DNA of 43,153 bases from Ignavibacteriota bacterium (GTDB lineage: Bacteria > Bacteroidota > Ignavibacteria > UBA10030 > UBA6906), in assembly GCA_003158475.1 (NCBI GenBank), contig PMJR01000039.1, forward strand, positions 1-43,153, read 5' to 3'. How positions within the stretch are numbered: position 1 is the first letter of the stretch; the number at the start of each line of letters is the position of its first letter. The notes below the pieces were generated by a model. The model was not told the origin of the DNA, made no database searches, and saw only the letters and a program-made list of their open reading frames with translations. The translations under genes and the position numbers were made by a program. Below are positions 1 through 43,153 of this stretch, piece by piece.

Positions 1-2338
1 CAATATCGACAACGACCAGGACGGGCTCACCGACGAACGTCGCGACAACATTGCGAGTGTCTTCATCACGGACCCGCTCAAGGATCCGTTCCTGCGTGAT
101 GTTCAATCTGATACGACCAAATTCCGGCTGTTCTACGGCTATTCATGGAAACCTCACTGGGACGCGGATGAAAACTGTAACTGGCGCACGTTCACCGATC
201 TGAACCACAACGGGAAATGGGACCAGGGTGAACCCCTGAACGACGATGTGGGGAGCGACGGTATAGGACCCCTCGATGCGGGCTATACAGCCCCAGACGC
301 GGACGGCTCCGAAGGAGATGGCAAGCCCGAGCAGGGGGAACCCAATTTCGGGATACTGGACAAGGACGAATCAGACCAGCTCGGCCTGACCGGGTTCCTT
401 ATTGCAGCGGTGCACACATACGACCTTAATAACGACGAAAGGAACTGGGGGGCATTCACATCGCTCCCCGCGCCTCCTGACCAGCAGCCTTCGCTCGAGA
501 ATGTCAACCTGGGGAACTGGTTCTCGAGCTTCATATTCCATCTTAACGGCCGCAACACATACAGTCTCAAGACCGGACAGGCTCAGCTTACGGGCGAGAC
601 CGAGCGCTTTTCGATGGCCTTGATTTTCGGGATGGACACTGATGACCTGTTCCGCAGAAAGCGGACGGTGCAGCAGATCTACAACGCGAATTATCATTTC
701 GCAAAGCCCCCTGAAAAGCCCATGGTGAAAGCCGTGCCGGGAAACGGCAGGGTGACGCTCTACTGGGACAGCCGGGCTGAGCAGACGTTCGATGCGTTTT
801 ACCAGAAGTACAATTTCGAAGGGTACAGGATCTACAGGAGCACGGAAGCGAATTTCCTCTCCGAGCAGATCATCACCGACGCCTACGGCAAACCCACCTA
901 CAGGCAGCCGCTCGTGCAGTTCGACCTCGTGGACGGCATCGTGGGACTTCATCCGATCGACGTCAACGGCGCGAAGTTCAACCTGGGGGACGACAGCGGG
1001 CTCCAGCATTCGTTCACCGACACGACCGTTCAGAACGGCCAGAAATACTACTATGCTGTCTGCTCATACGACCAGGGGTTCACCACGACAACGGTCACCG
1101 GGAGTTTTGTCGGTATCCCGCCCACCGAATGCACGAGTATCATCAAGGTCGACATCAACGGACTGGAGAAGACCGACGTGAACACGGCGGTCGTGATCCC
1201 CCGTGCCCCGGGGGCGGGATACATTCCGGGCAAGATCACGGCGGCGGCGAGCGGCCCGGCGAGCGGCACCGTCCAGGTGCAGCTCATCGACCCCGACTCG
1301 ATAAGAAATAACCACAACTTTGTCGTGTCATTCGTCGATTCCACGGTGTTCCACACCAACCCGAATCCCTGGTACACTCTTGTTGACCTGACGGCACGCG
1401 ACACGCTTGTCAAAATGACCAGGCTGAAGACTGCGCAAGATGTGACCACGGTGATGCAGGGGTTCGCCGTGCAGATCAACAACGCACAGTTTGTCGCCGT
1501 CAGGACGGACAGCACACGCTGGACGGTGGGTAACTCCAACCTCAAGACACAGGTCGGATTCGATTCGAGGTACGCGAACGCATTTCAGTCGCGCCGGGTG
1601 GACCTCCCCTCGGATTTCGACATCACGTTCACGCAACCCGGGCAGGGAGATATCTCGTTCCCCTCAAATTCATTTGCCACGCAGGGAATCCAGTCGAACA
1701 TCACGATACGCGACATTACCGCGGGGATTAACCATGTGCAGTTTCTCTTCTATGACAATAACAGTGACGGTCTGTTCAACGCAGGGGACGTCATATTCAT
1801 CGTGTGCGGCGATAGCGAGGGACAGCCGGCGGCGGATTTCCCCACCTCCCACAAGTCCTGGTCGGTGAGCCTGATTCAGGATACGACGATACTCCCGTCA
1901 AAGCAGATACTCCCGAAGCCGGGTGACGTTTTCCATATCGCGACCTCGAAACCGTACCGCACGGGTGAGACAGTCAGGTTCCAGACGCAGTCCCCCGTGG
2001 TCGATCAGATGAAGGCCCGCTCCGATCTCAGCGGAATACTTGTCGTTCCCAATCCCTACGTTGGTGCGGCGTCGTGGGAGCCCCAGCCACTGAGTGTCGG
2101 CCGCGGGGACCGTCTCATCTATTTCACCCACCTTCCCCACGAATGCACGATAAGGATTTACACGATAAGCGGCCATCTGGTGCAGACGATCCAGCATTCC
2201 GCCGGGCTCGATGACGGACAGGAGCCATGGAACCTCGTCTCCCGGGACGGCATGAACATCGCTTTCGGGATCTATGTCTTCCACGTGGACGCCCCGGGGG
2301 TGGGTACATACGTCGGCAAGTTCGCGGTCGTGAAATGA
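1..2338 (+). CDS. Large secreted protein with FnIII-like and FlgD-like C-terminal domains (5' partial)
   Basis: The reading frame is open from base 2, so the gene starts before the window; 778 residues are visible. The first ATG in view (248) is internal. The visible start has a Ca-binding-like DNDQDG stretch, then another Asp/Asn-rich loop (DLNHNGKWDQGE) and later DNNSDGLFNAGD, resembling EF-hand or thrombospondin-3 loops of extracellular proteins. A fibronectin-III-like domain spans about residues 235-365. The last 100 residues (from about 677, VVPNPY) form a FlgD-like/T9SS-type C-terminal domain ending GKFAVVK. Such tails direct export through the type IX system, so the protein is probably surface-bound or released. 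It lies 28 bp upstream of a PorV-family gene. No catalytic domain is recognisable in the visible part; it could be an adhesin or the tail of a large surface enzyme. Confidence 0.85.
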   Translation, partial: NIDNDQDGLTDERRDNIASVFITDPLKDPFLRDVQSDTTKFRLFYGYSWKPHWDADENCNWRTFTDLNHNGKWDQGEPLNDDVGSDGIGPLDAGYTAPDADGSEGDGKPEQGEPNFGILDKDESDQLGLTGFLIAAVHTYDLNNDERNWGAFTSLPAPPDQQPSLENVNLGNWFSSFIFHLNGRNTYSLKTGQAQLTGETERFSMALIFGMDTDDLFRRKRTVQQIYNANYHFAKPPEKPMVKAVPGNGRVTLYWDSRAEQTFDAFYQKYNFEGYRIYRSTEANFLSEQIITDAYGKPTYRQPLVQFDLVDGIVGLHPIDVNGAKFNLGDDSGLQHSFTDTTVQNGQKYYYAVCSYDQGFTTTTVTGSFVGIPPTECTSIIKVDINGLEKTDVNTAVVIPRAPGAGYIPGKITAAASGPASGTVQVQLIDPDSIRNNHNFVVSFVDSTVFHTNPNPWYTLVDLTARDTLVKMTRLKTAQDVTTVMQGFAVQINNAQFVAVRTDSTRWTVGNSNLKTQVGFDSRYANAFQSRRVDLPSDFDITFTQPGQGDISFPSNSFATQGIQSNITIRDITAGINHVQFLFYDNNSDGLFNAGDVIFIVCGDSEGQPAADFPTSHKSWSVSLIQDTTILPSKQILPKPGDVFHIATSKPYRTGETVRFQTQSPVVDQMKARSDLSGILVVPNPYVGAASWEPQPLSVGRGDRLIYFTHLPHECTIRIYTISGHLVQTIQHSAGLDDGQEPWNLVSRDGMNIAFGIYVFHVDAPGVGTYVGKFAVVK

Positions 2339-2366
2339 TGCCCAGAACATCCCGGATGCTTTCCCT

Positions 2367-3395
2367 ATGAAAACATTCCTGCTCTGTTTTCTCGTCGCAG
2401 CCTTTTCCACTCAGACCCCCCTGTTCGGGCAGGGTGTCTCCAAGACCGGCACCGTTGCGGCGACGTTTCTGGAGATCCCCGTGGGCGCCTCCGCAGTGGG
2501 GATGGGAAGCGCGTTCGTAAGCCTGGCGAATGACGCAACAGCCCTGTACTGGAACCCGGCAGGGAGCGCCTGGCTTGCCCAGAGCGAGGTCCTTGCGATG
2601 CATACGAACTGGATCGCGGACACGCGGTTCGACTACGCCTCGCTGGTCCTCCCCCTGGAAGATTTCGGGACTCTGGGCGTCAACTTTACGTCGCTGAACA
2701 TGGACGACATGAAAGTGACGACTGTCGAGAAGCCGGAGGGGACCGGAGAGTACTTCAGCGCGGGGGATTTTGCCGTCGGCGTATCGTACGCGCACAGGCT
2801 GACCGACCGGTTCACGATCGGGTTCAACGTGAAGTACATCCAGCAGACGATCTGGCACGAGAGCGCGAACGCGTTCGCAGTCGACGTCGGCACGATATTC
2901 CGGACCGACCTGATCGGCGGACTCACGATCGGTGCCACGCTTACCAATTTCGGCACGCCGATGAAGATGACGGGGCGGGATGCGAGGCAGTTCGGGATGC
3001 TCGACCCCACAAAGCAGGGGACGAACAGCCAGATCCCGCAGGACATCGAGATGGATTCGTGGGATCTGCCGCTCCTCTTCCAGATCGGCGTGTCGACGAC
3101 GCCGTTCAAGACTGACAACTACCGCCTCACGATCGCGGCGGATGCGCTCCATCCGAACGACAACTATGAGAGCGTGAATGTGGGAGGGGAGTTCGCATTC
3201 CAGGACGTCCTCTTCCTGCGGGGCGGCTACAATGCCCTCGGCCTTCCCGACCGGGAAGGAGGTGCCTCGTTCGGGTTCGGGCTTTCGTCGAACAGTTTCC
3301 TGAGCAGCAGCACCACGGTGAGGTTTGACTACGCATATCGCGACATGGGGAGACTCTCGAACATCAACGTTATGTCGTTGTCGGTGAGGTTCTGA
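2367..3395 (+). CDS. PorV/PorQ-family outer-membrane beta-barrel protein
   Basis: This 342-residue protein has a signal peptide (MKTFLLCFLVAAFS, then FGQG) and the family hallmark near the mature N-terminus: FLEIPVGASAVGMGSAF followed by ATALYWNPAG. The rest has alternating strands and glycines and ends in an aromatic-rich strand (MSLSVRF), as expected of an outer-membrane barrel. PorV relatives collect T9SS cargo at the cell surface; others in this family have no known role. The neighbouring upstream protein and the protein at 12993 both carry T9SS-like tails, which fits a cargo-handling job. It is inside the operon, 28 bp after the previous stop and 3 bp before the next start. Which subfamily it belongs to cannot be settled here. 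Confidence 0.85.
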   Translation: MKTFLLCFLVAAFSTQTPLFGQGVSKTGTVAATFLEIPVGASAVGMGSAFVSLANDATALYWNPAGSAWLAQSEVLAMHTNWIADTRFDYASLVLPLEDFGTLGVNFTSLNMDDMKVTTVEKPEGTGEYFSAGDFAVGVSYAHRLTDRFTIGFNVKYIQQTIWHESANAFAVDVGTIFRTDLIGGLTIGATLTNFGTPMKMTGRDARQFGMLDPTKQGTNSQIPQDIEMDSWDLPLLFQIGVSTTPFKTDNYRLTIAADALHPNDNYESVNVGGEFAFQDVLFLRGGYNALGLPDREGGASFGFGLSSNSFLSSSTTVRFDYAYRDMGRLSNINVMSLSVRF

Positions 3396-3398
3396 TCC

Positions 3399-5021
3399 GT
3401 GTCGAAACAAGACCCTCTTCATAGCCGGAAAACGTGCAGTCTCCGTCTTCTGCCCCTGCCTCTCATCGTCGCACTGTTTATCCACAGTGCCTCTCCCCAG
3501 GAGAAACCAGGCGTCGCCCGACACTTTCCCGTCACCGATCCGAAGAACTTCACGCGCGTTGTGGCCTCCGTGGGCGACGTCGCGATCACGGCCCAGGAAT
3601 TCCTTCTCAGCTATGAGTTCGGCCCCGCGTTCACGAAGCGGGGGAAGGACTCGCGGAAACGTTATCTGGACTTCATGATCAACGAAAAGCTTCTCGCGAT
3701 CGACGCGCGGGATCACGGCCTTCAGAAATCGGCCCGCGTCACGAAGTCGCTTGAAGAGCTCGAGGGGGACATGGCGACCGAGGAGCTCTTCAAAGATGAC
3801 GTCCTCAGCCGCGTTACCGTGACCGATGGCGAGGTCGCGGAAGGGATGAGGGAAGGGAAGATCCACTATTCGATCCGGTGGCTCTTTGCCCCGGGCCGGG
3901 ATGAGGCGTCCTCGCTCGATGGGCTTCTGAAACGGGGCGTCCCGTTCGACACGCTCTTCGAGCGGCAACTTGCCGGGGGGAAGAAGAAGGATGACCGTTC
4001 GATGGCAACGACTCTCTTCAGGCTCAGGCGGGCAAGCCCTGTTCTAGCGTCGGCTGCAGACACACTGCGGGCCGAGAGGAATTCAGCGCCCGTGAAGGGT
4101 CCCGACGGCTGGTACATCATCAGGGTCGATAACGGCTGGCGCGATGTCACATTGAGCGTCACGGAGTCCGTGAAGCTCGAGGACGAGTCCCGGCGCGCTC
4201 TGACACAGGAGAAGTCCGACAGCCTCTCTGACCGCTATGTCCGGAGGATGATGCTTGACAACAATCCCGTTATCATGCGGGATACGTTCGATAAGCTGGA
4301 GGCGTGGCTTGCACGAATCTGGGTCAAGCCCGGGCTCCTCGCCCACTGGGAGATGGCGACCCGCCTCGCTGCAGATTCTGCCGCCGTCTCCCGCATCGAC
4401 GGGTTCGTGAACGATACGCTTGTTGCGCTCAGAGGGGGATGCATGCGTCTGGGGCAATTCCTCTCCTGGTACAGGGCGCGCGACACATACTTTCACCTGG
4501 AAATTGCCGATGAGCAGTCGTTCTTCGTATCCGTGGAGGACATCGTCTGGCGCATGGTGCGGGACAGGCTCCTCGTGGACCGTGCGATCAGGAGGAATCT
4601 GCAGGAGAGGGATCCGGTGAAGAAGCAGCTCCGGTGGTGGGAGGAGAAGATACTTTACGGCGAAGAGAAGATTCTGCTCGGGCGCTCGATCGCGCTGAGC
4701 GATTCCGCCTGCCGTGCCTTCTATGATGCACATGCGCGGGAATACCGGACCGACAGCGGGGCCGTCCGACCCTTCGAACGGGTGAAGGATCAGGTGCGCA
4801 AGGACTGCTACGTATTCGAGTTGAAGAAGAGCATGCTCCACAGGATCATAGCCCTGAAAAGAAAATACCCTGTCGTCGTGAAGAACGACGTCCTGATGAG
4901 CCTTCCCCTTGACGTCGAAGACAATCCGAAGGCGATAGACGTCTATATGGCAAAGAAGGGGGGGACATTCCCCCATCCGGCATTCCCTGTGATAGACTTC
5001 GAGTGGGCGACATGGATGTGA
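3399..5021 (+). CDS. SurA/parvulin-like periplasmic folding protein
   Basis: This is a 540-residue protein with a GTG start, chosen because it precedes a signal peptide (basic N-terminus, then LLPLPLIVALFIHSASPQ) and lies 3 bp after the porV-like stop. The N-terminal part (VASVGDVAITAQEFLLSYE, then a long helix with MINEKLLAIDARDHGL) matches the SurA-N/trigger-factor-like fold of periplasmic chaperones. Around residues 150-245 is a degenerate parvulin rotamase module: G-PFDTLFERQLAGGKK, then APVKGPDGWYIIRV. The last 250 residues are helical and unassigned. I infer that it helps the co-encoded barrel or secreted cargo to fold in the periplasm. Whether the rotamase is active is doubtful, because the usual GGDLGW stretch is missing. 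Confidence 0.7.
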   Translation: MSKQDPLHSRKTCSLRLLPLPLIVALFIHSASPQEKPGVARHFPVTDPKNFTRVVASVGDVAITAQEFLLSYEFGPAFTKRGKDSRKRYLDFMINEKLLAIDARDHGLQKSARVTKSLEELEGDMATEELFKDDVLSRVTVTDGEVAEGMREGKIHYSIRWLFAPGRDEASSLDGLLKRGVPFDTLFERQLAGGKKKDDRSMATTLFRLRRASPVLASAADTLRAERNSAPVKGPDGWYIIRVDNGWRDVTLSVTESVKLEDESRRALTQEKSDSLSDRYVRRMMLDNNPVIMRDTFDKLEAWLARIWVKPGLLAHWEMATRLAADSAAVSRIDGFVNDTLVALRGGCMRLGQFLSWYRARDTYFHLEIADEQSFFVSVEDIVWRMVRDRLLVDRAIRRNLQERDPVKKQLRWWEEKILYGEEKILLGRSIALSDSACRAFYDAHAREYRTDSGAVRPFERVKDQVRKDCYVFELKKSMLHRIIALKRKYPVVVKNDVLMSLPLDVEDNPKAIDVYMAKKGGTFPHPAFPVIDFEWATWM

Positions 5022-6331
5022 ACTCATGTGTCCGCCTTTTCCTCCCCGCCGCACTCTGTGCTGCCGCGCTTGTCGCGGGGTGCAATGAACGGGAGGGTTC
5101 TTCCCCCCGGGCTCCGCGTCCCGTCGTTCTCACGTACTGGCCCGCGCCGAACCCCCAGGAGATACTCCTGGCAGATACGCTCGTCCGGGTCTGGAACCGC
5201 CTTCACCCGGAGATCCTCGTGGAGATGCAGCCGATACCGGTGAGTATTTCGACCGAGGAAGTCCTCCTGGCGGCGATCGCGGGGAAAACGACGCCCGACG
5301 TCTGTTCCAACATCTGGCCGGGAGCGCTGCATGATTACACACAGTCAGGCGGGCTTGTGCGGCTCGATGCCTTCCCGGATTTCGATTCGGTGATGAGCCT
5401 CCGTACCCCGCGGGAGCTTCTTGAGCGGTTCCGTGTGGCCGACGGGCATTTCTACGAGGTGCCGTGGAAAACCAACCCGCTCATGATGTTCTACAACCGT
5501 CGGCTCTTCCATGAAGCGGGAGTCCTGGACGTCCCCTCGACATACGGCGGGTACCTCGCGGCGGCGGAGAAAGTCGTGACGCACAGGTATGAAGGGGGGA
5601 CACCGGACGTCTGGATGGGAGACAGGGATGTCCGGCCGATCTGGTGGCAGCGCCTTTTCGATTTCTATCCTTTCTATATTGCGGCGTCCGGGGGCCGGAC
5701 GCTTCTCGCCGCCGGTCAGCCATCATTCGGCGACAGCTCCGCCGCCGGGGTGTTTGAATTCTTCCGTCAATGTTACGGGAGGAAATACTTCCCGCGAACG
5801 TATTTCCAGGGGGGAGACCCGTTCCTGCTCGAAAAGAAGGCGACACACTTCTCGGGACCCTGGGAGGTGGCGGCGATCCGCAAATTCGCGCCTCAGATGG
5901 ACTTCGGTGTCGCGCCCGTTCCGGTTCCCGACGATCACCACGGACCTGTCTACACGTACGGGGACTACAAAGACATCTCGATATTCAGCACGACGACGCA
6001 TCCGAAAGAGGCGTGGGAGTTCGTGAAGTTCCTTGTTACCGCCCAACATGACCTGCTCCTGCTCAGGATCTGCGACCAGATTCCTGTCAGGGGCGACCTC
6101 CTGGAGAATCCGCTCTTCGCGGCGTATTTCCGGGAGAACCCCGCAATGACCGGGTTCGCCCGCCAGGCGGTCTACACGCGCGGGATGGATGACGCCCCGG
6201 ATCTTAAGGAGATATTTGACGCGATTGCGCAGGAATACGAATCATGCGCCGTCTACGGCCGCGTCAGCGCTCGAGATGCTATCCGTGAAGCGGTGGGCCG
6301 CACAAACCTCATCGTCGAGTGGAACAGATGA
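5012..6331 (+). CDS. Sugar ABC transporter substrate-binding lipoprotein
   Basis: This is a 439-residue extracellular solute-binding protein (family 1, MalE/UgpB type). A lipoprotein signal peptide ends in the lipobox LVAG-C, so the mature protein should be anchored by its cysteine. Further family marks are LTYWPAPNPQE at the mature start, KTTPDVCSNIWPG, YEVPWKTNPLMMFYNRRLF and HPKEAWEFVKFL. Two in-frame starts exist: GTG at 5003 and ATG at 5012. I prefer the ATG because a GAGTGG stretch lies 5 bases upstream of it. The gene overlaps the chaperone gene by 10 bases and the permease gene by 4. It should capture an oligosaccharide released outside or in the periplasm; beta-mannosides are likely, judging from the GH2 and GH130 genes nearby. 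Confidence 0.9.
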   Translation: MDVNSCVRLFLPAALCAAALVAGCNEREGSSPRAPRPVVLTYWPAPNPQEILLADTLVRVWNRLHPEILVEMQPIPVSISTEEVLLAAIAGKTTPDVCSNIWPGALHDYTQSGGLVRLDAFPDFDSVMSLRTPRELLERFRVADGHFYEVPWKTNPLMMFYNRRLFHEAGVLDVPSTYGGYLAAAEKVVTHRYEGGTPDVWMGDRDVRPIWWQRLFDFYPFYIAASGGRTLLAAGQPSFGDSSAAGVFEFFRQCYGRKYFPRTYFQGGDPFLLEKKATHFSGPWEVAAIRKFAPQMDFGVAPVPVPDDHHGPVYTYGDYKDISIFSTTTHPKEAWEFVKFLVTAQHDLLLLRICDQIPVRGDLLENPLFAAYFRENPAMTGFARQAVYTRGMDDAPDLKEIFDAIAQEYESCAVYGRVSARDAIREAVGRTNLIVEWNR

Positions 6332-7221
6332 CCGGATTGAACCGGATACTGCGCAGAGGAAGGACGGGCGACAGGGGAGCGTACTGGTTCATCCTCCCGT
6401 ATGTCATATTCTTCTGCGCATTCGTCGCCTATCCGCTGATTTTCTCGTTTGTCCTGGTCTTCCACCGCTGGAATATCGTCACCCCGATGGAGTGGATCGG
6501 GCTGAAGAATTTCGACCGGCTGATCGGTGACGCGCTGTTCTACCGTTCCGTCCTCAATACGCTGACATTCCTCATTATACACATCCCGCTTCAGGTGGTC
6601 GTGGCGCTCGCGCTCGCTCTCCTCCTCAACTCAGGCGTCCGGGGGAGAGGTTTGTTCAGGGCGCTGTATTTTCTCCCCGTGGTGGTCTCCGGCGTGGCGG
6701 TCACGATCCTCTGGCAGCAGATCTATTCGTTCGATTACGGGATACTGAACAACATTCTTCACGCGGCGGGCATTCCCTCCGTCCCCTGGCTTGTCGATCC
6801 GCGCGTGGCCATGCCCTCGATCGCGATCATGGCCACATGGAAGAATGTGGGGATCTACATCGTCCTCTTCCTGGTCGGACTCCAGAACATACCGCGCGAG
6901 CTCTACGAGGCCGCGAACCTCGACGGGGCGGGCACGTTCAAGCAGTTCCGCTACGTGACTCTCCCGATGCTGAACCCCACGGTGGTCGTCATCGTGGTGC
7001 TCTCGACGATCGGAGGGTTCTCCCTCTTCATCGAGCCGTATGTCCTCACGGGGGGCGGGCCGATGCAGAGCACCCTGTCCGGAATGCTCTACATCTACAA
7101 CCAGGCGTTTTCGTTCGGGCATATGGGGTACGCCGCGACGCTCGGATTCGTCTACGCGCTCGTCATACTCGGGGTCGTCGTCCTCCAGCGTCGCATGATC
7201 GAACAGGACGTGTCATCGTGA
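6328..7221 (+). CDS. Sugar ABC transporter permease (MalF/UgpA type)
   Basis: This is a 297-residue inner-membrane protein with six predicted membrane helices. The cytoplasmic EAA loop, which docks the ATPase, is clear (YEAANLDGAGTFKQFRYVTLP). An ATG at 6328 forms an ATGA overlap with the previous stop and has a GAGTGG-like ribosome site; a GTG at 6319 is an alternative. It pairs with the next gene to form a heterodimeric importer channel served by the lipoprotein at 5012. No ATPase gene lies in this window, so the complex probably uses one encoded elsewhere, as MsmX/UgpC-type shared ATPases do in other bacteria. Confidence 0.93.
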   Translation: MTGLNRILRRGRTGDRGAYWFILPYVIFFCAFVAYPLIFSFVLVFHRWNIVTPMEWIGLKNFDRLIGDALFYRSVLNTLTFLIIHIPLQVVVALALALLLNSGVRGRGLFRALYFLPVVVSGVAVTILWQQIYSFDYGILNNILHAAGIPSVPWLVDPRVAMPSIAIMATWKNVGIYIVLFLVGLQNIPRELYEAANLDGAGTFKQFRYVTLPMLNPTVVVIVVLSTIGGFSLFIEPYVLTGGGPMQSTLSGMLYIYNQAFSFGHMGYAATLGFVYALVILGVVVLQRRMIEQDVSS

Positions 7222-8027
7222 AGAGCGCACTGAAATACGCCGCGCTCCTCGCCGGTGCCGTCGTCTTCGCGTACCCGTTTCTCTGGATGCTGGCGGGCTC
7301 TCTGAAACCCGAGCTCGAGATCGCCAGCCTGAATCTCCTTTCGGGGAACTTCTCCCTTCAGAGCTACGCACAGGTGCTCCTGAAGATCCCGATCGCCAGG
7401 GCGTTCCTGAACAGCATCATCGTCTCGGCGGTGACGACGGCCTCCGTGGTCTTCTTCGGCTCGATGGTCGGCTATGCGCTTGCCAGGCTCCGGTTCCTGG
7501 GGAAGAAGATGCTGTACACGCTCATCCTCTTCACGATGACGATCCCGTTCCAGATTGTGCTGATCCCGCAGTACATACTCATGGTGAAGCTCGGCTGGAC
7601 GGATACCTATCTCGCCCTTGTTGCCCCCGCGATGATGAGCGCGTTCGGCATCATATTGTTCCGCCAGTTCTTCATGGCCATCCCTCAGGCGCTCATCGAC
7701 GCGGCCCGCATCGACGGGTGCTCGGAGCTCATGATCCTCTTCCGGATCATCTGGCCCCTGTCGCGTCCCGTGATCATCACCGTGGCCCTCCTGACGTTCA
7801 TGTCGAACTGGAACGAGGTCCTCTGGCCCCTGATGGTGGTCCGCGAGCAGTCGCTCATGACGATGCCGCAGCTCGTCACGATATTCACGACCGGCGGACA
7901 GGCGGAGACCCAGCTGGGATACCTCCTTGCAGCCGCCACGCTCCTCTCGCTCCCGGTGGTCATCGCTTACGCTTTTTTCCAGCGGTATTTCATCGAGAGC
8001 ATGGCTTCAAGCGGGTTGAAAGGATGA
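7218..8027 (+). CDS. Sugar ABC transporter permease (MalG/UgpE type)
   Basis: This is a 269-residue partner permease. The start is the GTG at 7218, which overlaps the previous stop as GTGA; longer readings upstream of it have no membrane character and overlap the first permease gene. Six membrane helices are visible, starting YAALLAGAVVFAYPFLWML. The EAA loop reads LIDAARIDGCSELMILFRIIWPL, and a typical VALLTFMSNWNEVLWPL stretch follows. It should form the importer channel with the 6328 product. The family transports di- and oligosaccharides in general; the specific substrate is inferred from the neighbouring beta-mannosidase and GH130 genes. Confidence 0.92.
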   Translation: MKSALKYAALLAGAVVFAYPFLWMLAGSLKPELEIASLNLLSGNFSLQSYAQVLLKIPIARAFLNSIIVSAVTTASVVFFGSMVGYALARLRFLGKKMLYTLILFTMTIPFQIVLIPQYILMVKLGWTDTYLALVAPAMMSAFGIILFRQFFMAIPQALIDAARIDGCSELMILFRIIWPLSRPVIITVALLTFMSNWNEVLWPLMVVREQSLMTMPQLVTIFTTGGQAETQLGYLLAAATLLSLPVVIAYAFFQRYFIESMASSGLKG

Positions 8028-10564
8028 ACAAATATCTCGCATCAAGCATCGTGCTCCTGTTCGTCGTTCCGGTCGCGGGACAGGACCGGATCTCGCGCGA
8101 GTTCGGCGGCCTGTACGGTCAGGTCGAGGTGGGAGGTCCGTACGCCGGGGCGGAGTTCCACGGGAGCCGTCCCCTCCCCTCGCGAATCAGCCTGTATGAG
8201 CCGGCCGCGAACAGCCTCGACATGAGCAGGGACTACTGGAAAAGGGGGGAGTCGGCGCCATTCCTTGTCGGCGTCCGGATCAACGGCGGTCCGGCGCGCC
8301 ATGTCGGCCTTGAACCATGGGCGTACACGCTCTCGCCCCACCGCGTCCGGTTTCACAGTGACGACTCCGCGCTCCGGTGGACTTCCACGTACGAATTCCT
8401 GCACACCTTTCCCGGGCTCGTCTGGACGCTTTCCTGTGAAAACCGCACGGGAGACCCGGTCGGCCTCGAGATCTACCTGCAGTGCCGCACGGTGCTCCGC
8501 ACGTGCCAGACGTTTGCCTGGCTGGACAGTGCCTGGACCGAGTACGACGCCGCGGGTGGCTCGCTCGCGGTGCATTTTGATCAGCCCGCTTCGCGCCAGG
8601 CGACCGTTGTCCTCGAGAACCTGGGGGCCCTTCCTGAAGGATGGACATCCGATGCCGCCGATCTCGGGCCCGACTCCCTGAACCCCCGCTGGTTTACGGC
8701 CGGCGGAAATCCCGGAGGGCACACGCTCGCACGGGAAAAACAGGGTAGTCCTGTCGCGGCGTTCCTCTACAGGAAGACCATCGCCCCCTCCGGCCGCTTC
8801 ACCGTGCGTCTCGCAATATTCAGCTCAACCCTTGCAAGGTGGAAACCGGTTGCGAAGGCTCTCCGGACCAGGTGGGAAGGAGACATTGCCGGGTACGACG
8901 CGCTGGTCAGGCGGCAGCTCCTCCTTGCTCCCCGGACGGGGGACGCTTCGGTCGACCGGACGGCGGACTGGGCGTGTGCGCTCCTTGCCGTCAATGCGCA
9001 TTCGCTCGAGGGACGGATCGTTCCGATGCCCTGCCCCGCCGAGTACAATTTCTTCTTCACGCATGATCTCCTCCTGACCGACCTGAGCGCCGTCTGGTTC
9101 GATGCGGCGCGCGTCAAACGGGACCTCGGGGCGGTCGCATCGTGGGCGGAGCGGGGAATCATCCCTCATGCCCGGTACTGGAGGGACGACGGCTTCAAGA
9201 CGGAACTCTGCACGCCCGACAACTGGAACCACCTCTGGTTCATCGAGACCGTCGCGCGCTATCTCCATCACACGGGCGACACGGCGACCGTTGTGCGCCT
9301 CCTCCCGCTGGTGAAGACCAGCCTGGAACAGGTCCTTACGCAGTGCCACAGCGACAGCCTGATGTATGCATTCCGCCCCGATTGGTGGGACATTGGAAGG
9401 AGGGAGGGCCCCCGTTCCTATATCACGGTCCTGGCGATCCGTGCGCTTCGCGACTATCTCTTCCTTTGTTCTTTCATGCACAGGGACCTCACCCGGCTTC
9501 CGGGCTACGAGCTCCTTGCGGACGGGATGGAACGGGCGCTCAACGCGCGGCTCTGGGAGGGCGGGGCCGGATACCTGATGAACGCGAATGGGGACGACCC
9601 GGACTCTCACTTCTACATGGGTTCGCTGATGGGTGCTGTGTACGGCGAAATCCCGGCCGACAGGGCTTCGGTGCTTCTTGCAACCGCCCGTCGGGTGCTC
9701 GTGGACGAACGGCTCGGCGTGCGGAACGTCATGCCCCCCGACTTCAACACTGACTTCGTCCGGGCCTATTTCCGCTTCCCCACGAACGAGGCGGGCGATC
9801 CCTACTTTTATGCGAACGGCGGCGTGTGGCCGCATGCGAACGCGTGGTACGCGCAGGGACTCGTCGTCACGGGGAGGTCCGCGGAGGCGCTCCGGTTCTT
9901 CAAGGCAGTCATGACGCTGGACGGCGTCTCGGCCAGTCCCCTCGGGCAGCCCGCATTCTATGAATACCGGTACGCTGACACTTCGTCCAGCGGTTACGGG
10001 GCGATCGACAAACCGTCTTTCCTTTGGGCGGGGGGGATGTACCTGGGGACACTCTACGCGCTGATGGGGTTCAGAGAAACAGAATGGAACATCGGCTGCG
10101 GCGACGGACAAACCGCCGGTGTCTTCGAATCGGCCGCCGCCAGGGTCGAGTTCGGTCCCGCGAAATCAGTCAGTCTGTCCGGGACCGGGGCACACAGTGT
10201 CGGCATCATTGCCGGCGCTCTTCATGCACCCACCGGCGTCTTTCCCCTGGATTGTATGAAAAGCTCCGGTTGGTCCATCAGGAGAGGGGGGCCGGGAGCG
10301 GCATACCTTGCGGAGGTGAATGCAATCGTCCGTTCCTGCCGTCCCGCGAAGGGGGGCGGATTGCGGGTCGTCCTCTCGTCGTTCGACGGGCACCGCGTGA
10401 CGGCTCGCATCGCGGGGCGATCTACGCCTGCCGGCGCATTCATCAACGGCCGGAGAGTCGAAGACATGAAATCCGAACGATCATCCGATGGTGCCGTCAC
10501 GACGACGCTTATCTTCCCCGGCACGCTGCGGAAGCAGGTCCTTGAAGTCAGGTACTACCGATAA
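8024..10564 (+). CDS. Secreted six-hairpin glycosidase-like protein (GH94/debranching-enzyme-like)
   Basis: The 846-residue protein starts at ATG 8024 (ATGA overlap with the permease). A signal peptide (YLASSIVLLFVVPVAGQ) puts it in the periplasm or beyond. The first 300 residues look like a beta-sandwich. From about residue 310 there is an (alpha/alpha)6-barrel-like part with EYNFFFTHDLLLTDLSAVWFD, RPDWWDIGRREGP (about 455) and NGGVWPHANAWYAQGL (about 600). The last two resemble stretches of GH94 phosphorylases and of the debranching-enzyme C-domain, which keep a catalytic acid near the DW-D segment. A C-terminal beta-rich tail follows residue 690. A secreted phosphorylase would be odd, so hydrolysis seems more likely. 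Substrate unknown; the operon suggests a manno- or glucomanno-oligosaccharide. The fold class is fairly sure, the family is not. Confidence 0.75.
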   Translation: MNKYLASSIVLLFVVPVAGQDRISREFGGLYGQVEVGGPYAGAEFHGSRPLPSRISLYEPAANSLDMSRDYWKRGESAPFLVGVRINGGPARHVGLEPWAYTLSPHRVRFHSDDSALRWTSTYEFLHTFPGLVWTLSCENRTGDPVGLEIYLQCRTVLRTCQTFAWLDSAWTEYDAAGGSLAVHFDQPASRQATVVLENLGALPEGWTSDAADLGPDSLNPRWFTAGGNPGGHTLAREKQGSPVAAFLYRKTIAPSGRFTVRLAIFSSTLARWKPVAKALRTRWEGDIAGYDALVRRQLLLAPRTGDASVDRTADWACALLAVNAHSLEGRIVPMPCPAEYNFFFTHDLLLTDLSAVWFDAARVKRDLGAVASWAERGIIPHARYWRDDGFKTELCTPDNWNHLWFIETVARYLHHTGDTATVVRLLPLVKTSLEQVLTQCHSDSLMYAFRPDWWDIGRREGPRSYITVLAIRALRDYLFLCSFMHRDLTRLPGYELLADGMERALNARLWEGGAGYLMNANGDDPDSHFYMGSLMGAVYGEIPADRASVLLATARRVLVDERLGVRNVMPPDFNTDFVRAYFRFPTNEAGDPYFYANGGVWPHANAWYAQGLVVTGRSAEALRFFKAVMTLDGVSASPLGQPAFYEYRYADTSSSGYGAIDKPSFLWAGGMYLGTLYALMGFRETEWNIGCGDGQTAGVFESAAARVEFGPAKSVSLSGTGAHSVGIIAGALHAPTGVFPLDCMKSSGWSIRRGGPGAAYLAEVNAIVRSCRPAKGGGLRVVLSSFDGHRVTARIAGRSTPAGAFINGRRVEDMKSERSSDGAVTTTLIFPGTLRKQVLEVRYYR

Positions 10565-10579
10565 CAACAATCGATTGCA

Positions 10580-11596
10580 ATGAAAGTCGCCGAACTCGAA
10601 AAACCCGGTTCCCTCCGCGTGAAGTCGAAGCCCCTCCGCGCGCTGGGGGCCGATGAGGTCCTCGTCAAAGTCGAATCGTGCGGTCTGTGCGGAACGGACC
10701 TCCACATCGTCGAAGGGACCTCCCGGTCCACCCCCCCGGTCGTCCTCGGACATGAGTATGCGGGGTACGTCACGGATCCGGGTACGAACCCGAAAGGGGT
10801 CCCCGAAGGAACGCATGTCGCGGTGGACCCCAACATTCCATGCGGGCGCTGTCCTTACTGCAGACGCGGTCTCGTCCATTTTTGCACCGGTCTCCGCGCG
10901 CTCGGCGTGGATATCGACGGAGGGATGGCGGAGTACAGTATCGTCCCTGCGTCACAGCTCTACACGATTCCGCACGGGATGACGGCTGAGGAGAGCATGT
11001 TCATCGAACCGGTCTCCTGTGCCGTGCATGGCATGGACAGGGCGGGGATACGGGCGGGGGATATCGTCGTCATTCTGGGGGGCGGCACGATCGGGCTCGT
11101 GATGCTCCAGCTCGTCCGGCACGGAGGAGCGGCGGCCGTGGTCGTGAGCGAACCGCTGGCGCACAAACGGAAGATTGCCGGTGACCTCGGCGCGTCGCTC
11201 GTCATCGACCCGGCGGGCGATGCACTGCGGCAGGCGGTCATGGACATGAGCGGCATCGGCGCCGATGTTGTGATCGATTGCGCGGGAACCGCGACAACAG
11301 CCCGGGCGGCGATCGATCTCGCACGAAGGGGAGGCACCGTGGTGTTCTTCGGCGTCTGCCCCATGGGCGAAACGATCCCGCTGGAGCCGAATGCCGTCTA
11401 TTTCAGGGAGCTGACGATCGCAGGTTCCTACATTAATCCGTACACGTTTCCGCGCGCCATAGCGCTCCTGAGGGGAGGAGTAGTGCGTGTGGGGCCCCTG
11501 GATGTGCGGGCGTACCCGATCGAAGGTGTGCACGAGGCCCTTGCCTCTCTCCGTGACGGGCGTGCGATCAAAAACATGATCGTGCCCGGCACATGA
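10580..11596 (+). CDS. Zinc-dependent alcohol/polyol dehydrogenase (MDR family)
   Basis: This 338-residue cytoplasmic medium-chain dehydrogenase has catalytic zinc ligand Cys37 in CGLCGTDLH, then His58-Glu59 in GHEYAG. The structural zinc set is Cys88, Cys91, Cys94 and Cys102. A nucleotide-binding turn reads VILGGGTIGLVMLQL, and a conserved IEPVSCAVHGMDRAG segment precedes it. These marks fit the sorbitol/threonine/sugar-alcohol dehydrogenase branch. The start lies 15 bp after the glycosidase-like gene, and the stop overlaps the next ATG (ATGA). In this operon it could oxidise a sugar or polyol released from the imported oligosaccharide, but nothing in the sequence fixes the substrate. Confidence 0.9.
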   Translation: MKVAELEKPGSLRVKSKPLRALGADEVLVKVESCGLCGTDLHIVEGTSRSTPPVVLGHEYAGYVTDPGTNPKGVPEGTHVAVDPNIPCGRCPYCRRGLVHFCTGLRALGVDIDGGMAEYSIVPASQLYTIPHGMTAEESMFIEPVSCAVHGMDRAGIRAGDIVVILGGGTIGLVMLQLVRHGGAAAVVVSEPLAHKRKIAGDLGASLVIDPAGDALRQAVMDMSGIGADVVIDCAGTATTARAAIDLARRGGTVVFFGVCPMGETIPLEPNAVYFRELTIAGSYINPYTFPRAIALLRGGVVRVGPLDVRAYPIEGVHEALASLRDGRAIKNMIVPGT

Positions 11597-12996
11597 ACCC
11601 CTTCGTTCTTCCACTCATGCTCGCGCTCGCCCTGATTCCTTCGGTCCCCCGGGAGGCCCCTGCGGTCAACTTCGCTCACCTCGACCGTCTGACCGAGCGC
11701 GTTTCGCTCGGTGGAGATACGGTGAGCATTGTCCACATCTATGCAAATTATCCGGACTATCGCTGGGTGGCGGCCGCGGAATCCGGCCCCGAAGGGATCG
11801 CATGCGTGGATGACGCTGCCCGCGCGGCCGTCCTGTTCCTGAGGAGCTTTCAACTCCGGGGTGACACGGCGAGCCTCGCGCGTTCGCGCGGGCTCCTCAA
11901 GTTTATCATGCACATGCAGGCCCCGGACGGGGAGTTCTGCAATTTCATGCGGGCCGATCACACGGTCAATGTCTCGGGGAAGACGAGCTTCAAATCGTTC
12001 GGCTGGTGGGCGGTGCGTGGGCTCTGGGCGATGGCGATGGGAGGAAGGATATTCAGTGACCGGGATCCCCTGTTCGCCCGCGAGTTGCTCGGACGCGTCT
12101 CACTCATGGTCCCTTTGGTCAGCGCATCGCTTAAGGAATTCGGCAGCACAAGGAACGTCAAAGGGTACAGGATCCCGCGATGGCTCCTCTACGAATCCGG
12201 TGCAGACGTGACATCGGAGCTTCTCCTCGGCCTGCTGGAATACCAGAAGGCCCGCGGGGATGACTCGCTCGCTCCGGTGATGAGGAAACTCGCACATGGG
12301 CTCCTCGTGATGCAGGACGGGGACGGGAAAACGCCACCGTACGGACTCCACCGGTCCTGGGAGACGATCTGGCACATGTGGGGAAACGGGCAGACTCAGG
12401 CTCTCAGCACCGCGGGTCTGATGCTTCACGACACCACAATGATAGCGTCCGCGGTACGCGAGGCCAGGGGATGGTACGGCCGCCTGTTGATGGAAGGGTT
12501 CCTCAAGGAATACGACGTCTCAGGCGCCTCCCCGGCCCTAGAGTACGAGCAGATTGCCTACGGGGTACGGCCGATGGCTGTCGGGCTCCTCAGGCTGTAT
12601 GAAGCGACGGGAGACCGCGATTACCTGCTGATGGCCGGCCTCGCCGCCTCCTGGCTCACCGGAAACAATCCCGCGCGACGGGCGATGTATGACCCGGCCA
12701 CCGGGAGGTGCTACGACGGTATCAGGGATTCGCTCGCGGTGAACATGAATTCGGGGGCGGAGTCAACGATCGAAGCGCTCTTTACTCTCCTCGAGGTGGG
12801 ACACTATCCGGCTGCGGCACGTTTGCTCGCGTGCAGGAAAGTGTCTGCGGGGACGGCCGGGAGATTCTCGTACGCGGTCTTCCGCGGAGAGCCGGACGCC
12901 GAAGTGACGCTCGCGAGAGAGCTCGCGACGGGCCGCCTCTCCCTGTACGAAGGGGAAGGGAGCCGGGCGTTCTGCAGGAGGGAACATATCCCATGA
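11593..12996 (+). CDS. Secreted alpha-helical, six-hairpin-like protein of unknown function
   Basis: This is a 467-residue protein with a signal peptide (FVLPLMLALALIPSV), so it is exported. It consists of paired helices with recurring Trp, Gly and Tyr, suggesting an (alpha/alpha)6 toroid as in many glycosidases, lyases and sugar epimerases. Notable segments are ACVDDAARAAVLFLRSF near residue 75, QAPDGEFCNFM near 110, LHRSWETIWHMWGNGQTQAL near 255 and TGNNPARRAMYDPATGRCYDGI near 355. The DDAARA stretch recalls a DD-ARA motif that I associate with helical-barrel proteins found beside GH130 and glycosyltransferase genes; that link comes from memory and is weak. ATGA overlaps occur at both ends. 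It is probably a carbohydrate-active enzyme of this operon; I cannot name its reaction. Confidence 0.6.
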   Translation: MNPFVLPLMLALALIPSVPREAPAVNFAHLDRLTERVSLGGDTVSIVHIYANYPDYRWVAAAESGPEGIACVDDAARAAVLFLRSFQLRGDTASLARSRGLLKFIMHMQAPDGEFCNFMRADHTVNVSGKTSFKSFGWWAVRGLWAMAMGGRIFSDRDPLFARELLGRVSLMVPLVSASLKEFGSTRNVKGYRIPRWLLYESGADVTSELLLGLLEYQKARGDDSLAPVMRKLAHGLLVMQDGDGKTPPYGLHRSWETIWHMWGNGQTQALSTAGLMLHDTTMIASAVREARGWYGRLLMEGFLKEYDVSGASPALEYEQIAYGVRPMAVGLLRLYEATGDRDYLLMAGLAASWLTGNNPARRAMYDPATGRCYDGIRDSLAVNMNSGAESTIEALFTLLEVGHYPAAARLLACRKVSAGTAGRFSYAVFRGEPDAEVTLARELATGRLSLYEGEGSRAFCRREHIP

Positions 12997-15900
12997 AGAG
13001 AAACGTCGTGTCACGCGCCCTCGCGGCGATTCCTGTCGCCCTCCTCCTTTCCTTTGCCGCATCCGCGGGACTGTCGCAGCAGGTTGCCATCGGCAGGATA
13101 GACCAGATGCCGGATGCCCCTGTCCCGTACCTGATGAGGAACTGGAAGGCCGTGGCGGCCTCTTTCGATTCCATTGCGTTCGACGTGTCCAGGACAGGGC
13201 TGTACCTCCCCCTCATCCAGCTCTATTCCAACACCGTCAATTATCCGGGACAGGGGAGTTTCCGGATACAGAGCTATGTCGGCTCCCCCACGAGCGGCGG
13301 GGAAGCGGTCACCTGTCTGCCGGCCCTCGTGGGGGCGAAGCTGGTCGGCATTGACAAGAGCAATCAGGCGGGAACGAACTGGGTCGCGATGGCCGAGGAG
13401 TGGTTCAACAGCGGGAATGGACAGAATGTGTACCTCAACTACCCTTCATCCGGGACGGGGGATGACTGGTGGTACGAGACGATGCCGAACGTGTTCGCAT
13501 TCCAGATTGCGAGCCTCTACCCGTCGACGGGCGACTTCCGCAACCGAATCCCCGTTGTGGCCGGCAGGTGGCGCGCGGCGGTCATGGCCATGGGAGGAAG
13601 CACGAAGCCCTGGAGCCTTGCGAATGTGAACCATCGTGCGTTTAATCTTATAACGATGAACCCGAACGACACGTATCCCCCCGAGCCCGAAGCCGCGGGT
13701 GCGATTGCCTGGATACTGTACATGGCGTACGTCACGACAGGAAACCAGGACTTCCGTATCGGGGCCGAGCTAGCCCTCGAATCCCTCCTCGCGTATCCGG
13801 CGAACCCCTCGTATGAGCTCCAGCTCCCGTACGGTACGTACATGGCAGCCAGGATGAACGCCGAGATCGGGACGGCGTACGACATTCCGAAGCTGATGAA
13901 CTGGTGCTTCCCGGACGGGAACGGCACGCTCCGGCAATGGGGCGCGATCGTCGGGAACTGGGGGGGGGACGATTGCTCGGGGCTGATCGGTGAAAGCGGT
14001 ACGGGGAACGATTACGCTTTCTTCATGAACGGTGTGGAGCAGGCGGGCGCTCTCGTCCCTCTCGTGCGCTACGACGACCGTTTTGCCCGCGCCATCGGCA
14101 AATGGGTGCTGAATGTTGCGAACGCTTCGCGGCTCTTCTATGCGGATTTACTTCCTGATGATCACCAGGACAGCCCGGTCTGGGCCCATCAGTTTGATCC
14201 GAACTCCTCTATCGCGTACGAATCGATGCACCAGTTCAGCCTTGCCGATGGCACTACCTCCCCCTTCGCGACGGGGGACGCGAAAAACGGTGGTTGGGCC
14301 CAGACGAATCTCGGGCTCTACGGAGCGGCACACGTCGGGATACTCGGGGGGATTGTCGACTCGACGAACGTGCGCAAGATCCTCCGGCTGGATCTCCTGC
14401 GGACCGATTATTTCCACGCGGCTGCGTATCCCACGTATCTTTACTTCAACCCCTTCGCCTCGGATACCGCTGTAACGCTCACCCTCGGGAGCGGCGCGCA
14501 CGATCTGTACAACACCGTGACGAAGACATTCCTCGCCCAGGGTGTGACCGGCACGGTGCCGGTCACCGTGCCGGCAAATTCCGCGGTCGTTGTTGTCGTC
14601 GCCCCGGCGGGAGGAACCATGTCGACTGATCTGGACAGGACCCTCATCAACGGCGTCGTGGTGGACTACCGGAACGGCTCTTCGGCCAACCACCCGCCGA
14701 GGATCAAGAGCCTCTCCCCCGATTCCTCCCGCGTGCTCGTTCGCACTGCCGTCAACTTCTACTGCACGGCGGCCGACAGGGACAATGATGTTCTCACATA
14801 CTCCTGGAAAGTCTCAGGCGGGTCTGTCACCGGCAGCGGTCCGGTGGTGTCGTACGCGGCGCCGGATTCCGCGGGTCTGTACACGGTCACGTGCACTGTC
14901 GACGACGGGCACGGGGGAAAAACAAGCAGTGCCGATACACTCCAGGTTGTCGCGGTCATAAATCATCCCCCCGTGATAAAAAAGATTGGGGCGCTTCCCC
15001 GGAAGGTGGACCTCGGAGCGACATCCGCGCTTTCGTGCCTGGTGAGCAACCCTGACACCAGCCTCCTCACGTACACGTGGAGCGCCTCTGCGGGGTCCCT
15101 GAGCGGGACCGGCTCCGCCGTCACCTGGCATGCCCCCTTTGTCGCCGGTAATGACTACCTCCGGTGCACCGTGGATGACGGGAAAGGAGGGAGCGCCACG
15201 GACAGCCTGGCACTCGAAGTGCGGGATCTTTCGGTTCCGCAGACAGGCGACCTCGTTGCGTTCTATCCCTTCAGCGGGAATGCAACCGACGCCGGCGGCC
15301 ACGGCCATAACGGGACCGTCAACGGGACCGTCCTGACGGCCGACCGTTTCGGACACCCGGCGAGCGCGTACGCATTCGACGGTTCGACGGCGTCCATCGT
15401 CGTGCCGAACGATACCGGGCTCAATTTTCAGAACGCGATCACGGTGAACGTCTGGGTGAAGCCCACAGCGCTCTATGGCGCGCGCGAACAGTACATCATC
15501 TCCCATGGCAACTGGCAAAACCGCTGGAAGCTCTCCATCACCCCGGGGACCAATAAGCTCCGCTGGACCGTGAAGCCGGCGGGCACGCCGGGCCAGCCAA
15601 AGGACCTCGACTCCGCCTCCCCACTGGTCCTGGACAGCCTGATGGATGTGACCGCCCGGTACGACGGGACGGACATGGAGATCTATATCAACGGTGTCCT
15701 GGACTCATTCACCCCTTTTTCCGGACTTATCAACATGACCTCCTATGCGCTCACGATGGGGCAGGACCTCCCGTCGGACAACCAGTATGACTTCAACGGC
15801 GTCCTCGACGATATCCGCATCTACAACTACGGCTTAACGCTCGGGCAGATTTCGGCACTGTATGATATCACGAACGGCGTAGAATCCTTCGGCCCGACTC

Positions 15901-16181
15901 CTCTCCCTTCTGTGTTCAGGCTCTTTCAGAATTATCCCAACCCCTTTAATCCTTCGACGACGATCTCCTTCGCCGTCCCCGGTTCCAGAGCGTCACGGTC
16001 CCTCTCGCTCCGCGTCTATGACCTTCTCGGCCGCGAGGTGGCAACACTGGCGAACGGGACGTTCCATGGAGGCCTTTTCTCCGTGGTCTGGAACGCGGGT
16101 TCGCTTTCCAGCGGCGTGTACATCTGCCGGCTGGAGTCCGAAGGGGCGACCCTCGTTCAAAAAATGGTTCTGATGAAGTAA
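12993..16181 (+). CDS. T9SS-sorted surface protein: helical catalytic-like domain, two Ig/PKD domains, LamG domain
   Basis: The 1062-residue protein starts at ATG 12993 (ATGA overlap) and has a signal peptide (ALAAIPVALLLSFAASAGLSQ). Residues 30-550 are Trp/Tyr-rich and look like another helical barrel (DDWWYETMPNVFAFQ, GNWGGDDCSGLIGESG, GNDYAFFMNGVEQAGALVP). A short beta region follows. Two Ig/cadherin-like repeats start with NHPPRIK (566) and NHPPVIK (657). A concanavalin/LamG domain occupies about 753-955 (LVAFYPFSGNATDAGG, VNVWVKP, LDDIRIYNYGL), probably for carbohydrate binding. Residues 970-1062 are a T9SS type-A sorting domain (FRLFQNYPNPFNPST, GREVATL, SSGVYICRL). This is the likely surface enzyme feeding the operon's importer. 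The catalytic-like domain matches no family I can name. Confidence 0.8.
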   Translation: MKRNVVSRALAAIPVALLLSFAASAGLSQQVAIGRIDQMPDAPVPYLMRNWKAVAASFDSIAFDVSRTGLYLPLIQLYSNTVNYPGQGSFRIQSYVGSPTSGGEAVTCLPALVGAKLVGIDKSNQAGTNWVAMAEEWFNSGNGQNVYLNYPSSGTGDDWWYETMPNVFAFQIASLYPSTGDFRNRIPVVAGRWRAAVMAMGGSTKPWSLANVNHRAFNLITMNPNDTYPPEPEAAGAIAWILYMAYVTTGNQDFRIGAELALESLLAYPANPSYELQLPYGTYMAARMNAEIGTAYDIPKLMNWCFPDGNGTLRQWGAIVGNWGGDDCSGLIGESGTGNDYAFFMNGVEQAGALVPLVRYDDRFARAIGKWVLNVANASRLFYADLLPDDHQDSPVWAHQFDPNSSIAYESMHQFSLADGTTSPFATGDAKNGGWAQTNLGLYGAAHVGILGGIVDSTNVRKILRLDLLRTDYFHAAAYPTYLYFNPFASDTAVTLTLGSGAHDLYNTVTKTFLAQGVTGTVPVTVPANSAVVVVVAPAGGTMSTDLDRTLINGVVVDYRNGSSANHPPRIKSLSPDSSRVLVRTAVNFYCTAADRDNDVLTYSWKVSGGSVTGSGPVVSYAAPDSAGLYTVTCTVDDGHGGKTSSADTLQVVAVINHPPVIKKIGALPRKVDLGATSALSCLVSNPDTSLLTYTWSASAGSLSGTGSAVTWHAPFVAGNDYLRCTVDDGKGGSATDSLALEVRDLSVPQTGDLVAFYPFSGNATDAGGHGHNGTVNGTVLTADRFGHPASAYAFDGSTASIVVPNDTGLNFQNAITVNVWVKPTALYGAREQYIISHGNWQNRWKLSITPGTNKLRWTVKPAGTPGQPKDLDSASPLVLDSLMDVTARYDGTDMEIYINGVLDSFTPFSGLINMTSYALTMGQDLPSDNQYDFNGVLDDIRIYNYGLTLGQISALYDITNGVESFGPTPLPSVFRLFQNYPNPFNPSTTISFAVPGSRASRSLSLRVYDLLGREVATLANGTFHGGLFSVVWNAGSLSSGVYICRLESEGATLVQKMVLMK
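14544..14574 (+). other. Strong overlapping hairpins inside the T9SS-sorted protein gene
   Basis: A perfect palindrome (11-base arms, one central base) covers 14544-14566: GTGACCGGCAC on the left, GTGCCGGTCAC on the right. A second pairing, CCGGCACGGTG (14548-14558) with CACCGTGCCGG (14564-14574), has a 5-base loop. The two exclude each other. They code for a TVPVTVP-type stretch at the end of the helical domain. Confidence 0.7.
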
Positions 16182-16185
16182 GCAT

Positions 16186-18636
16186 ATGAAAACACTTGAT
16201 CTGGGCGGAGCGTGGAAATTCAGGGGACTTAAGAAGAACGGCTCGCCGGGCGCCCGTCCGAGGAAAGCCCTCCGTTGGCTTGATGCGTCTGTGCCGGGGA
16301 CCGTCCATACCGATCTCATGGCATGCGGCCTCATCCCCGACCCTTTCTACAGGATGCAGGAAAACGATGTGCAATGGGTCGACGGTGTGGCATGGGAGTA
16401 CCGGAAGGAGTTCACCGTTTCCCGCGCCTTCCTCGAAGAGCGGTCGATCGACCTTGTGGCGGGCGGTCTCGACACGTATGCGACGATCCGGTGCAACGGC
16501 CGCATCGTCGGATCGACCGCGGATATGTTCGTCGAGCACCGTTTCCCGCTCAAACGCTTTTTGCGTGAGGGAAGGAATGTCCTCGGCGTGCTCTTCGATT
16601 CCCCCGTCATCCGCGCGAAACGACTCGAAAAGGAAAACGGCCGGCTCCGCGTCGCTCTTGAACCGCATCGCGTCTATGCCCGGAAGGCACAGTACTCATT
16701 TGGCTGGGACTGGGGGCCGAAGCTCACAACTTCGGGGATCTGGCGGGCTATCTCCCTCGAAGCCTATTCCGGAGGCCGTCTCGTGGATCCGTCGGCGAAA
16801 ATTGTCTCCGTGACGGGGGAGTGGGCTGTCGTCCGGTTTTCGGCGAGTGTCCGTCCTCCGGGCCGGCGTCCCCTCTCGCTTCGCCTCTCCCTCGGCGGCC
16901 CCGACCGTGCGGCCGAGTACACGCAGGAGGTGCGCAAGGGAGAAGCAGAACTCACGGTCCGCGTTCCGGATCCCCATCTCTGGTGGCCGAGCGGTCAAGG
17001 TGAACAGCCCCTCTACACGGCGGTCTTCACGCTCGTTGCGGGGGAGGAAGTTCTCGACGAGCGGCAGGTCAGGTTCGGCATCCGGAGCGTCCGGCTCCTC
17101 GAGAACAGGGACGCCGGGGGAAAGTCGTTCATCGTGGAAGTGAACGGCCGCAAGATCTTCTGCAAGGGGGCGGACTGGATACCCGCCGACAGTTTCATCC
17201 CGCGGATCGCGCCGTCGACATACGACCGCCTCCTCCGGATGGCGAGGGATGCCCACATGAACATGCTCCGTGTGTGGGGGGGAGGGTTCTACGAACAGGA
17301 CATCTTCTATGACCTGTGCGACCGGCTCGGCCTCATGGTATGGCAGGATTTCATGTTCGCGTGCGGTGAGTACCCGGAAGATCCCTGGTTCCTCCGCCAG
17401 GTACGCGACGAAGCGGAGAAGGCCGTCGCGCGGCTCCGGAATCATCCGAGCATCGTCCTCTGGTGCGGCAACAACGAGTGCGAGTGGATCTTCTGCACCG
17501 GGAATCCCGGGAAGACCCCCGACGATATGATGGGTGCGAAGATATTCCGGGAGATCCTCCCCTCCGTGGTCGGGAAACTCGACGGCATGCGTCCCTACTG
17601 GAGGAGTTCCCCGTTCGGCGAGGGATTCCCGAATGACGAATCAAACGGGAACCATCACCAGTGGAATGTCTGGAGCCTCTGGAAGGACTATCCGGAGTAC
17701 GAAAAGGATAATGCCAGGTTTGTCACCGAGTTCGGTTTTCAGGGGCCGGCCAATCTGGCGACACTTCGGGAAGTGACACTCCCCCGGGACAGGGACCCTC
17801 AGAGCGAGGTGCTCGAACACCACAACAAGCAGGTGGAGGGGACGGAAAGGCTCATCCGATTTATCGCGTCACACCACCGTCTGCCGGAGACGCTTGAGGA
17901 TTTCGTCATGAAGGGGCAACTGGTGCAGGGGGAGGCGCTCAAATGTGCAGCCGAGCACTGGCGAAGGCGGAAATACGGAACCGCAGGTGTCCTCTTCTGG
18001 CAGTTGAACGATTGCTGGCCCGTCAATAGCTGGTCGGTGATCGACAGCCAGCTCCGGCCCAAGGCCGCGTACTATTTCGCGCGCCGGTTCTTCTCTCCCG
18101 TGCTTGTGAGTATCAGGCGGACCGTTGCCGGCCTGGAAGTCTGGGTCACCAGCGACCTCCCTGTCCCCCTCCGGGGAACGCTCGAGGTTTCTCTCGTCTC
18201 GTTCGGGGGAAAGACTGTCCTGAAGGAGAAGGATCTCCTCCGTATGAAGTCCGACGCATCTGCCAGGGTCCGGACGGTGAAGTGGGAGATTCTCCGCGCG
18301 TATGACCTGCGGCAGTACTACCTGCTTGTCCGTTTCGCGGCGGAGAACGGGTTGCTGAGCGAGAACAGGCACTACTTTGTGGAGCCGAAACACATTGATC
18401 TTCCGGATCCCGGGCTCTCCTGGTCGGTTGCACGGACCGGGGGGATGTCGTATGCGGTCACGCTCCGGGCGAAGAAGCTTGCGCGTGATGTCTGTCTGGA
18501 GGTGGAGGGGGCGGACGTGGAGTTCGATGACAATCTGTTCGATATCGACGGCGGCTCGACGAAGACCGTTTACTGCAGGTCGGAAATTTCCCCCTGGCTC
18601 TTGAGGAGAAGACTGATCGTCCGCTCTCTCCGCTGA
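16186..18636 (+). CDS. GH2 beta-mannosidase
   Basis: This 816-residue enzyme has no signal peptide and so acts in the cytoplasm. It removes terminal beta-linked mannose from short mannosides. An N-terminal jelly-roll starts LGGAWKFRG, with EYRKEFTV further on. The barrel carries CKGADWIPADSFIPR, then LRVWGGGFYEQDIFYDLCD and VWQDFMFACGEYP, which are typical of bacterial and lysosomal beta-mannosidases. The acid/base is Glu431 in WCGNNE and the nucleophile is Glu515 in VTEFGFQG; both residues are present. The length is normal for the family. The gene starts 4 bp after the surface protein and is the last of the operon; its stop is 7 bp from that of the convergent GH130 gene. Together these two genes give the best clue to the operon's substrate. 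Confidence 0.94.
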   Translation: MKTLDLGGAWKFRGLKKNGSPGARPRKALRWLDASVPGTVHTDLMACGLIPDPFYRMQENDVQWVDGVAWEYRKEFTVSRAFLEERSIDLVAGGLDTYATIRCNGRIVGSTADMFVEHRFPLKRFLREGRNVLGVLFDSPVIRAKRLEKENGRLRVALEPHRVYARKAQYSFGWDWGPKLTTSGIWRAISLEAYSGGRLVDPSAKIVSVTGEWAVVRFSASVRPPGRRPLSLRLSLGGPDRAAEYTQEVRKGEAELTVRVPDPHLWWPSGQGEQPLYTAVFTLVAGEEVLDERQVRFGIRSVRLLENRDAGGKSFIVEVNGRKIFCKGADWIPADSFIPRIAPSTYDRLLRMARDAHMNMLRVWGGGFYEQDIFYDLCDRLGLMVWQDFMFACGEYPEDPWFLRQVRDEAEKAVARLRNHPSIVLWCGNNECEWIFCTGNPGKTPDDMMGAKIFREILPSVVGKLDGMRPYWRSSPFGEGFPNDESNGNHHQWNVWSLWKDYPEYEKDNARFVTEFGFQGPANLATLREVTLPRDRDPQSEVLEHHNKQVEGTERLIRFIASHHRLPETLEDFVMKGQLVQGEALKCAAEHWRRRKYGTAGVLFWQLNDCWPVNSWSVIDSQLRPKAAYYFARRFFSPVLVSIRRTVAGLEVWVTSDLPVPLRGTLEVSLVSFGGKTVLKEKDLLRMKSDASARVRTVKWEILRAYDLRQYYLLVRFAAENGLLSENRHYFVEPKHIDLPDPGLSWSVARTGGMSYAVTLRAKKLARDVCLEVEGADVEFDDNLFDIDGGSTKTVYCRSEISPWLLRRRLIVRSLR

Positions 18637-18643
18637 ACGTCCT

Positions 18644-19699
18644 TCAACGCTCTCCGGCGTAGCGGGCGATCTCATCGGCGGCGATCATCGCGCCGCTGAC
18701 CACGCTGTCGGCCCCCGCATAGGGGAGGTACAGGTCATTCTTGTAGAAATAGCAGCCGCAGCCAAAGACAACGTTGTTCACGCCGAGGTCTGCATCTCCC
18801 TGCGTCTCCGACGGTGTTTCGGGGCTCATCAGAGGCTCGTCCCTCCGTGTAATGAACCCCTTCACCCGGGGGTCGCCGATCGCGATCGCGAGTTCGTACA
18901 CACGCGTTCCGTCGACTTTCCTGTTCCCGTTGTGATAGATGATGAGGTAGCGGCCGTCCGGGAGGAGCAGGGGCGGCGGCCCTCCTCCGGTCCATGTGTC
19001 CGCATAAAGCGGGTTCCTCAGCGGCTTCATCAGCAGCCCGCGTGTCTTCCAGGGACCGAGAACGTCGTTGCTTTCCGCCCAGTGAATCGACATCCGGCCC
19101 GCCCCTTCCATCGGCCTGTGGAACATTATGAATTTGCCGTCGATCTTTCCGGGGAACAGCATGGCGTTCTTGTTGTCGATGCCGTTGAAATCCCCTTTCA
19201 GCAGCCCGTGCTTTTCCCACCGGAGGAAATCCCGGGTGCTGGCCACCGCGATCCGGACGCGGTTGTTGGGCTTGCCGGAGTGATACGCCGTGTAGAATGC
19301 GTAAAATCTATCCCCCGCCCGGGTGATCCGGGCGTCCTCGACCCCGAGGTCCTCGTATGGCTGGTCGGGAAGGATGACAGGCTTGTCGTGCCTTGCCAGC
19401 AGATCGAGTCTGGGGCTGAGGACCGCCAGTCCCATCGACGACCGGGTATGGTCGTAGTCTTCCGTCCGGGCGCCCTGTGCCCGGTAGAGGAGAAAGCAGA
19501 GTCCTTCCTGCTCCATCAGCAGGTTTTTTACCGGTCCATCGAACGGGAGGGACGGCACGATGGCCTTGATCAGGGGGCGCTCATCGACGAACGCGCAGGC
19601 GGGATTGAATGCGACCCGGTTTTCCCAGGGATGATCCAGGATCCGTCTCAGAATCGGGTTCCCGCCGTGCAGCCGCTGGACGCGGGGGGTTGAGGTCAT
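18644..19699 (-). CDS. GH130 beta-mannoside phosphorylase/hydrolase
   Basis: This 351-residue protein is a five-bladed propeller enzyme of family GH130, which attacks beta-1,2- or beta-1,4-mannosidic bonds, often with phosphate to give mannose-1-phosphate. Family marks are GGNPIL, FNPACAFVDE, LGVEDARITR (catalytic Asp region), NKNAMLFPGKIDGKFIMFHRP and WTGGGPPPLLLPDGRYLIIYH. The absence of a signal peptide indicates the cytoplasm. An AAGGA ribosome site lies 8 bases upstream of the ATG. It converges on the GH2 gene and probably has its own promoter in the 160-bp gap shared with the methyltransferase gene. Whether it is a phosphorylase or one of the hydrolytic members depends on phosphate-binding residues that I cannot align by eye. 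Confidence 0.92.
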   Translation of the reverse strand: MTSTPRVQRLHGGNPILRRILDHPWENRVAFNPACAFVDERPLIKAIVPSLPFDGPVKNLLMEQEGLCFLLYRAQGARTEDYDHTRSSMGLAVLSPRLDLLARHDKPVILPDQPYEDLGVEDARITRAGDRFYAFYTAYHSGKPNNRVRIAVASTRDFLRWEKHGLLKGDFNGIDNKNAMLFPGKIDGKFIMFHRPMEGAGRMSIHWAESNDVLGPWKTRGLLMKPLRNPLYADTWTGGGPPPLLLPDGRYLIIYHNGNRKVDGTRVYELAIAIGDPRVKGFITRRDEPLMSPETPSETQGDADLGVNNVVFGCGCYFYKNDLYLPYAGADSVVSGAMIAADEIARYAGER

Positions 19700-19859
19700 A
19701 GGGTAAGTCCTTTCTGCCCTGCACGTTACGCGAAATCAGCCAAAGAATCAATCATTGCCATCTCATCCTCACCAGTTCTGTGTTGATTTTGAAAGCGTAT
19801 GTCCATTCATTTTGCGTATGAGCCCCCTCACTGTGATACTCTGATATCCAGGTTTCCGC
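19700..19859. promoter_or_regulatory. Divergent promoter region between GH130 and methyltransferase genes
   Basis: This AT-richer 160-bp gap separates divergent genes and so should hold both promoters. I see no convincing -35/-10 pair. A direct repeat GCGTATG occurs at 19795-19801 and 19814-19820, 19 bp apart. The second copy lies in a CCATTCATTTTGCGTATGA context that resembles a segment ahead of the sigma-factor gene (22280-22293). Confidence 0.4.
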
Positions 19860-20870
19860 ATGCCGCCTGAGATGCCCCCACTCACCCGCGAACAAATCCG
19901 CGACACTGCCTACGCGTTCCAGGAGAGCCGCATCCTCCTCACAGCGCACGAACTCGGACTCTTCACGGCGCTCGGAAACGGCCGGCACACTTCTGCCGCC
20001 GTTGCCTCCATCCTCGGCACGGACCACCGCGCCACGGACCGGTTGATGAATGCGCTCTGTGCGATGGGCCTTCTTACAAAAGAAAACGGCAGGTTCTCGA
20101 ATTCTCCGGCCGCCGCGCAGTATCTTGTGCGGGAGAGCCCGGGGTACCTCGGCGGCTTGATGCACACCGTCAACCTGTGGAACACATGGACGACGCTTAC
20201 GGAGGCGGTGCGCAGAGGGACCAGCGTCCGCCTTCGCAACGTCGACCAGAAAGAGGATCAATGGCGTTCGGCGTTCATCGCCGCAATGCACGACCGGGCG
20301 GTCCGCCAGGCACCTGTGGTAGTCGGACAGATCGACCTCTCGAATGTCACCCGGGTTCTCGACGTCGGAGGAGGCTCGGGGGCCTATGCCATGGCGTTCG
20401 TGCGGGCCAGGGCCGGCATCAGCGCGACGGTATTCGATCTCCCGGAAGTGGTTCCATTGACGAGGACGTACATCGAGAATGAAGGCCTTTCGCAAAGCGT
20501 CACCACCGTCCCCGGCGACTACCTGAAGGACGGTCTCGGAGCGGACTTCGACCTCGTGTTTCTCTCCGCCATCGTACACAGCAACTCCCCAGGAGAGAAC
20601 TCTGAACTGATTCTCAAGTGCGCGCGTGCGCTCCGTCCCGGCGGATGCGTTGTAGTTCAGGACTTCATCATGGACGAGGAGCGGCTGACCCCCTCGCACG
20701 GCGCGCTCTTCGCCCTCAACATGCTCGTCGGGACTGAATCCGGGGATACGTACACCGAGGCCGAAGTGTCGGGATGGATGACGGCGGCCGGGCTCTCGGG
20801 TGTCTCACGGCAGGGAACACCCTTCGGTACGTCTCAAATCGCCGGCCGTCTGATATCGGTCCGGCCATGA
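19860..20870 (+). CDS. SAM-dependent O-methyltransferase (COMT-like)
   Basis: This 336-residue protein is a class I methyltransferase of the two-domain plant-COMT/hydroxyneurosporene type. The N-terminal winged-helix dimerisation domain (about 10-100) reads ILLTAHELGLFTALG then ATDRLMNALCAMGLL. The SAM-binding motif I is VLDVGGGSGAYAMAF (about 163), followed by motif II-like FDLPEVVPL, a GDYLKD segment and DLVFLSAIVHS. A C-terminal LRPGGCVVVQDFIMDEERLTP completes the fold. The substrate is usually a small hydroxylated metabolite; none can be inferred here. Its stop overlaps the start of a small membrane protein gene (ATGA), so the two are probably co-translated. Confidence 0.88.
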   Translation: MPPEMPPLTREQIRDTAYAFQESRILLTAHELGLFTALGNGRHTSAAVASILGTDHRATDRLMNALCAMGLLTKENGRFSNSPAAAQYLVRESPGYLGGLMHTVNLWNTWTTLTEAVRRGTSVRLRNVDQKEDQWRSAFIAAMHDRAVRQAPVVVGQIDLSNVTRVLDVGGGSGAYAMAFVRARAGISATVFDLPEVVPLTRTYIENEGLSQSVTTVPGDYLKDGLGADFDLVFLSAIVHSNSPGENSELILKCARALRPGGCVVVQDFIMDEERLTPSHGALFALNMLVGTESGDTYTEAEVSGWMTAAGLSGVSRQGTPFGTSQIAGRLISVRP

Positions 20871-21283
20871 ACTCAGGTGTCGAATCGCTCTTCCCGCTGG
20901 CTCTGGGGATTATCTTCCTCCTCCTCCTCACCGGCGCGCTTTTTACATCCGCGATCCCGGTTGTGGTCCTGGTCACGGGGGTTCTCTATTTTGCTGGAGG
21001 CATCCTCTTTGGCCGGTCACAGGTGCGCGCCCCCTGGGGGACGGGCATTGCCCTCCTCGCCCCGTTCCTCCTCACGTCGGTGTTCCTTGTCGTGAAGTTC
21101 GGCTCTCCCTTCCTGATGTTCCCGGTGCTGGCTGCGGGAGGGGTCGCCGCGGGGATCGCCGTACGAAGACGGATTCCGGCAGGGGCGGCGCCGTTTATGC
21201 TGGCGGCACTTTGGATCGGGTTTGTCGTAGTCATGGCCCTTCTCGTCGCCCCTGGTCTGTTCGATCGTCTAAAGCTCACCTGA
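20867..21283 (+). CDS. Small multi-pass membrane protein, unknown function
   Basis: The 138-residue protein is almost wholly hydrophobic, with about five membrane helices (for example LGIIFLLLLTGALF, IPVVVLVTGVLYFAGGILF, LLAPFLLTSVFLVV, AALWIGFVVVMALLVAPGLF). The start is ATG 20867, overlapping the methyltransferase stop as ATGA; an upstream GTG reading would run through the methyltransferase gene. I do not recognise the family. Coupling to the methyltransferase suggests a shared lipid- or membrane-related role, but this is guesswork. Confidence 0.7.
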   Translation: MNSGVESLFPLALGIIFLLLLTGALFTSAIPVVVLVTGVLYFAGGILFGRSQVRAPWGTGIALLAPFLLTSVFLVVKFGSPFLMFPVLAAGGVAAGIAVRRRIPAGAAPFMLAALWIGFVVVMALLVAPGLFDRLKLT

Positions 21284-21296
21284 AAAAGGACACTGA

Positions 21297-21689
21297 ATGG
21301 AAGAAATACAGATACGAACAAGCGAACAGGGGTGGTTCACACAGCTTGCCCAGGCCTACAAACAGAAGACTCCCGTCTTTCTCGTCGATGATGCGAAAGT
21401 GGGGATCGACCCTGCGGTCGAATCTCTCGCCGCGATGGGACTGAAAGCGAAACTCACGCCGAGGGAATGGTCGGCGGTCACTGTCGCGGTGGGCCTGAGC
21501 GCAGCCGGGGCCGCCATGGTCATTCTCGCATTTCTGGATCCGGAACCCACAAGCAAACTCGGACTTCTTGTCGGCGGCGGTGCGGTATGTGTGCTGACCG
21601 GTGGATTGACGGCCGTGAGGATTCTGACGAAGATGCGCCCTCCGAATGTTCAGATCGGTCCGGGGGGGATGAAAATATTCTGGACATAG
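21297..21689 (+). CDS. Small hypothetical membrane protein
   Basis: This is a 130-residue protein with a good ribosome site (AAAAAGGA, 6 bases before the ATG). The N-terminal half is soluble (WFTQLAQAYKQKTPVFLVDDAKVGID). Two membrane helices follow (VTVAVGLSAAGAAMVILAFL and LGLLVGGGAVCVLTGGLTAV), then a short tail rich in Pro and Gly. It lies 13 bp after the previous gene and is probably in the same unit. No family recognised. Confidence 0.65.
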   Translation: MEEIQIRTSEQGWFTQLAQAYKQKTPVFLVDDAKVGIDPAVESLAAMGLKAKLTPREWSAVTVAVGLSAAGAAMVILAFLDPEPTSKLGLLVGGGAVCVLTGGLTAVRILTKMRPPNVQIGPGGMKIFWT

Positions 21690-21721
21690 AGGGGTAACTA
21701 CTATGCCTCTCTGAAGCGTGG

Positions 21722-22222
21722 CTAGCCGGCCTTCATTGTATGCCCGGCCCGCTCCACTGCACGCCGGGTCGCTTCGAGGATTTCCGGTTTCGGGTTGTGC
21801 GGATGGAGGGGGACTTCCGGAACATCCTTCAACTGCCGGAGGAGCGATTCCGCCTCCTCCCCCGCGAGTTGCTCGCAGACCTGGTACATTCCCCCCTCCT
21901 GTTCTTCCAGTGCGTTGTGGACCTGGAGTATCGCCCTGACCGTGTTGATGACTGATCCGTCCGGCGGGGGCACCATCAGCGCGGTGAGCGCGCCGTGGTC
22001 CATGCGTATCCGTTCCGCGATGGCCAGGGGTCTCCCTCCCTGGAGTCTGAGCGCCGCCGGGAGGAGGACGGTCTCTTCCATGCGGATATGGTGGAGAAGT
22101 CCTGACCGGAACTGCGCGTACGCAATCGTGTCGATGTTGTTCCGGTCGGCTGCGGCCTTCCTGAACAACTCATCCAGACGGTCGTGGTCTTCGGCGAGAT
22201 ACCTGTAAATCGGCCCCTGCAT
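21722..22222 (-). CDS. Hemerythrin HHE-domain protein
   Basis: This 166-residue protein has the histidine/acid pattern of the hemerythrin fold, a four-helix bundle holding a di-iron site: an early LAEDHDRLDELF, then LLHHIRMEETVLLP, then RMDHGALTAL and finally QVHNALEEQEGGMYQ. Such proteins sense or scavenge oxygen or nitric oxide or help repair iron centres. The last 30 residues are an extra tail. It is cytoplasmic, with no signal peptide. A GAGGGG ribosome site precedes the ATG. It is transcribed away from the ECF sigma gene, with 93 bp between their starts, so the two may share regulation. Confidence 0.88.
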   Translation of the reverse strand: MQGPIYRYLAEDHDRLDELFRKAAADRNNIDTIAYAQFRSGLLHHIRMEETVLLPAALRLQGGRPLAIAERIRMDHGALTALMVPPPDGSVINTVRAILQVHNALEEQEGGMYQVCEQLAGEEAESLLRQLKDVPEVPLHPHNPKPEILEATRRAVERAGHTMKAG

Positions 22223-22315
22223 GATCCCCTCATTTTGAATGAATCTACGATTATTCCGGTTTCAGCACAATATTCCCCTCCATTCTGCGTATCATAGTGT
22301 AAATCGGATCAATCA
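22223..22315. promoter_or_regulatory. Divergent promoter region between hemerythrin and ECF sigma genes
   Basis: This 93-bp AT-rich gap between divergent starts must contain promoters for both genes. A CCATTCTGCGTATCA segment (22280-22294) resembles one ahead of the methyltransferase gene. No standard promoter pair is evident. Confidence 0.4.
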
Positions 22316-22921
22316 ATGGAAGCTGGGGAAGCTGGGGAGGCTGGAGCGGAAGTCAGTGTGGAAGTCAGGGCTGGGGGTCTCGTACGGGACACGCAGATCG
22401 CGCGGGCCGCTGCCGGCGAAAGGGGGAGGCTGTTTGCCTTCATCCGGCGGCGCGTCGCGAGCGACAGCCAGGCCGAAGACATACTCCAGGACGTCTTCTA
22501 CCAGCTCCTGACGAGCTACAGCGTCACCGAACCGCTCGAGCAGATGACCGGCTGGCTCTTCACCGTCGCCCGCAATAAGATCATCGACTGGTACAGGAAG
22601 CGGCGTCCGCGGGACCGGGCTCTTGACGAGGTGCTCGACGGCGGTCCGGTGACTCTGGCGGAGACGCTCCCTGCGGCGGTGGAAGGACCTGACACAGGGT
22701 ACGACAGGGAGGTCATTGCAGAGGAGCTTACGGAAGCTCTGGAAGAGCTCCCCGAGAAGCAGAGGCAGGTCTTCATCATGCACGAGATCGAAGGGAAGAG
22801 CTTCAACGAGATCCGTGAGGTCACGGGGGACCCGCTCAACACGCTTCTCTCGCGCAAGCGCTATGCCGTGCAATTCCTCCGCAGGCGGCTCGAAGACCTC
22901 TACCGCGAGATTGCAGATTGA
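22316..22921 (+). CDS. ECF-type sigma-70 family RNA polymerase sigma factor
   Basis: This 201-residue protein has sigma region 2 at about 35-98 (DSQAEDILQDVFYQLLTSY, GWLFTVARNKIIDWYRKRRPR) and region 4 at about 138-193 (LEELPEKQRQVFIMHEIEGKSFNEI, then TLLSRKRYAVQFLRRRL). It redirects RNA polymerase to a small regulon, normally in response to envelope or stress signals. The start is unsure: the first 25 residues (EAGEAGEAG) come from a 9-bp DNA repeat, have no good ribosome site and are not part of the usual fold. No anti-sigma gene follows; the next gene is a small two-helix membrane protein. Confidence 0.9.
   Translation: MEAGEAGEAGAEVSVEVRAGGLVRDTQIARAAAGERGRLFAFIRRRVASDSQAEDILQDVFYQLLTSYSVTEPLEQMTGWLFTVARNKIIDWYRKRRPRDRALDEVLDGGPVTLAETLPAAVEGPDTGYDREVIAEELTEALEELPEKQRQVFIMHEIEGKSFNEIREVTGDPLNTLLSRKRYAVQFLRRRLEDLYREIAD
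22318..22344 (+). repeat. Three 9-bp direct repeats at the start of the sigma gene
   Basis: Three near-identical units (GGAAGCTGG, GGAAGCTGG, GGAGGCTGG) directly follow the ATG and encode the EAG triplets. Copy-number change would alter the N-terminus in frame. Alternatively the repeat lies upstream of a later true start. Confidence 0.6.
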
Positions 22922-22939
22922 GGGATCCGGAACTCGCAT

Positions 22940-22955
22940 GCCGGCTCTTTCCGGC
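22940..22955 (+). other. Short hairpin after the sigma factor gene
   Basis: GCCGG and CCGGC arms flank a six-base CTCTTT loop 18 bases past the sigma stop. There is no strong T run after it, so it may be an mRNA stability element or a weak attenuator rather than a terminator. Confidence 0.35.
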
Positions 22956-23008
22956 CTGACGTTTCGAAATGACGCGACAAGACAATTCACACTGGGAAAG
23001 GAAGCGAC

Positions 23009-23359
23009 ATGAAAGCATGGTGGGTGGGAAAAGCGATTCTCTTCGTCGGTCTTGCGGCACTGGCGGTGGTGGTGTTCGGCGGTGTCGTCATGTTTCTCTG
23101 GAATGCCACGGTCCCCGACCTGTTTCACGGCCCGTCGATCACGTTCGTTCAGTCGGTCGCGCTCCTGCTTCTTGCGCACATACTTCTTCGCGGGTGGACC
23201 CCCTGGCGCTACGGGCACGGCTGGCGAAGGGAACGCTGGAGACGCCACTTTGAGAAGAAACTCTCTACAATGACGCCGGAGGAGCGTGAGAAATTCCACG
23301 CCGGGTGGCACAGGGGGTGCGGATGTGAACCGGAACCCGGTGCGAAGGTGAATCCGTGA
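23009..23359 (+). CDS. Small two-helix membrane protein next to ECF sigma factor
   Basis: This 116-residue protein has a strong ribosome site (AAAGGAAG, 4 bases before the ATG). Two membrane helices (AILFVGLAALAVVVFGGVVMFLW and FVQSVALLLLAHILL) are followed by a Trp/Arg-rich cytoplasmic segment (WRYGHGWRRERWRRHF) and a TMTPEEREKFHAGW stretch. The C-terminus holds a GCGCEP pair of cysteines. From memory, similar proteins often follow ECF sigma genes in Bacteroidota-like genomes. It could be the membrane sensor or anchor for the sigma factor, although it has no recognisable anti-sigma zinc motif. Confidence 0.75.
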   Translation: MKAWWVGKAILFVGLAALAVVVFGGVVMFLWNATVPDLFHGPSITFVQSVALLLLAHILLRGWTPWRYGHGWRRERWRRHFEKKLSTMTPEEREKFHAGWHRGCGCEPEPGAKVNP

Positions 23360-23688
23360 TCGAAGAGACACTCAAAAAGATAGAATCCCGCATCAGGTCC
23401 GCCGAAGCGATAGCCGGGAAGAACAAGAGCGAGCTCCTGACGCTTGTCTCGACGCTGAAGTCGGAGATCACGGACCTCTCGAAGACCCGGGCAGAGCACG
23501 CCGAAAGCATCACCGGTTTCATCGACCGCTCGACGCATGAGGCCACGCGCCGGGAGAAAAATCCCGAGTTGCTCAGGTTGTCGCTGGCCGGGCTTGCGGA
23601 ATCGGTGAAAGGGTTCGAGGCGTCCCACCCGAAGCTCGTGTCACAGATCAACTATGTCTGCACGGTGCTTGCGAACGAAGGAATCTGA
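23356..23688 (+). CDS. DUF4404-like small helical protein
   Basis: This 110-residue soluble helical protein has a GTG start that overlaps the previous stop (GTGA). It begins MIEETLKKIESRIRSAE, has charged heptad-like helices (LLTLVSTLKSEITDLSKTRAEHAESITGF) and ends ASHPKLVSQINYVCTVLANEGI. The length and pattern fit the uncharacterised DUF4404 family as I remember it. Function unknown; translational coupling suggests it works with the membrane protein and perhaps the sigma factor. Confidence 0.65.
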   Translation: MIEETLKKIESRIRSAEAIAGKNKSELLTLVSTLKSEITDLSKTRAEHAESITGFIDRSTHEATRREKNPELLRLSLAGLAESVKGFEASHPKLVSQINYVCTVLANEGI

Positions 23689-23698
23689 GCTGCTCAGA
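23684..23698. other. Perfect inverted repeat spanning two convergent stop codons
   Basis: TCTGAGC, a single T, then GCTCAGA. It contains the stop of the DUF4404-like gene and the stop of the chromate transporter gene on the other strand. As RNA it would give a 6-bp stem with a 3-base loop in either direction. Without a T run, it is at best a weak two-way terminator. Confidence 0.4.
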
Positions 23699-24905
23699 TA
23701 CGCCCCGCGATCCACCCCGCAAGCGCTCCTCCGGCGACGAGCCATGCCGCATTGACCCGCCACCGTAGTTGGACGAGAAGCGCCGTGGCGAAGATGGCGA
23801 TTGTCCCGATGCTGAGAAGCGTCGATTTCCCCAGCACGAAGCAGACCCCCAACATCAGTCCCAGGGCTCCCGCATTCACACCGTCGAGGAAACCCTGCAT
23901 GAGAGGTGAGTTCCGGAGCCGGGGCACGAACGGACCGATCAGAAGCACGAAGAGGAATGAAGGGAAGAATATCGCCCCGGTGGAAACCAGCGCACCGGGG
24001 ATGCCGAAAAGCAGATAGCCGATGAATGTTGCCGTGGAGAGCACGGGGCCGGGGGTGAATTGTCCGACCGCTATCGCGTCAAGAAGCCTGCTCTCCGTGA
24101 GCCAGCCCCTCGAGTCCACGAGCCCTTCCTGCAGGAAGGCGACAAGGACATATCCCCCTCCGTAAAGTATCGCTCCGGTTTTGAGAAAAAACAGGCCGAG
24201 TCCGGTCAGCGTCGCTCCCTCAGGTGCCCCGCCCGGCGGACCCGGGAGGGAGGGGAGTGTCACCAGAGGGATGGCTGCAAGCGACCGGAGCACATGCCGG
24301 ACTCTCTCCCTGTTTCTCCATGCAATTCCCGCGGCACCCGAAGCGAGGAGAAGCAGGAGCGGGTCGAACCGGCATATGCCGAGGAGAGCTGCCACTGCTC
24401 CCGTGACGAGCATGAACGGCCTGGATCCAAGAGGTTTCCCGAGTCGATACACTGCGCCGAGAATCACCGCAATAATCGCGGCACGGATCCCTCCCATGAG
24501 CGTTCCGAGCTCGGGCAACGTACCATAGGTCATGTAGATGTGGGCGAAGACAATGGTCACCGCCATCGCCGGGACAATGAAGCACAGACCCGCGACCAGG
24601 AGTCCTTTCACGCCCCCACGGCGGTACCCGATGTGGATCGCCATTTCGGTCGAATTGGGACCCGGTATCAGGTTCGTAACGCCGAGCATGTCAAGGAACT
24701 CTTCATGCGTGAACCACCTCCGGCGCAGAACCACCTCTTCTTCCATCATCGCGATGTGCGCCGCCGGCCCGCCGAATGCGGTGAAGCCGAGCCGGAGAAA
24801 GAGCCTGGCCAGCTCCCCCGACCGGGTATGATCTGCCTGCGTGTTGATTTTAGCCTCTGAGAGTCGTTTCTTCTCAATGCCGGTTGGTGGTGCGAATATA
24901 ATCAA
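23694..24905 (-). CDS. chrA: Chromate transporter ChrA (two-domain CHR family)
   Basis: This is a 403-residue membrane protein of the long CHR family, with two homologous halves. The first half holds FLRLGFTAFGGPAAHIAMMEEE, RRRWFTHEEFLDMLGVTNLIPGPNSTEMAIHIGY; the second holds FFLKTGAILYGGGYVLVAFLQ and LLDAIAVGQFTPGPVLSTATFIGYL. These FGGP/GPNSTEMA and YGGGYVL/GQFTPGP pairs are family signatures. It would expel chromate from the cytoplasm, although many homologues have other, unknown anion substrates. The start is a TTG at 24905 with a GAAGGGG site before it. No ATG, GTG or TTG lies further inside before the conserved region, so this start is the best available. Confidence 0.9.
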   Translation of the reverse strand: MIIFAPPTGIEKKRLSEAKINTQADHTRSGELARLFLRLGFTAFGGPAAHIAMMEEEVVLRRRWFTHEEFLDMLGVTNLIPGPNSTEMAIHIGYRRGGVKGLLVAGLCFIVPAMAVTIVFAHIYMTYGTLPELGTLMGGIRAAIIAVILGAVYRLGKPLGSRPFMLVTGAVAALLGICRFDPLLLLLASGAAGIAWRNRERVRHVLRSLAAIPLVTLPSLPGPPGGAPEGATLTGLGLFFLKTGAILYGGGYVLVAFLQEGLVDSRGWLTESRLLDAIAVGQFTPGPVLSTATFIGYLLFGIPGALVSTGAIFFPSFLFVLLIGPFVPRLRNSPLMQGFLDGVNAGALGLMLGVCFVLGKSTLLSIGTIAIFATALLVQLRWRVNAAWLVAGGALAGWIAGRI

Positions 24906-24977
24906 ACAGCCCCTTCATTGCGAATTGTGTCATCCTCCTGTCGTCTGGGGGGGACCATTGTACGAAGGAGGATCGAT
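24906..24977. promoter_or_regulatory. Divergent gap with strong ribosome site
   Basis: The 72-bp gap separates chrA (minus) from the PepSY-like gene (plus) and must hold at least the efflux operon promoter. AAGGAGG at 24965-24971 sits 6 bases before the ATG at 24978. It is the strongest Shine-Dalgarno site I see in the window and it decides that start. Confidence 0.6.
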
Positions 24978-25508
24978 ATGCGAAATCAACGATTCGTTCT
25001 GTTCGCGGCACTGCTCGTCCTTGCGGCGGCTGTAGCGCCTTCCCGGCTCCCCGCCCAGGAGAAGAAGATCAGCAGGAAGGATGTCCCCCCTGCGGTTCTT
25101 GCCGCATTTGAAAAGGCATACCCGCACGCGAAGATCAGGGGGACATCCACCGAGGTGGAGAGCGGGAAGACCTACTTTGAACTCGAGAGCGTGGATGGGA
25201 CCCAGTCTCGTGACGTACTCTACCTCGCGGACGGGACTGTTGCCGAGGTGGAGGAAGCCGTCCCGGCCGGAGCGCTTCCGGGGGCCGTCACGTCGGCCGT
25301 CGGAAAGGAATTCGCCAAAGCGAAAATCACGAAGGCGGAAAAGTCCACCAGGGGGACGGATATCTCCTATGAAGTGCATGTCTCACTGGGATCGAAGAGG
25401 GGCTCGATTGTCCTGGACCCATCCGGCAAAGTCCTGGAAAAGAATCCCCTCAAGGTGAAGAAGGAAAAGACGGAGAAGGAAGGGTCAGAGGATGAAGAAG
25501 ATGATTGA
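24978..25508 (+). CDS. Secreted PepSY-like domain protein with acidic tail
   Basis: This 176-residue protein has a signal peptide (FVLFAALLVLAAAVAPSRLPAQ). Two repeats of a PepSY-like (beta-lactamase-inhibitor-like) fold are visible: VPPAVLAAFEKAYPHAKI through ETYFELES-like strands and DGTVAEVEE, then LPGAVTSAVGKEFAKAKI with YEVHVSL and DPSGKVLEK. The C-terminus is highly charged, Lys-rich and then Asp/Glu-rich (EGSEDEEDD). The start is fixed by AAGGAGG. It lies 6 bp before tolC and so belongs to the efflux operon. It is probably periplasmic; roles such as inhibitor, metal binder or pump accessory are guesses. Confidence 0.78.
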   Translation: MRNQRFVLFAALLVLAAAVAPSRLPAQEKKISRKDVPPAVLAAFEKAYPHAKIRGTSTEVESGKTYFELESVDGTQSRDVLYLADGTVAEVEEAVPAGALPGAVTSAVGKEFAKAKITKAEKSTRGTDISYEVHVSLGSKRGSIVLDPSGKVLEKNPLKVKKEKTEKEGSEDEEDD

Positions 25509-25514
25509 TCCGCT

Positions 25515-26822
25515 ATGAACGCTCTGAAATGGTTTAGCCTCTGTCTGGCACTCTGTGCGCCGCACTCCGGGGCCGGGCAGACATTACTCAGTCTTGACAG
25601 TTGTCTCGTCCTGGCCGGGAGGAACAGCCCCCAGCTCAGGAGTGCGGACAATGCCGTCCGAGCCGCCGGGCTCGCCCGTTCCGAGCTCAACACGACGGCG
25701 CTCCCGCAGCTCCAGGCGGTCATCGATGGAATCTATATTCCTGTCCCCCCGAGGTACGGGTATGATCCCGCGATTACCGACGGGGGAGAGGTGAGGGCGC
25801 TCATCTCTCTGCGCCAGTCGGTCTACGACGCCGGTCTGCGCGGTCTGAAAGCGGATCAGTCCTCCATCGACATCGAGCGGCTGGGGAGTGAACAACGCCT
25901 TGCGATGTTCGATCTTACTCTGGCGGTGAAACAGGCGTATTATGAATCGCTGAGATCACGCGCCGAGGTCGTGCTCCAGCAGGGAAGCGTGGATCAGCTT
26001 GAGGGGTATCTCGGCCTGGTCCGGAGGCTCTACAACGGCGGGAGCGCAAGCGCGACGGACCTGCTGAAATCGGAACTCCAGACATCCACCGCCCGAGTTG
26101 CGCTCGCGAGGGCCCGTGAAGTGTCGCTCGGTGCGATCCTGGCGCTTGAAGAGGTGATGGGCGTGCCTCCGGACACTTCACTCGCGCTCGCGGATTCGCT
26201 CGGGGAGCCCTCCGGTCTCCCGTCGGATTCCGCGGCAGAAGGAGGATTCGATCCCACCAGCACGCTGGACATGACGGTCGCCGGCATGCTCGTCCGGCGC
26301 AGCATGCTGGAGGAGGATATCACAAGGCACGAACGGCATCCTGAGATCTCGCTCTTTGCCGACGCGGGTTATCTCACATCGGGGGACAATCTTCGGCTTA
26401 TCTCTTCGGAAAGAGTGAACGGGCTGGGGTACGAAGTCGGCCTCGGCATTCAGTTCCCGATCCTCAACTGGGGAGCGACGGGACTCAGGACGGAACAGAA
26501 GGAGATTGCCACGGACGATGTCCGGAACCGGATGGAGCTCCTGCGTCGCTCCATTGCGACGGACGCCGTACGGCTCCGTGTGCAACTTGCAGGGGCGAGG
26601 GAGCGGCTTCGCGTTCTGCGGGGGAATCTCACGAAGGCGAACGACAACTATATTCTCATGAAATCAAAATTCGCCGCCGGCGCCTCCCTGTCGCTGGAAG
26701 TGCTGTCGGCCCAGCAGGCACTGACCGATGCGAGGCTGGCGGAGCTTCAGACTCTTGCCGACATCCGGTCCTTTACGGCGAGAATTGAACGCCTGCATAC
26801 CCGCGGAGAGGGCACACGATGA
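25515..26822 (+). CDS. TolC-family outer-membrane efflux protein
   Basis: This 435-residue protein has a signal peptide (WFSLCLALCAPHSGAGQ). It shows the two-fold repeat of the TolC family: LDSCLVLAGRNSPQLRSADNAV at the N-terminus and a second half with LGIQFPILNWGATGLRTEQ, then long amphipathic helices up to YILMKSKFAAGASLSLEVLSAQQALTDARLAEL. The trimer forms the outer-membrane exit duct for the RND pump encoded two genes on. It starts 6 bp after the PepSY-like gene; its stop overlaps the next ATG (ATGA). Confidence 0.9.
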   Translation: MNALKWFSLCLALCAPHSGAGQTLLSLDSCLVLAGRNSPQLRSADNAVRAAGLARSELNTTALPQLQAVIDGIYIPVPPRYGYDPAITDGGEVRALISLRQSVYDAGLRGLKADQSSIDIERLGSEQRLAMFDLTLAVKQAYYESLRSRAEVVLQQGSVDQLEGYLGLVRRLYNGGSASATDLLKSELQTSTARVALARAREVSLGAILALEEVMGVPPDTSLALADSLGEPSGLPSDSAAEGGFDPTSTLDMTVAGMLVRRSMLEEDITRHERHPEISLFADAGYLTSGDNLRLISSERVNGLGYEVGLGIQFPILNWGATGLRTEQKEIATDDVRNRMELLRRSIATDAVRLRVQLAGARERLRVLRGNLTKANDNYILMKSKFAAGASLSLEVLSAQQALTDARLAELQTLADIRSFTARIERLHTRGEGTR

Positions 26823-27823
26823 ACCCTCATGTTCGTACACTCTGCTCCCTCCTCGTGTGTGGAGCCCTTGCCGGATGCACACGGCACCATGGCGCCGTCG
26901 ATGAGGAGGAGAGCTCCCCCGCAAACGCCGTCGTGGCCGTGAAGACGGTTTCCGTTGTCAGGGGGGATCTGGAAACCGTCGTCACCGCGACCGGGAGCAC
27001 CGAGGCCCTCCGCAAGGAGAAGATTGTTGCGCCCGTCGCCGGGACGCTTCTGTCCCTGAAAGTTCTCGAGGGGACCCCTGTCCGGCGCGGAGACGTTGTC
27101 GCTGTCATACAGCCGAAGGAAACCCGTGCCGCGATCACGGGGGCGGAGACTCTGCTCCGTGCCGCACGGACGGAGGGGGAACGGGCCGAGGCTGCCCGGG
27201 CGATGCAGCTGGCTCTTGCGGGTCAGAACAATTGCGCAGTGCGGTCCGCAGCAGGAGGCATCGTCGCGACGCGGAGTGCGACCGAGGGTGAGCTCGTCGC
27301 CGAGAACGCCGAGCTGATGACGCTCGTGGACCTTTCGACGCTGATCTTCGTCGCCGATGTGCCGGTCCGGGACGTTGCACAGGTGCGCCCGGGCGAACGG
27401 GTCGCGGTGTATTTCCAGGCGATTCCCGGGGAGCTCTTTGGCGCGAAAGTCGATGCCGTCAATCCCCGTTCTGATCCCCAGAGTCAGGCGGTCAGGGTCA
27501 GGATCGGGTTTACCGGCGGTGTGGGAGAGAGGAAAAAGTTTCTCATGAGCGAGATGGGCGGTGTCGCCAGAATTGTCACGGGAATGCACCCGGGGGTCCT
27601 CATCGTCCCGAAGTCCGCGCTCCTGCGCAATGACGAAACCGACGCCTACACGATCGTCGTTGCGACTGCCGATTCTCTCGCCCGGGTCCTGCCTGTCGAA
27701 GTCGGAGCTCGGACCGACTCGACCGCCGAGGTCTCGGGGAAGGGTCTCCTCCCCGGGACGCGTGTCGTTGTGGAGGGGAACTACGCGCTTGCCGATTCCA
27801 CACGCATCGCCCCTGCCGAGTAG
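26819..27823 (+). CDS. RND efflux periplasmic adaptor (HlyD/MFP family) lipoprotein
   Basis: The 334-residue protein has a lipobox (LAG-C, Cys near residue 20), so it is probably lipid-anchored in the periplasm. Family segments are VVTATGSTEALRKEKIVAPVAGTLLSLKVLEGTPVRRGDVVAVI (first half of the biotinyl-like domain), a very short helical hairpin, then VRSAAGGIVATRSATEGELV, LSTLIFVADVPVRDVAQVRPGE and the membrane-proximal part GLLPGTRVVVEGNYALADSTRI. It bridges the RND pump and TolC. The hairpin is shorter than in AcrA, roughly 25 residues per arm or less. An ATGA overlap joins it to tolC, and 7 bp separate it from the pump gene. Confidence 0.9.
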   Translation: MNPHVRTLCSLLVCGALAGCTRHHGAVDEEESSPANAVVAVKTVSVVRGDLETVVTATGSTEALRKEKIVAPVAGTLLSLKVLEGTPVRRGDVVAVIQPKETRAAITGAETLLRAARTEGERAEAARAMQLALAGQNNCAVRSAAGGIVATRSATEGELVAENAELMTLVDLSTLIFVADVPVRDVAQVRPGERVAVYFQAIPGELFGAKVDAVNPRSDPQSQAVRVRIGFTGGVGERKKFLMSEMGGVARIVTGMHPGVLIVPKSALLRNDETDAYTIVVATADSLARVLPVEVGARTDSTAEVSGKGLLPGTRVVVEGNYALADSTRIAPAE

Positions 27824-27830
27824 GCCGCCA

Positions 27831-30800
27831 ATGACACTGTTTGACTACGTTCGTCGGCACGCACGAGCCATCCTCTTCACCGTCGCGGTCCTGGCCGCAT
27901 CCGGCGTCGCCCTCCTCCAGCAGATGCCCGTTTCCCTCTTTCCGGACGTCACGTTTCCCCGCATCGTGATACTCGCCGACAACGGGGAGGAACCTGCGGA
28001 GCGGATGATGATCGAAGTGACGAAGCCGCTGGAAGAGACGGCAAGCTCTGTCCCGGGCGTCAGGGTCGTCCGCTCCATCACCGGCAGGGGATCCACCGAG
28101 ATATCCGTCAACCTCGACTGGGGGACGGACGTGCTGCAGACGCTCCAGCTGCTTCAGGGGAGGATCGCCAACATCCGCTCTTCGCTCCCCCCGAAGGCGA
28201 CGATTCAGACCGAGCAGATGCAGGTGGCGGTCTTTCCCATACTCGGCTACAGCCTCACCTCCGATTCCGTCAGCCTCGTCGATCTCCGCGACATCGCACT
28301 GTATCAGATCCGCCCGGCGCTGATGCGCGTCAAGGGGGTCGCCCGCGTCGAGGTCACGGGGGGGGAGACACGCGAGTTCCGCGTCACAATCGCTCCCGAG
28401 AAACTCGCTGCCTACCATCTGGATATCCGCCAGGTTTCTGACGCGATCGGTAAGGGAAACAGCATTGCATCGGCGGGGCTTGTGGAGAACAACTACCAGC
28501 TCTATCTCTCGCTCGTTTCGGGACTCTACAGGACGTCTTCGGACATCGGCGCCTGCGTGGTTGCCGTCCGGGGCGGCGTCCCCGTTCACGTCAGCGATGT
28601 GGCGGAGGTACTCCCGTCGGTCGCGGACAAGTTCATCCGGACGACGGCCCGCGGGCGCGAGGCGGTCCTTGTCAACATCATGAAGCAGCCGACCGGCAGC
28701 ACCGTCCAGATAGGAAATGATGTGATCGGCGCCCTCCGGGCGCTGAAGCTTCCTTCCGGCGTACGCTTCGAGAACTGGTACGACCAGAGCGGGTTTATCG
28801 AAAGCTCGATACACAGCACGCGGGACAGCATCGTGATCGGCATTGCGCTCGCGATGGTCGTCCTCCTGGTGTTCCTCCGGAGCTGGCGGGTGGCGATCGT
28901 GATCGCACTTGTCGTCCCGGTCACGATTGCTTCGACTATCGTCTGCCTTGATGTCGTCGGAAAGACAATCAACATCATGACGCTGGGGGGGATTGCGGCG
29001 GCGGTGGGTCTTATCATTGACGATTCGATAGTCATACTCGAGAACATATTCGCCCAGTTCGTCGCCCGGAAGGAGGGGGGGGCATCGACGGAGACCCTTT
29101 TCGCCCTGGCGGGACGGTCGCTGAAGGAGCTCATGCCCGCGATCATGGGGTCTACCGCGAGCACGATCGTGATTCACATCCCTCTGGCGTTTCTCGGGGG
29201 GGTCACGGGCGCGTTTTTCGCGTCTCTCTCGGTCACCATGGTGTTCGCACTTCTGATTTCGTTCCTGATCTCCATCACGCTGGCACCGCTTCTTGCCTCA
29301 TTCGTGATCAGGGATTCCGATGTCGCGCGGGAGGTCGTGCGCCACGGCGAGCGGTCCCGGCTGGGGGAGTGGTACGGGCGGACGCTCGCGCGTCTGCTGG
29401 CGGTCCGGTGGGTGATCGTCCCCGCCTCTCTGCTCATTGTCGCGGCCACGTACTGGCTGTACAGCCATATCGGGAACGACTTCATGCCGGAGATGGACGA
29501 GGGGACGTTTGTGCTCGACTATGCCACCCCCCCGGGGACGTCGCTGGACGAGACAGACAGGATCCTGATGAAGGTCGAGCGGATGCTCATGAGCATCCCG
29601 GAGGTGGAATCGTATTCGCGGAGGACGGGGACGCAGATGGGTTTCTTTCTCACCGAGCTCAATACGGGGGATTTCCTTGTTAAGCTGAAGGCCGCCCGGA
29701 CCCGCCCGATCGCGGACGTCATCGCGGATGTACGGGAAAGGATCAACGCGACGGAGCCGTCCCTCCGGGTCGATTTCGGACAGCTGATGATGGATGTGAT
29801 CGGCGACCTGACGAACAATCCCTCGCCGATCGAGATAAAAATATTCGGGAGTGATCAAAACCTCATCCACTCGAAAGCGGAGGAGGTGAAAACCCTCATC
29901 GCGACCGTCCCGGGTGTTGTCGATGCGTTCAACGGCATCGTGATCTCGGGTCCTTCGATGGTCGTCAGTGTCGATCCGCTCAGGGCGTCGCTGGCCGGGA
30001 TGACTGTCGCGGACGTGGAGGAACAGCTCGCGGCAATGATACACGGTGCCACGGAAAGCAGTGTTCAGAAGGGGGAAAAGATCATCGGGATCCGGATCCG
30101 GTTTCCCGACCCGTACAGGCGGGACGTGGACCGGATCAGGGAGATCCGGCTCATGACTCCCTCGGGGAGCACCGTCCCCCTCCGGGCCGTTGCGTCGGTG
30201 GAAATGACAGGAGGCCAGTCGGAGATCCACCGCGAAGGGCTCCGCCAGTTTGTCGCGGTCACCGCCAGGATCAAGGATCGCGATCTGGGCCGCACGGTTG
30301 ATGACATCAAAGGGACACTGGCGAAAGGACTGACGGTCCCGGCCGATGTGGCGGTGGTGTTCGGGGGGGTCTACCAGACGCAGCAGGACTCTTTCCGCGG
30401 GCTCCTCCTTGTCACTCTGGCGGCAGTCGCGCTGGTGTTCATCGTGCTCCTGTTTGAATTTGGGGAATTCGCGGTTCCCCTCTCCATACTTGTGATCAAC
30501 GTCCTCTCGCTCCTCGGCGTCTTTGGCGCCCTCTGGCTGACGGGGGTGACATTCAACATCTCGAGTTTCGTCGGGATCATACTGATCATCGGGATCGTCG
30601 CCGAGAACGCGATCTTTGTCATGCACCAGGTCAGGAAGCTGACCGCGGGGGGCGTCCCCCTCGATGAAGCGCTCGTCCGCGCCACCCGCATGCGCACCCG
30701 TCCGATCATCATGACCGCCCTGGCGGCGGTCTTCGCCCTCCTCCCTCTTTCCCTGGGGATAGGTGCCGGGGCGCAGATGCAGCAACCGCTCGCCATCGCC

Positions 30801-30890
30801 GTGATCGGCGGGTTCTCCCTGTCGAGCCTTCTCTTGTTTTTCGGCCTCCCCCTTGTTTACAGTATCTTCAGGCGTCTCCCCGGGCGCTGA
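27831..30890 (+). CDS. RND-family efflux pump (AcrB/HAE-like)
   Basis: This 1019-residue inner-membrane pump starts at ATG 27831; a longer reading upstream overlaps the adaptor gene and lacks membrane character. It shows the usual plan: TM1 (AILFTVAVLAASGVALLQQMPVSLFPDV), a large periplasmic loop, TM2-6, a second loop and TM8-12. The proton-relay acids Asp397-Asp398 are present in GLIIDDSIVILEN. In the matching TM10 segment (GIVAENAIFVMHQV), Glu925 stands where AcrB has Lys940 (AcrB reads AKNAI). So it may be an RND subclass with an altered relay. Substrate unknown: drugs, lipids or other small molecules. It is the last gene of the operon. Confidence 0.92.
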   Translation: MTLFDYVRRHARAILFTVAVLAASGVALLQQMPVSLFPDVTFPRIVILADNGEEPAERMMIEVTKPLEETASSVPGVRVVRSITGRGSTEISVNLDWGTDVLQTLQLLQGRIANIRSSLPPKATIQTEQMQVAVFPILGYSLTSDSVSLVDLRDIALYQIRPALMRVKGVARVEVTGGETREFRVTIAPEKLAAYHLDIRQVSDAIGKGNSIASAGLVENNYQLYLSLVSGLYRTSSDIGACVVAVRGGVPVHVSDVAEVLPSVADKFIRTTARGREAVLVNIMKQPTGSTVQIGNDVIGALRALKLPSGVRFENWYDQSGFIESSIHSTRDSIVIGIALAMVVLLVFLRSWRVAIVIALVVPVTIASTIVCLDVVGKTINIMTLGGIAAAVGLIIDDSIVILENIFAQFVARKEGGASTETLFALAGRSLKELMPAIMGSTASTIVIHIPLAFLGGVTGAFFASLSVTMVFALLISFLISITLAPLLASFVIRDSDVAREVVRHGERSRLGEWYGRTLARLLAVRWVIVPASLLIVAATYWLYSHIGNDFMPEMDEGTFVLDYATPPGTSLDETDRILMKVERMLMSIPEVESYSRRTGTQMGFFLTELNTGDFLVKLKAARTRPIADVIADVRERINATEPSLRVDFGQLMMDVIGDLTNNPSPIEIKIFGSDQNLIHSKAEEVKTLIATVPGVVDAFNGIVISGPSMVVSVDPLRASLAGMTVADVEEQLAAMIHGATESSVQKGEKIIGIRIRFPDPYRRDVDRIREIRLMTPSGSTVPLRAVASVEMTGGQSEIHREGLRQFVAVTARIKDRDLGRTVDDIKGTLAKGLTVPADVAVVFGGVYQTQQDSFRGLLLVTLAAVALVFIVLLFEFGEFAVPLSILVINVLSLLGVFGALWLTGVTFNISSFVGIILIIGIVAENAIFVMHQVRKLTAGGVPLDEALVRATRMRTRPIIMTALAAVFALLPLSLGIGAGAQMQQPLAIAVIGGFSLSSLLLFFGLPLVYSIFRRLPGR

Positions 30891-30926
30891 GGCCGGTTCC
30901 CGTTTCATCCCCCCGGTTACTCTCCG

Positions 30927-30986
30927 GATCTGGCTCTGTATCTGGCTCTGGATCCGGCTCTTTATCTGGCGCTGGATCCGGATCGA
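30927..30986. repeat. Five imperfect 12-bp tandem repeats between convergent operons
   Basis: The units are GATCTGGCTCTG, TATCTGGCTCTG, GATCCGGCTCTT, TATCTGGCGCTG and GATCCGGATCGA, in perfect 12-bp register. They fill most of the 103-bp gap between the ends of the RND and TolC genes. Units 1, 3 and 5 begin GATC, units 2 and 4 begin TATC, so the array may be built from 24-bp doublets. No terminator hairpin with a T run is evident in the gap. Confidence 0.85.
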
Positions 30987-30993
30987 TGGTCCC

Positions 30994-32307
30994 TCATCCT
31001 CCGGTGACCGGACTTCCTGTCGCCCGGCGGAGCCGTATCGTGCCAGTGACGACGTCATACAGCGCCTGCAGGTTTGTGAGGCGCGCCTGCGCGACGGCTG
31101 TTTCGGCGTCAAGCAGGTCGAGGTTGGAAAGGCTCCCTGCATTGTACCGGAGCCTGGCATTCTTCACCGCAAGGTCCGCCTGATTGATGTTTGTCTCGGA
31201 GACGCTGACCCGTTCTCCCGCTGCGGTGAGCTCGGAGAGCGCCTGATCGACCTCCGCCTGGATCATGAGCGCGACCCCCTGCTTGCGGGACTCGGCGGCA
31301 TGAAGTGTCGCCGTCGCCTCCTCCTCCATGGAGCGCGTCCGGTTCCCGTCGAATATGGGGATCCGGAGGTCCACCACACCCACGATATTTCCGCGCAGGA
31401 CATCGAGATTCGGTATGTAGCCGTTCTTTACACCGTACAGGAGGGAGGCGTTGAGGGATGGAGCGTCGTTTGCGCCTGCCGCCCGTTGCTGCGCGCGCGC
31501 CGATGCGAGCGCGTCATCGGCGCTCCGGGCTTCGATCCGCCCTGTGAGCGCCGCCTTCTTGAGAGAGTCCCTGTCGAGGGGAAACACTGCCGGCGAGAAT
31601 TCTCCCCGGAGATCGAGAGGTGCGTCTGACGGGAGGACGGCGAGCCTGCGCAGGGTGATCTCGGCGCTCCGGAGGTTGTTTTCGAGTCCGATCTTCACAT
31701 TCTGTGCCGCGGCGACACGCACCTGTGTCGTGAGCTCGTCGAGCTGCGTGGCGGTCCCCGCCTCGGTCTTCCTGCGCGCGATCGCGAGGTGTTCCTGCAG
31801 CGTCTGGACCTGCTCGTTCTGGACCTCGATGCTCCGCCGGAGGAAGAGTATGACATAGAACGTCTCCGCGGCCCGGACGGCCAGATCGCGTTTCACGGCT
31901 TCCCTGGAGTCTTCCGCAAGCGCGATGCGCGAATCGGCGAGGCCGACCTGCGCGCTCGTCTTTTGAAAATCGTAAATGGTCTGCCGCACGCCGATGTGGC
32001 CGTCGTAATTGTTGTACGGGAAGACCTTGATGGACTCGCCGGGGAGGTCGAACACCGACACGGGGGCGAGAAGCACGTATGTGGCCTCGGCCTCCGCGCT
32101 CGGGAGGTAGCCGCTCCTACTCTGGTCCGCGCGTGCGCGTGAGGCATCAATGTCGTGTCCGGATTCCACGAGGGCTGGGTTGCGCGACAGGACAAGCGCG
32201 ACGGCGTCCCCCACACTCAGAGAGACGTGCGGGGAAGTTTGCGCCGCTGAACCCTGGAGGGCAATCACGGAGGCGGTGAGTATCTGGAGGAATCTGTGCG
32301 ATGTCAT
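30994..32307 (-). CDS. TolC-family outer-membrane efflux protein
   Basis: The 437-residue protein starts at the ATG at 32307, which is followed by a signal peptide (FLQILTASVIALQGSAAQ) and preceded by an AGGGGA ribosome site; the frame stays open upstream but into the MFS gene. Family marks are LSVGDAVALVLSRNPALVESGHDIDASRARADQSRSGYLP near the start and, in the second half, VDLRIPIFDGNRTRSMEEEA and LRYNAGSLSNLDLLDAETAVAQARL. It should be the outer-membrane duct for the EmrAB-like pump. It ends the minus-strand operon tetR-MFP-MFS-tolC. Confidence 0.9.
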   Translation of the reverse strand: MTSHRFLQILTASVIALQGSAAQTSPHVSLSVGDAVALVLSRNPALVESGHDIDASRARADQSRSGYLPSAEAEATYVLLAPVSVFDLPGESIKVFPYNNYDGHIGVRQTIYDFQKTSAQVGLADSRIALAEDSREAVKRDLAVRAAETFYVILFLRRSIEVQNEQVQTLQEHLAIARRKTEAGTATQLDELTTQVRVAAAQNVKIGLENNLRSAEITLRRLAVLPSDAPLDLRGEFSPAVFPLDRDSLKKAALTGRIEARSADDALASARAQQRAAGANDAPSLNASLLYGVKNGYIPNLDVLRGNIVGVVDLRIPIFDGNRTRSMEEEATATLHAAESRKQGVALMIQAEVDQALSELTAAGERVSVSETNINQADLAVKNARLRYNAGSLSNLDLLDAETAVAQARLTNLQALYDVVTGTIRLRRATGSPVTGG

Positions 32308-32335
32308 TATGGGTTGTCCCCTGAAGGATGAAAGA

Positions 32336-33973
32336 TCATTCAAGCGCCGGTGCGGTCCGGGCGCCCGCGGCGGCCGTGTTTCCGTTCTTTCTCGCATGGA
32401 CGCGAAGGAAGAGGATCGGGATCAGGCAGATCGCCGTAATTGCAGCTGCGATCAGGAAATCGTCAGCGATCGCCGCGACAAAGGCCTGGTCGGAGATGTT
32501 CCCGAAGACGAGCGCTCTGGCGCGGGTGGCGGAGAGTGCGGCGTTCCCCCCGCTGACGTGCTGCGCAAACATCTGCGTGCGCGCGACCGCGTCCTTGAAC
32601 GGCGCGGAATACTGGTTTGTGGCCTGTCCGTACGCCGCCATGTGGAAGATCATCCTCCGGGTAAGCATTGCGCCCAGAAGCGCGACGCCGAAACTGCCGC
32701 CGACCTGGCGGATCACGTTGAAGAGGCCCGATGCCTGCGCCATTTTATGGCGCGGGATCTCGGAGAGCGCCAGCGTGCTCAACGGCGTGAAAACAAGCCC
32801 CATTGCGATGCCGCGGATGTACAGCGGGATCATGATTTGCGCGTGTTCCGAGTAGACCGAAAGGAAATAGTTGAGGTAGAGGCTCACCGCCAGCAGCACG
32901 ATGCCGATTGCTGCGGGGATCTTCGGGTTTCCCCGGTCGGAAATGATCCCGGCGACCGGAGAGATCAGACCCTGGAGTATCCCCGTCGGCAGAAAGACGA
33001 GTCCTGCCTGGAAGGCCGTGTAGCCGAGGGAGTTCTGGAGATAGAGGGGGAGCAGGAACGTGCTCCCGAACATTCCGAGCCCGAATATGAACAGGACGAT
33101 GTTGGTGATCCCGAAATTGAAATTCCTGAGAAGCGAGAGGTCGATGATGGGATGCTCGACAATCGACTCGATGATGAAGAACGCGGTGAAACTGATCCCT
33201 GCCAGTATGAAGCAGCCGATGATGAACGGCGATGACCACCCCCCGGTGTTCCAGGCCGAGTTGCCGTTGCTGAGCGCCAGGAGGAGGGAGGTCAGGAACA
33301 GGGTCATGGAGATGAACCCGCCGAAGTCGAACGAACGGACGTGCTCGGTTTTGTACTCCCGCTGTATCACGTATGTCGCAAACACCCCCATGAGTCCCAC
33401 TGGAACGTTAACGTCGAATATCATGTGCCACGAGAAATGGTCGATCAGGTATCCCCCCGCCAGCGGCCCGAGGGAGACCGACGCCGCGGCCGCGATCGAC
33501 CAGAACCCGAGGGCGATGCCGCGGCGGTTCGGCGGGAATTCCCTGGTGACGATTGCCATCCCGACGGGCATCATGAATCCGGCCCCGGCCCCCTGAACGA
33601 TCCGGAATATGATGAGCGCGTTCTCATCCCATGCGATGCCGCACAGGAACGACCCGAGCGTGAACAGGAGCAGGGACAGCATGTACGTCCGCTTATGTCC
33701 GAAATGATCGGCGACCCATCCGGAACTGGGGAGCATGACGGCGAAGACAAGCAGGTAGGCCGTGAGGACCCACTCGACCTTGTCGACCCCCACTCCGAAC
33801 GCCGCCATGATTTTGGGGAGGGCCACGTTGACAATCGTGGCGTCCAGCACCGCCATGAACGTGCCGATCATGACATTGGCGAGAACCCACCACTGGTACG
33901 ACGGGTGCTCATGATGCAGGGAAGAGAACTGCTGGAGGGCCCTCGATCGGAACCTGTTGTCTTTCGATGGCAT
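32336..33973 (-). CDS. MFS multidrug efflux pump, DHA2 (EmrB/QacA) family
   Basis: This is a 545-residue inner-membrane protein with about 14 helices. DHA2 marks include VLANVMIGTFMAVLDATIVNVALPKI (motif D1, LDATIVNVALP), WVLTAYLLVFAVMLPSSGWVADHFGHKR (motif A, G-ADHFGHKR) and GAGAGFMMPVGMAIV. It exports drugs or amphipathic compounds using the proton gradient. The upstream MFP gene ends 3 bp before its start, and tolC follows, giving a complete tripartite EmrAB-TolC-like system. The C-terminal helix ends in a basic tail (RVHARKNG). Confidence 0.92.
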   Translation of the reverse strand: MPSKDNRFRSRALQQFSSLHHEHPSYQWWVLANVMIGTFMAVLDATIVNVALPKIMAAFGVGVDKVEWVLTAYLLVFAVMLPSSGWVADHFGHKRTYMLSLLLFTLGSFLCGIAWDENALIIFRIVQGAGAGFMMPVGMAIVTREFPPNRRGIALGFWSIAAAASVSLGPLAGGYLIDHFSWHMIFDVNVPVGLMGVFATYVIQREYKTEHVRSFDFGGFISMTLFLTSLLLALSNGNSAWNTGGWSSPFIIGCFILAGISFTAFFIIESIVEHPIIDLSLLRNFNFGITNIVLFIFGLGMFGSTFLLPLYLQNSLGYTAFQAGLVFLPTGILQGLISPVAGIISDRGNPKIPAAIGIVLLAVSLYLNYFLSVYSEHAQIMIPLYIRGIAMGLVFTPLSTLALSEIPRHKMAQASGLFNVIRQVGGSFGVALLGAMLTRRMIFHMAAYGQATNQYSAPFKDAVARTQMFAQHVSGGNAALSATRARALVFGNISDQAFVAAIADDFLIAAAITAICLIPILFLRVHARKNGNTAAAGARTAPALE

Positions 33974-33976
33974 GAC

Positions 33977-34984
33977 TTAGCGTGTCCTGATCCGGATTTC
34001 CACCGACATCCCCGGCAGGAGAATTGCGGGGACGGGCTTTTCCGGCGTCCGCTCTTCGATCGAGATCTTGATGGGAACCCGCTGCGTCACCTTCGTGAAA
34101 TTTCCCGAGGCGTTGTTCGGCGGAATAAGCGAGAACTGGGCCGCCGTGGAACTGCCGAGCTGGAACACGAGCCCCCCGAACACACGATCGGGGTGTCCGT
34201 CCACGGAGATCCCCACATCTTCGCCGAGCCTGACAACATCCATATTGGTCTCTTCCAGATTGGCGATCACCCATATCCGCCCCCTGTCGTAAACGGTGAA
34301 TACCGGCTGACCGGGCTGGACGACATCCCCCTGAAGTACCCATCGTTTTGCGACATTCCCCTTGAGGGGTGAGATGATCGTGGTGTTGTCGAGCTGCGCC
34401 TGTACGACCCCCACCTGCGCCTGTGCGGCTGCGACGCGTGAGACGGCGATCCCCACCTCGGCGCCCGCCGCGTCGAGTGCGCTCTTTGCATGGTCGTATT
34501 GCTCTTTGGTGATGACCGATGTCCGGAACTGCTGGTCCGCGCGGTGGTAGTCGTCCTGCGCTCGGGCGAGGTTCACCCGGGCGAGCAGGACGCTTTCCTG
34601 CGCCAGGTGGAACGCGGCCGTCGCCTGCGCATGCTGGGCCCGCAGGTCGCTGTCATCGAGGGTGACCAGGACCTGCCCCGCCACGACCGTATCACCTTCG
34701 TCGACGGTGAGCCTGGCAATCCGTCCGAGCATCTTGGAGCTGATGGAGACACGGTCGGCGTCGATGTAGGCGTCATCGCTCGTGACGTATCCCCGGAAGT
34801 TGACATACCAGTACCATCCCCCCCCCAGCGCGGCCGCAAGGAGCAGTGCCAGTGGAATGATTACGCGGCGTTTCCTGTACATCGGGACCTGGTCGATGCT
34901 CTCATCCCCGTTTGATCCTCCGGGGGCCACCCCCGGCGTTGGGGCGTCTGGTGCTGGTGTACGTACCTCTCCGGTTGTTGCCAT
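33977..34984 (-). CDS. EmrA-like membrane-fusion protein (HlyD family)
   Basis: The 335-residue protein has one N-terminal membrane helix (VIIPLALLLAAALGGGWYWYV) after about 40 cytoplasmic residues rich in Gly, Pro and Thr, as in EmrA. Next come YVTSDDAYIDADRVSISSKMLGRIARLTVDEGDTVVAGQVLVTLD (biotinyl-like domain), a long coiled-coil hairpin (about residues 110-190) and NTTIISPLKGNVAKRWVLQGDVVQPGQPVFTV. The C-terminal part is a beta barrel ending VEIRIRTR. It connects the MFS pump at 32336 to the outer-membrane channel at 30994. The start is 9 bp after the tetR stop. Confidence 0.92.
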   Translation of the reverse strand: MATTGEVRTPAPDAPTPGVAPGGSNGDESIDQVPMYRKRRVIIPLALLLAAALGGGWYWYVNFRGYVTSDDAYIDADRVSISSKMLGRIARLTVDEGDTVVAGQVLVTLDDSDLRAQHAQATAAFHLAQESVLLARVNLARAQDDYHRADQQFRTSVITKEQYDHAKSALDAAGAEVGIAVSRVAAAQAQVGVVQAQLDNTTIISPLKGNVAKRWVLQGDVVQPGQPVFTVYDRGRIWVIANLEETNMDVVRLGEDVGISVDGHPDRVFGGLVFQLGSSTAAQFSLIPPNNASGNFTKVTQRVPIKISIEERTPEKPVPAILLPGMSVEIRIRTR

Positions 34985-34993
34985 TGCCTATCC

Positions 34994-35614
34994 TCAGTGT
35001 GATGATTGTCGTGTCATTCCTTTCAACAGCAGGTCGATCAGGTGGTCCGAATCTTTCTTCAGGTCCGCGTACGTGCCGTTCTCCACGTGAGGGGGACGGG
35101 CCGTGGAAAATGTCCTCACCCTCAGCCCGTGGAGCACGTGAAGGATCAGTTTCGCGGTCTGAGCGGGATTGACGAGCTCCAGTTCACCGGTCCCCTTTCC
35201 CGCGAGCAACACGGCATGGAGGAGCTTCAATTCCTGTTCCTCAAGGCGCGTGAAGAGATCCCCGAAAATCGATGAGACCTCGGCCCACGACTGTACGCCG
35301 AGCGCGCTCAGGTTTACGAGTTCCCTGAAAAGCCTGATCCGCATATCGACGTATTCCCTGAGTTTCTGACCGGCGGGCGCTTCCTTCTTCAGCATGAGTT
35401 CGATGTCCCGGGTGAACTTCTCCTGCTCATGTCCTATGACGGCGCGGAAGAGTTTCTCCTTTGTGGGAAAGTAATAATACAGGGAGGGCTTGGCGAGTCC
35501 CACGTCGGAGGCGATCTCATCCATGGTCACCTTGGAAAAACCGTAGTACGCGAAGCGCTTACGCGCCGCTGCGAGGATGACCTGTTCTTTGGCCTGCGGC
35601 TGGTCCTGCTGCAT
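34994..35614 (-). CDS. TetR-family transcriptional regulator
   Basis: This 206-residue protein has an N-terminal DNA-binding domain (about 8-55): VILAAARKRFAYYGFSKVTMDEIASDVGLAKPSLYYYFPTKEKLFRAVI, the classic TetR helix-turn-helix followed by YYYF-KEKL. The remaining helices form a ligand-binding domain with no close match that I know. It is first in the efflux operon, so it probably represses its own operon until a pump substrate binds. A 27-bp inverted repeat 21 bp upstream of the start is the likely operator. Confidence 0.92.
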   Translation of the reverse strand: MQQDQPQAKEQVILAAARKRFAYYGFSKVTMDEIASDVGLAKPSLYYYFPTKEKLFRAVIGHEQEKFTRDIELMLKKEAPAGQKLREYVDMRIRLFRELVNLSALGVQSWAEVSSIFGDLFTRLEEQELKLLHAVLLAGKGTGELELVNPAQTAKLILHVLHGLRVRTFSTARPPHVENGTYADLKKDSDHLIDLLLKGMTRQSSH

Positions 35615-35634
35615 GACGGGGTCGGGACGCTTTC

Positions 35635-35661
35635 TTCGACTATTTTACCTAACAAGTCGAA
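35635..35661. promoter_or_regulatory. Probable TetR operator (inverted repeat)
   Basis: The perfect arms TTCGACT (35635-35641) and AGTCGAA (35655-35661) are separated by 13 AT-rich bases. The site lies 21 bp upstream of the tetR start, where RNA polymerase should bind. Size and position fit autorepression by the TetR protein. Confidence 0.6.
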
Positions 35662-35914
35662 AATACGAAAACGGGGCTTCATGTGCAATCCCGCGCCGCC
35701 GCTCGAACCCTTCCCCCGGGAGGGGATTCCCGGGCCGTGGCGCTGAATTTCTGGGTTTTTATTTGTACTTTCCCGGACCAAATGAGCCGTACCCCGAAGT
35801 CCCTCACCCGCTGCATCTTTTTTTTCGATGCGGTCGCTGATCACAGTCGTGATCGACGATCACGCCGCTCACAGGCGTGACTCACTCACATTCATCGAGC
35901 TCTCCGGTGCTCCC
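35662..35914. other. Intergenic region upstream of the nucleoside transporter gene
   Basis: Together with the operator this makes a 300-bp gap between divergent genes. It holds a hairpin with arms CCCGGGA/TCCCGGG and a six-base loop (35715-35734), a run of eight T (35818-35825), and the overlapping palindromes at 35839-35879 listed separately. No clear promoter pair or coding frame was found. A longer in-frame start of the transporter at ATG 35828 would read through the palindromes and is less likely. Confidence 0.5.
35839..35879. promoter_or_regulatory. Cluster of overlapping inverted repeats before nupC-like gene
   Basis: GATCAC (35839-35844) pairs with GTGATC (35849-35854). The same copy also pairs within GTGATCG-A-CGATCAC (35849-35863, perfect). 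Then CACGCC (35861-35866) pairs with GGCGTG (35874-35879) across a 7-base loop. The elements share bases, so as RNA they exclude one another, and as DNA they offer three half-sites for a dimeric regulator. They lie 36-76 bp before the ATG at 35915. Confidence 0.5.
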
Positions 35915-37237
35915 ATGGACCTCTCGTCTATATTCCGCGGCCTGTTCGGTCTCGTCCTTGTCACAGGCCTCGCAGCCGCCTTCTCGAGCGACCGCCGCCT
36001 GATCAACTGGCGCCTCGTGACGATCGGATTCGTCCTCCAGTTTGCGTTCGCCTTCCTCGTCCTCCGCACCGGCATCGGGAGGGACGTCTTCAGTACCCTC
36101 AGCTGGCTCTTTGTCCAGTTTTTCGGTTTTGCCTCCGACGGTGCGAAGTTTGTCTTTGGCACGCTCGCTCTTTCGCCCGGGACGAAAGAGAGCCTCGGCT
36201 TCATATTTGCATTCCAGGTTCTTCCCACGATCATTTTCTTCGCCTCGTTCATGGCGGTCATGTATTATCTCGGCATCATGCAACTGGTGGTGAGGGGCAT
36301 GGCGTGGGTGATGGCGCGCCTGCTCCGCACGAGCGGGGCCGAATCACTCTGCGTTGCCGCCAACACGTTTATGGGTCAGACGGAGGCGCCCCTGGTGATC
36401 CGCCCGTACCTTGCGACGCTGACCGAATCCGAGCTCTTCACGATCCTCACGAGCGGCATGGCGCACATCTCGGGGGGGGTCATGGCCGCCTACATGGCGC
36501 TTCTCGGAGCCGCATACGCCGCCTCGACAGGGATTGCCCCCGCTGCCGCACAGATATACTTCACCGGCCACCTTCTGGCCGCCGTGATCATGGCCGCACC
36601 CGCGACGATCATTGTCGCGAAGATCCTCCGCCCGGAAAAGGGTGACCCTGTGACGATGGGGAAAGTCAAGATTGAAGTGGAGAGACAGCATGCGAACGTG
36701 ATCGAAGCGGCTGCGGCCGGAGCGGGAGACGGGCTCCGGCTGGCCCTGAATGTGGCCGGGATGCTGCTCGCGTTCATTGCGCTGATCGCCCTCCTCAACT
36801 CGCTCCTGGGATGGGCGGGGGGCGTCACGGGGCTCAATGGGGCATGCCAGGCGCAGTTCGGAAAGCCCCTCTCGCTGGAGCTCCTCTTCGGACTCATATT
36901 CCAGTTCGTCGCCTACGGGATCGGCGTCCCGTGGAGCGATGCCCTCAACGTCGGCAGTCTGATGGGGATCAAGCTCGTGGTGAATGAATTCGTCGCCTAC
37001 CTCAAGATGGCAGACGCGATTTCCGCCCACCAGCTCTCGGAGAAATCGATCGTCATAGCCACATACGCCCTCTGCGGGTTTGCGAACTTCTCCTCCATCG
37101 CGATTCAGATCGGCGGGATCAGCCCCCTTGCTGAAAACCGCCGCAGCGATATCGCCCGACTGGGCCTGACGGCGGTTCTCGGGGGCACAATCGCAACGTG
37201 GATGACCGCCTGCATCGCCGGACTCTTTGTCAACTGA
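35915..37237 (+). CDS. NupC-type concentrative nucleoside transporter (CNT family)
   Basis: This is a 440-residue inner-membrane symporter. The ATG at 35915 is chosen because it starts just before the first membrane helix (FRGLFGLVLVTGLAAAFSS); an in-frame ATG at 35828 adds a polar, unlike segment. The CNT signature GQTEAPLVIRPYL is present, preceded by ESLCVAANTFM, as are the second-repeat parts YALCGFANFSSIAIQIGGISPLAENRR and MGIKLVVNEFVAYL. It imports nucleosides with protons or sodium. It lies 26 bp before a nucleobase-permease-like gene, so the two form a salvage-uptake pair. Confidence 0.93.
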   Translation: MDLSSIFRGLFGLVLVTGLAAAFSSDRRLINWRLVTIGFVLQFAFAFLVLRTGIGRDVFSTLSWLFVQFFGFASDGAKFVFGTLALSPGTKESLGFIFAFQVLPTIIFFASFMAVMYYLGIMQLVVRGMAWVMARLLRTSGAESLCVAANTFMGQTEAPLVIRPYLATLTESELFTILTSGMAHISGGVMAAYMALLGAAYAASTGIAPAAAQIYFTGHLLAAVIMAAPATIIVAKILRPEKGDPVTMGKVKIEVERQHANVIEAAAAGAGDGLRLALNVAGMLLAFIALIALLNSLLGWAGGVTGLNGACQAQFGKPLSLELLFGLIFQFVAYGIGVPWSDALNVGSLMGIKLVVNEFVAYLKMADAISAHQLSEKSIVIATYALCGFANFSSIAIQIGGISPLAENRRSDIARLGLTAVLGGTIATWMTACIAGLFVN

Positions 37238-37263
37238 CCCACAACTTGATCCCGGGCTCCCCC

Positions 37264-38868
37264 ATGAATAACCGTCCCTCTTCTTCCGGATACCGCTGGT
37301 TCGCCCTGGGCGACCTGAACGGCTTTTTCGGCCTCATGTTCGACAACCTGACCGTTCTCTCGTTCCTGGCGGGCATATTGATATTTGTGTTTAATTTCCC
37401 CGCCGACATCGTCTACACGCGAATGTTTCCCGGGACCGCCTTCGGCGTGTTGTTCGGGGATCTCGCCTATGCATGGATGGCATTCCGCCTTGCAAAGAAG
37501 ACGGGGAACCGCGAAGTGACTGCGATGCCCCTCGGACTGGATACGCCCTCAACGATAGGGATCGCTCTCGTGGTTCTCGGTCCCTGTTTCCTGGCGATGA
37601 AGGCGAAGGGGATGGGTGAGCGGGAGGCTGCCATGATGACCTGGTACGTCGGCATGGCCACGATGGTCATGATCGGGATTCTGAAATTGATACTCTCATT
37701 CTTCGGCGGGTGGATCCAGAAGATCGTTCCCCAGGCGGGATTGCTCGGATCGCTCGCGGGGATCGGGCTCGCGCTGATCGGACTCGTCCCCCTTGTCGAC
37801 ATATTCGGGATGCCGCTGGTGGGCCTGATCGCGCTCGGGCTCATACTGTACACGCTGGTAGCGGAGATCCCTCTTCCGAAGCATATACCCGGCGTCTTTG
37901 CGGCGGTCGCCCTCGGGACAGGCCTGTACTATCTCCTCGGCCCCTCGGGGATCATCGGAGGCGGCTACAGCGCCCCTCCTTCCCCCGATTTCCATTTCGC
38001 TCTGCCGATCCCGACGCTGGCGTTCATCGGGGGCATCGTCCCTGCCCTGACATACCTTCCGATCGCAATTCCGTTCGGCATCCTGACGGTGGTGGGGGGG
38101 ATCAACGTGACGGAGAGTGCCCGCGTTGCAGGGGATGATTTCAAAACGCGCGATATACTGTTGACGGAGGCTGTGGCGACGCTCCTCGCCGGTCTCACCG
38201 GGGGCGTGGCCCAGTCCACTCCCTATATCGGCCAGCCCGCCTACAAGCATATGGGGTCCCGTTCCGGCTATACGGTCCTGACCGGCATATTCATCGGGAT
38301 CGGCGGCATGTTCGGCGTCGTCTCCTTCATCGTCGAGCTCATCCCGCGCGCGGTCCTGGCGCCGATACTTGTCTTTGTCGCCCTCGACATCATCGTCCAG
38401 TCGTTTCATGCCAGCCCCGCCCGGCATGCCCCGGCGGTGGCGTTTGCGTTCTTCCCGACCGTTGCGCGTCTTCTCGCGATAAAACTCGGGAACCCCGACT
38501 TCGTCTCGCCGGAAAACTTCACCCGGCTCCTGTCGGTACCGGGGAAAGCTCTCCCCGAGCTCCTCGTGACTGTCGCACTCGGGAACGGGTTCATCGTGAC
38601 GGGGATGCTCTGGGGAGGATTCCTCGCCGTGCTGATCGACCGGCGGGTCCGCACTGCGGCAGTCTACCTTTTTATTCTCGCGCTGCTGACGTTTTTCGGC
38701 GTCATACACTCGGCGTCGCCTGACGGACTGATGTACCTCCCCTGGACGCTTGCGGGGCTTGCGCGCCAGATTCCCTACCAGTTCGCCGCGGCGTACGGAG
38801 TGCTCGGACTGTTGCTCATCGCACTGTCATTCACACCGCAGAGCAAACAGCCTCCCCTGCGCGCGTAG
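37264..38868 (+). CDS. NCS2/AzgA-like nucleobase permease (putative)
   Basis: The 534-residue protein has about 12-14 membrane helices. The ATG at 37264 is preferred over an upstream in-frame ATG that lies inside nupC. Segments such as WFALGDLNGFFGLMFDNL, MPLGLDTPSTIGIALVVLGP, ESARVAGDDFKTRDILLTEAVATLLAGLTGGVAQSTPYIG and HMGSRSGYTVLTGIFI resemble the purine/uracil/xanthine permease superfamily, where the TE-VATLLAG and G-AQSTPY parts contact substrate and set the fold. Association with the nucleoside transporter supports a nucleobase substrate. A related anion or sulfate-type (SulP-fold) permease is the main alternative. Confidence 0.72.
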   Translation: MNNRPSSSGYRWFALGDLNGFFGLMFDNLTVLSFLAGILIFVFNFPADIVYTRMFPGTAFGVLFGDLAYAWMAFRLAKKTGNREVTAMPLGLDTPSTIGIALVVLGPCFLAMKAKGMGEREAAMMTWYVGMATMVMIGILKLILSFFGGWIQKIVPQAGLLGSLAGIGLALIGLVPLVDIFGMPLVGLIALGLILYTLVAEIPLPKHIPGVFAAVALGTGLYYLLGPSGIIGGGYSAPPSPDFHFALPIPTLAFIGGIVPALTYLPIAIPFGILTVVGGINVTESARVAGDDFKTRDILLTEAVATLLAGLTGGVAQSTPYIGQPAYKHMGSRSGYTVLTGIFIGIGGMFGVVSFIVELIPRAVLAPILVFVALDIIVQSFHASPARHAPAVAFAFFPTVARLLAIKLGNPDFVSPENFTRLLSVPGKALPELLVTVALGNGFIVTGMLWGGFLAVLIDRRVRTAAVYLFILALLTFFGVIHSASPDGLMYLPWTLAGLARQIPYQFAAAYGVLGLLLIALSFTPQSKQPPLRA

Positions 38869-38899
38869 GAGTCCGTCTCTCGGGGGAGGGGGAACGTCG

Positions 38900-41800
38900 C
38901 TACCCTGCGTCAAGTATCCGGCGCACCTCCGCCAGTACGCCGCGCATATCATACGGCTTCTGCAGGAATGCCCTGACTCCGGCACGGAGAGCGTCGGCTT
39001 TCTGTTCAGGTTCGATGTACCCGCTGGCCAGGACAGTCCTCACTCCCGGGTCCAGCTCTCTCATGGCAAGATACACCTGGTCGCCGCTCATCTTCGGTAG
39101 CCCGACGTCGCTTATTACAAGTGCGATCTCGTCCCTGTGGCACTTGAATGCCTGCAGGGCCGCGTGGCCGTCGGACTCCGAGAGTACCCTGTATCCCGCC
39201 GTCTCCAGAATCGTCCGCAGGAGCCCGCTCAAGGCCTCTTCGTCCTCCACGATGAGTATGGTCTCCGTCCCCGCGGGAACTTCCCCGGGCACGCTTTCGG
39301 CGGGTTCAGGCTTCTCGACAGCCGCCGGCATCACCGGAATGTAGATCGTGAATGTCGACCCCTGCCCCGGATGGCTGTCGACGCGAATGAAGCCCCGATG
39401 GCTTTCAATGATGCCGAAGACCACCGCCATGCCGAGCCCCGTTCCCCTTCCCGGTTCCTTCGTGCTGAAGAAGGGTTCGAAGATCCTGCGCCTTGTCGTT
39501 GCATCCATTCCTTCGCCGGTGTCTGTCGCCCGGATCTCGACATAGGTGGCTGCGTCGGCCAGGGGGAACCTGTTCCTCACGGCATCGTGCGTCGCGACGC
39601 GCGTCGCAATGCTCAGCGTCCCCCCGCGGGGCATCGCGTCGCGGGCATTCACGCATATATTCAGCAGTACCTGGTGAATCTGCGTGGCATCGGCAACTAC
39701 GGATGGGAGCCCCTCGGCAAGGTCCGCGGTGATCGTGATGTTCTTCGGAAGGGTCTCGTCAAGAAACTTGAGGAGCTCCCGTATGATGTCGTTCGCATGC
39801 ACCGATTCCCTGCGCCCTTCGTTCTTCCGGGCGAACGTGAGGAGCTGGCGCACGACTCCCGCACCCCGTTCCGCGGCCTTCGTGATGGCCTTCATCGAGG
39901 AGGAGCATCGTACCGGATCGTTCGCCGTTCTCTCCATGAGGGCGACGTGCCCGAGGATGATCGCAAGGAGATTATTGAAGTCGTGCGCGATTCCGCCGGC
40001 GAGTGTCCCGATACTCTCCATCTTCTGCGCCTGCAGGATCTGCGCCTCGAGGGTCTTCCGTTCAGAGATGTTTTGGTACATCCCGTACACGCCGACATGC
40101 TTCCCTTCGATCAGTATGGGATAGCCCGTGATGTGGACATCGACACTTGTCCCGTCCTTCCTCCGGCGTGTGCTCTCTTTCGACACGGTTGTCCCATGCT
40201 GGCTCATGGAACTGAGCGCGCCCGCCTCCTCCTGCAGAACGGGAGGCACGATGATGTCGTTGATGTTCTGTCCCCGGATCTCTTCGTTGGAGTATCCGAA
40301 CATCACCTGGAATGATTTATTGACCATCACGATGTGGTCGTCGGTGTCCATGAGCGCGATTCCCGCGGGGGAGTCCTCAAAGAGCCTCTGGGAATAGGCT
40401 GTCTGGGAGACCAGCGCTTCCTCGGCCCGTTTCCGGTCGATTGCCCGCGCTATCTGTGAAGAGACATATTCCAGAACCTGCTGGTCCTGTTCCCCGTAGG
40501 CGGCCGGGTCGGTATAATGCTGGACGGCCATGACGCCGATGACATTCTCGTCGACGACGAGGGGTACCCCCATCCACACGGGAGAAGGTTTGCCGATGAG
40601 CTCCGCCTCCCCGCGCTCGACGAGCTCGGCGAATCTCTCCTCGGTGCACAGGAGCGACGCACCGGTCCGGAAGACATACTCGGTAAGGCCCCTTCCGAGT
40701 TTCTTCGGGGCCAGGGGGGGATCAAATTCGTCCACGAAGTACGGGAAGGAGAGTTCTCCCTCCTTTCCGCTGTACAGGGCGACGTAGAAGTTTCTGGCGT
40801 CCATGATCTCCGCGACGATTCCGTGTATCGAGCGGCACAACTCGTGGATCCCGTTCGTGCTTCCCGCGGCCTGGGCGATCCTGTAGACCGCGTGCTGTAC
40901 CTTTTCCCTTTTCCGCCGTTGCATCACCGCGCCCAGCATGCTTGCCAGCGATGTGAGCGCGTCGGTCTCCAGCATCGACCAGGTGCGGCTCGAATGACAG
41001 TCGTCGCATCCGATAAACCCCCACCACTCGTTGCCGGCGAATATGGGGACGGCGAGGATTGACTCGATATTCCCCGCGCGCAGGATGGCTTGTTCCTCCG
41101 GGGGGAAAGCGGCGCTGTCCCCGTATATCACATCTCCGGCGCCGAGCACCTGTTTCCAGCGTGCATAGCCCGGCGAGGCGAACCGGACCTGCTCGATGCC
41201 GGGGTCGCTCAATCCTGTACCGGTCCCGCCCGAGGTCCACGCGAAGGGCCGGGTCGCAAGAAGCGTCCCGTCCGCCTCGCTCGAATTTTCGAATATGTAC
41301 GTCCGGTCGACCCGCATGATTCTCCCGAGTCGCTTCAGGAGGTCGTTGATTGTCGACTCCGGATCCGGGGACTTCAGGAACTGCTCCGCGGCGTCGCGGA
41401 CGATCTTGAGGATCGCATCCCGTCGGGCCACCGCTTCTTCCCCCTTCCTCCTTTCCCGCGTGTCGCGTATGATCACAAGGTCCGCGCTCCCGCCGTCGTA
41501 CTGGATGCGCCCCGCATTGACCTCGACGGGGACGATATGCCCGTCAGCGTTCAAGAGGATGGTGTCGTATGTCGAGGGAACCGGCTGACCTTCGATGCGG
41601 CGCCTGTAATTTTCCGAGAGTTTCCGGCGTTCGTCGGGGTGGATATACTGCGTGAACTCGGTCCCGACAATCTGCTCGATGGGGCCTCCGAAAAAATCCG
41701 CGAGCACGGGGTTGAGGTACCTGACGATCCCTCCCTGGATGACGGCGATGCCGTCATGGGCGCGCTCGACGAAGTTCCTGTATTTCTCCTCGTTCTCCTG

Positions 41801-42283
41801 CAGCATCTGCTCCGATCGCTTGAGATCGGTGATATCCACCGCCACGCCGAGCAAGCTGGGAGTCCTGTCCGGCCCGAACAGAAACGGGATCTTCGTTGTG
41901 TGGAGGTAGCGGACGTTTCCTTTGGCGTCCGTGATGGGTTCGGCGGCTATGGTCTTCGGCGTGCCTCCCTGAATCACGGCAAGGTCGTCCTCGTGGAAGT
42001 GGCGTGCCTCTTCCGGAGTGGCGGAGAAATCGGCGTCGGTCTTTCCGAGGGCCTCCTCGACGGTGGTGCCGTAGGCCTCCGCGATCGACCTGTTCATCAG
42101 GAGAAACTTGCTCTCCGCGTCCTTGGCGAAGACGAAGTAGGGGACAAGATCAATCACCTGGCGGAGGAATTGTTCGCTTTCCCGCAATGCTTCCTCCGCC
42201 TTTACTGGCGCCGCGAGCCGCCTCGTCTTTGCCGGTTTGCTTTTTGGTGGTATCATGATCCCTTCGGACGGACTGGTGGACAT
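38900..42283 (-). CDS. PAS/GAF hybrid sensor histidine kinase with C-terminal receiver
   Basis: This 1127-residue protein is soluble, with no membrane helices. Domains in order are PAS (about 35-155), PAS (165-285), GAF (290-460), GAF (465-620), PAS (630-755), HisKA (760-825) with phospho-acceptor His767 in GGIAHDFNNLLA, HATPase (870-985) with NICVNARDAMPRGG, DTGEGMD and GTGLGMAVVFGI, and a receiver (1005-1125) with Asp1059 in ISDVGLPKMSG. The receiver's EDEE acidic pocket and the KPY Lys are kept. The HDFNNLL type of kinase often relays phosphate through its own receiver. No partner regulator lies nearby. The signal is unknown; GAF/PAS modules could bind haem, flavin, light or redox ligands. 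The start has no good ribosome site, so an internal ATG (Met9) is possible. Confidence 0.9.
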   Translation of the reverse strand: MSTSPSEGIMIPPKSKPAKTRRLAAPVKAEEALRESEQFLRQVIDLVPYFVFAKDAESKFLLMNRSIAEAYGTTVEEALGKTDADFSATPEEARHFHEDDLAVIQGGTPKTIAAEPITDAKGNVRYLHTTKIPFLFGPDRTPSLLGVAVDITDLKRSEQMLQENEEKYRNFVERAHDGIAVIQGGIVRYLNPVLADFFGGPIEQIVGTEFTQYIHPDERRKLSENYRRRIEGQPVPSTYDTILLNADGHIVPVEVNAGRIQYDGGSADLVIIRDTRERRKGEEAVARRDAILKIVRDAAEQFLKSPDPESTINDLLKRLGRIMRVDRTYIFENSSEADGTLLATRPFAWTSGGTGTGLSDPGIEQVRFASPGYARWKQVLGAGDVIYGDSAAFPPEEQAILRAGNIESILAVPIFAGNEWWGFIGCDDCHSSRTWSMLETDALTSLASMLGAVMQRRKREKVQHAVYRIAQAAGSTNGIHELCRSIHGIVAEIMDARNFYVALYSGKEGELSFPYFVDEFDPPLAPKKLGRGLTEYVFRTGASLLCTEERFAELVERGEAELIGKPSPVWMGVPLVVDENVIGVMAVQHYTDPAAYGEQDQQVLEYVSSQIARAIDRKRAEEALVSQTAYSQRLFEDSPAGIALMDTDDHIVMVNKSFQVMFGYSNEEIRGQNINDIIVPPVLQEEAGALSSMSQHGTTVSKESTRRRKDGTSVDVHITGYPILIEGKHVGVYGMYQNISERKTLEAQILQAQKMESIGTLAGGIAHDFNNLLAIILGHVALMERTANDPVRCSSSMKAITKAAERGAGVVRQLLTFARKNEGRRESVHANDIIRELLKFLDETLPKNITITADLAEGLPSVVADATQIHQVLLNICVNARDAMPRGGTLSIATRVATHDAVRNRFPLADAATYVEIRATDTGEGMDATTRRRIFEPFFSTKEPGRGTGLGMAVVFGIIESHRGFIRVDSHPGQGSTFTIYIPVMPAAVEKPEPAESVPGEVPAGTETILIVEDEEALSGLLRTILETAGYRVLSESDGHAALQAFKCHRDEIALVISDVGLPKMSGDQVYLAMRELDPGVRTVLASGYIEPEQKADALRAGVRAFLQKPYDMRGVLAEVRRILDAG

Positions 42284-42590
42284 GGGTAACCGTTAATATG
42301 ATGCAAATTGGAGGCCATTCCGGACGATGTCGCCGTATTGGAAGGTTTTTCGCCTGTTTCTCCCTTCTCCACCCCGGTGCGTGATCCCTGGAACGGGCAT
42401 TTCGACACTCAATGTCGGCAAAAGTGACTCCTGGAGAGGGGACGGAACGGTTTCTTTATCCTTTCTTTACGGGTTCGATTCCTCTTTTTACGCTCCATTG
42501 ATTGCCTTCAAGTCAGGGTTTTCCAAGATTGGTCCGCCCTGAATAAACCGGGCATACTGAAAATAACGAACGATTGAGGCGGGCCCACAT
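42284..42590. other. Divergent intergenic region between histidine kinase and kdpC
   Basis: This 307-bp non-coding gap should contain promoters for the kinase (minus) and kdpC (plus). It is AT-richer than its surroundings. I see no tRNA, no strong inverted repeat and no remnant of kdpA or kdpB. A GAGG about 12 bases before the kdpC ATG may be its ribosome site. Confidence 0.5.
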
Positions 42591-43153
42591 ATGTTCTTCA
42601 AACACCTTATCACATCCATACTCGCACTGTTGCTCCTCACGGTGATCACCGGTCTGGCCTACCCTCTTTTGGTGACCGGCATCGCCCAGCTCGCATTTCC
42701 CGGCAAAGCAAACGGGAGCCTGCTGACAAGAGCGGGCAAGACGGTCGGATCTGAGCTGATCGGTCAACCCTTCAGCGATGCGAAATACTTCTGGAGCCGG
42801 TTGTCCGCGACTTCTCCATTCCCGTACAACGCCGGTTCGTCAAGCGGATCAAACACCGGACCGACAAACCCCGCTCTCCTTGATGAGGTGAACGGGAGGA
42901 TTGCAGATCTGAAAAAGGCGGATTCGGTCAACATTCTTCCGATTCCGGTCGACCTTGTGACATCCTCCGGGAGCGGACTCGATCCCCATATCACCGTGGC
43001 CGCGGCAATGTATCAGGTGCCGAGGGTTGCCCGTGCGCGCGGCCTGAGCGAAGACCGGGTCCGGGCACTGGTTGAAGGATCAACCGTGGGAAGGGATTTC
43101 GGGATACTTGGTGAACCGCGAGTAAACGTGCTCACATTGAACCTGGCTCTCGA
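42591..43153 (+). CDS. kdpC: KdpC, potassium-transporting ATPase subunit C (3' partial)
   Basis: The frame is open to the window end with 187 complete codons visible, close to the full family length of about 190. One membrane helix ([25 protein letters not shown]) is followed by the periplasmic domain. Family marks are [80 protein letters not shown] and the near-terminal [10 protein letters not shown]. KdpC stabilises the KdpFABC P-type pump that takes up potassium at very low supply. The usual order is kdpA, kdpB, kdpC, but the gene before it here is a divergent histidine kinase, so kdpC is either split from kdpAB or first in an unusual order. Confidence 0.93.

Follow-up and report, generated by a model that had tools for sequence, protein, structure and literature searches.

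GH130 phosphorylases that act on beta-1,2-mannosides are known. The beta-1,4-mannan pathway pairs a disaccharide epimerase, active in the cytosol, with a GH130 phosphorylase adjacent to an MFS transporter. Alpha/alpha barrels place their active sites just before the inner helices; GH127 enzymes use a Cys nucleophile, and AGE epimerases use conserved catalytic His residues. In Thermoanaerobacter, an ABC importer and GH130 phosphorylases (Teth514_1788/1789) occur in one cluster (PMC4264767). The gut enzyme Uhgb_MS is described as a mixed-linkage mannoside synthase with products that include beta-1,2-mannobiose (PMC8950772). Catalytic candidates in MmpH, a methylmannose polysaccharide hydrolase, are Glu262 and Asp47/Asp50 (PMC9883506).

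The stretch of DNA analyzed here (the window) comprises 43,153 nucleotides of contig PMJR01000039.1 from an Ignavibacteriota bacterium. Like the Thermoanaerobacter cluster, it combines an ABC importer with GH130. That cluster as described differs in having a GH5 gene and two hypothetical proteins, with no comparable barrel family described. The operon in the window runs from the importer to a GH2 gene, with the gene under study just before the latter, and is followed by a convergent GH130 gene:

5003 to 8027, forward strand: ABC sugar importer, with a solute-binding protein (5003–6331) and permeases (6319–7221 and about 7210–8027)
8024 to 10564, forward strand: GH94-like protein with a signal peptide (PF17167, 35 bits, cut-off 27)
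10580 to 11596, forward strand: zinc-dependent alcohol-dehydrogenase-type oxidoreductase (PF08240/PF00107)
11593 to 12996, forward strand: second secreted alpha/alpha-barrel protein, a relative of the uncharacterized YPO2471 (7tem; Foldseek TM 0.79/0.91, 35% identity)
12993 to 16181, forward strand: gene under study, 1062 aa, open throughout in translation
16186 to 18636, forward strand: GH2 beta-mannosidase (Pfam; 640 bits to the solved beta-mannosidase 5n6u)
18644 to 19699, reverse strand: GH130 protein (PF04041, 115 bits; PDB 7fip, 111 bits, and 9fj8, 108 bits)

Permease models match 6837–8027, and the solute-binding protein was assigned from sequence and context. The importer is conserved beside the gene under study in most ABC-type contexts. 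The GH94-like gene starts at the ATG at 8024, not at the listed ORF start of 7718, and its product has a weak match to chitobiose phosphorylase 1v7v (27.6 bits); this suggests either a hydrolase or a fold of the phosphorylase type located outside the cytosol. The 11593–12996 protein has weak Pfam matches only and is conserved in most ABC-type operons, with invariant residues that include C-x-DD and NxNSGAEST. The two operon barrels are not recent duplicates, as profile comparison shows no homology between them. The GH2 protein has no visible signal peptide and is probably the intracellular exo-enzyme of the same operon. Upstream, genes for a protein with a T9SS-like C-terminus (248–2338), a PorV/UPF0164-like protein (2367–3395) and a PPIase-domain protein (Rotamase_2; 3399–5021), all on the forward strand, travel with the ABC part of the locus in many relatives, suggesting dedicated surface assembly.

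The initial annotation placed a surface protein at 12993–16181, and this gene is real. Its ATG and the stop codon of the preceding gene overlap by 4 bp, a ribosome-binding-like site (AGGAGGG) lies just 5', and most of 42 loci conserve the product over nearly its whole length (43%–83% identity). The product is composed of the following parts, all on the forward strand, of which residues 29–557 are referred to as the N-domain:

12993 to 13076, forward strand: signal-peptide-like N-terminus, residues 1–28 (MKRNVVSRALAAIPVALLLSFAASAGLS), read by eye
13077 to 14360, forward strand: helical (alpha/alpha)6-type barrel, residues about 29–456 (AlphaFold2 model, with the boundary taken from its secondary structure)
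13167 to 14408, forward strand: candidate catalytic or sugar-binding acids D59, E104, D158, E275, E410, D429 and D472 (51-sequence alignment)
14361 to 14663, forward strand: beta-sandwich closing the N-domain, residues about 457–557 (model secondary structure)
14688 to 15215, forward strand: two PKD/Ig-like repeats, residues 566–651 and 672–741 (PF18911, 41.7 bits; PF17963; PF22352)
15378 to 15854, forward strand: LamG/concanavalin-A-like lectin domain, residues 796–954 (PF13385, 80.2 bits, cut-off 27.6)
15933 to 16169, forward strand: T9SS type-A sorting domain, residues 981–1059 (PF18962, 31.6 bits, cut-off 27; TIGR04183, 34.7 bits, cut-off 23)

A conserved QQ(I/V) directly follows residues 1–28, and Q30 is invariant throughout a 35-member alignment. 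The protein carries both the signal peptide (by eye) and the C-terminal sorting domain above cut-off that characterize T9SS type-A cargo. The T9SS tail is matched about a hundred times in the host genome, which makes export by this route plausible. Among the glycosidase candidates of the operon this is the only one with such a tail, in agreement with its earlier choice as the best candidate for the extracellular step. The N-domain had been described as Trp/Tyr/Gly-rich over residues 30–550. Trp and Tyr are indeed raised (2.6% and 5.1%, versus 1.3% and 2.7% in other window ORFs), and the domain is Asn-rich as well; Gly is barely higher (9.8% versus 8.6%), and the domain ends near residue 557, not 550. 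Of the modules said to follow it, the LamG domain and T9SS tail were recovered, and the supposed sugar-binding Ig domains are PKD repeats according to Pfam and NCBIfam.

Structure prediction and a fold search, both proposed in the initial annotation, yielded a barrel model with only remote (alpha/alpha)6 relatives. AlphaFold2, run on the 35-member alignment, gave a confident model (pLDDT 94, pTM 0.94) in which helices give way to a beta-sandwich at about residue 456; this bears out the helical barrel read from the sequence. A Foldseek search of the PDB returned 19 chains with E values of 0.001 or less, all of them alpha/alpha-barrel proteins (GH146/GH127, AGE/cellobiose 2-epimerase and YPO2471). 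Among the matches listed, identity is at most 15% and query-normalized TM at most 0.41. The predicted fold resembles solved (alpha/alpha)6-barrel glycosidases at remote similarity, and its best structural neighbors are carbohydrate-active alpha/alpha barrels. A viral structure library gave remote barrel matches only. The neighboring barrel protein at 11593–12996 served as a control: its match to YPO2471 emerged immediately, showing that the method detects relatives where they exist.

The best Foldseek E values (8e-6) belong to the GH127/GH146 beta-L-arabinofuranosidases (HypBA1, Bll3HypBA1), which likewise have a barrel followed by beta-sandwich material. They differ in that TM is 0.31–0.40 over the query, identity is about 10%, and the N-domain has neither a PF07944 match nor an invariant Cys. 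MmpH (7qsj) has the best target-normalized TM among the matches listed (0.60) and is also an (alpha/alpha)6 barrel acting on a mannose polymer, but it is mycobacterial, shares 10% identity and acts on a methylated mannose polysaccharide. AGE/cellobiose 2-epimerase folds (target-normalized TM about 0.5) share the barrel and an association with GH130 in mannan pathways; the N-domain protein is unlike them in being secreted and in lacking an invariant His. YPO2471 is a clear relative of the neighboring gene product and only a remote fold neighbor of the N-domain (TM 0.40/0.51).

Sequence searches placed the N-domain in no family. The window N-domain matched zero Pfam families at E ≤ 1, and the 35-member set produced scattered chance-level matches only against the 2025–2026 copies of Pfam and NCBIfam. 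No relative was found among PDB sequences with a 35-sequence profile, and PHROGs gave no match. Fragment matches to STT3, DnaJ and class A beta-lactamase in the Pfam, NCBIfam and PDB profile searches were at chance level and were rejected. No Pfam model for GH9, GH76, GH88, GH94, GH15 or other alpha/alpha barrels exceeded its gathering cut-off on the N-domain, and neither Pfam nor NCBIfam profiles for GH26, GH5, GH2 or other classical beta-mannan enzymes matched it. The N-domain alignment was also compared by hhalign with freshly built alignments of three barrel families. GH127/GH146 was rejected (probability 1.4%; no PF07944 hmmscan match in the 35 members), as was AGE/cellobiose 2-epimerase (7.5%, with a single hairpin aligned; no PF07221 match). 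The positive control, AGE against GH127, gave 83%. GH125 exo-alpha-1,6-mannosidase was rejected as well (0.2%; no PF06824 match), in a comparison that is weak because neither the GH127 nor the AGE alignment detected GH125. The strong profile match to a characterized family that was looked for in Pfam, NCBIfam, PDB profiles and hhalign did not occur, and the earlier failure to assign the domain to a known glycosidase or lyase family is borne out for Pfam, NCBIfam, PHROGs and PDB sequences. Judged with the model, the N-domain is most likely a sequence family of its own, outside Pfam, NCBIfam and the PDB, on the known (alpha/alpha)6 fold.

The seven acids listed above are strictly invariant in 51 aligned homologs, with D158 in a DWWYE motif, and many Trp, Tyr and Asn residues are invariant too. 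Eight of these homologs are short forms that lack both the LamG domain and the T9SS tail. Together they make up one deep clade, and several short forms have a lipoprotein-like N-terminus. No Cys is invariant in the 35- or 51-sequence alignment. The same is true of His, for which the best-conserved position, H447, is Ser in two of 35 sequences and fails a 96% test in the 51. The lack of an invariant Cys or His argues against GH127-type chemistry and AGE epimerization. By our own assignment of inner helices from the model, E104, D158, E233 and E275 lie just before four of the six presumed inner helices, a modest excess (binomial P about 0.02). Inner helix N-ends are modestly richer in invariant residues (12/54 versus 70/541), and because this enrichment is only modest the case rests on the acids, not on general conservation.

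A similar gene set recurs around homologs in Ignavibacteria, other Bacteroidota, KSB1 and Marinimicrobia. The family is present in at least 14 of 296 sampled Bacteroidota genomes, a lower bound because runs of N occupy the expected gene place in four otherwise syntenic loci (L080, L082, L084 and L087). GH130 is carried by 14 of the 14 family genomes, compared to 113 of 296 overall (Fisher P = 8e-7). It lies within about 6 kb of the family gene in 13 of the 14 (0.18 expected within 10 kb), and in the remaining genome the locus is apparently split between contigs. An ABC or SusCD importer lies alongside, often together with a GH2 beta-mannosidase. The distribution of the family across close relatives is patchy, with 25 of 100 genomes carrying it. 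Two import designs share the family and GH130, namely ABC operons and HTCS-SusCD-GH130-MFS loci. The short form belongs, in Bacteroidia and Cytophagales, to GH130-MFS-barrel loci, and the majority of these also have SusC, SusD and a regulator. Long and short forms occur together within one locus in two cases (L041 and L066). The family is absent from importer-free GH130-GT4 clusters (L081, L085 and L086), which ties it to the uptake of external glycan.

The window GH130 has its best scores to beta-1,2-mannobiose and 1,2-beta-oligomannan phosphorylases, and a long GH130 type also scores best to beta-1,2 enzymes. The GH130 of a Marinimicrobia operon matches 1,2-beta-oligomannan phosphorylase with 368 bits. 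Near relatives of Uhgb_MS adjoin family members in Bacteroidia, where the GH130 scores 534 bits against it. One 300-aa type is a near tie between beta-1,2 and beta-1,4 enzymes (172 and 167 versus 156 and 154 bits). Given this near tie, and since every GH130 tested falls below the NCBIfam equivalog cut-offs, we infer the substrate linkage from best scores. A plain beta-1,4-mannan operon is weakened as an explanation by the mostly higher scores to beta-1,2 enzymes, the 300-aa type being close to a tie. Mannans and glucomannans had been proposed as substrates; the neighboring GH130s point to beta-1,2-linked mannosides instead of that general class. From these scores, beta-1,2-mannan would be a better first test substrate than general mannans. 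GH13 alpha-glucosidase-like genes lie directly beside family members in two Bacteroidia-type loci (L066:16311–17945 and L074:6752–8377), and alpha-glucose may also be part of the natural substrate or of a mixed glycan.

Based on sequence and the predicted model, we consider it probable (about 0.6) that the gene encodes a T9SS surface glycoside hydrolase of a new family, built on an (alpha/alpha)6 barrel and cutting a beta-mannosyl glycan that is most likely beta-1,2-linked. The candidate catalytic N-domain would be exported by T9SS, attached to the surface, and cut a beta-mannosyl polymer outside the cell through carboxylate acid/base catalysis by members of the seven invariant acids, while the PKD and LamG modules would hold the enzyme to the surface or the substrate. 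Uptake of the released oligosaccharides would then fall to the linked ABC importer in the Ignavibacteria type and to SusCD and MFS in the Bacteroidia type. Inside, GH130 phosphorylases would split them, with the GH2 beta-mannosidase contributing where present. A more specific version, held only tentatively, is that this is a new GH family of surface endo-beta-1,2-mannanases that supplies the missing polymer-cutting step upstream of GH130, and that two clades, a surface T9SS form and a short lipoprotein-like form, may share the work. If true, it would fill a gap, as no enzyme for extracellular beta-1,2-mannan cutting was found in the searchable literature, and would add a new CAZy family. It would also provide a tool for analyzing beta-1,2-mannans, for example the ones in Candida walls, and would mean that uncultured Ignavibacteria and their relatives use beta-1,2-mannan-type glycans.

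Other activities on a mannose-containing glycan would fit parts of the same evidence. The protein could be an exo-beta-mannosidase, or its target could be a different bond, alpha-glucosyl or alpha-mannosyl, within a mixed glycan containing beta-mannose as well. The adjoining GH13 genes in L066 and L074 and the mixed-linkage activity of Uhgb_MS (PMC8950772) agree with this, and the co-occurrence of long and short forms in L041 and L066 would fit a division of labor. We regard it as rather unlikely: none of the Ignavibacteria-type operons examined showed a GH13, while nearly all have GH130, and a T9SS and LamG layout is more usual in enzymes that act on polymers. Somewhat less likely still is an ordinary new member of a recent CAZy family still lacking a solved structure as well as any model in Pfam or NCBIfam. 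New alpha/alpha-barrel families have been added in recent years; however, neither the 35-sequence PDB profile nor the 2025–2026 model collections gave a relative, annotations of the plasmid-borne relatives go no further than "LamG-like jellyroll fold" or "hypothetical," and the open-licence literature searched yielded nothing relevant on an enzyme cutting beta-1,2-mannan internally or on a GH130-linked unknown.

The barrel could instead be a non-catalytic binding or scaffold module, a pseudo-enzyme that presents polymer at the cell surface. Its LamG and PKD modules would suit such a role, and the catalytic one is a prediction, but seven acids and many Trp, Tyr and Asn residues are invariant across a divergent family, and the extracellular step would be left without any other T9SS-tailed enzyme in the operon, which makes this improbable. 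Least probable is that the protein epimerizes sugars like the AGE/cellobiose 2-epimerase-type enzyme of the beta-1,4-mannan pathway. The GH130-MFS-alpha/alpha-barrel gene order in Bacteroidia and the AGE folds among the structural neighbors recall that pathway, yet the N-domain has no invariant His, its hhalign probability is far below that of the AGE-GH127 control, and the protein is secreted, with a signal peptide and T9SS tail or, in several short forms, a lipoprotein-like N-terminus.

A GT4 glycosyltransferase gene (L026:845–2779) lies beside a GH130 pair, and the C-terminal part of its product matches the 11593–12996 family. GT4 adjoins GH130 pairs in L026, L081, L085 and L086, including some genomes without any importer. 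By analogy with the Thermoanaerobacter cluster, these GT4-GH130 clusters are possibly a module for beta-mannan storage or synthesis. The locus of the putative surface hydrolase is plasmid-borne in two cultured Persicobacteraceae, Persicobacter psychrovividus (pPP5, L066) and Aureibacter tunicatorum (pAT2, L067), and both are practical sources for biochemistry.
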